DNA of 64,000 nt, taken from assembly GCA_905480645.1 (NCBI GenBank), contig CAJQRC010000013.1, forward strand, positions 1-64,000, read 5' to 3'. This stretch comes from an uncultured Tateyamaria sp. GTDB taxonomy: Bacteria; Pseudomonadota; Alphaproteobacteria; Rhodobacterales; Rhodobacteraceae. Positions 1-64,000 of this stretch are shown one piece after another; position 1 is the first letter of the stretch, and every line of letters begins with the position of its first letter. A program made the translations under genes and the position numbers. Under the pieces are notes generated by a model. It saw only the letters and a program-made list of their open reading frames with translations. It was not told where the DNA came from and made no database searches.

Positions 1-344
1 CGCATATGCGCCAAATGACCCGTTGGTGGAATATCTAAAAAAGCCGTTGCAAAGGTCCCTATGTAGGAGCCACAGCACCCAATCCAATTCTTGCCTTCGG
101 GGGTTTGTCCGCTGACGATGATTGTGTCACGACGCTCAACATCGGGTATGGCTTTGAGTAATGGAACAAAGCAAGTATCGTAAAAAGTAGGTCCTTCTAT
201 GTCTCCAAAAGGGCAGCACATGTGAACGACTGCTTCTGGTGCCATAAGTTTTGTAAACGCTGCTCGCACAGTCTTTTGCTCAAAATCTCGCAGCGCCGCC
301 AATAGCGGTGTAATTGATTGGATGCTGCGTTGTGAGATGTTCAT
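1..344 (-). CDS. SnoaL/NTF2-like (ester cyclase-like) protein, 3' end cut by window edge
   Basis: Reverse-strand reading from ATG at 344: [59 protein letters not shown]...[23 protein letters not shown]; open to the window edge. ATGA overlap with the stop of the upstream HisD-like gene (341). Confidence 0.7.
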
Positions 345-1669
345 TTCTTTACATCTCGGTGGGGTGCGCCTTCACCATAGGGAATATTGATCCCGCCGTA
401 GCGGCGCACTCGGACATTACATTGCTCTGCATGACCAACAAACCCTTCAAGCATACAAAGACGGCTGCCGTATTCGCCTACCAAAGTTGCAGCTTCGTCT
501 GTCATGATCTTTTGATATGAATGCGTTTTAAGAAACTTCCCTACCCATAGCCCACCAGTATACCGACCAGCTTTTTTTGTAGGTAAAGTGTGGTTCGTAC
601 CAATGACTTTGTCCCCATTAGAAACATTGGTCCGCGCTCCCAAGAATAATGCACCATAGCAAGTCATATGTTCTAAGAACCAATCATCGCGGTTTGTCAT
701 GACTTGCACATGTTCAGAAGCGATATCATCTGCAGTTGAGAGCATTTCCTCGTAGGTATCACATAATATGACTTCGCCATAATCGGCCCAGCTGACGGAT
801 GCTGTGTCAGCAGTTGGTAGAATTTTTAGTAATCGGTCGATTTCGCACAAGGTATCCTCAGCCAATTTACGTGAATTGGTTAGTAATACAGCTGGGCTAT
901 TGTACCCATGCTCAGCCTGACCAAGAAGATCTGTTGCACACAATTCACCATCAACGGTATCGTCTGCAATTACCATAGTTTCTGTTGGGCCTGCGAATAA
1001 ATCAATGCCGACTCGGCCAAATAATTGGCGTTTGGCTTCAGCCACAAATGCATTTCCTGGGCCAACAAGCATGTGAACTGGCTCAGTTGTTTCTGTACCA
1101 ATTGCCATTGCGCCGACGGCTTGGATACCGCCCATAACGTGAATTTCATGGGCGCCGCCAAGGTGCATAGCAGCAATCACTGCGGCATTGGGTTTGCCAT
1201 TAAACGGTGGTGTACATGCTACGATCCTTGGAACACCAGCAACGGTGGCAGTGACAATAGACATATGCGCTGATGCTACCATCGGAAACTTTCCACCCGG
1301 AACATAACAACCAACTGATTGAACTGGAATATTTTTATGTCCTAGAATTACGCCAGGCAGTGTCTCGACTTCGATATCTAACATGCTGTTGCGCTGAGCT
1401 TGAGCAAAGTTACGCACTTGCTCTTGCGCAAACTTAATATCCGCCAATTCGCGATCCGACAGGGATGAGATTAAATCGTTAATTTCTGTCTTAGACAGTT
1501 TAAATGACGCGGGAGAGTAATTGTCGAACTTGGCTGAGAGGTCGCGAACTGCGGCATCGCCGCGAAGCTCGATATCTTTTAAAGTAGCTTCTACAACGGC
1601 TTTGGTTTTTGCGTCATCCTTGGCACGTTCTGCATCCGGTTTTCCGCGTTTTAGATATTCTAATGCCAT
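341..1669 (-). CDS. Histidinol dehydrogenase family protein (HisD paralog, possibly HpsN-like)
   Basis: HisD-type sequence: [89 protein letters not shown]. No other his genes nearby. Confidence 0.88.
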
Positions 1670-2214
1670 CAGTCTTTTCCTGTTTTTTTCGGGGGTGATG
1701 GCGGTGTTTTCTCGCCTCGGTCGTAAGCTTCCCAGCCATGACCATTGAAAACATCAACGCCTAATTGTGCGAGGACATGTGGAAAATCAACCATTACCCA
1801 ATTATCGGTGATTTTGCCGTTCTCCACTTTCCAAAAATCCATATAACGGATCTGAATGCGCTTACCTGTCGCTTCGACCCCCATAAAATTGCCTGAATGC
1901 AATGCCTCTTGTCGCCCGAATGCGGCTGCCCATTCGCCCATGTACAGGCGTGCCTCGTCAACGCAAACTTTATCTGAAAACGCAGCTTGAAATGGCTTCT
2001 GCCAATTGTCCTGGAATTCCTTGATTCCGTCTTTAGTTCCACAGCCATTATTACCCATCCAGCTGAAACCCTGACTGAAGAATTCACCAATATCAGCAAT
2101 GCGGTGGTCATTCAGACCATCTACCATACCCTCTATTACTGCCCGCGTTTCCTCAGTTTTAGACATGTCTGTGTCACGAGAAAGTACTGCCTGTTCTGGG
2201 CGTGCTCCGCTCAT
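1669..2214 (-). CDS. SnoaL/NTF2-like domain protein
   Basis: [42 protein letters not shown]-like region typical of SnoaL-like proteins (actual reading [26 protein letters not shown]); overlaps neighbours by a few bases. Confidence 0.75.
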
Positions 2215-3095
2215 CCTTTTACGGCTCCTGCTGTAAGGCCACTAACGATTTGGCGTTGGAAAAATAAGATCAAGACAAAGAGTGGTGCAGTCGCTGAAAC
2301 AACAGCCGCAACTGCGAACATAACGTTTCCTTCTGTTTGAGTAGTTCCTAGGAAGCTGGCAATTTTTGGCACCATCGTTTGGTTTGCCTGGCTAAGTAAC
2401 GTCGCAGTCACTGTGAAATCGTTATAAGCTAAAAGGAATGAGAACAATCCTGTCGTCACGACGCCTGGCCACATTACTGGAACGATAACATGGCGAAAAG
2501 CTTGAAAACGTGTGCAGCCATCTACCATCGCGCTCTCATCAAGATCCTTTGGAATATTGAGAAAAAAGCTGTGGAGCATCCAAAGGGTGAATGGTTGATT
2601 AATGGCTACCATTACAATGATTGCGGTTGGCAGGTAGCCCCAAATGTTCCATTCGAAAAACGGCAGAAGATATCCGGATACTAATGTGATGTGTGGCATG
2701 GCCCGGAACACCAACGCTAGCATTAGAAAATAGAATGCGTATTTTTTCCCCGAACGGGCAAGGGCATAACCACCAAGGGTTCCGAGCGTCAGTGAGATGA
2801 AAACGACCGAGACCACAACCATGCCGGTATTTAATGCAGCAAACCAAAACTCTTTAGTGATCCACGCGCCATAATAACCCTTCCCAGTGAACATACTGCC
2901 TGTTTCGATATGTGTGCGAACGCCGTAAACCGCGTTGGTCCAGTCTGCTTTTGAAAAGAAATCGCCCTGTACTTTGAAAGACCCCCACAGCGTCCAAAGG
3001 AACGGAAAGCCTGCGGCAATGATCCAAATCAAGACGAGGCCCCAAATAATCGTATTCAAAACGGGTGATCGGCGATGAATGATATCTGACATCAC
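2211..3095 (-). CDS. Carbohydrate ABC transporter permease (MalG/UgpE type)
   Basis: Hydrophobic; EAA-type loop DLDESAMVDGCTRFQAFRHVIVPVMWPGV. Confidence 0.9.
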   Translation of the reverse strand: MMSDIIHRRSPVLNTIIWGLVLIWIIAAGFPFLWTLWGSFKVQGDFFSKADWTNAVYGVRTHIETGSMFTGKGYYGAWITKEFWFAALNTGMVVVSVVFISLTLGTLGGYALARSGKKYAFYFLMLALVFRAMPHITLVSGYLLPFFEWNIWGYLPTAIIVMVAINQPFTLWMLHSFFLNIPKDLDESAMVDGCTRFQAFRHVIVPVMWPGVVTTGLFSFLLAYNDFTVTATLLSQANQTMVPKIASFLGTTQTEGNVMFAVAAVVSATAPLFVLILFFQRQIVSGLTAGAVKG

Positions 3096-4126
3096 ACCAC
3101 CTTCTGATTAAAGTCGCGCCATGTGCGGATCAGTACTGGAATAAGCAGGATGCCTACGCCGATAATTGTTAAGACAGAGGTCGCGCCGGCAGATCCAAAG
3201 AATTGGCTCTCAGTACCCACAAGATCATTGTAGATAATCCATGACAATGAAGTTGCACTGGCTTGGGCAGAGAAGCTGACAATTGGTTCAAAGACACGAA
3301 AGTTGTCCATTAGTTGTATTAGCAAAATAAAAACTGTGAGTGGCATCAGGTGAGGCAAGACCACATAGCGGGTCCGCTCCCAACGTGAGGCTCCATCGAT
3401 CATGGCTGCTTCCATAGTGTCGCCAGGAACTGTTTGAAGGCCGGCGTAAAAAACGATGAACGCAAATGGGGCAGAGTGCCATACACCATAGACCATCAGC
3501 ATGATCCAAGTGAGAGCGGGGGACGCTTTTAATGACAGATTTGGATCATCAAATATTCGCTGCAAGGCCGAGCCGAGAATACCATTGGCATCGATCATCC
3601 AGAATAAGATCAGCGATCCTATCAAGGGTGTTACGATCATTGGTAAAAGAGAAATAAAAATCGTTGGGCCTTTAATCCTTTTGGGCAGTGTGTTTACGCC
3701 AAGTGCAATGATAAACCCAAAAAAAATGACCAGTGGTGTTACGATAAAAGTGTAAGTTAACGTGAATGCTAGCGCCCGATAAAACGGCAAGTTTAATGCC
3801 TTGGAAATAAAGTCAAGAAAGCCATTACTAGATTGCAATGCGAGGCCAATTTCTATGAAGGCAAGATGGTTACGATTGGTGTAAGTCCCTATACCGTTGA
3901 ATTGACCTAGCGGGCGCTCTTCTTTTAGTTTTGCGGTTTCTTCGACGTCTATTTGTAATTCTTTTTTACAGCCAAAGGGACCGCAGTTTTCAACTTCTAC
4001 CATGACGGCTTCGTGCTCAATGTGCATCGATTGCACGGCGACAGAAACAATCGGCAAAGCGATAAAAAGCAGCATCGTAATTAACGATGGTAAAATAAAC
4101 CAAAAAAAAGTGCGGTTTTTCATCAA
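3092..4126 (-). CDS. Carbohydrate ABC transporter permease (MalF/UgpA type)
   Basis: EAA loop DTMEAAMIDGASRWERTRYVVLPHLMPL; ATGA overlap with next permease. Confidence 0.9.
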   Translation of the reverse strand: MMKNRTFFWFILPSLITMLLFIALPIVSVAVQSMHIEHEAVMVEVENCGPFGCKKELQIDVEETAKLKEERPLGQFNGIGTYTNRNHLAFIEIGLALQSSNGFLDFISKALNLPFYRALAFTLTYTFIVTPLVIFFGFIIALGVNTLPKRIKGPTIFISLLPMIVTPLIGSLILFWMIDANGILGSALQRIFDDPNLSLKASPALTWIMLMVYGVWHSAPFAFIVFYAGLQTVPGDTMEAAMIDGASRWERTRYVVLPHLMPLTVFILLIQLMDNFRVFEPIVSFSAQASATSLSWIIYNDLVGTESQFFGSAGATSVLTIIGVGILLIPVLIRTWRDFNQKVV

Positions 4127-4161
4127 GCTTGCCCGAGGCTATGGTGAAACTAAATCGCCAA

Positions 4162-4186
4162 GGAAGGGGACAGAAAGCCCCCTTCC
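4162..4186 (-). terminator. Hairpin directly downstream of SBP gene (attenuator/3' stabiliser)
   Basis: GGAAGGGG-N9-CCCCTTCC perfect 8-bp stem, 9 nt after the SBP stop. Confidence 0.65.
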
Positions 4187-4194
4187 GGCGTGGT

Positions 4195-5430
4195 TTATTT
4201 TAAAAAACCTTGCTCTTTTGCTGCTGCCGTGTATGCGGCTTCAACGTCAATCAAAGCTTGCTCCGCACTTTCGGACCCTTGTAAGAAATCAGAGATTTCT
4301 GCGCCAATAGCGCCATGCAGCGCACCCATGAATGGTATCATTGGGTATGGTGCTGCGCCACCACTTGCTGTGCCGGCAACGCCTACTGATGCTGGGCTTG
4401 GCATATAGCCTTCGACCAACCAAACTGCTGCGTCATTGTTTGCTTTGACAACTTCAGGAGAAATGCCGTTCATCAGAGCGGCGAATGTTGCCTCTGCATC
4501 TTCGTCTGAAACGTTGGTTGAGATCGCGATGCCGTCCCACCATAATGTTGAGGCAGGGCGTGGGCCATTACCCCATGATGGCGCGGCAGAAAGAACGGTA
4601 CCGGCAACGACTTCTGCTGTTGAACCTTCGTCGTCTAAGACTGCACTACCGCGAGATCCCCACATTGTTGCCAGTGCAAGATTACCAGCTTCCCACTCAG
4701 CTTGTGTCGCGTTTGAATCATATGTCAGGTAATCAGGGTTGGAATAGGCAACTAATGATTTCAGCATTTCCAGTGTTGCAACGCCATGCTTGTTGTTAAT
4801 CGCAACTTCCGCAGTGCCAGGTTTAAAGAAGTCAGCACCCGTACCCATGTACATGTTTACAAACTCTTCAGCTAAATTCCAGCCTGCTTTTGTGTTTAAA
4901 GCAACTGGATATTCCATTAGGTCAGCCGCGCGAATTTTTTCTGCCGCGGCAAGAACTTCTTCATAGGTCGCTGGAATGCTATCAACGCCAGCAGCCTTGA
5001 GAACGTCCACGCGTGAAAATAAGTGTTGTGCGTTAGCCATGAAGGCAACGGCCATCACTTTGCCGTTCACTGTGATCAACTGGTTTTTGTTTAAGGCAGC
5101 ACCGTATTTTGCAACCATTTCATCCAATGGACGCAGTAAACCGTCATTCATCAATGTAACGAGGGTAGAGTTGGAAACAATAACAGAAGAGTATTGTGCA
5201 GGGTTCGCTGTAAGCGCTGCAACCATAATGTCTTTGTGATCTTTTGTAAGATTGGTTTCAACAGTAACGCCGTCACCTGCGCAAGTTGCGGCAGCTGATG
5301 TCACAGCTTGGATCGCTGGAAAGTCGTTTGACAGAATGCTGACGTTGCCACTTGAAATGCCACACCCAGCGATTGCTGTACTTCCCAAAAGTGCAAAGGC
5401 ACCTGCGAATGTAATTGTCTTTAGAAACAT
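4195..5430 (-). CDS. ABC transporter substrate-binding protein (family 1, sugar type)
   Basis: Signal peptide MFLKTITFAGAFALLGSTAIAGC at the internal Met (5430); family-1-like SBP located next to MalF/G-type permeases and MalK-type ATPase. Confidence 0.88.
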   Translation of the reverse strand: MFLKTITFAGAFALLGSTAIAGCGISSGNVSILSNDFPAIQAVTSAAATCAGDGVTVETNLTKDHKDIMVAALTANPAQYSSVIVSNSTLVTLMNDGLLRPLDEMVAKYGAALNKNQLITVNGKVMAVAFMANAQHLFSRVDVLKAAGVDSIPATYEEVLAAAEKIRAADLMEYPVALNTKAGWNLAEEFVNMYMGTGADFFKPGTAEVAINNKHGVATLEMLKSLVAYSNPDYLTYDSNATQAEWEAGNLALATMWGSRGSAVLDDEGSTAEVVAGTVLSAAPSWGNGPRPASTLWWDGIAISTNVSDEDAEATFAALMNGISPEVVKANNDAAVWLVEGYMPSPASVGVAGTASGGAAPYPMIPFMGALHGAIGAEISDFLQGSESAEQALIDVEAAYTAAAKEQGFLK

Positions 5431-5511
5431 CTGTTTCTCCCTGGTTTTCAAAAGATGCGCCTTGCAAGATCGCACCTTGGTTATTCCCCTTTTGGGGGAT
5501 TTTGTTTGGGG

Positions 5512-6561
5512 TTAATCCCCAATTCGCGCACCCGTTTGTGTATCGAACAAATGGCAAATTTCATTTGGTACAGAGATGCGAACCATTTCGCCGATCTGTG
5601 CACGATAATCTTTTGACGCTTTTACGGACACCAACTCACCGTTGACACGCACAGAAATCATTGTAGCGTCGCCTAGAAGTTCAACTGTGTAAACGGCGGC
5701 GTGAATCTCACCGCCAGTTTTTACAATGGACGCATCTTCAGCACGAAAGCCAAGTTGAATAGGTCCGTCCGCGTTATTAAAGCCGGAGACCTTGATATGT
5801 TCGCCTTCAAATACGCCACTGTTAAATATCCCAGTTATCAGGTTCATTGCAGGTGATCCGATAAAGCTTGCGACAAAAGCGTTGGACGGATGGTCGTAAA
5901 TTTCGGTTGGGCTACCAACTTGCTGCACAACCCCGCCCTTCATTACGACCACGCGGTCAGCTAGCGTCATCGCCTCAATCTGATCATGCGTCACATAAAT
6001 AGTTGTAACTTTGAGCTCATGACTGAGGTTCTTAATTTGCGCGCGCGTCGAGACGCGTAGTTTTGCATCCAAGTTAGATAGGGGCTCGTCCATCAAAAAT
6101 ACATTGGGCTCACGCACAATTGCACGCGCAAGTGCCACACGCTGGCGCTGCCCACCTGATAGCTCTGCTGGTTTGCGGTGGAGGAATTCATCCAGCTCAA
6201 CCATTGCAGAGGCGCGCATCACGCGTTTTTCGTGTTCCGCTTCGGGAATTTTACGCACTTTCAGCGGGAAACGAATATTTTCATAAACATTCATGTTCGG
6301 GTATAAAGCATAGGATTGAAAAACCATCGCAACATCGCGATCTTTGGGATCCAAATCATTTACGCGCACACCGTCGATCAAGATTTCACCGCTTGTGACG
6401 TCCTCCAGACCTGCGATCATCCGCATGGTCGTTGTTTTGCCACAGCCAGACGGGCCAAGCAGGACCAAAAATTCTTGATCTGCAATCGTAAGATTGAAGT
6501 CTTCAACACCGACAAAGTTTCCCCATCGCTTTGATAGCCCGCGCAATTGGATTTCGGCCAT
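5512..6561 (-). CDS. Sugar ABC transporter ATP-binding protein (UgpC/MalK type)
   Basis: Walker A LLGPSGCGKTTTMRMIAG, signature LSGGQRQRVALARAIVREP, Walker B VFLMDEPLSNLDAKLR. Start placed at MAEIQLRG (6561), as the longer ORF runs through palindromic operators. Confidence 0.92.
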   Translation of the reverse strand: MAEIQLRGLSKRWGNFVGVEDFNLTIADQEFLVLLGPSGCGKTTTMRMIAGLEDVTSGEILIDGVRVNDLDPKDRDVAMVFQSYALYPNMNVYENIRFPLKVRKIPEAEHEKRVMRASAMVELDEFLHRKPAELSGGQRQRVALARAIVREPNVFLMDEPLSNLDAKLRVSTRAQIKNLSHELKVTTIYVTHDQIEAMTLADRVVVMKGGVVQQVGSPTEIYDHPSNAFVASFIGSPAMNLITGIFNSGVFEGEHIKVSGFNNADGPIQLGFRAEDASIVKTGGEIHAAVYTVELLGDATMISVRVNGELVSVKASKDYRAQIGEMVRISVPNEICHLFDTQTGARIGD

Positions 6562-6589
6562 GCAGTCCCCCAAATGATCAAAGGCCATT

Positions 6590-6605
6590 TTGCATACGTT
6601 TGCAA
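6590..6605. promoter_or_regulatory. Palindromic operator copy 1
   Basis: TTGCATACGTTTGCAA; flanking symmetry extends to TTTTGCA...TGCAAAA. Confidence 0.6.
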
Positions 6606-6624
6606 AAAAGATATAGACTTCGAT

Positions 6625-6639
6625 TTGATGCGCATGCAA
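6625..6639. promoter_or_regulatory. Palindromic operator copy 2 (one base shorter)
   Basis: TTGATGCGCATGCAA, one base missing relative to TTGCATGCGCATGCAA. Confidence 0.5.
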
Positions 6640-6646
6640 GCTAATT

Positions 6647-6662
6647 TTGCATGCATATGCAA
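6647..6662. promoter_or_regulatory. Palindromic operator copy 3
   Basis: TTGCATGCATATGCAA, half-sites TTGCAT/ATGCAA. Confidence 0.6.
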
Positions 6663-6721
6663 GGTGATCGTGTCAAATGCTGTAAAGCCTTTACATGCTG
6701 AAATAAAAAAGGAATGGGATA

Positions 6722-7720
6722 TTGGCTTTTCAAGCTGAAAAACAAGTCGTGCGTGAATATTACGATGCATTGGACAGTGTTGAAATTGACGGAATCAGTG
6801 CGGTTTTGAGTGATTACACCGCAGCTAAATACACATGGCGTGGATTTCACCCATTTCATTTACAAGTTAGTTCAGAGGTGGTTTCAACGCTTTTTTGGCA
6901 GCCTTTTCGCAGCGCAGTAACTCACATGCAGCGCCGGATGGACGTCTTTTTTGCTGGTGATAACTTCATTGATGAAGACGGATCAGTGTGGGTGTGTTCT
7001 ATGGGGCACTTGATGGGTTTGTTTGATAGCCAATGGCTGGGTATTCAGCCCACTGGTAAGATGATCATGTTGCGATATGCAGAGTTCCACAAAGTCTTAG
7101 ATGGAAAGATTGCTGAAACAGCTTTCTACTTTGATATTCCGCATTTCATGATTCAAGCAGGGTACGCTCCTTTTCCAGATCAAGCGGCAGCACATTTCGT
7201 TCAGCCGGGGCCCGCTACTCATGATGGGTTACTCTTTGCAGATTTTGACCCCGTTGAAGGTAAAAAGACATTGGATGTCATGCACAAAATGATAAGTGAT
7301 TTGGGACAATGGAATAGTGGATTACCGCTTGAAGAAGAACTCGCTCTTAGTTGGCATGATGATATGATTTGGTGGGGGCCAGCTGGTATTGGCGCAACTT
7401 ATACTATTAAGCGATATGCAGAGCAGCATTCGGGGCCATTTAGGTCCGGGCTAAGCGATCGATCAGGGACAGGGCACATAGCTCGCATTGCAGAGGGGCA
7501 CTATGGCGGATTTTTTGGTTGGCCCAATTTTAGAGCAAAAGTAACGGGTGGCTATTTAGGACTGCCATGTAGCGAAAAGTTGTGTGAGTTCCGTGTTATC
7601 GATATTTACCGCCGCGAAGATGACAAACTTAAAGAAAACTGGATTTTTATCGATATGTTACATTTCTTTAACCAGCAAGGCATTGATATTTTGGGAAGGT
7701 TGAAAGATGCCCAAAGGTGA
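6722..7720 (+). CDS. Tandem SnoaL/NTF2-like protein (two domains)
   Basis: 332 aa; two halves each with SnoaL-like endings (GIQPTGKMIMLRYAEFHKVLDGKIAETAFYFDIPHFMIQAG and CEFRVIDIYRREDDKLKENWIFIDMLHFFNQQGIDI). TTG start with AAGGAA upstream. Confidence 0.72.
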   Translation: MAFQAEKQVVREYYDALDSVEIDGISAVLSDYTAAKYTWRGFHPFHLQVSSEVVSTLFWQPFRSAVTHMQRRMDVFFAGDNFIDEDGSVWVCSMGHLMGLFDSQWLGIQPTGKMIMLRYAEFHKVLDGKIAETAFYFDIPHFMIQAGYAPFPDQAAAHFVQPGPATHDGLLFADFDPVEGKKTLDVMHKMISDLGQWNSGLPLEEELALSWHDDMIWWGPAGIGATYTIKRYAEQHSGPFRSGLSDRSGTGHIARIAEGHYGGFFGWPNFRAKVTGGYLGLPCSEKLCEFRVIDIYRREDDKLKENWIFIDMLHFFNQQGIDILGRLKDAQR

Positions 7721-8227
7721 ATTTCATAGATGCAAACCTACACTTTAAGTAGCGAAACTATGATTGTTTTCATTCTTATTTTATTTTTCTGAACTTTGAC
7801 ATCTGTACTCTTAAAAACAACCTCTACACTTGTAATGATCTTTTAATACTCCACAGACTGCTCATTCATTTATTTTGGAAGGTTTCTTAAATATATCAAT
7901 CAAATTTCCTCCGATTTAATAGTGTCATAATTTGTATGTTAAAAAATGTAATTTGTTTTAATGGCTAATATAAGGCATATTATATGATACATATTGCTGC
8001 AAATATAACTCTCCGTGACTGTCCGAGATCAGCACTCATGGGTCCAATTAAGAAAATTTGATAAGACAGACAAATAATACCCTTGTTTTATTTGTAGGCA
8101 ATCAGAGGTGACCACAATGCTAGGTGACCTCGACTACTGTTTTGCCTTAGTTGCAAGAGGTTCATATCGAGACTCTGTTCAAATTCGTTTGGTGGCCTTG
8201 CTGAGACCACTTACGTAAAATAAGATC

Positions 8228-9499
8228 TCAAATTGATATTTTATTTAAAATAGCTAACGCAGCGTCACGGACACCATTTCCTTTCTTCATCTTATCTGAA
8301 ATCTCTCGCATGCGGGTTATCATTAAATTGTCGTTTAGCAAGGCGGTCATGATTTGCCTTAGCTCTTGAGGGGTCCATGAAGCACGTTGCATGTTCACGC
8401 CAGTGTTGGTTTGTAAGGCTCGCAAGCCATTGTCATGGCCGTCCCAACAGTATGGCATGATTAGTGAAGGAACTCCAAAGTGTAGTGCTTCACAATAGCT
8501 GTTGTTACCACCGTGATGGATAAATAAATCAGCTTGTGAAACGATTGAGGGCTGTGGAAACCAGCTGCCGAGGTATACGTTATCAGGCACTTGCTGGTAG
8601 CTTTCCAAGAATTCTCCAACGTTCACGAAGAAACGAGCAGGTATTGTCGCGAAAACTGCGATTATGCGGCTAATCAAATCGGTGTCGATCGCGCCAAGAC
8701 TACCAAAACTCAGGTAGACAATGGGGCCTTCATTCACAGGAAGAGGTGGTGGCTCAAACTGGGCCTCTTCACGAACGCAGCCATCTAAAAACACGAACTG
8801 ATCTTCTGGAAGTGGTGTTGCGCGTTCATAGCGGATACTCTTTGGCGCCAAGAGTAGGTTCAAATGCGGCGAGGTTTCTAAAAACTGGCCGGCAGGTAAT
8901 GCAGCTAAGCCACGCGCGCGTCGGAATATGTTGTAGCGCTTTTGTGCGGGTAGTGTGGTTTTGATGTAAGCGGATTCAAACGCAGGACGCGCGGGGTCAT
9001 CTGCAGCCATGCCGGACAAATAAGGTGGTATGTTAATGTCTGGAATTTCAGTTTCAGCACAAGAAACGACCCTGATCCACGGTACACCCGCATTTGCGAT
9101 TGCCGGGAACATGATGACGTTATCAAGAACAATGCCATCTGGTTTTATCCGTTTCAGCAACTGTGATAGACCGTCTTCCACCTGAATGGCCGTATCTACG
9201 ATAGCTTCCCATGTTGGCCCAACATAGGTTTTTAATTGCTCAGTTGGGTTCTGATTGAAGTGTTCGAGATGGGCCGTAACAAAAGCTTGCCATGTTTCTT
9301 CGTTTTGATGCTGTGCCTCAGCGCTTTGCGGCAGTTGGTATTCTTTGAAACCATATTCAGCGAACACGCCATTAAAACCTGGATGGCACAGAAACACAGG
9401 TGTACTGCCTTGGTGCTGCAGTTGTTGCGCAATTCCAACACAATTTAGAGCAGAACCAAAACTGGCTTCGGGAAACAGCGCGATGACTGGTTTTTTCAT
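8228..9499 (-). CDS. Glycosyltransferase, UGT/MGT (GT1-like)
   Basis: IVYLSFGSLGAIDTDL and SWFPQPSIVSQADLFIHHGGNNSYCEALHFGVPSLIMPYCWDGHDNGLR, the C-terminal nucleotide-sugar binding region of GT1 enzymes. Confidence 0.85.
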   Translation of the reverse strand: MKKPVIALFPEASFGSALNCVGIAQQLQHQGSTPVFLCHPGFNGVFAEYGFKEYQLPQSAEAQHQNEETWQAFVTAHLEHFNQNPTEQLKTYVGPTWEAIVDTAIQVEDGLSQLLKRIKPDGIVLDNVIMFPAIANAGVPWIRVVSCAETEIPDINIPPYLSGMAADDPARPAFESAYIKTTLPAQKRYNIFRRARGLAALPAGQFLETSPHLNLLLAPKSIRYERATPLPEDQFVFLDGCVREEAQFEPPPLPVNEGPIVYLSFGSLGAIDTDLISRIIAVFATIPARFFVNVGEFLESYQQVPDNVYLGSWFPQPSIVSQADLFIHHGGNNSYCEALHFGVPSLIMPYCWDGHDNGLRALQTNTGVNMQRASWTPQELRQIMTALLNDNLMITRMREISDKMKKGNGVRDAALAILNKISI

Positions 9500-10452
9500 G
9501 CAAGTGCTCCTCTTCCCATGGGTAGAATGCCCCGATTGAGAGTTTGGGGTTTGCGAATTTGGCTGCGGCGCAAATGCACTACCATTTGGTCGGCGGCAAG
9601 CCGAAGTTGCGAGCGTTCAAGGCTATCCAGAATATCAAGGTGTTCTTCGAGTGATTGTCGTAAGCGAAAATTAGGGATGGAGTGGTTTTTTTGCGTGGAC
9701 AGCCGCAAGCGTTGATGCGCAAGCAAAGTGCCTTTGACGAAACGGTTGCCGGAGCTTTCAGCGATAAAGCTGTGAAATGCGCAATCCAGATGTAGGAATG
9801 CTACAGCGCTTAATGCTCCATCAGGCCGCAGCGCAAACTCTTGCAATTGCTGCCGCAAAAGTCCTGTTTTTTGGCTGTCCATTCGAAATCCAGGCGCTGT
9901 TATGGCCTGTGGTTCCAACGACAGGCGAAAGGCAATGCTATCATTAAGTGCGTTTGAGCTGTCTAGAATCGGCTGGAAAGCCCATGCGCGGCCAGGAAGT
10001 TGCACGACAATCCCGTCGCTACTTAGTATTTTTAGCGCATTTAATACAGATGACCGTGGAACGTCGTACCGCCTTACAAGTGCGCTGACTGACTGGATAT
10101 CTGTAATTCGGCGCTCTGCGCGATCTGACAAAATACGTGTTGCCAGACTGTCTTCCATATCCTCCAGATCGGACAAGCCTCCAGCTGCAATGCGTTCAGG
10201 GCTAACGTGTAGAAAATATCCACCTTCCTCACGGCGCTGAACAATACCATTGTTTTCTAGTAGTTTTAATGCAGATCTAATGGGAGTACGCGATACGCCG
10301 CAGGCCTTTGATAGTGTGGACTCCGGCAGATGAGCGCCCTCTGCAAAGCCACGCTCAAGGACCACTTCGGTGATTTTACGGGCCAACTTCAAATGGTTTT
10401 GACGTGTATTACTGCGGGGTTGTAGCATCGGTGTCTTTCTAAAGGTCTGCAT
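9496..10452 (-). CDS. GntR-family transcriptional regulator
   Basis: GFAEGAHLPESTLSKACGVSRTPIRSALKLLENNGIVQRREEGGYFL winged HTH, with a second wHTH-like segment (VSALVRRYDVPRSSVLNALKILSSDGIVVQLPGRAWAF). Confidence 0.85.
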   Translation of the reverse strand: MQTFRKTPMLQPRSNTRQNHLKLARKITEVVLERGFAEGAHLPESTLSKACGVSRTPIRSALKLLENNGIVQRREEGGYFLHVSPERIAAGGLSDLEDMEDSLATRILSDRAERRITDIQSVSALVRRYDVPRSSVLNALKILSSDGIVVQLPGRAWAFQPILDSSNALNDSIAFRLSLEPQAITAPGFRMDSQKTGLLRQQLQEFALRPDGALSAVAFLHLDCAFHSFIAESSGNRFVKGTLLAHQRLRLSTQKNHSIPNFRLRQSLEEHLDILDSLERSQLRLAADQMVVHLRRSQIRKPQTLNRGILPMGRGALA

Positions 10453-10623
10453 GGCAGTTTGTTTCCTCGTGTGGCATCAGAAGAGAAAAGACCGCAAAAA
10501 CAAATTGACGTATATTTTGTTGCATTAATACTGCTTTAAAGCGTCGCTTGAGAAACGCAAATAAAAAACAGTCACCCCATCGGGGAGACATTCAACAGAT
10601 GTAACATTTTGGAGGTATTTTAG

Positions 10624-11670
10624 ATGTCACGACTTTCCCCGCGCAGCAGCGTTTGTGCAATTGTGGCGCTGGCTGCGTTTTCCGCGCCTGCATTCGCTGA
10701 ACCCCTTACCGTTTCCAATTGGGACGGATACATGGCTGCCGATACTATCGATGCATTTAACACGGCGTCCGGCAATCAGGCTGAACTGGTCCTGCACGCG
10801 ACAAACGAAGAAATTATGGGAAAGTTGATTGCGGCCAAAGGTGTCGGCTACGACGTTGTTTTCGTTTCTTCACCTTTTGCAGAAGTTCTAAACAACCTTG
10901 GCCTTGCTGAAACTTTGGATCACGCCAAAATTCCAAATATTGCTAACCTATATTCAGAAGCCACAGAACTGCCGCATGATCCCGGCAATTCCTTCTCGTT
11001 GCCATATGCATGGGGTACCACAGGATTATGTTATAGATCTGACCTGGTTGATACTCCAACTTCCTGGGGTGATTTGCTCGCGCCAGAAGCGGATGTTGCA
11101 GGTAAAACAACAATGCTCGCCACGGATCGCTGGTTACTTGCAGCAGGCCAGCTTCAACTGGGTTATTCTGTAAACGAAACTGATCCTGACAAAATGGCTG
11201 AGGTTCGTGATCTGTTGATTGAAGCCAAAAAATCATTGTTGGCTTACGATGATACGACATTTTATGCGAAGTTGGTGTCAGGTGAAGCTGAACTGGTTCA
11301 CGCATGGGATGGGTGGTGCAACTATGGCATTGGTGAAAACGCTGACATCAAATACATGATCCCTGAAGAAGGTTCTGATCTCTGGGTTGACACTATGGTA
11401 ATTTTGAAAGCCTCAGAAAATAAAGATGCAGCATATGACTTTGTGAACTTCATTCTGGATGCTGACAATCATCGATGGGCTGCTGAAAACATTCTTTACA
11501 AAGTGCCAAATAAGGCTGCGATGGATGGTGTGGACGCAGGCTTGATTGAAACTTTCCCCAATATGGGCATGGCGCCTGCGGATATGCTAAAGTTTGAACA
11601 GATGCGGGATGTTGGCGCAGCACAGCGTGATTATTCGCGCCTTGTATCAGAAATCAAAGCCGCAAATTGA
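10624..11670 (+). CDS. potD: Spermidine/putrescine-type ABC transporter substrate-binding protein
   Basis: Signal peptide; LTVSNWDGYMAADTIDAFNTASG and LPYAWGTTGLCYRSD typical of PotD/PotF family. Confidence 0.85.
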   Translation: MSRLSPRSSVCAIVALAAFSAPAFAEPLTVSNWDGYMAADTIDAFNTASGNQAELVLHATNEEIMGKLIAAKGVGYDVVFVSSPFAEVLNNLGLAETLDHAKIPNIANLYSEATELPHDPGNSFSLPYAWGTTGLCYRSDLVDTPTSWGDLLAPEADVAGKTTMLATDRWLLAAGQLQLGYSVNETDPDKMAEVRDLLIEAKKSLLAYDDTTFYAKLVSGEAELVHAWDGWCNYGIGENADIKYMIPEEGSDLWVDTMVILKASENKDAAYDFVNFILDADNHRWAAENILYKVPNKAAMDGVDAGLIETFPNMGMAPADMLKFEQMRDVGAAQRDYSRLVSEIKAAN

Positions 11671-11681
11671 AACTTTCAAAT

Positions 11682-11710
11682 TGCCTCTGAGTGTTTAACA
11701 TTCGGGGGCA
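11682..11710 (+). terminator. Hairpin directly downstream of potD-like gene, followed by TTTTCCTTTC
   Basis: TGCCTCTGAGTG-TTTAA-CATTCGGGGGCA, 12 pairs including G-T wobbles. Confidence 0.6.
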
Positions 11711-11757
11711 TTTTCCTTTCATTATAACGCCAGATTCTTTTGGTGCTGGGTCCCGTA

Positions 11758-12621
11758 ATGTCCACTGATCGCAGAGCTCTTATTTTGATGTCACCTGCCA
11801 TTTTGTGGTTATTGGCCCTGATGGTAGTGCCTTGTGTATTGATCTTGGTATTGGCTTTTTTCCAACGGGGTATTTATGGTGGGATTGAGTATACATGGAC
11901 GCTTGAAAACCTAGCGTTAGTTTTCGATCCACTTTACTTTAAAATTTTTCTTAAGTCGGCTGGGATCGCTGGTCTATCTGCTGGCATCGCTTGCGTTTTA
12001 GGCTATGCTGCTGCCTATGCGATTGCGGCTATGCCGCGTCGTAATCAGCCTTTGCTGCTGTTTTTTGCGGTGCTTCCATTTTGGTCAAATTATCTAGTGC
12101 GCACATATGCGTGGATCGTGCTGCTCAACCGCGAAGGTTTGATTGTGAACCTTGCGCGTTGGATTGGATACCAAGGCGAACTGCCAAGTATGCTCTATAC
12201 CGAACAGGCTGTGGTGATTGGTCTTGTTTATAATTACTTACCCTTTGTAATCCTCAGCTGTTATGCGCCGCTATCTCGCTTGAACCCAGAAATCACCGAG
12301 GTATCGCGTGACCTTGGGGCCTCTGCATGGACGACTTTCCGCCGAGTGACGCTGCCAATGACCGTGCCTGGTATCGCAACGGGATTTGTCTTCGTCTTCG
12401 TTCTATCAATTGGTAATTTTGTAACGCCAGCCTTGCTGGGGGGTGGTCAGTTCCAGATGATTGGTAACCTTGTCTATGCTCAATTTCTGACGGCAAACGA
12501 TTGGCCCTTTGGCGCAGCTCTTTCGATGGTGCTGATCGCAGTGATGCTTGGCCTTTTGATGGCGCAAGCCACGGTGGCCGAGCGAGCGGCGGGTATGAAG
12601 AAAGATCAAGGCAATGGCTGA
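11758..12621 (+). CDS. potB: Polyamine-type ABC permease (PotB-like)
   Basis: Hydrophobic; ITEVSRDLGASAWTTFRRVTLPMTVPGI EAA loop. Start at MSTDRRAL preferred over the longer ORF (11740). Confidence 0.85.
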   Translation: MSTDRRALILMSPAILWLLALMVVPCVLILVLAFFQRGIYGGIEYTWTLENLALVFDPLYFKIFLKSAGIAGLSAGIACVLGYAAAYAIAAMPRRNQPLLLFFAVLPFWSNYLVRTYAWIVLLNREGLIVNLARWIGYQGELPSMLYTEQAVVIGLVYNYLPFVILSCYAPLSRLNPEITEVSRDLGASAWTTFRRVTLPMTVPGIATGFVFVFVLSIGNFVTPALLGGGQFQMIGNLVYAQFLTANDWPFGAALSMVLIAVMLGLLMAQATVAERAAGMKKDQGNG

Positions 12622-13402
12622 GCGTAACACCTTTCGTTTGATGTTATTAATTCTTGGCGTTGTTTTTGCCTTTCTCTACATTCCGATTTCAGTGCTTGTT
12701 GGCCTGTCCTTCAATGAAGGTGGCTTGCCAACTGCGTGGACTGGGTTCTCCTTTAAATGGTATGGCGCTTTATTGGAAAATGATGACATTTTAGGTGCGG
12801 CGGCCAATACGGTTGTGGTTGCAATTTGTTCCACTATTCTTTCGACTTTTTTGGGAACTTTTCTCGCGGTTGGAGTGGAAATTCGGCGGCGCAATGGCAA
12901 GTGGTTGGAGACGGTTATTTTTGCACCAATGATTATTCCTGACATTGTTCTGGCGATTGCGCTACTGAGCTTTTTCTCTTTGCTTGGCGCTAAAATGGGT
13001 CTTCATACAATCATTGTCAGCCATGTTGTGTTCAATCTTGCATTCGTGTGCGCTGTAGTGCGTGCGCGTTTGAAAAGCTTCGATTGGTCAATTGTGGAGG
13101 CCTCTGCTGATCTTGGGGCCTCGACTATAACCACACTGTACCGCGTTATGGTTCCGGTGCTCACCCCTGCCATTGTGGCTGGGGCTTTGCTCGCATTTAC
13201 GCTGTCTGTCGATGAATTTATAATAGCTTTTTTCACTGCGGGGGCAGGCCGGTCTTCAATTACCTTGCCAATGCAGATTTATGCGATGATCCGTTTTGGT
13301 GTAACGCCCGAGATTAACGCGCTGGCATCTATTGTTATGACCGTTTCAGTGATCTGTCTTGCCCTTTCTCAGCGGCTGAATAAAGGGGGCCTGTCGGGAT
13401 AA
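12614..13402 (+). CDS. potC: Polyamine-type ABC permease (PotC-like)
   Basis: IVEASADLGASTITTLYRVMVPVLTPAIVAGALLAFTLSVDEFIIAFFTAG. Confidence 0.87.
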   Translation: MAERNTFRLMLLILGVVFAFLYIPISVLVGLSFNEGGLPTAWTGFSFKWYGALLENDDILGAAANTVVVAICSTILSTFLGTFLAVGVEIRRRNGKWLETVIFAPMIIPDIVLAIALLSFFSLLGAKMGLHTIIVSHVVFNLAFVCAVVRARLKSFDWSIVEASADLGASTITTLYRVMVPVLTPAIVAGALLAFTLSVDEFIIAFFTAGAGRSSITLPMQIYAMIRFGVTPEINALASIVMTVSVICLALSQRLNKGGLSG

Positions 13403-14463
13403 TGAACCAATCGTTTCTGAGCATACAAAAGGTCCAAAAAAACTTCGGCCCTGTTACAGCGGTGACTGGTGTGACCTTGGATATCCGTGAGAACGAATTC
13501 TTTGCCCTATTGGGAGCGTCAGGCAGTGGTAAAACTACGTTGCTTCGGATGCTTGCTGGGTTTGAAAAACTGAGCGGTGGTGATGTGCAGCTTGAGGGTT
13601 CTAGCATCGCACATTTACCGCCAAACCAGCGGCCTTTGAATTTGATGTTCCAATCTTATGCATTGTTCCCACATATGACTGTGGCGCAAAACATTGCCTA
13701 TGGTCTTGAGATGGACAAGTTGCCAAAGAAGCAGATCAAAGCTAGCGTCGATGAAATCTTGCAAGTTATTCAGTTGGAACACTTACGTAATCGCAAGCCG
13801 GATCAGTTGTCTGGTGGACAAAGTCAGCGTGTTGCTTTGGCGCGAGCTTTGGTCAAAAGACCCAAGGTTTTGTTGTTGGATGAACCGCTTGGTGCGCTCG
13901 ACAAAAAGCTACGAAGTGAAATGCAGCTTGAGCTAAAACGCTTGCAAGTAGAGTTTGGCATCACCTTTATCATCGTGACCCACGACCAAGAAGAAGCGTT
14001 GGTTATGGCTGATCGCATTGCCATTATGAAAGATGGTGGTTTGTTGCAAGTAGGAACGCCGCAAGAGATTTACGAAGCCCCTGAAAGCCGTTTTGCGGCT
14101 GATTTTATAGGAGTGATGAACTTTCTTCCGATTAGGAAATCAAGCCAAGGTTTTGTGACTGCAAATGGCTTAGCCATTAAAGCCAATCAGATCAACAACT
14201 CTGCCTCTAACAGTGATGCCGTTGCGGCCATTCGCCCTGAACGCCTTATGATCGGAGAAAATGGCGACAATGCGTTAAGCGGTGAGATTACCGCCATTGC
14301 CTATCACGGTCTGGATTTGTTGTTGCACTTAAAAACTGATCTTTCGGAGACACCCATTGTTGTGCGTATGACAGCAGATGTCGCTGAGGCGCATTGCCCC
14401 TCTACGGGGCAACAAATCAATGTCAGTTGGTACGCTAAAGATACTCATATTTTTTTCGCATAA
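13402..14463 (+). CDS. potA: Polyamine-type ABC ATP-binding protein (PotA-like)
   Basis: LLGASGSGKTTLLRMLAGFE, LSGGQSQRVALARALVKRPKVLLLDEPLGALDKKLR. Confidence 0.9.
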   Translation: MNQSFLSIQKVQKNFGPVTAVTGVTLDIRENEFFALLGASGSGKTTLLRMLAGFEKLSGGDVQLEGSSIAHLPPNQRPLNLMFQSYALFPHMTVAQNIAYGLEMDKLPKKQIKASVDEILQVIQLEHLRNRKPDQLSGGQSQRVALARALVKRPKVLLLDEPLGALDKKLRSEMQLELKRLQVEFGITFIIVTHDQEEALVMADRIAIMKDGGLLQVGTPQEIYEAPESRFAADFIGVMNFLPIRKSSQGFVTANGLAIKANQINNSASNSDAVAAIRPERLMIGENGDNALSGEITAIAYHGLDLLLHLKTDLSETPIVVRMTADVAEAHCPSTGQQINVSWYAKDTHIFFA

Positions 14464-14497
14464 ATCGAACATTACAACATGACAGAGGAGACACCCC

Positions 14498-15775
14498 ATG
14501 AAACAGAAAACATTTGCCTTCTTTCCCGAAGCTGCTTTTGGCCCAGCGCTGAACTCGGTTGGTATTGCTCAAGCCATAACTGCGATGGGGCATAAAGCTG
14601 TCTTTCTGTCTGACCCCGGATTTGTTGAAATCTACGAAGGTTACGGTTTTGAAGCTTATCCAGTGGCCTTGTCTGAGCCAATGCCAGCAGATCAAATGGC
14701 CAAGTTTTGGGAAGACTTTATTAATGGACACATCCCCAATTTTCGTAAAGCTCCAATTGACCAAATTGATAACTATGTCAAAGAATGTTGGGAGGCGATT
14801 GTTGACAGTGCCAAGTGGGCGGAAAAAGATTTGCCTAGCGTTCTGGCTAAAATCAAACCAGATGTGATTGCTGTAGATAACGTTATCCTGTTTCCAGCAA
14901 TCAAGCAGTTTGGTGTGCCTTGGGTGCGCATTATTTCATGCTCTGAGAACGAAATTGAAGATCCGGCTATTCCACCGCATTTGTCTGGGATGTCCGAAAA
15001 TGACACGGTGGGACACTCTGCATTCCGTGCCAAGTTTGAAGAGATCATCGCGCCAATCCATGCGGATTTCAACGATTTCCTCACGTCCTGTGGTGAAGAC
15101 TCTTACAAATTAGGCGAGTTTTTTGAAGCTTCACCACATATGAATATGATGCTTTATCCAGAGCCGTTGACTTACACGCGTGATACGCCTTTAGACCCTG
15201 CCCGTTTCCAATATCTAGAGGGCTGCGTGCGTGAAGATGACGCTTATACTGTGCCAAAATTCGGAGTGAACAACGATGGCCCGTTACTCTACATTTCTTT
15301 TGGATCACTCGGCGCGGGTGACACCGATCTGCTGAAACGTTTGATAACGCTAGTTGGTAAATCACGTTACCGTGCATTGGTTAATGTCGGGGACTATAAA
15401 AACGACTACACTGATATCCCGCCAAACGTCATTATTGAGGATTGGTATCCGCAACCTTCTGTCATTCCGCAAGTTGATGCTGTCATCCATCATGGGGGCA
15501 ATAACTCGTTCACAGAATGCCTGTATTTTGGTAAGCCTGCGATCATCATGCCTTACGTTTGGGATGGCCATGATAATGCTATGCGTGTGCAAGAAACTGG
15601 CTATGGATTTCGCTCCGATCGCTATGAATGGACTGATGAGGAAATGATTGCCAAGATTGAAGCCTGCCTGACCAATGCTGAAATGGCTGAAAAGCTGGGT
15701 AAAATTTCGAAGCATATGCAGTCTTGTGAAGGACCAAAAAAGGCTGCGAAACTTCTGGCAGGGTTGGTAGAATGA
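14498..15775 (+). CDS. Glycosyltransferase, UGT/MGT (GT1-like), paralog of 8228..9499
   Basis: FFPEAAFGPALNSVGIAQAITAMGHKAVFLSDPGF; LLYISFGSLGAGDTDLLKR; WYPQPSVIPQVDAVIHHGGNNSFTECLYFGKPAIIMPYVWDGHDNAMR. Confidence 0.87.
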   Translation: MKQKTFAFFPEAAFGPALNSVGIAQAITAMGHKAVFLSDPGFVEIYEGYGFEAYPVALSEPMPADQMAKFWEDFINGHIPNFRKAPIDQIDNYVKECWEAIVDSAKWAEKDLPSVLAKIKPDVIAVDNVILFPAIKQFGVPWVRIISCSENEIEDPAIPPHLSGMSENDTVGHSAFRAKFEEIIAPIHADFNDFLTSCGEDSYKLGEFFEASPHMNMMLYPEPLTYTRDTPLDPARFQYLEGCVREDDAYTVPKFGVNNDGPLLYISFGSLGAGDTDLLKRLITLVGKSRYRALVNVGDYKNDYTDIPPNVIIEDWYPQPSVIPQVDAVIHHGGNNSFTECLYFGKPAIIMPYVWDGHDNAMRVQETGYGFRSDRYEWTDEEMIAKIEACLTNAEMAEKLGKISKHMQSCEGPKKAAKLLAGLVE

Positions 15776-16131
15776 GCCAGTTAAACTCTTCTGCCCCACA
15801 TATTCATAATGCAACCGGCTTTGAGGATGTTGTGGATTGGGGTCCCCAACCTGACTTGTTGGAAGGGGCGTCTCATTCAACTGGTCGTTTGTTGCACAAG
15901 GGACCAGATAACATCCCTGAAACTGGCATTTGGGATTGCACGCCTGGCCGTTGGCGACTGTCCCTGCCTCGTGACGAGTTCTGTCACTTTGTTTCTGGTC
16001 GCGCGCGTTACACCCATGATAACGGCGAGGTAATCGAAGTCATTGCAGGCACCTGCGTTCTTTTTCCCAAGGGATGGTCGGGCGTGGCAGAAATTTTTAA
16101 AACTATTCGCAACATTTACATGCTAACATGA
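15772..16131 (+). CDS. Cupin-domain protein (DUF861/cupin_3-like)
   Basis: WDCTPGRWRLSLPRDEFCHFVSGRARYTHDNGEVIEVIAGTCVLFPKGWSG; ATGA overlap with GT gene. Confidence 0.8.
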   Translation: MSQLNSSAPHIHNATGFEDVVDWGPQPDLLEGASHSTGRLLHKGPDNIPETGIWDCTPGRWRLSLPRDEFCHFVSGRARYTHDNGEVIEVIAGTCVLFPKGWSGVAEIFKTIRNIYMLT

Positions 16132-16141
16132 GGCAATACAT

Positions 16142-16486
16142 ATGAAAACTCCTGTCATGCGCGCACCACTTGAGATCACCGAAACTGTCGATTGGGGCGT
16201 CATACCGACCATGATTGAAGGCACTTCAAAAGTCAGTGGCGTTGTTCTGCATAAAGGCCCTGAAGGACAATCTGAGTGTGGCCTATGGATTTGCACTCCA
16301 GGGAAATGGGAGTGCCACGTCACCAGTGATGAATTCTGCCATTTCTTAGAGGGGCGTTGCACTTACGTTCATAAAAGTGGCGATGTGATTGAGGTCATGC
16401 CGGACACAGCAGCGTTTTTCCCTCAAGATTGGAAAGGTATTTGTACTGTCCATGAAACGATTAAAAAGGTCTATATGATCCGATGA
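16142..16486 (+). CDS. Cupin-domain protein (DUF861/cupin_3-like), tandem paralog
   Basis: WICTPGKWECHVTSDEFCHFLEGRCTYVHKSGDVIEVMPDTAAFFPQDWKG; colinear with the preceding cupin. Confidence 0.8.
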   Translation: MKTPVMRAPLEITETVDWGVIPTMIEGTSKVSGVVLHKGPEGQSECGLWICTPGKWECHVTSDEFCHFLEGRCTYVHKSGDVIEVMPDTAAFFPQDWKGICTVHETIKKVYMIR

Positions 16487-17508
16487 ATATATTGGGTGCA
16501 CCTCTCACGCTTGCGCCGCCGATCGCTACATTCTTGGCTCGTCACGGTCAGAGCGGTGCAGAGCTTGAACTACTTCCTGGTGATGCTTCTGCGCGCAGCT
16601 ATATTCGTTTGGTGAACGTGGGTAATCTGCTGATGGAGGATCGCACTGACCCGGCTGGCTTTGCAGCGTTTATTCGTCTGGCGCGTCACCTAAACAGCCT
16701 TGGTCTGAGCGCACCTCGGGTAATTGGAGCGGAGCCTGCGGCAGGTTTGGCCTTGATCGAGGACTTTGGTACCGCAACATACGGCACTCTGTTAAATGAC
16801 GGGTACAACGAAGCAGCGCTCTATGAACTTGCAATTGACGTATTAGTGCATTTGCATAGCGCGCAGAACGCCATATCGGTCACTGTGCCTGCCTACGATA
16901 CTGCGACACTTCTAGAAGAGATTTCGATATTTTCGCACTGGTTTGTTCCAGGTTTTGCGCCAGAAATCAATGTTGCTAAATTTGATGAACGATTTTGTGA
17001 GGTTTGGAAAAAGGCGCTGATGCCGCTTGAAGAAGCGCCGAAAGCTTTGGTATTGCGAGACTTTCATATAGATAATTTAATGCTCCTTCAGGACCGTGCA
17101 GGTGTCGCGGCATGTGGGTTGCTTGATTTTCAAGATGCAGTAATAGGGGCTGCTGAATATGATCTTATGTCGCTTCTGCAAGATGCGCGCCGTGATCTTG
17201 CGAACGGTCTAGAGGACGCAATGTTACGCCGTTATCTAAATGCAATTCCTGCGTTTTGTGGCACAGAGGATGCAATAATGCAGCGCTATTATCTACTTGC
17301 TGCACAACGGCATACTCGGTTAGTGGGATTATTCCCTCGTTTGAAATTGCGTGACGGAAAAGCGAATTATTTGAAATTCATGCCACGCGTCTTGAGGCAA
17401 ATGCAGACCGCGTTGCGGATGGCAAAACTATCTGAAATTTGTGATTTTCTTGACGACACTTTGCGAGGATGGCGAGATGCTGCCCCTGCAATGTCTAAAC
17501 TCTCGTAA
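16483..17508 (+). CDS. Aminoglycoside phosphotransferase (APH)-family kinase, AmgK/COG3178-like
   Basis: LVLRDFHIDNLMLLQD...GLLDFQDAVIGAAEYDLMSLLQDARRDL catalytic loop and DFQDA motif. Confidence 0.8.
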   Translation: MNILGAPLTLAPPIATFLARHGQSGAELELLPGDASARSYIRLVNVGNLLMEDRTDPAGFAAFIRLARHLNSLGLSAPRVIGAEPAAGLALIEDFGTATYGTLLNDGYNEAALYELAIDVLVHLHSAQNAISVTVPAYDTATLLEEISIFSHWFVPGFAPEINVAKFDERFCEVWKKALMPLEEAPKALVLRDFHIDNLMLLQDRAGVAACGLLDFQDAVIGAAEYDLMSLLQDARRDLANGLEDAMLRRYLNAIPAFCGTEDAIMQRYYLLAAQRHTRLVGLFPRLKLRDGKANYLKFMPRVLRQMQTALRMAKLSEICDFLDDTLRGWRDAAPAMSKLS

Positions 17509-17519
17509 AGGACCATCTG

Positions 17520-19028
17520 ATGCAGCTTGATACCCAAGCACCAACTTACTTTGTCGCTCCTAATTTCTACCCCACGCAAAATGCGGGGTACGACGTCGAG
17601 GATCCAGCTAAATTAACCAAGGTTGGCGTGCGTGGCGAAGTTACTGTTGATGAAATCGACAGCGCTTTGTCACTTGTGAATTCTGCTCAAACTCAGTGGA
17701 AAATTCTTGACGCAAAATCGCGTGCCACTGCTTTGCATACCTTGGCGAACCGCATCGAAAATATGGACCTTACTGACTGTGCGATCTTGATGAGCCGCGA
17801 GATGGGTAAACCTTACCCAGAAGCAATTGGTGAGCTTGCCAACTGTGCGCCTATTTTTCGCTACTACGCAGAAATGGCGCGTGACGAAGCTGGTAAGGTT
17901 GCAGGCACCACTCAAAAAGGTTCCATGCAATTTGCTAAATACGAACCGTTGGGCGTATCTGTTCACATTATGCCGTTCAATTTTCCGGTGCTCTTAATGT
18001 GCTGGACTGTGGCGGCGTCTCTGGCTGCAGGAAACGGCTGTGTGGTTAAGCCAGCTGAGGCGACCACATTGTCGACTTTGGAATTTATGAAGGCCTTTTC
18101 AGTTTTGCCTAATGGTTTGATTGCCTGTCTTCCGGGTGGCGCTGAGGTCGGCAAAGCGCTGGTTTCCAGTACTAAAACTCATGCAGTTGCATTCACAGGT
18201 TCAGTTGCAGCAGGTCAGGCTGTTGCCACAGCTGCAGCGGCTAAAATGAAACCTGTAGTGATTGAGGCGGGCGGATCTGATCCGATGATTATCACTGCGC
18301 ATGCACCAATTGACATTGCAGCGGCCGGTGCTGTTACCGGCGCATTTCATATGACGGGGCAGGTTTGCACCTCGACCGAACGGATGTATGTTGTGGACAG
18401 CGTGCATGATGAGTTCGTCTCAGCGTTTACGGCCGAAACTGCGCGGCTGCGCATAGGCAATGGATTGGATAAATCTGAGATTGGGCCGCTTGTTAGCAAA
18501 GCAGCGCGTGACAAAGTCGAACGGCTTATTGCGGACGCAATTGCCAAAGGTGCGAAAGTTGAATGTGGTGGGCGTATCCCTCCTACGCATCAAACAGGCT
18601 GGTTCTATGAGCCGACAATCCTTACCAATTGTACGGTAGATATGGCGCTTATGAATGAAGAGTGTTTTGGTCCAGTTGTTGCTATTATTCGGGTTCCCGA
18701 CTTTGACGCTGCAATTGACGGAGCAAATGCTTCTGAATTTGGGCTTGGAGCATCGATTTTCACTACCTCTCTTGAGGAGGCTCATGAAGCCCATGAACGC
18801 ATAGAGGCGGGGATGGTGTGGATCAATAACCCACTGATTGATAACGATGCTTTACCATTCGGGGGATGGAAAAACTCAGGCATTGGGCGTGAATTGGGGC
18901 GCATGGGACTTGACACTTTTCGCCGTACAAAGATGGTGATCTTGGATCATAAACCAGTGCGCCATGACTGGTGGTACCCTTACCCAGACGATTGGTTCCT
19001 AGACGCGGGTGGACGCAAAATTTCTTAA
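17520..19028 (+). CDS. Aldehyde dehydrogenase (succinate-semialdehyde dehydrogenase-like)
   Basis: VAFTGSVAAGQAV; VIEAGGSDPMII; GQVCTSTERMYV catalytic Cys; NEECFGPVVAI. Confidence 0.9.
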   Translation: MQLDTQAPTYFVAPNFYPTQNAGYDVEDPAKLTKVGVRGEVTVDEIDSALSLVNSAQTQWKILDAKSRATALHTLANRIENMDLTDCAILMSREMGKPYPEAIGELANCAPIFRYYAEMARDEAGKVAGTTQKGSMQFAKYEPLGVSVHIMPFNFPVLLMCWTVAASLAAGNGCVVKPAEATTLSTLEFMKAFSVLPNGLIACLPGGAEVGKALVSSTKTHAVAFTGSVAAGQAVATAAAAKMKPVVIEAGGSDPMIITAHAPIDIAAAGAVTGAFHMTGQVCTSTERMYVVDSVHDEFVSAFTAETARLRIGNGLDKSEIGPLVSKAARDKVERLIADAIAKGAKVECGGRIPPTHQTGWFYEPTILTNCTVDMALMNEECFGPVVAIIRVPDFDAAIDGANASEFGLGASIFTTSLEEAHEAHERIEAGMVWINNPLIDNDALPFGGWKNSGIGRELGRMGLDTFRRTKMVILDHKPVRHDWWYPYPDDWFLDAGGRKIS

Positions 19029-19053
19029 ACGCAGCTTAAATAAGGAGGCAAAT

Positions 19054-19104
19054 ATGTACAAAACTCAATTGTGTATAGGAAGTGTTTATGGCTTTTGCTT
19101 CTGA
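19054..19104 (+). other. Possible 16-aa leader ORF
   Basis: AAGGAGG 7 nt before ATG; MYKTQLCIGSVYGFCF*. Not in the supplied ORF list. Confidence 0.3.
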
Positions 19105-19177
19105 CAGTAGCTTTGCGGTGGTTATTGTGGTGACAGAGCTATTGGATGCCATAATATCTCCTGGTGATTGGTCATGA
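19088..19177 (+). CDS. Possible 29-aa small protein coupled to the FAD oxidoreductase gene
   Basis: MAFASDSSFAVVIVVTELLDAIISPGDWS*; AGGAAG upstream; its TGA overlaps the downstream ATG (ATGA at 19174). Confidence 0.35.
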   Translation: MAFASDSSFAVVIVVTELLDAIISPGDWS

Positions 19178-20562
19178 CGCCGAGCTATAAATTTAGCGAT
19201 GCAAAATCATTACCATTTTGGTTTACAACTGTTCCGGTAACGGCCGATTGCGCACCTGCATCTCAAGATGCAACCTATGATCTGGCCATTGTTGGTGGAG
19301 GTTTTACAGGTCTTTGGAGCGCACTTAAAGCACGTGAACGCAATCCTGACGCAAAAATAGCTGTGCTTGAAGGGAAGCGATGTGGCCAAGATGCCAGCGG
19401 ACGCAGCGGTGGCTTTTGTGCACCTTCGATTTCCCATGGAGCCTCAAACGCCTTAACGCGTCATCCCAGTGAAGCGGAAACACTAATTCGTTTGGGGCAA
19501 GAGAACCTAGATGACTTCGCGCGGGACCTTGAGCGATATGAGATACAAGGTGAGTTTGAACAAGCTGGTAAGTTAAATGTTGCGACAACCCCATGGCAGA
19601 TTGAGGGCTTGCACAGCATGGCGCAAAACTACTCGCGCTTTGGTATTGCACATGAGCTGTTGGTGGGTGACGCGCTGAAGGAAAAGCTTGATAGTCCAGT
19701 CTACAGTGCAGGTCTGTTTGAGCCAAGCTATGGCCTTGTTAATCCAGCGAAGGTGGTATCTGAGCTGCGCCGCGTTTGCCTTGCACAAGGCGTCGAAATT
19801 TTTGAAAATACTCCTGTCACCTCATTGAAGCGCGACGACGACATGATGGGAGTGCAAACGCCAAGCGCTTATATCCGCGCTAAGCAGGTCATTTTGGCGA
19901 CTAACTCTGCTAAGCCACTGTTAAAGCGTCTGAGTATGTCGTTCATTCCAATTTATGACTACTCGTTGATGACCGAAACTTTGAGTGAGGAGCAGTGGGC
20001 CAGCATTGGATGGTTGGGGAGCCATGGCATTGCGGATAGTGGTAATCAGTTCCACTATTTTCGTAAGACTGCTGATAATCGGATGCTCTGGGCGGGCTTT
20101 GACGCGATCTACTATTACGGTAGTGATCGTAATGACGAGCTATTGCAACGGCCGGAAAGCTTTGCGCTTTTGGCCGACCAATTTGTTTTGGCTTTTCCAA
20201 CTTTGGCCGATGTTAAGTTTGATTTTAAATGGGGTGGCATCATTGATACCTCTGCGCGCACGACGTTCTTTTCAGGTTTGGCGCATCGCGGGCAGGTGGC
20301 TTATGCGATGGGATTTACTGGGCAAGGGGTTACGGCCAGCAGGTTTGCGGCATTGACGATGCTGGACCGGCTTGGGTCTTTTAACACTGAACGTACGCGT
20401 CTAAAAATGCCACGCAGGTTTGCTATACCTTTCCCGCCCGAACCACTGCGTAGTGCGGCGGTAAAATTGGCGCAAAAAAGCTTGGCTCAGGAGGACGCAA
20501 CGGGCAAGCGCGGGGGCTTCTTGAAGCTTCTGGATACCTTTGGAATCGGTTTTGATTCTTGA
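19174..20562 (+). CDS. FAD-dependent oxidoreductase (DAO family, PuuB-like)
   Basis: YDLAIVGGGFTGLWSALKARERNPDAKIAVLEGKRCGQDASGRSGGFC dinucleotide-binding motif; C-terminal MGFTGQGVTASRFAA. Confidence 0.88.
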   Translation: MTPSYKFSDAKSLPFWFTTVPVTADCAPASQDATYDLAIVGGGFTGLWSALKARERNPDAKIAVLEGKRCGQDASGRSGGFCAPSISHGASNALTRHPSEAETLIRLGQENLDDFARDLERYEIQGEFEQAGKLNVATTPWQIEGLHSMAQNYSRFGIAHELLVGDALKEKLDSPVYSAGLFEPSYGLVNPAKVVSELRRVCLAQGVEIFENTPVTSLKRDDDMMGVQTPSAYIRAKQVILATNSAKPLLKRLSMSFIPIYDYSLMTETLSEEQWASIGWLGSHGIADSGNQFHYFRKTADNRMLWAGFDAIYYYGSDRNDELLQRPESFALLADQFVLAFPTLADVKFDFKWGGIIDTSARTTFFSGLAHRGQVAYAMGFTGQGVTASRFAALTMLDRLGSFNTERTRLKMPRRFAIPFPPEPLRSAAVKLAQKSLAQEDATGKRGGFLKLLDTFGIGFDS

Positions 20563-20769
20563 GGAGCTCCTGTGATCAGGATTGCTATTTATACTGTATG
20601 CGCAAGCGCAATACGACCTGAAGCTCTCTGATTTAGATTGTTTAAATTTCTGCAAATCAGTTTGACGCGTGCAAAACTCAACAGCCGGACCTCTTTTGAG
20701 ACCCATGATGAGGATGCGAATGTCTGTCATTCAGCGAAACAAAAAATTGCCTACCTCCTTCAAGAAAGT

Positions 20770-21221
20770 TTAATCTGACAGAACCAAGTTGTTTCTGTCT
20801 TGTGCGGCAAGCCATAGCTGGAAATCACGAGTTGTGCCTTCATAATCGTCTTCTGCTAAAGGACCCGAAAGCGCGTTGTCTGATCCGAGTGCGATTTGCA
20901 TACGTTCCAGTTTTTCTCAATCCTCTTGATTGACCTTATCCCAAAGCATAATGCGCGCTAAAATCGTGTCTTGTTGCAGGTCATCACCGTAGATAGACAA
21001 CGTCCATTCCACCTGAATTTGCACCGCATTTAACGGAAAAATACTAAGCGACACAAGCAAAGTTGCAGCCTGACTAGCAAGCAGAGTAGGAAAATTGCAA
21101 AAAGCGTGGATCTAAGCCGTTCGTCATTAGTTAGGGTTGGAGCGCCCATGCCGCGCAATACGGTCTCTGCTTCATACTCAAATTGTTTTTGAGATGTATA
21201 AAATGCACCGGGCATGGTCAT
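20770..21221 (-). pseudogene. Decayed Rieske non-heme iron oxygenase alpha subunit
   Basis: N-terminal piece MPGAFYTSQKQFEYEAETVLRGMG from 21221; C-terminal piece in another frame VQIQVEWTLSIYGDDLQQDTILARIMLWDKVNQED*EKLERMQIALGSDNALSGPLAEDDYEGTTRDFQLWLAAQDRN with in-frame TGA at 20917-20919. Confidence 0.65.
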
Positions 21222-21280
21222 GGGCCGATCTGCAGGAAGGGCTGCGATTGCTTATAATTGCTCTGACAAAACCGATATAG

Positions 21281-22450
21281 TTAGGCCCCTTGGTCAATGC
21301 TGAGTTGGAAAGATGTATCCATTTGGCTCATGAGATATTGCGCGAAATCAAAGTTGGGTCGTTCAAGGTGGGATAGGTGCCCAGGTGTTGCTCCGTCTGC
21401 TGAAAGGCCGCGATAAACCTTTTCGGTGCAGCCACGATCCTCTATGTTCACATCATCCAGAAGGGTCTTGAGATCAATCAGATTTTGATGCGCTTCCACA
21501 TCATCCTTGTAGTCATCAGACATGCCACCACCAAAGCGGATCTTTACTTGCCCCGGTCCCTTTGGATGCAGGCTTAGATACCAGAAATATCCAGGGGTAA
21601 GGGTGATCAGCAGACTAGGATAAATCGCAAGCAGAAACGTTGTTCGGCGTTCGTCCCCTTGTAAACGTTTGTTGTAAGGGTGTGCCAATGCGATGCGCAG
21701 GGACTCTTCTTTGAGGATGGTGTGATAGTTAAATGCCTTGCGCCCGGGCGGACAGATCATCTCATCCAATCTAGAAAGCCCACCGATGGTACCCGCGTGG
21801 CAGACTGGCAGATGGTAGCTTTCCATGAAATTTTCGGCCAACACCTTCCAGTTTGTGTCCCAAAGGTGTTCTTCAAAGAATGTTTCCGTATAATTAGTCA
21901 TGTCGTAGCCTGAGACCAGATCTGCGACTTCGCTCAATTCTTCGGCAACAGGCCGGGCATTAGGGTTCAAGGTGATAAACACCCACCCCAACCAGTCTTC
22001 ACAGGTAATATTGGGCAGACTGTATTCATCTTTACAGAATGCTTTATTGCCGTCCATCGCCGGGGCGCCACGCAGGCTGCCATCAAGATTGTAAGTCCAT
22101 GCGTGGTAAGGACAAACAATTGTTCTCGCGTTGCCGCGTCCATGCAAAAGAGTAGACATTCGGTGGCGGCACACGTTTGAATATGCTCGTAGGGTGCTGT
22201 CTTTGTCGCGTAAAACGATGATTGGCTGGCTCGCCAGTTCACAGGTCACATAGTCGCCTACTTTAGCCAATGCACTTGCCCGCCCAACGCAGAACCAAGA
22301 TTTCTTAAATACGTTCTCCAGCTCTGCATCATGAAAAGTGTCAGAAGTATATACCTCAGGCGGCATTGCGCGCGCTTCATCAAACGGAACAGAGACATTG
22401 GCGCGCAAAGCTTCGATTGGGTTTGGAATTGGTTTAGTTCTGTTCATCAC
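21281..22450 (-). CDS. Rieske non-heme iron oxygenase alpha subunit
   Basis: Rieske motif CRHRMSTLLHGRGNARTIVCPYHAWTYNLDGSL; NWKVLAENFMESYHLPVCHAGT mononuclear iron motif. Confidence 0.93.
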   Translation of the reverse strand: MMNRTKPIPNPIEALRANVSVPFDEARAMPPEVYTSDTFHDAELENVFKKSWFCVGRASALAKVGDYVTCELASQPIIVLRDKDSTLRAYSNVCRHRMSTLLHGRGNARTIVCPYHAWTYNLDGSLRGAPAMDGNKAFCKDEYSLPNITCEDWLGWVFITLNPNARPVAEELSEVADLVSGYDMTNYTETFFEEHLWDTNWKVLAENFMESYHLPVCHAGTIGGLSRLDEMICPPGRKAFNYHTILKEESLRIALAHPYNKRLQGDERRTTFLLAIYPSLLITLTPGYFWYLSLHPKGPGQVKIRFGGGMSDDYKDDVEAHQNLIDLKTLLDDVNIEDRGCTEKVYRGLSADGATPGHLSHLERPNFDFAQYLMSQMDTSFQLSIDQGA

Positions 22451-22673
22451 TCTGGTCCCATTTTCATGCTGAGGCAGAGTTAGAATCGCTTTAGTTGTTT
22501 TGAATTTCTATCGGATTTACGACATGCGCCATGTCGTGTCACTCCTGCGATAAATTATGACGCAACTCCTAGGACTACCTTAACCTATGCCCCAACACTA
22601 AAACTGCTAGATTTAATGCGCATAATGCAACTAAACAGATAAACTAAATGTTGTATAGACCGATTTAAATTTT

Positions 22674-23738
22674 CTAAATTACGCACCCTCGGGCATCAAT
22701 TTGCAATTCTGCAAGACTTCCGTTTTCATCTTCAATCCAAATATCATCAAACATGTTCGACACCACACATACATGGTTTGGCACGATCCTGATGCGCTCA
22801 CCAATGACAAGTTGCCTTTCTGGGGTAACCGCCAAAACGCCGTGTTCTTCGCTTAGACCAACTATTTTAATTTCTGGTTTGCCAACAACATGGCCATAAT
22901 CAGAGAAGCCCAAAAGATCAGAGGTCAGTACCTTTGATCCTGCATCGATGATTGCGCGGTCAGGCGTAGGTATACTGACGACCGTTGCTAGAACATGACC
23001 TGCACATTCACCCCATGTACAAGTCCCGCGCTGGACCAGTGAACGGTCGTTATAGATATAGGTTCCAATGCGGTATTCGGTAATGATACCAGCTGTAGTT
23101 GCATTCCACATATCTGGTGAGCCACCTGATGAAACGACTGGACACACAATTCCTTTTGCGCCCAGAAGCTGTTTTGTATCTCGCATAAATTGTGCTGCAT
23201 CCTTGCTGCCGTTTGCCGCTGGGTATGTCATCAAGCCCCCAAAGATTAAGCCAGATATGTGAGAAATTTTTTCAGCTAATTCCAAAGCTGCCTTTGGAGT
23301 TTGCACTCCACAACGCCCAGCACCCGTATCACATTCAACTAAAATAGTGAGTGGGAGCGGTGCCGCTTCAAAGGCTTGTCCTAATCCCTGAATTACTTCT
23401 GCATTGTCCGCAACGACCGATAAAGCGGCAAGACGGCTTGATAGGGCACGCAGGCGGCCCAGTTTTTCAGGGCCAATAATGTTGAAGGTGATCAAAATAT
23501 CATTAATTCCGGAATTGATCATCGCTTCAGCTTCGCTAATTTTTTGGCATGTGATACCGATTGCGCCTGCTGCCATTTGAGCTTTGGCAAAATGGATGGA
23601 TTTGTGGGTTTTAATATGTGGGCGCAGCGCAAGGCCAACTTCGTTACAATGGCTTTGGAACGCTGTTATATTCCTTAGTGCGACAGCTTCATTAACGATA
23701 AATGTGGGTGTATTGACCGAGGTTACGTTATCAACCAT
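22674..23738 (-). CDS. PLP-dependent D-serine dehydratase / D-threonine aldolase family enzyme
   Basis: LRPHIKTHKSIHFAKAQ (PLP lysine), GITCQKISEAE, VPNHVCVVSN C-terminal metal-site-like motif. Confidence 0.85.
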   Translation of the reverse strand: MVDNVTSVNTPTFIVNEAVALRNITAFQSHCNEVGLALRPHIKTHKSIHFAKAQMAAGAIGITCQKISEAEAMINSGINDILITFNIIGPEKLGRLRALSSRLAALSVVADNAEVIQGLGQAFEAAPLPLTILVECDTGAGRCGVQTPKAALELAEKISHISGLIFGGLMTYPAANGSKDAAQFMRDTKQLLGAKGIVCPVVSSGGSPDMWNATTAGIITEYRIGTYIYNDRSLVQRGTCTWGECAGHVLATVVSIPTPDRAIIDAGSKVLTSDLLGFSDYGHVVGKPEIKIVGLSEEHGVLAVTPERQLVIGERIRIVPNHVCVVSNMFDDIWIEDENGSLAELQIDARGCVI

Positions 23739-25200
23739 GAGGGTTTTCCACGCGAGGCCAGATGTCTCTGGTCAGATTGCTATAGGAGTTGGTCTTGGGG
23801 TCGTTGGGATAGGGGCCATCCACTGCAGCGTATAGAATATCTTGCGAAATCCGAGAAAATGCATCGTAAAAATGGTTGGTTGATTTAACGATCAGGGTTT
23901 TCTTACTCTTAGGGTTGATTCCAAAGTTGGAAAAAATGTCTGGGTTGAAGACCTGACTTCTTACAGAGTTTAATATGACGTCGATCCCACCCACTTCAAT
24001 CCATACTGCGTCACCTAAAGGGACAATACTCTGACCAAAGCTTTGGACTGCGTCACGCACAGCTCTCCTAACGATGACGTATGCGTCCATGGGCTCACCG
24101 GCAAACTTGGACATTTTGGCGCCAAAGCGCAGCTGAAATTGGGCACCCTCTCCAGCAGAAAAACAAGTGCGGACAGCAATTGGATCCCAGATGGTTGCTA
24201 AGGCGGCATTCTTAATCCTGCGACGCAACAGTTCTCGTAATAAAATCGTGGAATCCCCTGGAACGCCGCCGCCGGGATTGTCCCATATGTCTGCAATCAC
24301 CACAGGCACCGCTTTGGACACTTCAGCTTTATCAAAAGCTTCGTTTAAAGTTAGAAATTCGGGTCGTGTCTTACCGCGCATCGAGAATAATTCAGCCCCT
24401 AGCTCTGCGGCTAGTCGGTCACCGCCGCTTTGGTCATTATCTGTCACAACAACAACCCGCGACCCAAGGTCAGGCACATCACCAGCCATAAACCCGTGAA
24501 TGACTGAGATAGATAGAACTGACCCCTGCCCCTCAAGCGCTTTAATCTTGTCGACAAACCCGCGCATCGGCTCTCGGCTAGTTGGTAAAACTTCGATCAT
24601 TTTACAATCAAAGCTGCTGATCACAGGGTTAATGTCACCCAGTGACGTGCGGTGCACCAAGGTCATTAAGTTTTCGGCTACTTCAACAAAATCAGTATGT
24701 GGAAATTCTTTAAAAATTGTTATCAAATTTGTATTTTCTATCCAGCGTTTGGAAAGATGGCTGTGTGGATCAAAGGTTGCGCCAATAATTGCCGCTGTGC
24801 CAACAATCTCGCGCACTGCGGCCAGCAATTCCCCCTCACAGTCCAGACAGCCTTGCGAAACCATGGCACCATGTAGGCCAAGGATGACGATGTTGACAGG
24901 CATAGCTGTCCGGAGTTCTGTCAGGAGTTGGTCACGCAGAAATTCCCATGTCTGCTGATTTACAATGCCTCCTGGTTCTGCCCAAGATGCGGTTCCTTCA
25001 ACGATTTGCCAGTTAAACTCTGCCGCACGAGCGCGAGCGGCTGGGTAAACGGCACTGCACAAAGTCGGCGTCTTTGGGTGCATGCCGGGAGGGGCATAGA
25101 AGCTTTCTTTGAAATCCAGAATATCCGTTCTCAGCGGTGAAAAAGTGTTGGTTTCTGTCGCGATTGAGCCTAAAAAAACGCGCTTGGAACTTTGCATCAC
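23731..25200 (-). CDS. M81 family metallopeptidase (MlrC-like)
   Basis: GSIATETNTFSPLRTD; ILGLHGAMVSQGCLDCEGELLAAVREIVG; ATFDPHSHLSKR; DIWDNPGGGVPGDST. Confidence 0.9.
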   Translation of the reverse strand: MMQSSKRVFLGSIATETNTFSPLRTDILDFKESFYAPPGMHPKTPTLCSAVYPAARARAAEFNWQIVEGTASWAEPGGIVNQQTWEFLRDQLLTELRTAMPVNIVILGLHGAMVSQGCLDCEGELLAAVREIVGTAAIIGATFDPHSHLSKRWIENTNLITIFKEFPHTDFVEVAENLMTLVHRTSLGDINPVISSFDCKMIEVLPTSREPMRGFVDKIKALEGQGSVLSISVIHGFMAGDVPDLGSRVVVVTDNDQSGGDRLAAELGAELFSMRGKTRPEFLTLNEAFDKAEVSKAVPVVIADIWDNPGGGVPGDSTILLRELLRRRIKNAALATIWDPIAVRTCFSAGEGAQFQLRFGAKMSKFAGEPMDAYVIVRRAVRDAVQSFGQSIVPLGDAVWIEVGGIDVILNSVRSQVFNPDIFSNFGINPKSKKTLIVKSTNHFYDAFSRISQDILYAAVDGPYPNDPKTNSYSNLTRDIWPRVENPHG

Positions 25201-26009
25201 ACGAGCTCCCTTCCGGTTTTGACTCTTGGAATAGAGCTGAGAAGTTTGCGAGTGTATTCATGTTTGGGCGCTTCAAATATTTCATTTTTCAGGCCAATTT
25301 CCACGATTTTTCCCTCATGCATGACTGCCACTCGATTGCTGATGTGGCGCACAACACCCAAATCATGGCTGATGAACAGCATCGATATACCACTATCCTG
25401 TTGCAGTTTTTTGATCAGGTTCAGCACCTGCGCCTGAATAGATACGTCTAACGCTGATACGGCCTCATCCGCGATTACCAGTTTGGGTTTAAGAATCATA
25501 ACGCGTGCAATCCCGATGCGTTGGCGCTGACCGCCAGAAAACTCATGTGGATGGCGTTTCATAACCATTGGGTCCATTCCAACCGTTTCCAGCATTATTG
25601 CTATTTTGTTGCGTGCCTCTTCCCAGGTGCTGCATAAGCCGTGGATAAACAATGGCTCGCCTAAGGTCTGCTCAATTTTGAGGCGTGGGTTAAGCGAGGC
25701 AAATGGATCTTGAAAGATCATTTGAATTTCTCGCCGTAATGGACGGAATTCAGAAGATGACATCATTAAAAAATCTTGACCTTCAAACAAAGCATGTCCC
25801 GATGTTGCTTGTTCTAGGTGAGTAAGAGTACGTCCGACTGTGGATTTGCCACACCCAGATTCACCCACAAGGCTAAGGACTTCACCAGGAGCAATTTCGA
25901 AAGAAACTCCATCAACAGCTTTGATTACCTGCTTTTTGCCAAATGGCCACAGTGATTTGGTGTGGTAATGTTTTTTGAGATCAACAATACTCAGCAACGG
26001 CTCACTCAT
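25197..26009 (-). CDS. dppF: Di/oligopeptide ABC ATP-binding protein (DppF/OppF-like)
   Basis: [50 protein letters not shown]. Start at MSEPLLS. Confidence 0.9.
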
Positions 26010-26980
26010 GGTGCAACCTTTCCGGGAAAGTGGCATTGGACAGAATGGCCATGTTTGAACTCAGTTTCTTTAGGTACTGTAGTTAAGCATAATTCTGTCG
26101 CTGAAGCGCAGCGCGGATGGAAAGCACAGCCGGTTAACTCCTCCTCCAATGTGGGGACCCGCCCTGGTATCGCCTCAAGCCAATCAACGTCGCTATCCAC
26201 CACCGGCATCGAATTTAATAACCCACGTGTATAAGGGTGGGCCAATTCCAAAAATAGACTTTCTGTTTCAGCGGCCTCTGCCACGCGGCCACGATACATC
26301 ACCGCAACTTTATTACTGGTTTCAGAGATCACCCCTAGGTCATGGCTGATAAGTATGATGGCTGTCCCCATACGGGTCTGCAGATCAGCCATCAGATCAA
26401 GCACTTCTTTCTGGACTGTTACATCCAACGCAGTCGTTGGCTCGTCTGCGATCAACAATTTGGGATCACAGGATAAAGCCATTGCAATCATGACCCGCTG
26501 GCGTTGTCCACCAGACATCTGATGGGGAAAGCTATCAACACGTTCAGACGGATTTGGGATGCGCACAAGGCTCAGTAATTCAACCACACGGTCACGTGCC
26601 TGTGCCTTGGTCATTTTCTGATGCTGCCGAATGTTTTCAATGATCTGATCGCCAATGCGGTAGACTGGGTTGAGGCTCGTCATTGGTTCCTGGAAAATCA
26701 TTGCCATCTGGTTGCCCATAATAGAGCGCCGCTCACGCTCAGACAGCGTCAATAGATCCATACCATCAAAGCGAATACTGCCGCCAGTGATCCGCACGGT
26801 GGTACCCCCCAAAAGTCCCATTATTGCAAGCGCAGTAAGGCTTTTTCCACAACCGCTTTCGCCAACGATACCAAGAGTTTCATTATCATCGACGCTAAAG
26901 GATACGCTTTGAACAACTGGTAAGAGCTTACCCTTTGCACTGACTGCTATCTCAAGATTTTGAACCTCCAGCAATGCCAT
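26006..26980 (-). CDS. dppD: Di/oligopeptide ABC ATP-binding protein (DppD/OppD-like)
   Basis: [57 protein letters not shown]-terminal GCAFHPRCASATELC. Start at MALLEVQN. Confidence 0.9.
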   Translation of the reverse strand: MALLEVQNLEIAVSAKGKLLPVVQSVSFSVDDNETLGIVGESGCGKSLTALAIMGLLGGTTVRITGGSIRFDGMDLLTLSERERRSIMGNQMAMIFQEPMTSLNPVYRIGDQIIENIRQHQKMTKAQARDRVVELLSLVRIPNPSERVDSFPHQMSGGQRQRVMIAMALSCDPKLLIADEPTTALDVTVQKEVLDLMADLQTRMGTAIILISHDLGVISETSNKVAVMYRGRVAEAAETESLFLELAHPYTRGLLNSMPVVDSDVDWLEAIPGRVPTLEEELTGCAFHPRCASATELCLTTVPKETEFKHGHSVQCHFPGKVAP

Positions 26981-26984
26981 GTGA

Positions 26985-27836
26985 TCAGACCCCCGAAATA
27001 TCGTCTTTAAAGCGCGGATCGATGCTGTCACGAAGCGCGTCACCCACAAGGTTCATGGAAAAAACTGAAAGCACAATTAGTATGCCAGGATAGATTAGAA
27101 GCCATGGTGCGCGGGTGACATAGATGCGTTCTTCAGACAGCATGTTGCCCCAACTTGGCACTTCGGGCGGTAAGCCGAGACCTAGAAAATCAAGAGCAGC
27201 AGCCTGCAACTGAGCAAAGGCAAATATGAAGCTTGCTTGCACCAGCAAAGGTGAGACGAGGTTGGGTAGAATGTGACGAAAGAGAATGGAAAGGTTCCCA
27301 ACGCCAGAGCAGACAGCGGCATCGACGAACACTTCGCCCTTCAACTTTAATGTCATGCCGAAGAGGATGCGGGCGGTGGTTGTGGCGTAGACAATACCAA
27401 TCACGAGGATCGTGTTAAATACACTTCTTTCCAGCAATGTGATTAAGACAAGTGCCATTAGCAAAGCTGGGAAGGCCATCAGGACATCCACACCACGCAT
27501 AAGAAAATGGCCCAACTTAGTAAAATAGGCCGAGACCATGCCAATTAAGCCACCTGCCAAAAGGGCGACAACAACGCTTCCCGTACCAATGATCACCGTC
27601 ATTCGAGCGCCATATACTGCGCGCGAGAACGTATCTCGGCCAAAGTGGTCTGTACCAAAGAGGTTTGGCCAACCCGGTTTTGCCAAACGGCCTACCGGAT
27701 CAATCTCAAGCGGATCAAAGGGCGCTATTAGTGGTGCCGCTATTGCTGCGACAGCTATCATGACGAGCCAAAGAAAACCTAATGTAGCAAGCCTGCGGCC
27801 GGCAAATGCAGCCTGGAGGAAATTCATGGCGTTCAT
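26985..27836 (-). CDS. dppC: Di/oligopeptide ABC permease (DppC-like)
   Basis: LFGTDHFGRDTFSRAVYGAR and LGLGLPPEVPSWGNML motifs. Confidence 0.92.
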   Translation of the reverse strand: MNAMNFLQAAFAGRRLATLGFLWLVMIAVAAIAAPLIAPFDPLEIDPVGRLAKPGWPNLFGTDHFGRDTFSRAVYGARMTVIIGTGSVVVALLAGGLIGMVSAYFTKLGHFLMRGVDVLMAFPALLMALVLITLLERSVFNTILVIGIVYATTTARILFGMTLKLKGEVFVDAAVCSGVGNLSILFRHILPNLVSPLLVQASFIFAFAQLQAAALDFLGLGLPPEVPSWGNMLSEERIYVTRAPWLLIYPGILIVLSVFSMNLVGDALRDSIDPRFKDDISGV

Positions 27837-28780
27837 TTTAGCGATACCCTCGGGTCTAGCCGTGCATAGGCGAGGTCCACAGCTAAGTTGATAACCATAT
27901 AAAGAACCACAATTACAAGGATGACGCCTTGGATGACCGGATAATCTCGGCGCAAGATAGATTGAACGACAAGCCGTCCAATTCCGGGAAGTGAGAACAC
28001 AGTCTCAGTCACGACGGCCTCAGATATCAGAGCAGCAAAGGTAAAGCCGAACGCTGCAGCAACAGCGATTAGAGCGTTTCGGAAGATGTGCTTGATGGCT
28101 ACCCGCGTTGGATGCAGCCCTTTCGCGCGGGCTGTGCGAACATGATCCTCGCGCGAAACGTCTAGCATGGAGGCGCGGACCAACCGAATAATCAAAGCGG
28201 TGTTTGGCGCGGCCAAGGTCAGGCTTGGAAGTAGAAGATATCGTAAATTGGTAATGCCGCCGTGATCCGACAAGGATGGAAAGCCAGAGCTAGGGAACCA
28301 ACCCAGCGTCACTGAAAAGATCATAATCAGATAAAGGCCAAGCCAGAAGGTCGGGATGGATGCGGCTAGCATTGCTCCGCTTGAGGTCATCTGATCAATC
28401 CAAGTACCGTGTTTGGTTGCAGACAGAATGCCAATTGGCAACCCTATGAGTATGATCCAAATCATCGTCATACTTGCGAGCAAGATCGACGTTTCAGCCC
28501 CGCTACCGATGACTGATAAGACAGGTTCACCAAAAAAAATTGAAGTGCCAAGATCGCCTTTTAAGACATTACTCAGCCAAATGAAATATTGAATGTATAA
28601 GGGATGGTCAAATCCCATTTCGGAAGAAAGCTGTGCTACCTCTTCCGGTGTTGCAGTGTCACCCAATAAGATAGCGGCAGGGTCGCCGGGAATCAGGTGC
28701 ACAAAAAGAAACACCAAAATTGAGGCTGCCAGAAGCGTTGGGATCAGAGTCAAAAGGCGTTTAGCGGTATACGCCAGCAT
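27833..28780 (-). CDS. dppB: Di/oligopeptide ABC permease (DppB-like)
   Basis: FLFVHLIPGDPAAILLG; VRTARAKGLHPTRVAIKHIFRNALI; start at MLAYTAKRLL. Confidence 0.92.
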   Translation of the reverse strand: MLAYTAKRLLTLIPTLLAASILVFLFVHLIPGDPAAILLGDTATPEEVAQLSSEMGFDHPLYIQYFIWLSNVLKGDLGTSIFFGEPVLSVIGSGAETSILLASMTMIWIILIGLPIGILSATKHGTWIDQMTSSGAMLAASIPTFWLGLYLIMIFSVTLGWFPSSGFPSLSDHGGITNLRYLLLPSLTLAAPNTALIIRLVRASMLDVSREDHVRTARAKGLHPTRVAIKHIFRNALIAVAAAFGFTFAALISEAVVTETVFSLPGIGRLVVQSILRRDYPVIQGVILVIVVLYMVINLAVDLAYARLDPRVSLK

Positions 28781-28811
28781 ATCAACCTCAATTGACTGGA
28801 ATAAGTGAGTT

Positions 28812-28841
28812 AGCCCCCCACCTAAAGATGGGCAGGAGGCT
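28812..28841 (-). terminator. Hairpin directly downstream of dppA-like gene
   Basis: Minus strand AGCCTCCTGCC-CATCTTTA-GGTGGGGGGCT, 11 pairs including wobbles. Confidence 0.55.
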
Positions 28842-28851
28842 GGGGAGAACC

Positions 28852-30414
28852 TTACTTGGAAACGTTCCAGAAGCTTGGCCAAATCAAAGTCTGTTTGCCA
28901 AGACCTTTCAGTTTTGGAGAGGCGATGTTGTACGTATACACGTCGCCTGTCTTCATGGTTGGCACCTGCTCATAGATCAAAGACTGAAGCTCCGCCCAGA
29001 TTTTCTGACGCTCAGCTGGATCAGAAGACGCAGTGAAACGATCTTTCAAGGCTTTCTTTTCAGGAGTTGCCCACCAACCAGGATAATTGTCGTTCATCAC
29101 AGAGATTAGGATTGGATCTGGCACAAAACCATGGTGTGTAAAGAATAAATCCCACTGGTCAGGCTGCGCGCGCTTTTCGATCAGTGTCGCCCAGTCATAA
29201 ACCTGAAGGTCAATGTTGAACCCGGCCTGCGCCAATTGCTTGGTGTAGACGATCGCGCTATCATAGTGGAAAGGATAATTGGTCGAGACCATGAACTTGA
29301 TTGGCTTACCATCGTATCCAGCTTCTTCTGCCATTGTTTTTGCTGCTTCTGCGTCACCACGGCTATAGTTTTCTGTGCCTGCTTTGGAAGCCCAAACACT
29401 GCCTTCTGGGGCAAAAGAACCGTTGGCGCGCCACAAACCTTCAGGGCCGATGGCAACCTGCAAGGCAGGTGTCTTGTCGATGGCCATTTGAATGGCACGG
29501 CGCAGCGCAAAGTTTTCTTTTAATGGACCATCGCTGGAATTCAGAAATACTAAGCCAAATATTGGCCCACCATTGAGCATAGTTTTAACGCCAGAATCTG
29601 CGTCCAAGTCTGCAAATAAATCACCTGGAATGCTTTCGGCGTAGTCATAGTCACCAGCGCGGACACCAGCAACCCGAGTACCTACGTCAGGGACGGGGAT
29701 AAAGCGGAGTGCATCAAAGTCAGCCACGCGTTTACCACCGTAGCCGTCTGCTGCGCCCTCTGGCGATTTGTAGCCGTCAAAGCGCACCAACTCGATGAAA
29801 CGATTTGCTTCCCATGCGTTGAACTTGTAGGGACCTGTACCAATGTATTGGTCAGACGATATTGGTTCCTTTGTAGCCCCTTCCACAACGCTAGCAGGAT
29901 AGATCGCGGGACCACCGTTGATAAAAGCCATCAGATTTTTCCAAGGACCGAAGGGCTCTTTCAGTTTGATAGTGATTTCATAATCACCGCTGGCCTGAAT
30001 GTTTTCGACGTGGTCAAATATCAGGCTACCACGTGAGCCAAATTCGCCCCAACGCTTAAGTGATGCTAAAACATCTGCCGATGTCATAGCCTGACCATTG
30101 TGAAACTTAACATCGTCGCGCAAAGCAATTATGATTGTTTTCCCATCAGCGGATACTGTTTCGCCAGAGGCGAGTAGCGGCACTGGAGCATTTGACGCGT
30201 TGAATGTGTAGAGGCCTTCGAACATATGATGAGCGATTGTGGTTGATAGATCAGAGGTAACAACCTGCTGATCAAGGCTGGGTGGCTCTCCCACAGTCGC
30301 GTAGCGTAACATGTCGCCGGCATATGCCCCACCCGCCAACGCCAACAACGCCCCAGCTGTCAGCGCGGATTTCATCCAAGTCTTTAGTTTCATATCATTC
30401 TCCTTCGTTATCAT
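28852..30414 (-). CDS. dppA: ABC substrate-binding protein family 5 (DppA/OppA-like)
   Basis: LRYATVGEPPSLDQQVVTSDLSTTIAHHMFEGLYT; IIIALRDDVKFHNGQAMTSADV. Confidence 0.92.
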   Translation of the reverse strand: MITKENDMKLKTWMKSALTAGALLALAGGAYAGDMLRYATVGEPPSLDQQVVTSDLSTTIAHHMFEGLYTFNASNAPVPLLASGETVSADGKTIIIALRDDVKFHNGQAMTSADVLASLKRWGEFGSRGSLIFDHVENIQASGDYEITIKLKEPFGPWKNLMAFINGGPAIYPASVVEGATKEPISSDQYIGTGPYKFNAWEANRFIELVRFDGYKSPEGAADGYGGKRVADFDALRFIPVPDVGTRVAGVRAGDYDYAESIPGDLFADLDADSGVKTMLNGGPIFGLVFLNSSDGPLKENFALRRAIQMAIDKTPALQVAIGPEGLWRANGSFAPEGSVWASKAGTENYSRGDAEAAKTMAEEAGYDGKPIKFMVSTNYPFHYDSAIVYTKQLAQAGFNIDLQVYDWATLIEKRAQPDQWDLFFTHHGFVPDPILISVMNDNYPGWWATPEKKALKDRFTASSDPAERQKIWAELQSLIYEQVPTMKTGDVYTYNIASPKLKGLGKQTLIWPSFWNVSK

Positions 30415-30436
30415 GTTTCAGGATAATTCTATTTAT

Positions 30437-30453
30437 ATGTAAATTTCTTACAT
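30437..30453. promoter_or_regulatory. Inverted repeat ATGTAA-N5-TTACAT, candidate RpiR-family operator 1
   Basis: ATGTAAATTTCTTACAT. Confidence 0.6.
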
Positions 30454-30473
30454 TTTGACTTATATGAGTCAAA
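30454..30473. promoter_or_regulatory. Inverted repeat TTTGACT-N6-AGTCAAA
   Basis: TTTGACTTATATGAGTCAAA, abutting operator 1. Confidence 0.45.
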
Positions 30474-30508
30474 TATTATTTGAATATGTCTATTTTATGG
30501 GTCATAAA

Positions 30509-30525
30509 ATGTAAATTACTTACAT
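30509..30525. promoter_or_regulatory. Inverted repeat ATGTAA-N5-TTACAT, candidate RpiR-family operator 2
   Basis: ATGTAAATTACTTACAT, 14 nt before ridA-like ATG. Confidence 0.6.
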
Positions 30526-30538
30526 AAAGGTTATCAAC

Positions 30539-30937
30539 ATGCCAGTTACTCCAAAGGAAATCATCCGCTTCGATGGCGCAGACGATGCTGCCGGCGGCAC
30601 AGCACGCCCTTTTGCTAAAGCAGTTCGTGCAGGTGATTTTATCTATGTGTCTGGGCAAGTCCCTACAGTTGATGGCGAGGTTGTCACAGGTGGAATTATT
30701 GCACAGTCAGAGGCTGTTATGGCCAACATCATCTCTGTTCTGAAGCTTGCTGATTGCGGCCTAGAGCATGTGGTGCAAGTTGGTGTCTGGCTGGATGATC
30801 CACGAGATTTTACCAGTTTCAATTCAGTCTTCGCTAAATATTTCACCGCATATCCACCCGCACGCGCCACAGTACAAAGTGCACTTATGGTCGACGCAAA
30901 GGTTGAAATGAATGTAGTGGCATACAAACCTCTATAG
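30539..30937 (+). CDS. RidA family (Rid) protein
   Basis: ARPFAKAVRAGDFIYVSGQVPTVDGEVVTGGIIAQSEAVMANIISVLKLADCGLEHVVQVGVWLDDP. Confidence 0.92.
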   Translation: MPVTPKEIIRFDGADDAAGGTARPFAKAVRAGDFIYVSGQVPTVDGEVVTGGIIAQSEAVMANIISVLKLADCGLEHVVQVGVWLDDPRDFTSFNSVFAKYFTAYPPARATVQSALMVDAKVEMNVVAYKPL

Positions 30938-30953
30938 AAAGCTCGCTAAGACA

Positions 30954-31832
30954 ATGTTCGAAGCTATCGACCTCATCTCACATATGCGTACTCTGGAAGG
31001 AAAGTTCCCTAAGCGCGAGCAGTTGGTTTCTGACTTTGTGTTAGCAAACCTTGAGAAAATATCATTTCTTTCACAGAACGAGATTGCGGAGGCTGCTAAG
31101 GTTTCTGTCGCCACGGTAAATCGTTTTTGCACGACAATCGGCTGTGGCGGGTTTCGCGACTTTCAAATTAGGCTTGCTCAAAACGTGGCTGTTAGTTTGC
31201 AATACCTTGGGGGCGCAAGCGTAAATCAATCTGAAACTGGGCAATTGGTAACCCAAGTGTTCAGCACATTGGTTGATACTTTGACGCTGGTTCGCACGCA
31301 ATTGGATGGTCAGGCGATTGAACAAGTTACAGATATACTAGCCGATGCCCGCCGTATTGCATTTCTTGGCTTAGGTGGAGGTTCTGCCAATGTTGCGCGT
31401 GAGGGGGCCAATAGGTTCTTTCGTCTTGGTATCCCAGCAGAGGCACATGCAGATGGTTATCTACAGCGCATGCTATCCTCGACCTTGATCGAAGGTGATG
31501 TGTTGGTAGCAATTTCGTCAAGTGGTCAACCTGCTGAGCTTTTGGATAGTGTTGCTATTGCCAAGCAATACGGCGCTACTACGATCAGCTTGACTAAAAC
31601 TGGCTCAGATCTTGCAAAACTGGCAGACATCTCAATCCAGATCGATATTCCCGAAGATCAGGACATTTATAAACCCTCAGCATCACGTCTTGTCTACATA
31701 GCAATTGTTGATGTTTTAGCTGCTGGTGCTGCGAGAAAACAGCCAGAAAGGGTTAAAGAAAACTTGCGACGCATCCGAACCTCATTGTTGCCATTGACCA
31801 AAGACTCTGGACCTAAACCAATCGGAGATTGA
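30954..31832 (+). CDS. MurR/RpiR family transcriptional regulator
   Basis: N-terminal HTH ISFLSQNEIAEAAKVSVATVNRFCTTIGCGGFRDFQIRLA; SIS domain VLVAISSSGQPAELLDSVAIAKQYGATTISLT. Confidence 0.92.
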   Translation: MFEAIDLISHMRTLEGKFPKREQLVSDFVLANLEKISFLSQNEIAEAAKVSVATVNRFCTTIGCGGFRDFQIRLAQNVAVSLQYLGGASVNQSETGQLVTQVFSTLVDTLTLVRTQLDGQAIEQVTDILADARRIAFLGLGGGSANVAREGANRFFRLGIPAEAHADGYLQRMLSSTLIEGDVLVAISSSGQPAELLDSVAIAKQYGATTISLTKTGSDLAKLADISIQIDIPEDQDIYKPSASRLVYIAIVDVLAAGAARKQPERVKENLRRIRTSLLPLTKDSGPKPIGD

Positions 31833-32151
31833 TTGGTTCAGCCCTACTGATAAGATCAAGCATTGGAGTTTTGGTATTGCATAAATCTATGCACTTAATA
31901 ATTGATGCCACTCGGCAAGAGCAGTTGAAATTTTTTAGCTTATGATTAGCGTGTGAACAGATTTGGGCCATTCGACAGAATTAGCTCCATGAAGCTATTT
32001 TTCCAACACTAAAGCCCTCAGGTTCGATCTGCACAGCCCCCGTATTGGTTTGTGTCCTGAGTGAGATAGTGCTGCGACGTCGGGCCATTGGTTCGTTCTC
32101 TAGACTGTTAACCCTTTTAACCCAAATGGCTACCATTAATGATATTGGAGT

Positions 32152-32306
32152 ATGCCAGCCTGTCTTGAGAGTATTTTTGAGCTGGCTGAAGGCACAATAA
32201 TGGGATTAGAAAGCCGCGAGTTGCCAATATATGGGATGCAGATTCATTTGGATCTATCGCATCGGAACACGGCGGCGCATTTATTAAAGAACGTCTTTAT
32301 CTCGCA
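32152..32306 (+). pseudogene. Fragment of TrpG/PabA-type glutamine amidotransferase, frameshifted
   Basis: MPACLESIFELAEGTIMGLESRELPIYGMQIH then, after a frame change near 32250, SIASEHGGAFIKERL; together resembles ...DGTIMGxxHRELPIxGVQFHPESIxSEHG.... Confidence 0.6.
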
Positions 32307-33236
32307 TTAGGAAGACCGCTTTACTACGATGAAGACGCCTACCGCTGAAAGCGCAAAGCCCGCTAAAGCGAGTTTAGTGATCGTCTCGTCAAGAACAGTC
32401 CATGCTATAACCATTGCAAGCGGTGGGACTAGATAGAGTAATGACGATATGCTTGTAGCATCTCCCCGCTGTAGAAGAGCCATATAAATGCCTACAGAGA
32501 CGATGGAGTTAGCGATCACTAGGTATGCTAAAGAAATTATTAGTTCTGGATGCCAAATTATAACCATATTCTCGGTCATGATGGCAACTGGCATAAGAAA
32601 GACGAAGCCGACAATGTATTGCACAAAGCCACCAATCATGGGATCAGTTTTCATCCCGTGCCACTTTTCAAAAAGTGTCGCAAGTGTGATCCCAGTCAGT
32701 GCACTTAATGCGAGACAAACCGCCGTCCAAGGGCTTGGTCCGAGTGAGTTGCCTGACATGACCACCAGAGCCACGCCAATAAATCCAATAATTAGACCGG
32801 CCCAAAGATGCCTTCCACCACGGCTACCAATGACGGCTGGTCCCAGCGCCGCAACCAGTATCGGTTGAAGCGACATGATAACCGCAGCCGTTCCAGCATT
32901 TATGCCTTTTTTAAATGCTAAATAGCTCAAACCAAAATATACGCACTGCATCAGGAAGCCAGTTATCATTAAAACTAACCAGTACTTAACAGTGGTCGGC
33001 CAAGGTCTAGAAAATAAAAAAATAATTGGTAATAGTAAGCACACCGCAATGCCATATCGAACCGCCAGCATTGTCATTGGTTCGATATATGTCAGACCAA
33101 GTTTTGCAAAGGTATAACCACCAGACCAAAATACGACAAAAATGAATGGTGCTAATCGCCAGAAATACTTTGTTATCATTTTTTCCATTTCTATTGGGAA
33201 CCACCCCATATTTCTGGGTACCAAGTTAAACCACAA
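32307..33236 (-). CDS. DMT superfamily (EamA) transporter
   Basis: About 10 hydrophobic segments; repeated EamA pattern (TAAVIMSLQPILVAALGPAVIG; SLLYLVPPLAMVIAWTVLDETI). Confidence 0.88.
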   Translation of the reverse strand: MWFNLVPRNMGWFPIEMEKMITKYFWRLAPFIFVVFWSGGYTFAKLGLTYIEPMTMLAVRYGIAVCLLLPIIFLFSRPWPTTVKYWLVLMITGFLMQCVYFGLSYLAFKKGINAGTAAVIMSLQPILVAALGPAVIGSRGGRHLWAGLIIGFIGVALVVMSGNSLGPSPWTAVCLALSALTGITLATLFEKWHGMKTDPMIGGFVQYIVGFVFLMPVAIMTENMVIIWHPELIISLAYLVIANSIVSVGIYMALLQRGDATSISSLLYLVPPLAMVIAWTVLDETITKLALAGFALSAVGVFIVVKRSS

Positions 33237-33451
33237 GTTTTTCCGGATGCTTTGCTTAAGCTTGGATAATAGCGGAGTGTTGACGGCAAAAGAAGAATAT
33301 TACCGCTTAAATTGCGGAAGCAGGCATTTTTTTCCAAGTATTACGGGCTGCTATGCAGATGAAATGGGTGTGTAAAGCGAGATGTGAAAAGTCTACCTAC
33401 ACGAAGAGAACTGCCGCGACAGCGGCGAAGGGCATCTAAAGTTGTGGCAAC

Positions 33452-33607
33452 AGGGGCGATCTGGCTATTATACTGGTGGAGCAAAACTTTGAATTTGCCT
33501 ACCTCACCTCTGACCACTTCCACATCATGCAACGCGGGCAGATCACGAAATCGATCCGAAAGACTAAAGCGCAAAGGGGCGCACTCTTGGATGCACTCGC
33601 GCTCTAA
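33452..33607 (+). pseudogene. C-terminal fragment of UrtE/LivF-like ABC ATPase
   Basis: Reading through 33455: GDLAIILVEQNFEFAYLTSDHFHIMQRGQITKSIRKTKAQRGALLDALAL*; no Walker A, signature or Walker B upstream. Confidence 0.5.
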
Positions 33608-33888
33608 GTTATCTGTTTGTTTTAAAGTGTTACTGAGAATGGTTTGTTCGTATTTAGGTCAAGGAATTTTGCATTAATTACAGTTGAACCAAGCTCTTTG
33701 ATAAGGAATCGAACCTCTGCACATTGCGGCGGTAAAACTGGTATAAAAATTTGATGCAGGACGATGCAAAGGGCAAGCTCGGACGCTTCCTAACCTAACT
33801 TCGGAGTGCACAAACTTTTAAAGTTGCTGAGTTTATTGCCGTCTGCCAGAGCAAAACTATCTCGTCTGTATACAGGGAGATCAACGCC

Positions 33889-34278
33889 ATGCAGTTATTA
33901 TCAATCCTAACCGTCGCCTCACTTTTTGGTGGCATGTTCTTATTTGCGTCTGGCTTTGGCACACTGGCTTTTAAGTTGCTCGATAAAACGGCGGCGCGCG
34001 CCCTGATTAGAAACACATTTCCCTACTTTTACTTATACGTCTTAATAAATTCGGCGCTTGCTATGATCTTTTGTTACTATGTGGATACCATAGCTTGCGT
34101 TTTGATGGGTGTTGTTTGTGCAACAACAATACCAAATCGCCAGATATTAATGCCTGCTATCAATGAGGCTTCAGATAATGGTTATAAGAAAACTTGGGGC
34201 AAGCTTCATGGGCTTTCCATTTTGGTAACGCTTGCTCATATTTTCATTGCAGGAGCAGCATTAAATTTCTTGCTGTAG
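33889..34278 (+). CDS. Small membrane protein, DUF4149-like
   Basis: 129 aa, four hydrophobic segments; IPNRQILMPAINEASD...KKTWGKLHGLSILV pattern. Confidence 0.6.
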   Translation: MQLLSILTVASLFGGMFLFASGFGTLAFKLLDKTAARALIRNTFPYFYLYVLINSALAMIFCYYVDTIACVLMGVVCATTIPNRQILMPAINEASDNGYKKTWGKLHGLSILVTLAHIFIAGAALNFLL

Positions 34279-34315
34279 TCTTTAATTAATTCGCTATTTT
34301 CAAATCAAAGCACTT

Positions 34316-35398
34316 TCAAACTGTGGGGAGTGCAACTTTCGTCTCGGCATCAAACAGATGCACATGTTCAATCATCGGGTTTAACTTAAGCTCGTCATTG
34401 GGCTTCCAATCAAGACGTTGATGGGCAATCGCGCATATTTCATGTCCGGCCAATGTGGCGTAAAGGTGAATTTCTGGGCCGGTTGGTTCAACAACTGTCA
34501 CTGTTGCAGACAGGCCACTGCCCTGCATCGACGCTTGCAAATGTTCTGGCCTTATCCCGTAGAGCACCTTTTGACCAACCGCCGCTTTACTGTCCTGTGG
34601 CACCTCACAGGTAACTTCGCCGGTCTGAAACATTTTCCCACTCGCACCTTGCACAATTTCGCCTGTTAAAAGGTTCATGCCTGGCGATCCAATAAACTGT
34701 GCCACGAACAGATTGTAGGGGTTGTCATAAATCTCAAGCGGCGTGCCGATCTGTTCAATCACCCCATCACGCATGATAACAACCTGATCGGCCATGGTCA
34801 TCGCCTCGATCTGGTCATGGGTGACATAGACCGTCGTGGTTTTTAGTCGCTGATGCAGTTCTTTGATCTCTTTGCGCGTTTGTACCCGCAATTTAGCATC
34901 AAGGTTGGACAATGGCTCGTCGAACAAAAACACTTCAGGGTTGCGAACAATCGCTCGGCCCATTGCCACGCGCTGGCGTTGGCCGCCGGACAGCTCTTTC
35001 GGGAAACGGTCGAGATACGGCTCAAGGCTCAGTATTGATGCCGCCCAGTTCACGCGTTTATTAACCTCCGCCTGTGCAGTCTTTCTCAGCCGCATAGAAA
35101 AAGCCATATTTTCGCGTACGCTCATGTGAGCGTAAAGCGCATAATTTTGAAATACCATGGCAATATTTCGGTCTTTTGGATGCATATCATTGACGCGTTG
35201 TTCACCAATCGCAATATCTCCCGAAGTCACCGTTTCAAGCCCGGCGATCATCCGCAAAAGTGTTGATTTTCCACAACCCGAGGGTCCAAGAAGCACTACA
35301 AATTTGCCGTCCTCAACAGCGAGGTCGATACCATGCAAGACCTCAAGGCTGCCGTATCGCTTTACCAGATTCTGAATTGTGACTGAGCCCATGGTCAT
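34316..35398 (-). CDS. Sugar/polyol ABC ATP-binding protein (UgpC/MalK type)
   Basis: LLGPSGCGKSTLLRMIAGLE; LSGGQRQRVAMGRAIVRNPEVFLFDEPLSNLDAKLR; start at MTMGSVTIQ with GAAGAG RBS. Confidence 0.92.
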   Translation of the reverse strand: MTMGSVTIQNLVKRYGSLEVLHGIDLAVEDGKFVVLLGPSGCGKSTLLRMIAGLETVTSGDIAIGEQRVNDMHPKDRNIAMVFQNYALYAHMSVRENMAFSMRLRKTAQAEVNKRVNWAASILSLEPYLDRFPKELSGGQRQRVAMGRAIVRNPEVFLFDEPLSNLDAKLRVQTRKEIKELHQRLKTTTVYVTHDQIEAMTMADQVVIMRDGVIEQIGTPLEIYDNPYNLFVAQFIGSPGMNLLTGEIVQGASGKMFQTGEVTCEVPQDSKAAVGQKVLYGIRPEHLQASMQGSGLSATVTVVEPTGPEIHLYATLAGHEICAIAHQRLDWKPNDELKLNPMIEHVHLFDAETKVALPTV

Positions 35399-35483
35399 AT
35401 TCTCTTCTATAAACTTTGTGGTGGAAACACCCCACCCGGCTTTCACAGTGCGGACACCCAAAGTGCCTGATACACAAGATCGT

Positions 35484-35511
35484 AACCACCCGGACATTGG
35501 CCCGGATGGTT
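35484..35511 (-). terminator. Hairpin directly downstream of SBP gene
   Basis: Minus strand AACCATCCGG-N8-CCGGGTGGTT, 10 pairs, one wobble. Confidence 0.6.
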
Positions 35512-35528
35512 TTATGAAAGACCTGTTT

Positions 35529-37052
35529 CTAGATCAAATCGGCTTCTTCGACCTTGGCATCAACCAGTTTGGCAATCTGGTCCATGCACGCTTTGGCATC
35601 GCCATTGTAATCCTGACCAGTCACCAATTTACCAAGTTCGGTCGGGATTTCATTATTTGCAACTCCCGCCCAGATAGGCAGATCAGGCTCGGATGCCATC
35701 ACATTATCGATGGTCCAGCGCACCGTATCAAGGTGACGTGTGGTGCCACCACCGACGCGGTCTTTGCGCTCAACAATCCGCGGATCAGTGTAAGACGAGT
35801 TCCTCATCGGTGCAAAACCACCTGCCAAAGTACAACGGGTCATGATATCCTTGGAACAAGCCCACTGCAGGAATAACCATGCAGCATCGACGTTCTTGGA
35901 ATATTTTGACAGAGCGATACTTGATCCACCTTGATGACCCCAGTTAGGAATCTCACCAAAGCCAACATCATCCCGTCCACGCAGCGAATGTGGACCCTGC
36001 AACGGATGCGCCATTTCCCAAAGGCCTTTGACCTTTGAATCATCCGCATTCCAACCTGGGAAGAATTCTGCCCAAGACTGACAAAGGGCAATCTGCCCAG
36101 ATGCACCCATCTGCCACTGACCATCCCAAGTTGATGCCACAGAGTTAGGTGGAGAGTTGCGGAGCATCTCTTGATACCATTGCAAACCTTCAACCCCCTC
36201 AGCATCGTTGCCCGAGAATTTTTTATCGGCACCAAAAATTGAACCACCATGCCCCCAGACAGCCTGAGTCCAGTCACATTCTAGAGAATAATGTCCGGAT
36301 TTAGCCTGACAGCCCGTACCAAAGATGCCGTTTTCTTTTTCAGCAGCTGTGATCATTTGCACCGCAGCGGTAAAGTCATCATAAGTTTTTGGAACGGCAA
36401 TACCGTGCTTTTCAAGCAAGTCCTTGCGGTACATCAGCGTAAAGATCGGGATGTCGAATGGCAGGCCGACCCATTTGTTGTCATACTCGCAAATGCCTTC
36501 AACAAGCGGTTTCGAGAAGTCGTCAAAATCGAAGCCTGGCATGGCAAGGTCTGGTTTGTCTTTATAATACTGCACCGGGTCGATGGTGTCGCGCGAGAAT
36601 GTCGACGTCCATGCCTGATCCAGATAATAAATATCGTAGGTCCCAAGCTGGCCCTGAACATCCTGTGTCGCCTTAGCAAGAACCTGCTCAAGCGGTACAA
36701 TTTCGATTTCAACATTGATGCCCGTCAGCTCGGTAAACTCAGCCTTGAGCGTATCCAAAACAACAGTGGGCGGTGTAGCCTCAGAAGTATAGCGGATTGT
36801 TGTCCCGGCAAAAGGTTTACCGGCCTCCCTGAGAAAGTTCGCAACATCTTCTGGCGTGTTATTCTCAGCGGCATGCGCCATGTTGCCTCGGAAAGGACGT
36901 GCTCCACCCAAAACACCGGTTGCAAAAGCTGACATACCGATGCCTGCTATCCCCATTTTACTTAGGAAATCACGTTTAGAAATCTTTCGTTTCGTGAACG
37001 CATTTGCCGTGTCGATGATAAAATTTTGTTTGTCATAATTCTTAAAGCTCAT
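35529..37052 (-). CDS. ABC substrate-binding protein (family 1), Tat-like leader
   Basis: ISKRDFLSKMGIAGIGMSAFATGVLGG leader; sits between sugar ABC ATPase and permeases. Confidence 0.88.
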   Translation of the reverse strand: MSFKNYDKQNFIIDTANAFTKRKISKRDFLSKMGIAGIGMSAFATGVLGGARPFRGNMAHAAENNTPEDVANFLREAGKPFAGTTIRYTSEATPPTVVLDTLKAEFTELTGINVEIEIVPLEQVLAKATQDVQGQLGTYDIYYLDQAWTSTFSRDTIDPVQYYKDKPDLAMPGFDFDDFSKPLVEGICEYDNKWVGLPFDIPIFTLMYRKDLLEKHGIAVPKTYDDFTAAVQMITAAEKENGIFGTGCQAKSGHYSLECDWTQAVWGHGGSIFGADKKFSGNDAEGVEGLQWYQEMLRNSPPNSVASTWDGQWQMGASGQIALCQSWAEFFPGWNADDSKVKGLWEMAHPLQGPHSLRGRDDVGFGEIPNWGHQGGSSIALSKYSKNVDAAWLFLQWACSKDIMTRCTLAGGFAPMRNSSYTDPRIVERKDRVGGGTTRHLDTVRWTIDNVMASEPDLPIWAGVANNEIPTELGKLVTGQDYNGDAKACMDQIAKLVDAKVEEADLI

Positions 37053-37103
37053 GGTCTCTCCTCCACTACTTGAGCGATTATTAATGGGCGTCTTGCGTAC
37101 CCA

Positions 37104-37994
37104 TCAATCCTTTATTGCCCCCATGGTTAGTCCGCGAACCAGGTGACGTTGAACCAACAGAATAAAGATAAAGCTCGGCAGGATCGCAGACGTGCCGAGC
37201 GCGGAAATATACCCCCACTCAGACCCGGTCGAGGTTACATAAGTCGTTATTTTGACCGGGATTGTCCGGATTGAATTTGTCAAAAACAATGACAGTAGAA
37301 ATTCAGTCCAGGAAAAAATAAAGCACAACACCGCTGTCGCGGCGAGGCCCCCTTTGACCATTGGCAAAATCACCATCCAGAAACACTGAAAGCGCGTCGC
37401 GCCATCAATCATTGCTGCTTGATCGATATCGATCGGAATGTCATCCATAAAGGACTTCAACAGCAGAACTGCGATGGGGATATTAATCAAAGTATGCGCG
37501 ATTATTAGCCCTGTATGGGTATCGCGCAGACCCATATCGTGAAAAATAAAAACCAATGGCACAATAATCGCTACTGGTGGTAAAAATCGTTGTGACAATA
37601 TCCAGTTAAGATATCCCTGACTGCCCCAAAACTGCATGCGAGACAGCCCGAATGACGCCAGAAGTGCTATTATTGTCGTTATCAAAGTCGAGCCTACCGC
37701 CACGATGACTGATGAAACGATCGACGATCGGCCGTCGTATGAATTATTGCCGCTGGTACCCATCAAAGTTTTGCCATCCTCTTTAGAACCGCGCTTTGAA
37801 TATCCCAGAACTGTCACCCGATAATTTTCAAGTGTCGGCTCAAAATCGAACACCACAATACGGTCTTTATCGAACACGGCAGAAATTGGTTTGACGGATG
37901 TCAGCCCCCACCAAGCAATTGGAAATACAAAAATGCCAACGATAAGGATAGATACAAGATAGCGAAGCGTCAGTTTGAATGTTGAGTCATGCAT
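37104..37994 (-). CDS. Carbohydrate ABC permease (MalG type)
   Basis: IDQAAMIDGATRFQCFWMVILPMVKGGLAATAVLCFIFSWTEFLL. Confidence 0.9.
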   Translation of the reverse strand: MHDSTFKLTLRYLVSILIVGIFVFPIAWWGLTSVKPISAVFDKDRIVVFDFEPTLENYRVTVLGYSKRGSKEDGKTLMGTSGNNSYDGRSSIVSSVIVAVGSTLITTIIALLASFGLSRMQFWGSQGYLNWILSQRFLPPVAIIVPLVFIFHDMGLRDTHTGLIIAHTLINIPIAVLLLKSFMDDIPIDIDQAAMIDGATRFQCFWMVILPMVKGGLAATAVLCFIFSWTEFLLSLFLTNSIRTIPVKITTYVTSTGSEWGYISALGTSAILPSFIFILLVQRHLVRGLTMGAIKD

Positions 37995-38929
37995 CAGAAC
38001 CGCACCTTGAAAATCTTTATGAAAAGGTTTGCTATGATGACGACAAGAATCAAAGTAAACAGCGCTACTGTTGAAGCATAGGGAAAGTCTGCATTCTTAA
38101 AATAGATTGTACCCGCATAGGCGGTTAGGGTTTCGGTTGCGGTACCCGGCCCGCTGTCCGTCATCACCTTTATGTAGTCATAAATACGAAAAAGATCGAT
38201 GCCCCTTATTAGCACCGCCAAGGCAATAATTTTAGACATCATCGGTAACGTCAAACGAAAAAAGGCCTGTATATCCGTCGCCCCGTCTATCGCTGCGGCC
38301 TCAAACGGATCTTTCGGCAATGCGCGCAAACCAGCTAGCATTATCAGCACCATAAACGGAGTCCATTGCCAGACATCCGCAATGATAACCCCCCACAGGG
38401 CAGAGGTTCCACCTGCCAAAATGGGCGTGCTCGGAGACAATAGACCCAATCCATATAGCATATGGCTGATGACCCCAAAAGACCCATCATACATTAATAA
38501 GAACATCATTCCGGTCACTGCGGGTGGCACTACAAGTGGTAAAATCATCAAAGACCTAAGTAGACCAAAGCCTTTACGGTCAGAATCAAGCAATAACGCA
38601 ATTGCCAAACCCAGCACCAACTGGATCGTCAAAGCTATCAAAGTATAGGTTAACGTGATAGATACCGCATCGATAACCCGATCATCAGCGAACACTTTGC
38701 TCCAATTCCAAGACGGGCGAAACGTCTCGATCCGCGTCGCTGGATTACGCTTGAACATTGAAAGCCACAAAGAATAGAGTACTGGATATAGGCCAAATAT
38801 GATCAGCATGGCCGACGCTGGAAATAACCAGGGAAATGGATGATCAGACGTCAACCATCTAGGCAACCGAATTAACTTGGCGTCCGCCTTGCTGTCGTGA
38901 TCACGCATCATAGAAATACACCAGACCAC
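37994..38929 (-). CDS. Carbohydrate ABC permease (MalF type)
   Basis: PFEAAAIDGATDIQAFFRLTLPMMSKIIALAV; start codon uncertain (38911 also possible). Confidence 0.9.
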   Translation of the reverse strand: MVWCISMMRDHDSKADAKLIRLPRWLTSDHPFPWLFPASAMLIIFGLYPVLYSLWLSMFKRNPATRIETFRPSWNWSKVFADDRVIDAVSITLTYTLIALTIQLVLGLAIALLLDSDRKGFGLLRSLMILPLVVPPAVTGMMFLLMYDGSFGVISHMLYGLGLLSPSTPILAGGTSALWGVIIADVWQWTPFMVLIMLAGLRALPKDPFEAAAIDGATDIQAFFRLTLPMMSKIIALAVLIRGIDLFRIYDYIKVMTDSGPGTATETLTAYAGTIYFKNADFPYASTVALFTLILVVIIANLFIKIFKVRF

Positions 38930-39023
38930 GACCCATGCTGATAGGCGCGATCAGGAGGCTATGTTGCTTAAGAATTTTCACTTTGCATATGGTCCAGAGT
39001 TATATTTAAAATGAGGCTAACAG

Positions 39024-39033
39024 GCTAATTTAG
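39024..39033. promoter_or_regulatory. Candidate SorC-type site GCTAATTTAG
   Basis: Similar to GCTAATTAAG at 44700 and GCTATTTAG at 39185. Confidence 0.3.
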
Positions 39034-39178
39034 TTATTTCAACACGGTCATTAATATAAATCAAAATACAGGATATGAAAATTTTAAGTAACTGATATAA
39101 AATAATTTTAATAAAAAAATTTACTTTAATTTGTTGTTTTTGGTGAAAACACCGCATAAAAATCTACTTTTTTATTTA

Positions 39179-39193
39179 ACAAATGCTATTTAG
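39179..39193. promoter_or_regulatory. Candidate SorC-type site ACAAATGCTATTTAG
   Basis: 10-mer ACAAATGCTA is identical to 44694-44703. Confidence 0.35.
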
Positions 39194-39296
39194 ATATAGA
39201 AATTGTCTAAAAAATCCGATCAACTAGATTTACGGCACTGGGGCAGATTGCCACGAAATGGACCGCCGATCATTTTGACTATGGGGAAGACAACAA

Positions 39297-40022
39297 ATGA
39301 CACAGAAACCTCTTGTCGCAATCACTGGTGCAAGCTCTGGTATTGGGGCCGCCACTGCCCGTGCCTTTTCAAAGGCTGGGCATCCGGTGCTGATGATGGC
39401 GCGGCGTACCCAGCGTATGCTTGAGATGAATCTGCCTAACGCGGTTGTAGAGACAGTAGATGTGCGACAGCGCAGTCAGATCGCCGAAGCTGTCACCAAT
39501 GGCGAGGCTGCGTACGGGCCAGTTGATATGATGTTTGTCAACGCCGGCATCGCACGTCTGGCGGATATTGGTCGCCAGCCACCTGAAGAATGGGATGAGA
39601 TGATCGACATCAACACCAAGGGGGTGATGAATACAGTCCATGCTGTGATGAAGGGCATGATGGAGAGGCGGTGCGGCACGATTTTCATGATGAGCTCAAT
39701 TGCCGGTCGCAAAGTTTATCCTGACCATACAGTATATTGCGGCACAAAATATTTTGTACATGCCGTTTCAGAATCACTTCGAGATTACCTGTCAGATTAC
39801 AATGTTCGGGTGATTGTTCTCTCTCCGGGGGTAATCGAAACTGAGGTGTTGTCCGGCGTTCTCGACCGGCAAACCCTTGCGGATTACAAAGTGAATAAAG
39901 CCAAGATGGGCGGTGGTATTAGTGCAAAAATTGTCGCAGACCTGATTTTAAATGCCTATAATTATCCTCAAGAAGCAATTGTACAGGAAATCTGCATCAC
40001 CCCGACGCGGCAAAAATTCTAA
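39297..40022 (+). CDS. Short-chain dehydrogenase/reductase
   Basis: AITGASSGIGAATARAFSKAG; MSSIAGRKVYPDHTVYCGTKYFVHAVSE. Confidence 0.92.
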   Translation: MTQKPLVAITGASSGIGAATARAFSKAGHPVLMMARRTQRMLEMNLPNAVVETVDVRQRSQIAEAVTNGEAAYGPVDMMFVNAGIARLADIGRQPPEEWDEMIDINTKGVMNTVHAVMKGMMERRCGTIFMMSSIAGRKVYPDHTVYCGTKYFVHAVSESLRDYLSDYNVRVIVLSPGVIETEVLSGVLDRQTLADYKVNKAKMGGGISAKIVADLILNAYNYPQEAIVQEICITPTRQKF

Positions 40023-40091
40023 TCGGCTCTGTGCTGTTTAAAAATGCACGGGCCCCAAGCCGCGTAACACCTCGAATTATGGAATATATTG

Positions 40092-42140
40092 ATGAAATCT
40101 CGCTGGTCAGACGCTGATGCCAAATCACTTACTGAATTATATAAGTCCCAAGGCATTAATGAAGACATTGCCATTCGCACCTATACCACACGGATTTTAG
40201 GCAGCGACTCGCAACTGGTTTTGCATGGCGGTGGAAATACATCTGTTAAGACAAGCGTGGTCGACGCTTTGGGCGATACCTACTCTGTTCTCTGCGTCAA
40301 GGGGTCGGGCTGGGATATGGGCGTAATTGAACCTGCAGGCCTGCCAGCGGTACAATTAGCTCCCTTGTCCGCACTAGCAGATCTGAAGGACCTCAGTGAC
40401 GAGAATCTGGTGGCATCGCAGCGCCGCATGCTGATCGACCCCTACGCGCCAAATCCATCGATCGAGGCGGTCTTGCACGCCATCGTGCCGCACAAACATG
40501 TCGATCACACCCACGCAGATGCTATTATATCTCTCACCAACCAACCGGACGGCTCGGCGATCATTCAGGATTTGTTTCCGGATACGACGATTATTCCTTA
40601 CGTGATGCCCGGATTTATCTTGTCAAAAGTTTGTCGGGAGCATTTGTTAAAAGATCCCAGTTCTAAACATATGATTTTGATGAACCATGGCATTTTTACC
40701 TATCATGACGATCCGCGACAATCCTATGATGATATGATTACCATGGTCGATAAAGCCGAGCAGCGGCTTGAACGCGGCCCCTCGCGCCCCTTTTCTGGTA
40801 TAGAACTGCCCAACGCGCAATCGGCTTTGGCCGAGGTCGCTCCAATTATTCGCGGTGCTTTAGCGTGCGAAGGCAAAAAAGAAGGCAAACCAGATCGCTG
40901 GGTGCTGGATCACCGTGCCGGAACGCAAGTCATGGCATTTGTCAATGGAGCGGCACTTAGTGATTATGCAACCCGCGGCAACGCTGCACCTGACCATTCG
41001 ATAAGGATTAAGCGCTTCGGCGTTGTGCTTCCAGCGCCGGATGCAAGTGATTTGGGCAAGTTCAAAATTGGTGTCAATACCGCCATCGCCGACTATGCCA
41101 CAGCTTACAAAGACTATTTTAATCGTAACAATACCCGTTCCGGAGGCGGCTTTGTTATGTTGGACCCAATCCCAAGGGTCATCTATGTACCCAGTATAGG
41201 ATTATTTGGCGTTGGCAAAACTGCCAAAGACGCCGCCATTTGTGCTGATATCGCCGAGGCCACTGTTAATGTCATAACTAAAGCTGAAACGGTCGGACGC
41301 TTTGTCGCTCTGCCTGAGAAAGACTTGTTTGATATTGAATACTGGTCTCTAGAACAGGCAAAGCTGGCCAAAGTAAATGAAAAGCCTCTATTTCGCCAGA
41401 TTGCCGTCGTCACAGGAGCAGCTAGCGGCCTTGGCCGAGAGGTTGCCAGAACTCTTGCTGCTGAGGGTGCCGCGGTCGCCCTATTTGACATCAATGAGAC
41501 AGCACTTCAGGATGCTGCCACGGAAATCGGTGGCCTGCCTGTACTGTGCGACGTTACCAACGAAAACGCTGTTAAAGCTTCTGTTGCACAAGTTATACAA
41601 GCCTATGGCGGGGTGGATATCCTCATTTCAAATGCTGGGGCTGCGTTCCAAGGCGCACTGCTTGATGTCAGTCAAGACACCTTTGAAAAGGCCTTCGCTC
41701 TGAACTTTTGGGGCCATCACTTTATGGCCAAAGCCTGTGTTGAGGTGATGCAGACGCAGGGAAGTGGCGGGGCTTTGGTGTTTAATGTTAGCAAGCAAGC
41801 CCTAAACCCCGGACCCGATTTCGGCCCTTATGGCACCTCTAAATCGGCGTTGATGGCATTGATGCGGCAATACGCGCTTGAACATGGGGCTACAGGCATC
41901 ACCGCCAATGCCGTCAATGCAGACCGTATTCGCAGTAACCTTCTTAGTGATGATTTCATCGAGGCCCGCGCAAAAGCCCGTAGTATTACCCCCCACGAGT
42001 ACATGCGCGGTAATTTACTGAGGCGCGAGGTCACCGCTCAGGACGTAGCCGAGGCGTTTCTACATCTGGTAAAAGCCACGAAAACCAGTGGTGCGGTTCT
42101 CACTGTTGATGGCGGAAATGTCGCCGCCATGGTGCGCTAA
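40092..42140 (+). CDS. Bifunctional class II aldolase / short-chain dehydrogenase (RhaD-SDR type fusion)
   Basis: N-terminal HGGGNTSVK, VKGSGWDMG, HVDHTHADAI; C-terminal VVTGAASGLGREVARTLAAEGAAVALFD and YGTSKSALMALMRQYALEHG. Confidence 0.92.
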   Translation: MKSRWSDADAKSLTELYKSQGINEDIAIRTYTTRILGSDSQLVLHGGGNTSVKTSVVDALGDTYSVLCVKGSGWDMGVIEPAGLPAVQLAPLSALADLKDLSDENLVASQRRMLIDPYAPNPSIEAVLHAIVPHKHVDHTHADAIISLTNQPDGSAIIQDLFPDTTIIPYVMPGFILSKVCREHLLKDPSSKHMILMNHGIFTYHDDPRQSYDDMITMVDKAEQRLERGPSRPFSGIELPNAQSALAEVAPIIRGALACEGKKEGKPDRWVLDHRAGTQVMAFVNGAALSDYATRGNAAPDHSIRIKRFGVVLPAPDASDLGKFKIGVNTAIADYATAYKDYFNRNNTRSGGGFVMLDPIPRVIYVPSIGLFGVGKTAKDAAICADIAEATVNVITKAETVGRFVALPEKDLFDIEYWSLEQAKLAKVNEKPLFRQIAVVTGAASGLGREVARTLAAEGAAVALFDINETALQDAATEIGGLPVLCDVTNENAVKASVAQVIQAYGGVDILISNAGAAFQGALLDVSQDTFEKAFALNFWGHHFMAKACVEVMQTQGSGGALVFNVSKQALNPGPDFGPYGTSKSALMALMRQYALEHGATGITANAVNADRIRSNLLSDDFIEARAKARSITPHEYMRGNLLRREVTAQDVAEAFLHLVKATKTSGAVLTVDGGNVAAMVR

Positions 42141-42146
42141 CAACCT

Positions 42147-43637
42147 CTAATCAGCGAGCGGATTGTGACAGCAAAAATCATTAAAGCGCTGTTGGCGGGT
42201 CAGCAGGGACTGCCAGTTTTCATGCGCCTGAGCATTTGCTTGAAATCTCTTACCGGTGGCACTCATCTCCTCGGCCGCCTGCTCGATACTCTCGAACCAT
42301 CCCGCCCCAACGGCGGCGATCATGCCCGCTCCCAAGGACGAGGCCTCAAGTGATTTGCTAAGTGTCATCGGCAGATTGGTGGCATCCACCAGCATCTGAC
42401 GCCATAGGGCCGAATTTGCCCCACCGCCTACCGCTATGATCTCGTTAATTTCCAACCCCTTGTCCTGCATGCCAGAAATCGTGCGTGTGATCTCTCCCGT
42501 GAGGGCCTCCATCGCCCCACGGTATAAATGAACCGCATCATGGTCAGGGGATACACCATAAAAAGCTGCGCGCGCATTCATATCCCAAAACGGATTCATA
42601 CAGCCCGTCAAAAACGGACAGACCAAAAGACCATCCGTACCAATTGGCAATGCCTGAGCAGCCTTTTGTAAAGATTGATGCGTGGCACTGCGGTCACCTT
42701 TAGACACATAGTTCTCAACAAACCAATCCATAAAGAATGTCCCTGACCGCATGACCCCCTCGAGGATATACCCCGAGCCCGTCGGTGATGTCATCGTACG
42801 CCAAACCTTTGAAATCTTGGGTGTTTCAGACCAAGAACCCGTCGCAATTGCCGTGCCAAGATTGAGATAAACCCGCCCTTTACCAAGGGAATTTACTCCT
42901 AGGGCTGCACATTGGCCATCACCACCTCCAGCATAAATACGTGTCCCACGTGGCAATCCGGTCTGCCCAACGGCCTGGGGTAAGATTTCACCGATCAATG
43001 TACCGGGTGCTACCGGAAGGGCAAATTGCTCCGAGTCAATGCCAATCGCCTCAAGAACGGTGCTGGACCATTGCTTTTTCTCAATGTTAAAAACACCAGA
43101 CGGATCGGCGCTTGCCCAACTTGTGGCGGCCTCACCAGTTAATTTAGCAGTGAGGTACGCGTTGACATCAAGGATTTTTGGGGAATTCAGCATCATTGCG
43201 GGCCGGTTCTTTTTTAACCATAAAATCCGCGAATGGCCCGGCGTTATATCTTTAGGCTTACCAGTTATCTCGTGAAACCGCTCTTCTCCGATCTTGCTGG
43301 CAAGCTCTTCGACCTCGACAACCGATCGGTTATCAAGCCACACAATAGCAGGGTGGGCCGGGGAAAAATCATGATTAAAAAATCCTATAGTTTCGCGTTG
43401 GTTTGAAATTGCCAATCCGTCCAAGCACGTTAGATCTATCTGCGCACACACCTCTTTGAGCGCAGTGCAAGCAGCCGCCCACCATGCGTTTGGATCTTGT
43501 TCAAAATATCCTTTGCGTGGGGTGCTCATTGGAATATCTGCACGCCCCTCTGCAACCATGTCTCCGGCTGCAGACCAAGCAATGGCTTTGGTGGATTGGG
43601 TCGAACTGTCCAACCCGATGACCAGGCGATTTTTCAT
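42147..43637 (-). CDS. FGGY-family carbohydrate kinase
   Basis: GLDSSTQSTKAIAWSAAG; ISNQRETIGFF; YAGGGDGQCAALGVNSLGKGRVYLNLGTAIATG; VGGGANSALWRQMLVDATNLPM. Confidence 0.9.
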   Translation of the reverse strand: MKNRLVIGLDSSTQSTKAIAWSAAGDMVAEGRADIPMSTPRKGYFEQDPNAWWAAACTALKEVCAQIDLTCLDGLAISNQRETIGFFNHDFSPAHPAIVWLDNRSVVEVEELASKIGEERFHEITGKPKDITPGHSRILWLKKNRPAMMLNSPKILDVNAYLTAKLTGEAATSWASADPSGVFNIEKKQWSSTVLEAIGIDSEQFALPVAPGTLIGEILPQAVGQTGLPRGTRIYAGGGDGQCAALGVNSLGKGRVYLNLGTAIATGSWSETPKISKVWRTMTSPTGSGYILEGVMRSGTFFMDWFVENYVSKGDRSATHQSLQKAAQALPIGTDGLLVCPFLTGCMNPFWDMNARAAFYGVSPDHDAVHLYRGAMEALTGEITRTISGMQDKGLEINEIIAVGGGANSALWRQMLVDATNLPMTLSKSLEASSLGAGMIAAVGAGWFESIEQAAEEMSATGKRFQANAQAHENWQSLLTRQQRFNDFCCHNPLAD

Positions 43638-43648
43638 TGTGCACCTCC

Positions 43649-44611
43649 CTAGCTAATTTCCTTTAACAGACGTTTTGCGGTTTTTTTATCAGTCACAAGA
43701 TGGGTAGCAAACCCAGCCTTTAAAGTTGCCATCACAGCCGCAGTTTTCTCACGTCCACCGCAAATAGCTAGCCGAATGGGTGCTGCACGGGCTGTATCAA
43801 GTTCGATTGCCATGGTTCTTTTACGCAGTGGTCCGTCAATTTCGCGCCCCTTGCTATCGATGAACCGGCCGTAAATCAAACCCACAGCCCCCAACAAGAG
43901 GTATTCATCCCGCATCGCGTTATCTAAAAAATATTCTTCATTTAGATGCAACCGCGTGTCGGCGTTCATCTGGCCAATACCAAACACCAACAGATTGGCC
44001 TGCCCAAAAAGACCAAACTGTCGTTTCAATGTCGGTTCCGCCAAAAGGCTGGCGGTCAGCGCAGCAGTAGAACAATAGGCGGGAGCAAATAGATTGGCGC
44101 AATGGGCCGATAATTTACTGGCAATCAATGATGCGCAAACCTCTGGCGAAGTATTTGATCCACCCAGTGAGCAGCCCGCAACTTGCAAAACTTTCGTGTT
44201 GGGTTGTTTGGATACCGGCATCAAGGCGGCAAGACGTTGCACAGTCCGCCCGAAAGCCACCCCGATGATATCTCCATCACGGCTCATATCGTGAACCACC
44301 TGACCACCTGCTAAACCCAATCGATCGAACAGTTGTGGTCCAGATTTGGGCGTCGGAATGATATGCACAGCAGTGAGATTGAATCGCTGGCGCAAATCAC
44401 CCGCTAAGGTTTGCTGTTCGATAATATCAGAGCGCAGTTTAACTTGAACCAAACCCTGGCTCATTGCCTCGCTTAAATAATTGGCAACGGTCTGACGACT
44501 GACCTCAAGCTCTTCGGCGATTTCGTTCTGGGTGCGCCCTTCGACATGATAGAGCCATGCAGCCCAACGCAACATATCACCTGCAAAGGCAAACGGCACA
44601 CGCTTTGCCAT
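43649..44611 (-). CDS. SorC/DeoR-type sugar-binding transcriptional regulator
   Basis: AAWLYHVEGRTQNEIAEELEVSRQTVANYLSEAMSQGLVQVKL; C-terminal SorC effector domain pattern. Confidence 0.92.
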   Translation of the reverse strand: MAKRVPFAFAGDMLRWAAWLYHVEGRTQNEIAEELEVSRQTVANYLSEAMSQGLVQVKLRSDIIEQQTLAGDLRQRFNLTAVHIIPTPKSGPQLFDRLGLAGGQVVHDMSRDGDIIGVAFGRTVQRLAALMPVSKQPNTKVLQVAGCSLGGSNTSPEVCASLIASKLSAHCANLFAPAYCSTAALTASLLAEPTLKRQFGLFGQANLLVFGIGQMNADTRLHLNEEYFLDNAMRDEYLLLGAVGLIYGRFIDSKGREIDGPLRKRTMAIELDTARAAPIRLAICGGREKTAAVMATLKAGFATHLVTDKKTAKRLLKEIS

Positions 44612-44697
44612 TCTATCTCAACCTCCTGTAAGCAAAACCCTAACCCGTGGAATTGCCGCTTAATGATAAATCTAATCTAATCAGCCCAGCTTGACAA

Positions 44698-44717
44698 ATG
44701 CTAATTAAGAATAGCAT
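44698..44717. promoter_or_regulatory. Inverted repeat ATGCTA-N8-TAGCAT between sorC and the G1PDH-like gene
   Basis: ATGCTAATTAAGAATAGCAT, overlapping the TTGACA-type promoter region at 44691. Confidence 0.5.
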
Positions 44718-44749
44718 AGGTTAATATCGGATTTCAAAGGAGAAGACAT

Positions 44750-46084
44750 TTGAACCTAGACAGTGCGCCGGCAAACTGGACTTCGCTCATAGATGACATC
44801 CGTGAAGGCCGCTGGATAAGTCCCCTCAATGGTAAAAAATATCCCCCAGCACCCTACGAACAGATCATTATGGAGGAAAGTCTGCAGGGTAAAGAGGCCA
44901 ATCTGGTTGAAAGTCTTGGGTTTCGACCACCCTTTGCCATTGTGAGTGACACTAACACCCATAATGCCATGGGTGCACGGGTCGCCCGTGCCCTGACAGA
45001 GCTGGGCCCGGTCACCGAGATTATTCTGGACAAACCCCACGCCGATATGGCTGCGGTACGTGATCTGAAACAAAAACTAACGGGTTTTTCCTCGGTGATC
45101 GCTGTTGGATCAGGAACTGTGAATGATCTGACAAAATTTGCAACCTTTCAAAATGATCGAAGATACTGCGTATTTGCAACAGCGGGGTCAATGAATGGTT
45201 ATACCTCACTAACCGCGTCGATCACGCTTGATAGTGGCTTAAAAGTTTCACTACCAGCACAGGCCCCCACCGGATTTTTTGTAGACCTCGAGGTATGTGC
45301 TGCAGCCCCGGCCTATCTGAATGCAGCAGGATTTGGGGATTGCCTGTGCAGGTCTGTGGCACAAGTGGACTGGTGGATGTCACATCGGTTGCTCGGCTCA
45401 GCCTATTATCATGAACCCTATGTCATTGAAATTCCAGACGAAGTCTTCTTGATGGAACGCGCCGTAGGCATTGCTCAAGGCGATATTGATGCGGTCGGAT
45501 ATTTGTTTCGGGTATTGACCCTGTGTGGCCTTGGTATTTCCTTTACCGGTATTTCCAACCATGGTTCAATGGGCGAGCATCAAATCTCGCATTATATCGA
45601 TTGTTTTGCAGGGGACCGGCATCCCGGCACCCTACATGGAGAGCAAGTCGGTGTTGCCACACTAAGTATGGCGCGGATTCAATCCAAAATTCTGTCATCA
45701 GACACTGCACCTGTTCTGTCACCCACGCAACTGGATTTTGAAGGTATGGTCGCCCGAATGGGCGAAGATGTAGCTACTCAATGCCATGCCGAAATTATAA
45801 AAAAAGCCTTAAATGCAAAACAGGCAGATGCATTAAACGAAAAGATCGAAAAACTTTGGCCAGACTTACGACGAGAATGTCTCGATATCGCAATACCAGT
45901 TGAAACTCTCACGCAAAGGCTGACGCTATCAGGCGCACCAACTACGGCCAGAGCGCTTGGGCTTCCGACAGATTTTTACCGCGAGGCGGTGAGCCATGCC
46001 CATGAAATGCGTAATCGGTTTTCATTTGCAGACATTGCCGATCAAACCGGACAACTCACGCACCTCGTAAGCCAGGAGACTTAA
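44750..46084 (+). CDS. sn-glycerol-1-phosphate dehydrogenase-like enzyme (EgsA/AraM family)
   Basis: VGSGTVNDLTKFATF; FATAGSMNGYTSLTASI; AAGFGDCLCRSVAQVDWW; NHGSMGEHQISHYID; LHGEQVGV (metal-ligand region). TTG start after AAAGGAG. Confidence 0.85.
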   Translation: MNLDSAPANWTSLIDDIREGRWISPLNGKKYPPAPYEQIIMEESLQGKEANLVESLGFRPPFAIVSDTNTHNAMGARVARALTELGPVTEIILDKPHADMAAVRDLKQKLTGFSSVIAVGSGTVNDLTKFATFQNDRRYCVFATAGSMNGYTSLTASITLDSGLKVSLPAQAPTGFFVDLEVCAAAPAYLNAAGFGDCLCRSVAQVDWWMSHRLLGSAYYHEPYVIEIPDEVFLMERAVGIAQGDIDAVGYLFRVLTLCGLGISFTGISNHGSMGEHQISHYIDCFAGDRHPGTLHGEQVGVATLSMARIQSKILSSDTAPVLSPTQLDFEGMVARMGEDVATQCHAEIIKKALNAKQADALNEKIEKLWPDLRRECLDIAIPVETLTQRLTLSGAPTTARALGLPTDFYREAVSHAHEMRNRFSFADIADQTGQLTHLVSQET

Positions 46085-46311
46085 TAATGCGGGTTATTGC
46101 ACAGAGGTCACATCAAGTGGCTGCCAATGTAATAGTCGTACTTGCCTTTATTGATGACATGCAGACTACTGAAGGACGCTTGAGCCCATAGGCTTACACG
46201 GCGCTGGAAAATTAGTACACTCCGAAATTCGCGTTGCCCCGTTTACTGGACGCCTAGCGGACTTTTATGATAGAGAGCAAACGTCAGGCGAAGCAATGGT
46301 TCAACCAAATA

Positions 46312-46857
46312 CTAGCGAGGATTGAACTCAATAACTTCACAGTTTTTTGGTTTAATTCCAGTTAGCGCATGAATGAAATTACCATGAGAAACAATTGCCG
46401 TGGAGTGGATGTTTTCGCGTTTGAGAAAGTCGACAAACCTATCGGCTCTTTCCTGCAATACGTCTTCGGGTTCGACAGAGATTCCACGATGGTCTTTTTC
46501 TCCGTCGTGCCACCAGCAATCATCGAGATGATCAAAGTCAAGATGGGGGTAATCTCTAGCAAGTATGTGTGGGGGACTTCCTACATCGCAGCTGTTGCAG
46601 AGTTGTTCTCGTACTGCAGAATTGATTTGAAATGGTACTCTGTTGCCAAAAATCAAATGGGCTGTTTGCAATGTTCTGGTAAACGGTGAAACAATGACAT
46701 TTACAAGATCAAGGTGTTTGACTTCACTTCGAGCCTGCTGGGTCTGAATTTCTCCCAGTTCTGTAATAGGCGCATCAAATATCATGGGGTCCGGTTTTTT
46801 TGGATCATAAACGGCATTGAAGGCTGATTGCGCGTGTCGAATAAGGTAAACTGTCAC
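46312..46857 (-). CDS. Histidine phosphatase (phosphoglycerate mutase-like) family protein
   Basis: MTVYLIRHAQSAFN (RHG variant RHA) ... VIVSPFTRTLQTAHLI ... AIVSHGNFIHALTG. Confidence 0.87.
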   Translation of the reverse strand: MTVYLIRHAQSAFNAVYDPKKPDPMIFDAPITELGEIQTQQARSEVKHLDLVNVIVSPFTRTLQTAHLIFGNRVPFQINSAVREQLCNSCDVGSPPHILARDYPHLDFDHLDDCWWHDGEKDHRGISVEPEDVLQERADRFVDFLKRENIHSTAIVSHGNFIHALTGIKPKNCEVIEFNPR

Positions 46858-46896
46858 TTTGGATACTTCCGAATGCTATGAAAAATTGGGGTGTAA

Positions 46897-47646
46897 TTAA
46901 AGTATTTGGCTTAAGAATTCGCGTGTACGAGGATCTTTAGCATCTTTAAAAAATGTCTCAGGCGGGCCGTGCTCGACAATGATACCGCGATCCGTGAAAT
47001 ATATGTGATCAGCCACTTCACGGGCAAAAGCCATTTCATGTGTTACCAAGATGCATGTCATGCCATCCTCTGCCAACTCCTTTATTGTCTGAAGAACTTC
47101 GCCAACTGTTTCAGGGTCGAGTGCAGCCGTAACTTCATCAAACAAAATAACATCTGGCTGCATTGCAAGCGACCTTGCGATTGCGACACGTTGCTGTTGC
47201 CCCCCTGAAAGTTCTCCAGGATATGCATTCTCTTTACCTTCGAGCCTGACTTTTTTCAAAAGCTCCAATGCTGCAGCTTCAGAGGTTTTCTTATTCTGTT
47301 TTAAAACCCTCACTGGAGCCATCATTATGTTTTGTAATGCCGTTTTATGGGGAAATAGATTATATTGCTGGAATACCATTCCAACTTTTTTTCGTAATTC
47401 TAATTTATCCAGATTAGGGTCGTTAACTTCCAAACCTTCTACAAGAATAGAACCTGACTGAATATCATTTAAAGCGTTTATGCACCGGATCAGTGTTGAT
47501 TTTCCAGACCCGGATGGCCCGATAATACAAATGACGTCACCTTTCATGACATCAAGCGTTACTCCATTTAAAACGTCTAATGAGCCAAAAGATTTATAAA
47601 CGTTTTTGATTGAAACCATTGGATCGGACGTTGCTGACCAGGTCAT
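46897..47646 (-). CDS. Polar amino acid ABC ATP-binding protein (GlnQ type)
   Basis: IIGPSGSGKSTLIRCINAL; LSGGQQQRVAIARSLAMQPDVILFDEVTAALDPE. Confidence 0.92.
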   Translation of the reverse strand: MTWSATSDPMVSIKNVYKSFGSLDVLNGVTLDVMKGDVICIIGPSGSGKSTLIRCINALNDIQSGSILVEGLEVNDPNLDKLELRKKVGMVFQQYNLFPHKTALQNIMMAPVRVLKQNKKTSEAAALELLKKVRLEGKENAYPGELSGGQQQRVAIARSLAMQPDVILFDEVTAALDPETVGEVLQTIKELAEDGMTCILVTHEMAFAREVADHIYFTDRGIIVEHGPPETFFKDAKDPRTREFLSQIL

Positions 47647-47655
47647 ATCAGTTCC

Positions 47656-48492
47656 TCAATTGATCACGGAAAACTTGTGCTCCAGCCACACAGTAAAGCG
47701 GGCTATAGGATAGCAGTAAATAAAAAACAGCACTAAGACCAACCCATAAAAAGGTGCTAATAGATCCGTGCGGCCGCCTTCAGCAGCAAGTGCACGACCG
47801 GTTAATGTCATAACCTCTGATACACCGACTATAGATGCCAGAACGGTAGCCATAGTTAAAATAGAATATAAATTCATCCACGGTGGCAACATTCTCTTTA
47901 CGCATTGGGGTAGTATAATCAGCCATAAAGTTTGTCTGCGCGTATAGGCAAGACTTTCTGCTGCCTCCCACTGGCCACTAGGCAAAGATCGCACTGCACC
48001 TCTTACGATCTCAGAAACATTTGCCATTACTGGCAATGACAGCCCTAATATTGCCTTGAACCAATCTGGCAGAGGCAATTTAAAACCAAAGATATTCAGT
48101 TCAAACGGTAGCAGGAACATCGCAAAAAACAGAAGTACCAACCAAGGTGCGTTACGAAAAAACTGGGTAACAAGCCAAGAACTGGCACGTGTAGGAGCAA
48201 ATAGGGAAACTTGTCCAAGACCCAACAGCCCACCGACGAGTGTTCCTAATGCCATTGCGCCAAATGATATTACCAAGTTGAACAAAAATCCACTGAGCAA
48301 CAACGGCGTCCAATCAAGCAAAATTGCCAAAGGTGATTTTTCGAATTCACCGGTTTGGGCAAAAACCAAAGAAGGGCCAACAATAGTAAGAAAGGCAATT
48401 AGTAAAATATGTCGTTTCTTTAAGCTTTTAAAAGGCTCCAGCGCACGGGGCTTTACCGGCAACATAACGGGAAGGTCAGTTTTATAGCTCAT
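47656..48492 (-). CDS. Polar amino acid ABC permease
   Basis: SEIVRGAVRSLPSGQWEAAESLAYTRRQTLWLIILPQCVKRMLPPWMNL; start at MSYKTDLPV. Confidence 0.9.
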   Translation of the reverse strand: MSYKTDLPVMLPVKPRALEPFKSLKKRHILLIAFLTIVGPSLVFAQTGEFEKSPLAILLDWTPLLLSGFLFNLVISFGAMALGTLVGGLLGLGQVSLFAPTRASSWLVTQFFRNAPWLVLLFFAMFLLPFELNIFGFKLPLPDWFKAILGLSLPVMANVSEIVRGAVRSLPSGQWEAAESLAYTRRQTLWLIILPQCVKRMLPPWMNLYSILTMATVLASIVGVSEVMTLTGRALAAEGGRTDLLAPFYGLVLVLFFIYCYPIARFTVWLEHKFSVIN

Positions 48493-49235
48493 TAGCCAAA
48501 CCCCGGAATTTTCATTGCTCGTTCCCATTTATTCATACCAGCGACTAGAACACCAACCAGCACAAAATAAGCAAGAAGGAGAAAGATCATCATCTCAGTA
48601 ACGTTTACATTATCCGACCATATTTGATTAGCTTCATAAAGCATTTCTGGCACAGCGATCGCGTAAGCAAGAGTTGTAGTCTTAACCAGATTAACAAGGT
48701 TGTTGTTCATCGCAGGTATGACCACCCTAAATGCCAAGGGTAAGGTAATATCGCGATAAATTTGTAATCTCGAAAAGCCTAAAGCTTCTGCGGCCTCTAC
48801 TGTCGACTTGGGAACTGCTTCAATTCCAGAACGAAATATCTCCACATTGAATGCGCCAGCAAAAAATGACAGTGATATTGCCGCCCAGGCAAAACTTCCC
48901 AACATTGGAGATGTGCCTCCCCAGTCATTTTCTACGCGTGGTAAGAGCGTGCCAATCGCAAAGTAAAAAAAGTAAAGCTGAACAAGTGGCGGTGTGTTTC
49001 GGAACAGTTGGATATATCCGTTCACGATGCGGCGTGTCCACTTTAAGCTTGAGCCCTGCAACCAGGCACCGATAACACCGATGATAACGGAAAAGAACAA
49101 ACAGATTAATGAAAGCCATATGGTGGTAAGCAGACCCTCTGCCATACGCTTTCGATCATATTCATCATAAATAAAAGGAAGGTTGACGCCAGTTTCACTG
49201 TAAAGGGTACGAAACCACTCAAAAATAAAATCCAT
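48492..49235 (-). CDS. Polar amino acid ABC permease
   Basis: FRNTPPLVQLYFFYFA; AFNVEIFRSGIEAVPKSTVEAAEALGFSRLQIYRDITLPLAFRVVIPAMNNNLVNLVKTTTLAYAI. Confidence 0.92.
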   Translation of the reverse strand: MDFIFEWFRTLYSETGVNLPFIYDEYDRKRMAEGLLTTIWLSLICLFFSVIIGVIGAWLQGSSLKWTRRIVNGYIQLFRNTPPLVQLYFFYFAIGTLLPRVENDWGGTSPMLGSFAWAAISLSFFAGAFNVEIFRSGIEAVPKSTVEAAEALGFSRLQIYRDITLPLAFRVVIPAMNNNLVNLVKTTTLAYAIAVPEMLYEANQIWSDNVNVTEMMIFLLLAYFVLVGVLVAGMNKWERAMKIPGFG

Positions 49236-49257
49236 ATAATTTACCTTGAAAGCTGGC

Positions 49258-49289
49258 AGGTCAGGCGGAAATTTGACGCCACCTGACCT
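49258..49289 (-). terminator. Hairpin directly downstream of SBP gene
   Basis: AGGTCAGGCGG-N10-CCACCTGACCT, 11 pairs, one wobble. Confidence 0.65.
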
Positions 49290-49295
49290 AGTAAA

Positions 49296-50102
49296 TTATT
49301 TATACTTGTCGTGCATTTCTTTGGCAAAAGGTGTATTGGTTACACCCCATTTTTTTTCCAACTCTAGAATACGACCGGATTTGTGCCAGCCGGTAATCAT
49401 TTCGCTCATTAATGCTGCGAAATTGTCTTCACCAAGCCCAACTGCAAGGCCCCATGGAGCATCGTCAATTGTAGCTAAAGGCATTTCATAATCTGACCAT
49501 GCAGGATCATTTGTCTTTGCAACAATCGCGCTATCATCGTAAACGAATGCCGCACAGTTTCCTGCTTTTAGAGCAGAATAGGCTTCTGCTGTTCCTTTAA
49601 ACGCGACAATCTCAGCACCATAATTTTGAGAGGTAGCCTTATTGTAAAAAGCGCCCTGGATTCCACAAACTGGCTTGCCGTTAAGGTCATTCCAATCCTT
49701 TAAACCAAGGCTTTTTAACGCCAGAACATTTGTTCCGGATGAATAATAATTTGGATCAACAATTTGAACAACTTTACGACGATCGGGTTTGTCCGTCATA
49801 GTTGCAATCATCAGGTCAATTTTACCCTGCTCCAGAAATTGCATTCTGTTTGAGCTCACGACAGGCACATATTCAATCGCTACACCTAGTTTATCAGCAA
49901 CATCTTGAGCCAAATCTGGTTCTAACCCGATAACTGTTCCGGAGGAATCTAAAAAGCCATAAGGTTTGTAATCAGCTTTAACACCGACGATCAAAGTGCC
50001 ACGTTCTTTAATTGTATCTAAAATATCTGCAATACCAGCGGTAACGCTGACACTGGATATGAGGGCTGTAACAGCAATCGTTTTTAGAATCTTAAATTTC
50101 AT
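49296..50102 (-). CDS. Amino acid ABC substrate-binding protein (family 3)
   Basis: Signal peptide; LIVGVKADYKPYGFLDSSGTVIGLEPDLAQDVADKLGV. Confidence 0.92.
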   Translation of the reverse strand: MKFKILKTIAVTALISSVSVTAGIADILDTIKERGTLIVGVKADYKPYGFLDSSGTVIGLEPDLAQDVADKLGVAIEYVPVVSSNRMQFLEQGKIDLMIATMTDKPDRRKVVQIVDPNYYSSGTNVLALKSLGLKDWNDLNGKPVCGIQGAFYNKATSQNYGAEIVAFKGTAEAYSALKAGNCAAFVYDDSAIVAKTNDPAWSDYEMPLATIDDAPWGLAVGLGEDNFAALMSEMITGWHKSGRILELEKKWGVTNTPFAKEMHDKYK

Positions 50103-50562
50103 TTTTATCTCCCGAAAATTTTGACCCTTGAATTCGAGTCATAAAAGTAAGGTTGGCATAAAAACCCGCGAGCGTCATGCCTAAAGATGATAAATTAAGT
50201 ATTAATGAGTAACTGAGCTCAGACATCAAGCTTACAGCTGGTTAAGGAATTCACCTGGCACTCATTAACCCATAGGCCTGCATGTGCTTGAAAGAGAATG
50301 TGATAGTGAGGTCAAAGATATAAGAATGATAGTCTTCCAAATACGGCTAAAGGGTCGCAGAGCAACAGTTACCACTGTGTGAAGACAAGCTAAAAGATGA
50401 GAAATACGGCCTTGAGTAAACATGCATAGGGCACATGGAGGTTATTATTTTTTTAGGAGCGCCACCTTAGTTTGGTTCCAGCGCGTCAGATAGAGCTCAT
50501 ATTGCCGGTTTTTGTATATTCGAGTGAGAAAATTTAGCGATCATTTAACCTCTAGTAAATAA

Positions 50563-51321
50563 TCATTCTGATCTCTCCAAAACATAATCTGCAGCCGTCA
50601 TCTCATGATATTCCACTCTCCCGTATCCAAGATCAATCGGTTGGGGATCGACGACCTCAATAAGGGCTTGATTGGAAATTGCAGTGCGCAAAGCGATACT
50701 GGTTATATTAACGCTGAACGACGTTCCCATAAATACAACGCGCTGGGCTTCCTGCATCAAATGCTCAGCCTCTGACATGCGGTAGAGATCGGTGTAGTAT
50801 TCATCAAACAGTAGAACAAAGGGCTTCAGGGAGACGTCAGGCTCTGGAGTGAGCGTTGTCTTTGATATTTTGAAAGCGTCCAGCAAGACAGGAGTAAGGC
50901 GTGTTTCGTCATCCATGTCATCGCAGGCCACCGCCACGTCTTCCCAAGGAGCATCAATCAAAGGAACGTCTAAACCTTGCTCATGCAGAACTGTAACTTT
51001 GTCCAAGCGCCCATGAATTGGAATATAACCTGTATTGCCAGCTTTGCCGTCCAAGCCATCTATGTTTTGCGTAACAAGCTGCTTATCAGCCAGCCAGTGA
51101 TGAACGGTGTTGGGCTTTATATGACGATACGATGCAAATCGTTTGAAGTACCAAAGAAGAAACTCGTCTGGATGTGACAAATACATCTGCCGGGTGGCCA
51201 TTTCCTGTGGTGTGTAATTCTGACTGCCAACAGTCCAAAGGCCATCTGTACCCCGAAAGGTTGGAATGCCACTTTCCGCACTTACGCCTGCACCAGTTAT
51301 ATAAAGGGTATTTTCGGTCAT
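50563..51321 (-). CDS. Sir2-family (sirtuin-like) protein lacking a zinc-ribbon CxxC pair
   Basis: YITGAGVSAESGIPTFRGTDGLW; VTQNIDGLDGKAG; IPIHGRLDKV; FMGTSFSVNI. Only one Cys (AVACDDMDD) in the protein. Confidence 0.85.
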   Translation of the reverse strand: MTENTLYITGAGVSAESGIPTFRGTDGLWTVGSQNYTPQEMATRQMYLSHPDEFLLWYFKRFASYRHIKPNTVHHWLADKQLVTQNIDGLDGKAGNTGYIPIHGRLDKVTVLHEQGLDVPLIDAPWEDVAVACDDMDDETRLTPVLLDAFKISKTTLTPEPDVSLKPFVLLFDEYYTDLYRMSEAEHLMQEAQRVVFMGTSFSVNITSIALRTAISNQALIEVVDPQPIDLGYGRVEYHEMTAADYVLERSE

Positions 51322-51450
51322 TCGTTTATAAGCGTGCAACTTGGTGATTAAATACCGTACTGTTCGATATGAGAGGTTGGTTTTTAGAAACTATAGACCG
51401 GAGCAAGTGGGTTTTGAAAGTTAAAAAGTTAGCGTCTCTGTATTATGTAT

Positions 51451-51711
51451 TTAAGGCTTAAACACTTTTAGTGGCATACATTGGACGGACCCATAAAATT
51501 TAAGCATTGTATTTTTATCGGACGTAGCAGCATCTACATGTGTATTGATCCAGTAGTACTCTATAGACTGCTTATAAGTTGCCCCAAGTACGTCTACTAA
51601 TTTTGCAGTGGTAGTAAAGAGTTGATAAGAAGCTTGCTCAGCTACGACCCGCTGAAGGTCAAGCCGGTCAGCAACCCGGCAAACTTCAAATTTAGGTCTG
51701 CTATATTTCAA
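51451..51711 (-). CDS. Hypothetical 86-aa ORF
   Basis: Isolated ORF with TTG start; no recognised motif. Confidence 0.25.
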   Translation of the reverse strand: MKYSRPKFEVCRVADRLDLQRVVAEQASYQLFTTTAKLVDVLGATYKQSIEYYWINTHVDAATSDKNTMLKFYGSVQCMPLKVFKP

Positions 51712-51790
51712 TCGCTTGACCTTGATGTCTGGACAAAACTGGCTAACATTTTAACGTATCAGATATAATCTCTCAATCAAAAGGAATTAG

Positions 51791-52750
51791 GTGACCTTCG
51801 ACGAAACCACAATTCCAGAGTCAACGATTAAAAACTGGCAACGTATTGTCGATTTGATCGCAAAATTGGCCGATGTTCCGGCCAGTCTAGTTATGCGTAC
51901 GCATGCTCCTCATCATTCTGTTTTCGTTGCAAGTAGAACGGAGAACAACCCTTACGATGTTGGTTTGCAATTTGAGCTCAATGAAAAACTATATTGCTAC
52001 GGTGTACTAAGAGACGGCGAATTAGTTGTGGAAGACGCTAATTGCGACCCCACCTGGGAAGACAACGACGATATGGAACATGGAATGAGCTTCTATGTGG
52101 GCTACCCTCTACATTGGCCGGACGGGGCAATTTTTGGTACAATTTGTATGCTGGACAAACGGCGTAATCGGAAGGCTCTAATGTTCCGCGCTGGCTTGCA
52201 AGAATTCGCACGTGTTATTGAGGCCGACTTGAAATTGACTGTAGAAGTAAACACGCGCATTCGCTTGGAACAAAAACTGCAAGCAACTCTGGACCAGTTG
52301 GAGGAGCGGGTTACCGAACGCACAACTGAGCTTGAAGAAGCAAATACTGCACTGCGGGTTTTATTAATTAACGTTGAAAAAGCACGCGATGAATATGATG
52401 CGAACATTCGGCGTCAGATTAGGGGGTTAATTTCACCTATTTTAAACAAATTACGTGTACGGCTTAAAGGAAACGGCGCAGTAAAACCTTATTTTGATTT
52501 GTTAGAAGATAGCCTCAAGTCGATGACCGCTGAAATGTCGGACCAATTGACTACATTCTTTGAAGAGCTGACTCCGTCAGAAAAAGACATAGCCATGTTG
52601 ATTATGAGTGGACAGACGACCAAAGACATTGCCCGTATCTTGGCACGGGAGCCGAGCACGATTGAATTTCACCGTAATAATATTCGTAAAAAACTGGGAT
52701 TAAATAAAAGTGGACAAAATTTACGCAGCAAATTGCTATCAATACAATAA
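51791..52750 (+). CDS. LuxR-family regulator with N-terminal GAF-like domain and coiled coil
   Basis: C-terminal LTPSEKDIAMLIMSGQTTKDIARILAREPSTIEFHRNNIRKKLGL; N-terminal GAF-like FYVGYPLHWPDGAIFGTICMLD; GTG start after AAGGAA. Confidence 0.85.
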   Translation: MTFDETTIPESTIKNWQRIVDLIAKLADVPASLVMRTHAPHHSVFVASRTENNPYDVGLQFELNEKLYCYGVLRDGELVVEDANCDPTWEDNDDMEHGMSFYVGYPLHWPDGAIFGTICMLDKRRNRKALMFRAGLQEFARVIEADLKLTVEVNTRIRLEQKLQATLDQLEERVTERTTELEEANTALRVLLINVEKARDEYDANIRRQIRGLISPILNKLRVRLKGNGAVKPYFDLLEDSLKSMTAEMSDQLTTFFEELTPSEKDIAMLIMSGQTTKDIARILAREPSTIEFHRNNIRKKLGLNKSGQNLRSKLLSIQ

Positions 52751-52871
52751 AACACGAGGTTTTACCCCATGTTTTACCCATGTTATTTAGTCATTAGAAA
52801 AAAGTGTTTTATTGCTACCCTTTAGCGACCTGGCCCACGTCAGGATACATTGCAAAATAGGGGAGACACGC

Positions 52872-53864
52872 ATGGAACGGGACGAACTTAAACTCCAACC
52901 AACGTTAATCAATGGCCAAAAAGATGACCTTACAGAGGGTCTGTCACGTCGGTCATTCTTCATGGCTGCTGGAGCTGCGGGTGTTGGAGGTACTGCGGCA
53001 CTGCTTTCCAGTACGTCTGCACAGGCGCAATCGACTGACTGGACACAGCCCGGTAACAATAATGGCGTTATCGAGCTTCAAAAGACAACAGGCAGTGCTG
53101 TCGATGGAAATTTGGGTATAGATTTTTATGGTCACTGCGCCTTGAAGTTTACTTCACCGGGGGGGGCAACTATTTTGTTTGACCCCTGGCGAAACGATCC
53201 CTCAGGGGCTTGGGGACTTTGGTATAAAAATGAATTTCCTGAAACGCCTGTCGATATTTGTATGTCTACGCACACTCATTTCGACCACGATGCCATTCAT
53301 CGCCCTGTTTCAACTATGGTACTCGATCGGATGGTTGGAAATTTTGAGTTTGCAGATATCAAGATCACCGGATTTGCGGATAAGCACGCGTGTGTTGCAC
53401 CGGGCTGGTATGACTGGACGAATGCGCTGGCGGAATTTGGAGTTAATGCTTGCCCACCTGACAACGTGAGCCACATGGATATGGTGGTCTACGTTGTTGA
53501 AACGGGTGGCATTCGAACACTAATTTGGGGCGACAATCGTCACAATCCGCCGCAAGAGTTTTGGGATGCAATCGGGAAAATTGATATTTTAACATTACCC
53601 GTTGACGGATCGCAGCACATCTTGAGCTACGATCAAGGTAACGATATCGTCAAAAGTCTCAATCCCAAGGTCATAATTCCAACCCATTATTTGAATGAAA
53701 CAACCAGTTATACGCTTACTACATTGCAGGACGCTGATGAATGGGTAAAGTCACAAGCCAGCTACAAGATGCTGGATAGTAGTAGCCTGTCATTGAACGC
53801 TAAAGATGTGTCTGAAATGAGAAAAGAATTTATGTATTTTGGGCATAATGCACAAACAACATAA
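52872..53864 (+). CDS. MBL-fold metallohydrolase with Tat signal (UlaG-like)
   Basis: Tat motif SRRSFFMAAGAAGVGGTAALLSSTSAQA; STHTHFDHDAIHR metal motif; start at MERDELKLQP. Confidence 0.85.
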   Translation: MERDELKLQPTLINGQKDDLTEGLSRRSFFMAAGAAGVGGTAALLSSTSAQAQSTDWTQPGNNNGVIELQKTTGSAVDGNLGIDFYGHCALKFTSPGGATILFDPWRNDPSGAWGLWYKNEFPETPVDICMSTHTHFDHDAIHRPVSTMVLDRMVGNFEFADIKITGFADKHACVAPGWYDWTNALAEFGVNACPPDNVSHMDMVVYVVETGGIRTLIWGDNRHNPPQEFWDAIGKIDILTLPVDGSQHILSYDQGNDIVKSLNPKVIIPTHYLNETTSYTLTTLQDADEWVKSQASYKMLDSSSLSLNAKDVSEMRKEFMYFGHNAQTT

Positions 53865-54063
53865 GATCTCTATACTTTAAATTAGAACTATATTAACCAT
53901 ATTATGTTCGACCCGTTTTTACGGGTCGGGCATAGCCTCAAAATCCCTCAGCCGTAGTATATCCCGCTTTGCTCAGGCGGTGGGATGAGTAGAGCAAGGC
54001 AGACCTTGGTGATAGGTATCTACCATATTCGTTTCCAAATTTATCGATGTTTGCCCTGATTTC

Positions 54064-55146
54064 CTATTTATCGTTAAATAAGTCTGCCAACGCTTTCGTA
54101 TCGATTGCTCGGCATACATGCCCTACTGGTTTAACAGTTTCTGCGTCTTCTCCAGCAACAATTGCGTTAACGACGGCCTCTTCGACCGCCTCGACTGTGG
54201 CCAAATAAAACGGATCCAGTAATTCGCTGTTGAGTTCAGTGCGTTGCAAGATTGCTTCGTCCTGTTGGGGCATCGGGTGATCATTTGCGACTGAAAAGGC
54301 CAGAAAGATATCTCCAGAACTGTTACCGCCTGGGCTGCCGCCTCGACCAACGCCAATGGCTGCTCGCTTGGCTGTCTGGCGTAGTGCCAAGCTAGAAAGA
54401 GGCGCATCGGTGCCGAGGATGACAATGATTGAGCCAGTTTCCTGTTCTATAAGCCGCCCCTCAGGCATTAATTCGCCAACTGCTTTACCCAAAACATTGA
54501 GCCACGGCCTGATACCGTGGTTGGCTTGAACAAGTGCGCCGAGCGTGTAGGTCTCTCCGCCCAGTTTTAACTGCCTTGAGGCGGTTCCAGTCCCACCCTT
54601 GAACTCATAGCAAATCATACCGTTGCCGCCGCCGGTCGAACCTTCTGCAACGTGTCCTGACGTCGCTGCATTCAACGCTGTAATTGCGTGATCTGCCGTT
54701 ACATGCTGGCCGTTTATGTCGTTAAGAACGCCGTCATAGGTCTCTGCAACAACTGGCATTGCCCAAGCATGCCTGTCCCGAAAATAGTCGGCATAGGTGT
54801 CGATCATCCATTGTGTTGCACCATGATGGACCATACCTACTGAATGAGTGTTAGTGATGCAGATCGGGCCGACGAAGTAGCCCGCGTCGTTGATCCAGTG
54901 AGTGCCCGTCATCTCACCGTTACCATTTAGAGCATACTGACCTGCCCATACTGGTTTGGGCTCGCTCAAGCCTCCACGCGGAATGATGGCTGTGACACCG
55001 GTTCGGATGTTTTTGTTTGTGTCGGTTAATGTTGTGAATCCGACATGCACTCCAGAGATATCGGTGATCGCATTATTTGGCCCGGGAGTGCCTGAAAACG
55101 GTAGGCCAAGATCGCGCGCACGGGGTTTTGGGGTGGGTTGACCCAT
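54064..55146 (-). CDS. P1 family peptidase (DmpA-like N-terminal nucleophile aminopeptidase)
   Basis: NNAITDISGVHVGFTTL; GGSPGGNSSGDIFLAFS autoprocessing/nucleophile region. Confidence 0.9.
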   Translation of the reverse strand: MGQPTPKPRARDLGLPFSGTPGPNNAITDISGVHVGFTTLTDTNKNIRTGVTAIIPRGGLSEPKPVWAGQYALNGNGEMTGTHWINDAGYFVGPICITNTHSVGMVHHGATQWMIDTYADYFRDRHAWAMPVVAETYDGVLNDINGQHVTADHAITALNAATSGHVAEGSTGGGNGMICYEFKGGTGTASRQLKLGGETYTLGALVQANHGIRPWLNVLGKAVGELMPEGRLIEQETGSIIVILGTDAPLSSLALRQTAKRAAIGVGRGGSPGGNSSGDIFLAFSVANDHPMPQQDEAILQRTELNSELLDPFYLATVEAVEEAVVNAIVAGEDAETVKPVGHVCRAIDTKALADLFNDK

Positions 55147-55243
55147 GGTTTATTCCCTTCGACGGGTTTCTGAGAAAAAAGCCAATCACAGCAAAAAATA
55201 AAATGCGGTGACGTTAAAGCTGGGCATGAAAGAACTCTTTGGT

Positions 55244-56737
55244 TTAAATGATTTTTTTAGGCGTAATCGGCAATTGTTTCGATATGCCGACAGCTTGTTC
55301 AAATCGTTTTGCCGCAAGCAATAGTGCGGCTTCTCCCCTTGGTTTGCCCATGATTTGAATTCCAACTGGCAACCCTTCAGTGGTAAATCCGCAGGGAACA
55401 CTGATTGTCGGACAGGCGGTCATGGTCAATGCAAAAGTAATTGAAAACCAGTCGATATAGGTCTCGCATGGCTTACCATCGATTTCTGTTACATAGCGTT
55501 GATCGACCGGGAATGGAGCTATGGAAGCCGTAGGACAAATTAAAAAATCATGCGTCTCGAAGAAGGCTATTACCTTCTTGTAAAGTTCAATCCGAACGCG
55601 TTCTGCGTCGAATATTTGAGATGGCGTGATGCGTAATCCGAGTTCGATATTACCAATGATTTCTGGTGCTATCTGGTCGCGATGTTTTAATAGGATCGGC
55701 CCCATCATGGTGGCGAATAAGACGGCACGAAGTGTTTGAAACGCCTCAAGTACGCCGGTGAAGTCGGGAATATCATCCGTCACTTCAGCGCCGAGATCTG
55801 CAAAGATAGACGACGCACCACCGCAGACTTTCGCGATTTCTTTCTCCATAGAAACAATGGAAAGATCAGGGCTGAAAGCAACGCGCTTTGGCATGCCAGT
55901 TCCCTGTAGTGTTTCGACGAAGGATGGCCCTGCATGATCAAAAGACAAGGGGTCATCAATTTGCTGACCGACGCCAGCATCCAGCATTAGTGCCAAGTCA
56001 TCAACATTTCGTGCTAGAGGCCCTTCAACCCAAAGAGTGTCCATAGATGGTAAACGCGTACCACGGGGTACGCGGCCCGGACTGGGACGTAAGCCGACAA
56101 TACCATTAAACGCTGCTGGTGTGCGTAAACTGCCACCCAGATCGTTACCCGTAGCCAGCCAAACCAATCCACTGGCGAGAGCTGCCGATGATCCACCAGA
56201 AGATCCGCCCGCGCTTTTTCGCATATCCCAAGGATTACGGGTTAAGCCGTTAACAGGATTGAAGGTATGGCCGCCTGCCCACTCAGGAACATTGGATTTG
56301 GCTACTGCAATTGCCCCATTGCTTTGTAACTGCCTGACAGTTGCGTCAGATTTTAGCGGGACATTGTCAGCAAATATGGGAGAGCCATAGGTTGTTACAG
56401 CACCACCGAGGTCATTGTAATCTTTTACAGCGATGGGCAGGCCACAGAGTGATTTTGGGTTCCCAGCATGCTCTTCTAAGTCTAGAGATTTTGCTTGCTC
56501 ACGCGCTTGTTCAAAACAATGAATGGGTAAAGCGTTAACTTCAGTATCAACAGCCTCTATACGCTGAATGGAAGCCTCAACTAAATCAAGGGGAGATATT
56601 TCCTTTGAACGGAGACGATTGACCGCTTCAGTTGCAGTCATTTGAATAAAATCATTATTCGCATCGCTCATTGTACATTCTCCTATTGGTATTATTTCAA
56701 CTCGGATTTTTAAATAAAGTCTATCTCCAGAGATCAT
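55244..56737 (-). CDS. Amidase (amidase-signature family)
   Basis: SAGGSSGGSSAALASGLVWLATGNDLGGSLRTPAAFNGIVGLRPSPGRVP signature; start may be the internal MSDANNDF. Confidence 0.92.
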   Translation of the reverse strand: MISGDRLYLKIRVEIIPIGECTMSDANNDFIQMTATEAVNRLRSKEISPLDLVEASIQRIEAVDTEVNALPIHCFEQAREQAKSLDLEEHAGNPKSLCGLPIAVKDYNDLGGAVTTYGSPIFADNVPLKSDATVRQLQSNGAIAVAKSNVPEWAGGHTFNPVNGLTRNPWDMRKSAGGSSGGSSAALASGLVWLATGNDLGGSLRTPAAFNGIVGLRPSPGRVPRGTRLPSMDTLWVEGPLARNVDDLALMLDAGVGQQIDDPLSFDHAGPSFVETLQGTGMPKRVAFSPDLSIVSMEKEIAKVCGGASSIFADLGAEVTDDIPDFTGVLEAFQTLRAVLFATMMGPILLKHRDQIAPEIIGNIELGLRITPSQIFDAERVRIELYKKVIAFFETHDFLICPTASIAPFPVDQRYVTEIDGKPCETYIDWFSITFALTMTACPTISVPCGFTTEGLPVGIQIMGKPRGEAALLLAAKRFEQAVGISKQLPITPKKII

Positions 56738-56879
56738 GCCCGTAAACTGCTGCGTATTTATTCGAGCATTAGTAGCGGTAGGGACAGGAGAGGCCCAATT
56801 GGGCTAGGTGGTAAAGTTATAAGCTATGTAAAATTCTAAACGGAAGAATACTACAATTTTTGGGACAAGCAGTGGTTCG

Positions 56880-57266
56880 TTAGCGCATGATTGTCCCGGA
56901 AAAATGTGCAACATCACCACGCCAGTACTGGTGTCCGACGCTGATTGGTTTGTCCTGAACGTCCAGAACGGTCTGTTCTAGCAGCAATCCAGCGCAGGGT
57001 GGTGTAAGTTCAAGCGTTTTTGCTATGTGTTCAGGAAAACCGATCATGGTGATAGCTATTCGGGAATGGGTCGCCCTGATGCCATAAACGTCCTCGAAAA
57101 ACGGGATGAGAGGTCTTTCCAAGTTTCGGGATTGTAGATCTGGGAAACGCTCTGCAAAAACAAATTCTTCTTCGACAAAAGCTAGTTTGTTGCTTAGCCG
57201 ACAGATTCGCGAATATTTGTGAATTTCCGAATCTGGTGGAACCATTAGAGCCTCTGATTCCTCCAA
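56880..57266 (-). pseudogene. UTRA effector-domain remnant of a GntR/HutC-family regulator
   Basis: EALMVPPDSEIHKYSRICRLSNKLAFVEEEFVFAERFPDL...LELTPPCAGLLLEQTVLDVQDKPISVGHQYWRGDVAHFSGTI is UTRA-like. In-frame upstream sequence VSFETTTANLEE continues the domain but meets a stop at about 57315 and no intact HTH is readable. Confidence 0.55.
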
Positions 57267-57774
57267 ATTTGCCGTTGTGGTTTCAAAACTTACCTGAGCG
57301 TATTTCGCAAACGCTCACACCCCAGTGTGATTATCATCGGTATCCTGAAATAAAGTTTCAGGATAAACTCATCAAGGTGAAGGTCGCACAACATCTGCCT
57401 CCTTTGGGGCTTGATGCTTGGTCCAGCCTGTTGTTGGTCTGTTTGGAAGGGGTCACTGGCCTAGCTTTCTTTGCCCAGATTATGGAGAGAAATAATGTCA
57501 TTTCGCAATTATAGCTTCAGATTTGATTCTGGTGATTTTTTCGCCTGCATTAAAAAGGTTCAGGTCCCGCAGTATGATTTTATCTGCCTATTGCGTGAAC
57601 TGCTGACGCTGCAAACACAAAAAAGCACAAGGCTTGCTCTCCTTATTCTAAAATTTGTCATTTTGGTTAGGCGCCCACAGTTATGCGGTGATAAGCAACG
57701 GAACCTTTTCTACCTTTTCAAAGTATCTTAAACCTGACCCTGCTTAGGCGACTTATCTCATTAGGACCCAGTAT

Positions 57775-60216
57775 ATGAAAAAGCAACTTCCCTCCCATAC
57801 GCAGGTTGTCGTCATTGGCGGCGGTATTCACGGCTGCTCGGTCGCATATCATCTGGCCAAAGAGGGTTGGACCGATGTTGTTTTACTGGAGCGCAAGCAA
57901 TTGACCAGCGGTACTACATGGCATGCAGCTGGGTTGGTTGGGCAGCTTCAAGGCAGTCATGCCACCACAGCCTTTGCCAAATATGGTATTGAATTGCTCG
58001 AAGAAATCGAAGCAGAAACTGGTCAAAACCCAGGATATCGACGCTCTGGGTCGATATCGATTGCAACCAATGATGAACGTATGGCGGAGTTAAAGCGCAA
58101 GGCGGATTTTGCCTCGTTGTTTGGCATCGAAGCTAACTATCTTAGTACGCCTGAGATTAAAAACCGCTGGCCGTTGATGAACCCCGAAGGCGTGTTGGGT
58201 GGGATTTATATGCCCAGTGATGGATCGGCGAACCCTACCGACCTGACTATGGCGTTGGTTAAGGGCGCGCGTCAGCGCGGTGCTACGATCATGGAACACA
58301 TCAAAGTGGAAGAAATTCTTATCACCGAAGGCCGAGCTAGCGGCGTGCGCACGGACCACGGTGCGATCACGGCTGATTTTGTTGTCAATTGCGCGGGTAT
58401 GTGGGCACGTGACCTTGGGCAACAAAACGGTGTTGGCGTTCCATTGCACGCCTGCGAACATTATTATCTCGTAACCGAGGCGATAAAGGGTCTGCCTAGC
58501 GACCTGCCAGTACTGCGCTCATATTGCGACGGTACTTACTTCAAGGAGGACGCTGGCAAGCTACTGTTCGGTTTTGCCCACAATCACGCGAAACCCTGGG
58601 GTGTTGAGGGTATTTCAGAAGCATTTTGTTTTGACTCACTGCCCTTTGTCGAAGACGATGTGATGGATGTTCTGGAGTTAGCAATGAACAGGGTGCCTTT
58701 GTTGCAGGAAACTGGCATTCGCACTTTTTTCAACGGCCCGGAAAGCTACTCTTATGATGGGCGCTTTACGTTGGGTGAGGCACCAGACGTAAAGAACTAT
58801 TTTGTGCTGGCTGGCGTGAACTCGACTGGCATTCAATCGGGATCCGGTGCGGGACGAGCGATCGCCCAATGGATCATGAAGGGCCATCCTCCGATGGACC
58901 TGAGCGAAATGGATCCCAGTCGTTGTGAGGAATTTCAGGCTCGTGATGCGTATCTGCAAAACCGCTGCCCCGAAACACTGGTTCTTACCTATGCCATGCA
59001 TTGGCCCAACCGTCAGCGTGAAACTGTTCGTAATCTGCGTAAGTCGCCATTTTATCACGCTATGAAAGCACGCGGTGCATTCTTCACTGAAACCCAAGGT
59101 TGGGAACGTCCCGGCTGGTTCACGCCCGAAGGTATCGACCCAAAGATTGAATACAGTTTTGGCCGTCAGAACTGGTTTGACTATGCCCAAGCAGAACAAA
59201 AGGCAGCACGTGAAGATGTCGCGATGATTGACTACACCATGCTAGGCAAGTTGATGGTCGAAGGCCCGGACGCCGAGGCGTTCCTTCAACGGATTTGTAC
59301 CAACAACATGGCAATCAAACCGGGTCGGGTGATTTACACCCTGATGCTGAATGATCGCGGCGGAATTGAAAGTGATGTGACATTTGCGCGTCATGCCGAT
59401 AACAGCTTCATGATGATGAGTTCGATCTCGCACACGCGGCGCGATTATCTCCATCTGCGTGATCATCTTTTGCCTGAGGAAGACGTGAAACTTCGAGACG
59501 TGACTTCGGGGTTTGGGGTGCTGGGCATCATGGGCCCGAAAAGCCGCGATCTGCTGGCGGTAGTCAGTAATGTAGACGTCTCGAATAACGCTTTCCCGTT
59601 CAACAGCTTTCAGGAGTTTTACATTGGTCATGCTCGAGTAAAAGCACAGCGCTTGTCTTATTCCGGTGAACTGGGTTGGGAGATTTTTGTGACGCCGGAT
59701 TTTTCCGAGCATGTTTTTGATGTTTTGTATGAAGCGGGGCAGGAGTTTGGTTTGCGCTTGATAGGTGGCGAAGCTCTGAATGCATTGCGGATTGAAAAAG
59801 GTTTTGTGCATTGGGGCCATGATATGGCCTATACTGAAGCGCCGCACCAATTGGGACTTGGGTTTGCCTGCAAACCAAACAAGTCCATTTCATTTATTGG
59901 GCGTGACGCCTATCTGGCGCGCAAGGAAGAAGGCAAGGGACCCTTCCTCTGCTCGGTTAAACTCTGCGATTCAAGCCCGATTTTGCATCAAAACGAGCCG
60001 GTTCTGCGAAATGGAGAGGTTGTGGGTTATGTCACGGCGGGTGCATATGGATACGCCACAGGGAGTGCGGTAGGTTTATGTCTGTTGTCCTTGCCAGAAG
60101 GTGAAACAAATGTCGAAACTGGCGAATTCACGGTCATGGTGGAAGGGGTAAAGTTTGATGCTAATGTCAGTTTGACACCTTTCTATGATCCCAAGAGCAA
60201 AAATATGCTTGGATAA
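57775..60216 (+). CDS. FAD-dependent oxidoreductase with C-terminal GcvT-like domain (dimethylglycine/sarcosine dehydrogenase family)
   Basis: VVVIGGGIHGCSVAYHLAKEGWTDVVLLERKQLTSGTTWHAAGLVGQL; C-terminal MIDYTMLGKLMVEGPDAEAFLQRICTNNM and SYSGELGWEIFV. Confidence 0.93.
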   Translation: MKKQLPSHTQVVVIGGGIHGCSVAYHLAKEGWTDVVLLERKQLTSGTTWHAAGLVGQLQGSHATTAFAKYGIELLEEIEAETGQNPGYRRSGSISIATNDERMAELKRKADFASLFGIEANYLSTPEIKNRWPLMNPEGVLGGIYMPSDGSANPTDLTMALVKGARQRGATIMEHIKVEEILITEGRASGVRTDHGAITADFVVNCAGMWARDLGQQNGVGVPLHACEHYYLVTEAIKGLPSDLPVLRSYCDGTYFKEDAGKLLFGFAHNHAKPWGVEGISEAFCFDSLPFVEDDVMDVLELAMNRVPLLQETGIRTFFNGPESYSYDGRFTLGEAPDVKNYFVLAGVNSTGIQSGSGAGRAIAQWIMKGHPPMDLSEMDPSRCEEFQARDAYLQNRCPETLVLTYAMHWPNRQRETVRNLRKSPFYHAMKARGAFFTETQGWERPGWFTPEGIDPKIEYSFGRQNWFDYAQAEQKAAREDVAMIDYTMLGKLMVEGPDAEAFLQRICTNNMAIKPGRVIYTLMLNDRGGIESDVTFARHADNSFMMMSSISHTRRDYLHLRDHLLPEEDVKLRDVTSGFGVLGIMGPKSRDLLAVVSNVDVSNNAFPFNSFQEFYIGHARVKAQRLSYSGELGWEIFVTPDFSEHVFDVLYEAGQEFGLRLIGGEALNALRIEKGFVHWGHDMAYTEAPHQLGLGFACKPNKSISFIGRDAYLARKEEGKGPFLCSVKLCDSSPILHQNEPVLRNGEVVGYVTAGAYGYATGSAVGLCLLSLPEGETNVETGEFTVMVEGVKFDANVSLTPFYDPKSKNMLG

Positions 60217-60473
60217 TGTGAATTGGTGGTGCCACGCCATTTGTCTGGATAGATTTTACTTTAACAAAAGCATTTAGACCGTCAAATTTTTCATGCTCAG
60301 GCGGCTTACTGTTCTTACCAATTATATCCCATCGAATGAATAAATCCCATTCGGTAAAATATAACCTGTGCATCATCAATACTTTGCTTATCAGATTGTC
60401 TATTTCGATTCATAAGCGCTTGCATCAGGCATTATATAAGTTTTCACAGTAATTCTTTTTCCAGATTCTACCT

Positions 60474-60884
60474 TTACTTGGGTGGCGGCGTTTTATCAAA
60501 ACTTGGAACGTTTGCGGGTATTTGATGAAACGGCTGCTGATCAACGCAGAAGATTGCTGCTTGCGGACTAAACCATGAGTGATCATCTAAAGTTCCTATC
60601 TTCAATACCAACATGCCAGGTCGAGGAGGACTTTTGACGCAGATGTGGGTTCCACAATTTTTGCAAAAAAACCGGGTCCTGGGGTTTTCCAAATCCTCTC
60701 TAGCGAATGTATTTAATTCACCTTTTGTGACACGGAATTTGTCTTCAGAAATTACAATAGAGGCATTTGGTTCGCCTCCGGAAAGATATCGGCATTCCCG
60801 ACAATGGCATAGCAATTGAGAATGTATCGGATCATCGAATTCAAATCGAATATCTCCACAATAACATTTTCCAGTATGGGTCAT
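60474..60884 (-). CDS. GFA (glutathione-dependent formaldehyde-activating enzyme-like) family protein
   Basis: GKCYCGDIRFEFDD...LCHCRECRYLSG...RFFCKNCGTHICVKSPPRPGMLVLKIGTLDD. Confidence 0.9.
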   Translation of the reverse strand: MTHTGKCYCGDIRFEFDDPIHSQLLCHCRECRYLSGGEPNASIVISEDKFRVTKGELNTFAREDLENPRTRFFCKNCGTHICVKSPPRPGMLVLKIGTLDDHSWFSPQAAIFCVDQQPFHQIPANVPSFDKTPPPK

Positions 60885-61083
60885 CTATCTATCTACCTTT
60901 CCTTTGTTCGGGTTCTTCAGTTTTTTGGCCGTAAAATGCAATTGCAATCGTAAGATGTCCTTTCTTGGCTTACCAGAATATTGGCTCAGCAACTGTTGGA
61001 TTAAAAGTTCCAGCACTTTGTTTGGTATCGTTGTGGGCTTTTAACATCTGTTGCTTTCAGTGGAGCCATAAAAATAATGAACA

Positions 61084-61965
61084 TTAGAGGTAATCTTGCC
61101 AACTATGCTCAGGCTTGAAGCCCAATAAACGTTTAGCCTTTTCATTAGAATAGAAGCTTTTTGGAGCCTCATTAGAACGCACAGGAACGTTTTGATAGTA
61201 CCGGTTGATCAGTTCTTCTGATGTTAAACCGACTGAATGATCATCATTCGATACATTGAAAATTTGATAGCCTAGCCCATCGGTCTGTAAGCACTTTTGA
61301 ACCATCTGCCCAAGATCACGAGCATCTATGTAAGAGAAGATATTTCGCCGCCTTAAATCCGGATTTTGCATAAAGGCAGGAAAGTCTTCAGCGTATTCGT
61401 GTGGCTCGATGACATTGTTTATTCGCAAGCCATAAATATCGATCCCGGTTCTGCGTTGAAAGCTTTTAGCTGTCGCCTCGTTGACCACTTTTGACATTGC
61501 ATAACTGTCTTCTGGAATAGTTGAATGCTCTTCATCGATGGGTAAGTAATCAGGTTTCACCTCACCATCGGCAAAGCAAACCCCATAGGTTGTCTCTGAA
61601 GATGCAAATATAACCTTTCGGACACCCATTTTGACCGCAGCATCTATGATATTGTAAGTGCCAAGAGTATTGACCCTGTAGCATTCATTATCACTCGTCA
61701 TGAGCAAGCGGGGAATTGCTGCAAAGTGGACGACAGCATCGAACTTAGGTACGCCAGTGCCATGGGCAAGTTCATCATAATGTGCATAGCTACCCATTAT
61801 ATCAAATACTTGCCCAGCATCTGTAATATCAGCGAGGCGAGTTAAAACCTTTGGATGACCAAGGTTAACTTGATCCAGATTTAGAATTGAGTGACCTTGT
61901 TCAAACAAATAGTTTATGCTGTGTTTTCCAGCCTTACCTGATCCACCAGTAAATAGTATTCTCAT
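61084..61965 (-). CDS. NAD-dependent epimerase/dehydratase family protein
   Basis: MRILFTGGSGKAGKHSINYLFEQGHSILNLD; VVHFAAIPR; DSYAMSKVVNEATA. Confidence 0.9.
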   Translation of the reverse strand: MRILFTGGSGKAGKHSINYLFEQGHSILNLDQVNLGHPKVLTRLADITDAGQVFDIMGSYAHYDELAHGTGVPKFDAVVHFAAIPRLLMTSDNECYRVNTLGTYNIIDAAVKMGVRKVIFASSETTYGVCFADGEVKPDYLPIDEEHSTIPEDSYAMSKVVNEATAKSFQRRTGIDIYGLRINNVIEPHEYAEDFPAFMQNPDLRRRNIFSYIDARDLGQMVQKCLQTDGLGYQIFNVSNDDHSVGLTSEELINRYYQNVPVRSNEAPKSFYSNEKAKRLLGFKPEHSWQDYL

Positions 61966-62094
61966 AATTTTTTTAATCCTCAATCTCGTAAGCTTACAGG
62001 CCCAATCAACCACAATGAATTATGTTAGAAATATGCTGTAAAATATTAGATCTATTGTAAATGATATTTGAGCAATAACTTTGAAAGTAAAGCT

Positions 62095-62760
62095 ATGTGT
62101 GGAAGGTTTGCTATAACACTACCTCAAGATGCTATGGTGAACTTATTTCAAGCAACACCTTCAAACGACTTACCTGCGACACCTAACTACAATGTTTGCC
62201 CAACAACCAGCGTTCATACCATCACTTCTGAGGGTGATGGTCGGCAACTAAAGTCAATGCGATGGGGTTTCTTGCCGAAGTGGTATAGGACCTTGAATGG
62301 TGGGCCACCGCTAATCAACGCAAGATCAGAAACAATTGCGAACAAACCGGCATTTAAAGAGGCATGTCGGGCTAGACGCTGTTTAATTCCGTGTGACGGA
62401 TTTTACGAATGGCATAGAATGAAAGGTGAAAAACCCATTCCTTATAGAGTTACTCGCTCAGATGGAGAACCTCTTGTAATGGCCGGAATTTGGCAAGATT
62501 GGGAGTTGGGTGGAGAGCTTTTATCAAGCTGCGCCATAGTAACTACTGACGCGAACGCCAAGATGGCTGATATACACCATAGGCTCCCGGTAATACTTAA
62601 TTCTGATGATTGGTCACTTTGGTTGGGGGAATTGGGTAACGGTGCCGCTAGACTTATGAAGCCTGTGTCTGATGACACTGTCGACCTTGTAAGAGTTAGT
62701 CAGGCGGTTAACTCTAACAGAGCTACCGGATTGGAATTATGGCATCCGCTGTCAGTATGA
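62095..62760 (+). CDS. yedK: SOS response-associated peptidase / abasic-site processing protein (YedK/HMCES)
   Basis: MCGRFAIT with catalytic Cys2; INARSET; CLIPCDGFYEWHR; HHRLPVIL. Start set at 62095. Confidence 0.93.
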   Translation: MCGRFAITLPQDAMVNLFQATPSNDLPATPNYNVCPTTSVHTITSEGDGRQLKSMRWGFLPKWYRTLNGGPPLINARSETIANKPAFKEACRARRCLIPCDGFYEWHRMKGEKPIPYRVTRSDGEPLVMAGIWQDWELGGELLSSCAIVTTDANAKMADIHHRLPVILNSDDWSLWLGELGNGAARLMKPVSDDTVDLVRVSQAVNSNRATGLELWHPLSV

Positions 62761-62777
62761 AATTTTTAGAGTTAAGA

Positions 62778-62816
62778 AATCCTGTAGTCGCTGTTTAATC
62801 AGCACTACAGGATTTT
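62778..62816 (+). terminator. Strong hairpin terminator after yedK
   Basis: AAATCCTGTAGT / ACTACAGGATTT perfect 12-bp arms plus inner GCTG-TTTAAT-CAGC, then TTAAT. Confidence 0.75.
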
Positions 62817-62865
62817 AATGTGCATAGCGCTTAATGAGGTATTAATTCTAGAATAGTTGTTACAA

Positions 62866-63327
62866 TTAATTTGCTGGCGTAAAGTCGTAGACTGAACCAC
62901 CGCCTTTGAGTGAATGCCTGGTCACACCTTTCCATTGCGCTCCAGTGTAGGCGGCCCACTTTCCAGTTCCTCCAACGAGTGTAAGCAGAACACCATCGCC
63001 GCCAAATGTACCTGTATTAATAAATATGTCACCCGTTTCGTCTATCACTGTGCAAGTAACAGCACCGCCAATGGGTGCTTCCTGTCCTGCAGCAAAAGAA
63101 ATAGTTTGAGTACAGGAAGCGGTAGTGGCGGCGTCAAAACCTTCTGGGGGGTTATCCCAAATCCAAATATCTTCCGTAATGTTTTGAACTATGACGCCCG
63201 TTTTGCCTTCAAGAACTTTGGTATCTACTATCACGCCGGTTCCATGACCGCCTAATCCGGAGTGACCTCCAGCAAGAGCTATAAACGGAAATAGTATAAG
63301 CGCCGTTGCTGTAATAATGTTTTTCAT
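62866..63327 (-). CDS. Small secreted hypothetical protein
   Basis: Signal peptide MKNIITATALILFPFIALAGG at 63327; Gly/Thr-rich mature part, two Cys. Confidence 0.6.
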   Translation of the reverse strand: MKNIITATALILFPFIALAGGHSGLGGHGTGVIVDTKVLEGKTGVIVQNITEDIWIWDNPPEGFDAATTASCTQTISFAAGQEAPIGGAVTCTVIDETGDIFINTGTFGGDGVLLTLVGGTGKWAAYTGAQWKGVTRHSLKGGGSVYDFTPAN

Positions 63328-63583
63328 AGTTTGCGTCCTAACTCGTAGTTGTATTGCATCCAGTTTCATTGATTGCCTCACAAAACTATAAAATATTTGT
63401 GGAAACCATCCTATATTTTAAACTGCTCTAAACTATAAATTAGATAATCATTATTTGGCTTTCGTCATCATATAAAATTAGCGATAATTTTGGATGCTAG
63501 CTCTTATCCAAATGTATACCTGAGATATAAAGTCTAAAGCTACACAATATGCTCAAACTCTTCTTCTGCTAAAATACCACAGC

Positions 63584-63790
63584 TCATTGTTGGTATGGGT
63601 TGCCGAAGCCATAAATTCGAAGAGCCCCTCTATCTTCTGAGCGGCCGTAAAAATTGAAATTTAAATCTAAATCAGCTCTGGTGTGGTCGGACATAGTTTT
63701 GTCCAAATTGCCAGTTATGCAGGCGACCCCGCTTAGACAATGGGAAGGGCTGATCATAGAAGTAACTCGTTTATTTAACTTTAATGCCAT
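63584..63790 (-). CDS. Hypothetical 68-aa ORF
   Basis: Open reading frame only; no recognised family. Confidence 0.2.
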   Translation of the reverse strand: MALKLNKRVTSMISPSHCLSGVACITGNLDKTMSDHTRADLDLNFNFYGRSEDRGALRIYGFGNPYQQ

Positions 63791-64000
63791 CTAAAATGAA
63801 GTTTTCCATATTGTTATCAGAGTAAACGTTGCTAAACTTTGTTGTTCCGATAATAAAATTGATTGATGCCTGTTATGCCGCTGTTTTTTTATTTTGGCAT
63901 CATCAGCCAGAAATACTCTGTTACTAAATTGTCCTACTTGGACCTACAGGTTCTGATCCCAGACACTTTTTAATGATTGGAACGGATACTTGGGCTTTGG

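Follow-up and report, generated by a model that had tools for sequence, protein, structure and literature searches.

A block of 12 genes lies between positions 8228 and 20562 of the window (the whole 64,000-nucleotide stretch of Tateyamaria DNA analysed here), in which a glycosyltransferase gene and a regulator gene on the minus strand diverge from a transporter operon that runs on into genes for a second glycosyltransferase, two cupins, a kinase, an aldehyde dehydrogenase and an FAD oxidase. All 12 genes named in the initial annotation correspond to open reading frames at the coordinates it reported, each above the Pfam cut-off of its own family, and they are given here with two features of the region between regulator and transporter:

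8228-9499, minus strand: GTa, a GT1/UGT-like glycosyltransferase (PF06722 and PF00201 above cut-off)
9496-10452, minus strand: transcriptional regulator of the GntR/FCD type, transcribed away from the transporter operon (PF00392 and PF07729)
10505-10532, plus strand: conserved promoter (TTGACG, 16-bp spacer, AATACT), a motif upstream of potD
10541-10558, strand unassigned: imperfect palindrome GCGTC-N8-AACGC, a candidate GntR operator
10624-11670, plus strand: solute-binding protein resembling PotD, with changes in its ligand pocket (PF13416)
11740-12621, plus strand: PotB-like permease (PF00528)
12614-13402, plus strand: PotC-like permease (PF00528)
13402-14463, plus strand: PotA-like ATPase (TIGR01187 potA, 378.8 bits against an NCBIfam cut-off of 355.6)
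14498-15775, plus strand: GTb, a second GT1-fold glycosyltransferase (Pfam match)
15772-16131, plus strand: cup1, Cupin_3 (DUF861/EutQ-like; PF05899)
16142-16486, plus strand: cup2, Cupin_3 (PF05899)
16483-17508, plus strand: APH-fold kinase, AmgK type (PF01636)
17520-19028, plus strand: ALDH1 aldehyde dehydrogenase (PF00171)
19174-20562 (open reading frame as first called, 19168-20562), plus strand: DAO-fold FAD oxidase (PF01266)

For the oxidase, the ATG at 19174 is a likelier start than 19168, because the methionine is conserved there. The gene overlaps described earlier were confirmed, amounting to 4 bp for GTa/GntR, 8 bp for PotB/PotC, 1 bp for PotC/PotA, 4 bp for GTb/cup1 (with cup1 lying across the GTb stop) and 4 bp for cup2/APH. 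The boundaries first drawn for the block are likewise right, since the flanking genes that we tested (SnoaL-like, Rieske, D-Ser-dehydratase-like and MlrC) are not in the conserved block of any related locus. The SnoaL-like, Rieske and MlrC neighbours in the window were rejected as parts of the pathway because they are not conserved across related loci, the sole exception among flanking genes being a Rieske match (30%) at locus L107. A role in anti-phage defence was also considered and dropped, PADLOC giving no match.

Conservation of the block in bacteria and haloarchaea

We compared 87 loci carrying a GTb gene at a minimum of 55% identity, which come from alphaproteobacteria, gammaproteobacteria and two haloarchaeal plasmids; neighbouring genes were called with codon-position scoring and tblastn, and counts of partner genes are based on the 62 loci with full flanks. 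The gene next to GTb is a cupin in 83 of the 87, and the synteny on which the initial annotation had staked its reading holds across relatives, the block being a conserved unit and not a product of chance. The most constant partner of GTb is cup2 (61/62), followed by ALDH (58/62), the Pot-type permeases and ATPase, PotBCA (56/62), the PotD-like gene (55/62), the GntR/FCD regulator (54/62) and cup1 (52/62). A second glycosyltransferase of any kind is present in 50 of the 62 and GTa itself in 49; the APH-fold kinase is found in 37 and missing from 25, and DAO is found in 33 and missing from 29, where it may be replaced by unlinked genes. Gene order and orientation are retained across alpha- and gammaproteobacteria, and pairwise distances co-vary (Spearman 0.87 for GTa-GTb, 0.84 for GTb-PotD and 0.91 for GTa-APH). 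Of 61 loci, 27 (mainly from alphaproteobacteria and halomonads) have the promoter motif ahead of potD, and 14 have a GCG(A/G)T-N8-A(T/C)CGC-like repeat at the matching place; regulators of the GntR/FCD kind are usual in catabolic operons.

The distribution is sporadic: of 393 Rhodobacterales genomes, 15 have the cluster. At loci L073, L098, L099 and L111, GTb is paired with a cupin but neither transporter nor ALDH is present. On the two haloarchaeal plasmids, genes for a ROK sugar kinase and a GlmM-like mutase come after the GTb-cupin-ALDH unit, with a Pot-type transporter, aminotransferases and genes resembling PuuA and PuuD in the vicinity. Our search for literature on this cluster, or on the catabolism of glycosylated polyamines, found nothing relevant.

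Active sites, ligand pocket and proposed sugar re-activation

GTa and GTb are paralogues (44% identity) that fall into two separate clades in the tree, with supports of 0.92 and 0.95. The predicted model of GTb (pLDDT 92) and the nearest solved GT1 structures, spider-mite UGT203A2 (TM 0.89) and UGT202A2 (TM about 0.8), have the GT-B fold in common; the GT1 UDP-binding signature (W-PQ, HxGxNSxxE) is also present in GTa and GTb, and the UDP-binding residues W316, Q319, H332, N336, S337 and E340 are retained. Both differ from the usual GT1 in lacking the catalytic histidine, in the change of the DQ sugar motif to DG, and in the placement of the gene within an amine operon. At the catalytic position of the His-Asp dyad, histidine occurs in none of 54 GTa and none of 81 GTb sequences, Asp127 being retained; in the DQ motif D356 is kept and Gly357 stands in for the Gln in every one of the 135. 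E150 and D155 are invariant in GTa and GTb and missing from the outgroup homologue L116, which keeps DQ. The outgroup also has the His-less motif but without such neighbouring genes, and the motif alone is thus no proof of N-transfer. Plant GT1s in which Cys or Gln replaces the catalytic His favour or keep N-glycosylation (PMC12246196), UGT72B1 H19Q being a reported case (PMC8558338). Judged by these residue patterns, loss of the catalytic His in GTa and GTb would disfavour O-transfer. Macrolide resistance glycosyltransferases were considered as an identity for the pair and rejected, the scores of 120 and 107 bits lying far under the macrolide cut-off of 260.

The importer had been described as polyamine-type. 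This stands for the transporter family, in that the PotABCD and PotFGHI polyamine importers have the same gene set and the closest solved structures to the binding protein are PotD and PotF, but polyamine as the substrate is doubtful. The polyamine-binding acids of E. coli PotD include E36, D168, E171 and D257; at the first three positions the binding protein has G35, T167 and W170, and the fourth is kept as D256. These substitutions of ligand-contacting residues are invariant across 63 binding proteins (63 loci). The pocket, so far as its residues can be read from sequence, argues against ordinary putrescine or spermidine as the ligand, and an importer of canonical polyamines was rejected because the pocket residues do not fit.

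The 'APH-like kinase' of the initial annotation does belong to the APH family (PF01636), with the catalytic motifs RDFHxxN and LDFQD conserved, but its closest relatives are AmgK-type sugar kinases and not aminoglycoside resistance enzymes, so a resistance function was discarded. Its best NCBIfam model is AmgK (223 bits, under the cut-off of 500), and we propose that it is an anomeric sugar kinase; a second AmgK-like gene is present elsewhere in this genome. A stand-alone GlmU-type uridylyltransferase, consisting of the N-terminal domain alone, is found at 20 of the 37 kinase-bearing loci and at none of the 25 kinase-less loci (p = 2.7e-6, which overstates the support because the loci are related and not independent), a restriction that fits a sugar as the kinase substrate. 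These extra uridylyltransferases score 289-375 bits against GlmU models, below the full-length cut-offs as expected of a truncated form, and retain sequence blocks and motifs of the genome's own GlmU. The gene is absent from most loci, the window included, and since kinase, DAO and uridylyltransferase are each missing from many loci, sugar recycling is not obligatory. Either set, the kinase with the GlmU-type enzyme or the ROK kinase with the GlmM-like mutase of the haloarchaea, would convert free sugar back into a UDP-sugar. The recycling of cell-wall sugars by AmgK/MurU likewise pairs an AmgK-family kinase with a uridylyltransferase able to rebuild a UDP-sugar, but here a GlmU-type domain takes the place of MurU and the pair is tied to glycosyltransferases and amine oxidation.

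Both cupins match Cupin_3 (EutQ-like) at 57-59 bits against a Pfam gathering threshold of 23.5, and the predicted model of cup2 (pLDDT 96) has its best fold match in the DUF861 structure 3bcw (TM 0.83). PpnP structures are also among the cupin fold matches (TM 0.58-0.63), but they rank below DUF861 and roughly level with EutQ, so a PpnP-like N-glycosidic phosphorylase is only a lead. To our knowledge, most DUF861 cupins are without an assigned role. The ALDH belongs to the family of PF00171, conserves Cys283 and Glu249, and reaches 242 of 850 bits against the PuuC model, while the oxidase scores 179 bits to PF01266 and is nearest to the NCBIfam model TIGR03329 (210 of 633 bits); kinase, oxidase and ALDH all fall under every specific NCBIfam cut-off.

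A proposed sugar-masked route and its alternatives

In the gamma-glutamyl-putrescine (Puu) route of E. coli, an importer, a masking enzyme, a DAO-fold FAD oxidase, an ALDH and an unmasking step are combined in one regulated cluster. All of these have counterparts here, the unmasking step as a proposal, but a glycosyltransferase stands for the glutamine-synthetase-like PuuA, the PuuD hydrolase is lacking, extra genes for a putative re-activation of the mask are present, and transporter and regulator differ. As first reported, there is no PuuA-like glutamine synthetase in the window (the genome's five matches are all on other contigs) and no PuuD-like hydrolase, glutamine-amidotransferases being absent from the block's open reading frames and family matches.

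We give roughly even chances to the block being an inducible operon for the catabolism of a single, specific small amine, handled by way of a sugar mask. The PotDBCA-type ABC importer would take up the amine, and GTb and GTa would move a sugar onto it from a UDP-sugar, possibly UDP-GlcNAc. The DAO-type FAD oxidase and ALDH would take the masked amine through an aldehyde to an acid, after which the sugar would be cut off, perhaps by the cupins, and phosphorylated at C1 by the AmgK-like kinase, so that GlmU (a housekeeping enzyme here, encoded within the operon in other species) could restore the UDP-sugar; the divergent GntR regulator would govern both transcription units. The genes, their families and synteny, the joint occurrence of kinase and uridylyltransferase, the residue patterns of the active sites and the conserved promoter are observed; every reaction in this scheme is inferred, as are the order of steps, what the cupins do, and which amine and which sugar (perhaps GlcNAc) are involved. 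The oxidase and ALDH had been suggested to act on an amine masked by glycosylation and/or phosphorylation; synteny, the sugar re-activation genes and the loss of His from the glycosyltransferases speak for the former, whereas phosphorylation of the masked amine by the kinase is less likely than its action on released sugar.

Some of this evidence can be read differently. It is unlikely, in our estimation, that the glycosyltransferases O-glycosylate a hydroxylated amine or oxidation product (an amino alcohol or hydroxy acid) while the kinase acts on a pathway intermediate. The AmgK-type assignment is under its curated cut-off, APH-fold kinases have many substrates, and a PotD-like pocket that has lost the acids for a second and third amine suits a ligand with a single amine plus another polar group; however, the missing catalytic His would disfavour O-transfer (PMC12246196), and the GlmU-type gene occurs only at kinase loci, fitting a sugar as the substrate. 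That the cluster takes up and degrades an amino sugar or a glycosylated amine, with the glycosyltransferases reversed or recycling the sugar part, seems to us improbable. Sugar kinases and uridylyltransferases do act on free sugars, and GT1 reactions can run in reverse, yet the binding protein has its nearest counterparts among polyamine-binding proteins, the uridylyltransferase is anabolic, and the recurrent partners include no catabolic sugar enzymes (glycosidases, or a 6-kinase that feeds a deaminase).

That an ordinary amine catabolic operon merely sits beside detoxifying glycosyltransferases, through chance or loose co-regulation, would accord with the occurrence of GTb-cup2 alone in some genomes and with the variability of DAO, kinase and cup1. 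We find it quite improbable, given the order and orientation kept in alpha- and gammaproteobacteria, the correlated divergence and the reappearance of the GTb-cupin-ALDH core in archaea. A biosynthetic cluster for a glycosylated amine, whether solute, signal or nitrogen store, is very improbable: the glycosyltransferase, the sugar kinase and the uridylyltransferase each belong to a biosynthetic type, but the importer, the GntR/FCD regulator, the FAD oxidase and the ALDH genes (one or two) indicate breakdown, and no exporter recurs among the neighbours.

Sugar-masked catabolism also has a bolder form, possible but on balance doubtful, in which bacteria and haloarchaea would share a third kind of masked-amine catabolism, a His-less GT1 pair adding to an imported amine a GlcNAc N-mask that a cupin would cleave and AmgK-GlmU return to UDP-GlcNAc; the oxidase and ALDH would then act on a glycosylamine, and the sugar would be a reusable catalytic handle. 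The amine protection known to us during oxidation employs glutamate or acyl groups. If confirmed, the sugar-masked route would be a new means of amine breakdown parallel to the known glutamate-tagging route and, if true, masking by a sugar that has re-activation genes of its own would bring a new principle to the turnover of amines and nitrogen in marine and soil bacteria. DUF861 cupins would gain a role, and GT1 enzymes, which are mostly associated with detoxification and natural products, a catabolic one. The idea is directly testable, since carriers of the cluster include the culturable strains Celeribacter baekdonensis B30, Pseudomonas mandelii and Aidingimonas halophila.

Conservation and spread of the cluster

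The initial annotation listed twelve genes, all of which proved to be intact reading frames, correctly placed and each above Pfam cut-off; translational overlaps between GTb and cup1, cup2 and the 'APH' kinase gene, and PotB and PotC fit an operon. The window belongs to contig 13 of a 3.07 Mb genome, in which the paralogues GTa and GTb are the only UDPGT-family matches. Synteny in relatives, to which the initial annotation had looked for support, is borne out by GTb homologues (65-88% identity) from 80 of the 143 loci found in the GTDB genome collection, and more from plasmids: the block recurs in Rhodobacterales, Rhizobiales, Halomonas relatives, Marinomonas and Pseudomonas. Its recurring order is GTa-GntR, divergent from potDBCA-GTb-cupin-cupin-(kinase)-ALDH-(ALDH2-uridylyltransferase-DAO-cupin3), and a cupin lies directly 3' of GTb in 83/87 loci.

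Gene content of the related loci with full flanks
cup2: 61/62
ALDH: 58/62
PotB/C/A: 56/62
PotD: 55/62
GntR: 54/62
cup1: 52/62
second GT: 50/62
kinase: 37/62
DAO: 33/62
ALDH2: 30/62
cup3: 24/62
uridylyltransferase: 20/62

Co-inheritance is seen in the pairwise distances of GTa, GTb, GntR, PotD and PotA, which correlate at 0.69-0.87; cup2 and ALDH correlate less with these (0.38-0.56), possibly because cup2 is strongly conserved. The block is more than a chance association, and it is accessory, a close GTb being present in 15/393 genomes of the order and 8/398 of the phylum. A near-constant promoter sequence precedes potD in 27/61 loci, as does a palindrome, the candidate operator, in 14/61.

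The smallest unit of the system is the GTb-cupin pair, which occurs without transporter, ALDH or kinase at L073:10001-11649, L098:8968-11645, L099:275-2997 and L111:640-2906, in some with a GntR gene ahead. The locus of a Halieaceae MAG (L064:7576-18626) is a rearranged version: besides GTb and cup2-kinase-ALDH it has DAO, a PhyH-type dioxygenase, a flavin amine oxidase and a transporter of another kind. Some rhizobia and alphaproteobacterial MAGs carry, after ALDH, a saccharopine-dehydrogenase-like gene (L069:13523-14818, L128:15650-16837) that matches carboxynorspermidine synthase weakly. In several Pseudomonas (L084, L089, L093) an ALDH2-type gene and another set of Pot-type transporter genes lie just downstream of the cluster, on the opposite strand.

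Proposed pathway and imported compound

We propose that an amine would be taken up, receive a sugar, be oxidised while masked and then be unmasked, with the sugar recycled. The Puu pathway has a similar outline, but PuuA and PuuD are both absent from the present cluster, of which our literature search found no published description. Two adjoining glutamine-synthetase-like genes elsewhere in the window's genome (G000:C26:84559-87930) suggest that a gamma-glutamylation route may run in parallel.

The ligand pocket of the PotD-like protein is invariant across 63 loci, which argues that all carriers probably import one and the same compound. Where E. coli PotD has three acids that bind the amine, the equivalent sites hold Gly, Thr and Trp, and Asp34, Asp229 and Lys293 are invariant instead; these changes make canonical putrescine or spermidine a doubtful ligand and favour a monoamine that carries a further polar or acidic group.

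Proposed sugar transfer, unmasking and re-activation

The GTb model (pLDDT 92) has a GT-B fold nearest to spider-mite UGT203A2, and GTa and GTb sequences form two clades. The contacts to uracil, phosphate and ribose are retained, as is the partner Asp127, but the catalytic His is absent in 135/135 sequences; it is likewise absent in the outgroup homologue L116, so its loss predates the operon. Among plant GT1 enzymes, those in which Cys replaces this His prefer N-glycosylation (PMC12246196), and the H19Q variant of UGT72B1 reportedly retains 1/300 of O-transfer but half of N-transfer (PMC8558338); by analogy, the missing His fits the predicted amine acceptor.

The 'APH' protein best matches AmgK (223 bits, below cut-off), and the one solved structure related to it by sequence is 3csv, entitled aminoglycoside phosphotransferase. 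Relatives carry an extra gene, absent from the window, that either comes after ALDH1 or is flanked by ALDH2 and DAO. Its match to GlmU is confined to the N-terminal uridylyltransferase domain, in some cases plus a short second-domain remnant, and it keeps the GlmU motif blocks. It occurs in 20/37 loci with the kinase versus 0/25 without. In the window's genome full-length GlmU is the only gene for this step, and a second AmgK-like gene lies elsewhere. In the GT DQ motif Gln is replaced by Gly, which could leave space for a 2-acetamido group and, together with GlmU, suggests GlcNAc as the sugar.

Natrialba magadii and Natronorubrum aibiense carry GTb-cupin-ALDH on plasmids; after it come genes for a ROK sugar kinase and for a mutase that most resembles archaeal GlmM, and polyamine-type genes (Pot transporter, PuuA-like, PuuD-like, FAD oxidase, aminotransferases) adjoin. 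The case for sugar being consumed and recovered here rests most strongly on the finding of two unrelated sugar-activating enzyme sets beside the same GT unit.

Both cup1 and cup2 are of DUF861/EutQ type; cup2 conserves Cys58, His59 and Glu64, with His104 near-invariant. The cup2 model best matches 3bcw, and its structural matches include PpnP, a cupin enzyme that splits nucleosides at their N-glycosidic bond; this likeness is only a lead towards a cupin for the unmasking step.

On the minus strand at 21281-30414, the window also carries Rieske oxygenase, D-serine-dehydratase-like, M81/MlrC peptidase and peptide-type ABC transporter genes, not co-conserved with the amine operon. The solved structures closest to its GTs (14498-15775, 8228-9499) are spider-mite UGT203A2 and UGT202A2 (E 3e-58, TM 0.89); mite UGTs are thought to be bacterial in origin, and the amine-operon GT family may be close to their donor lineage.
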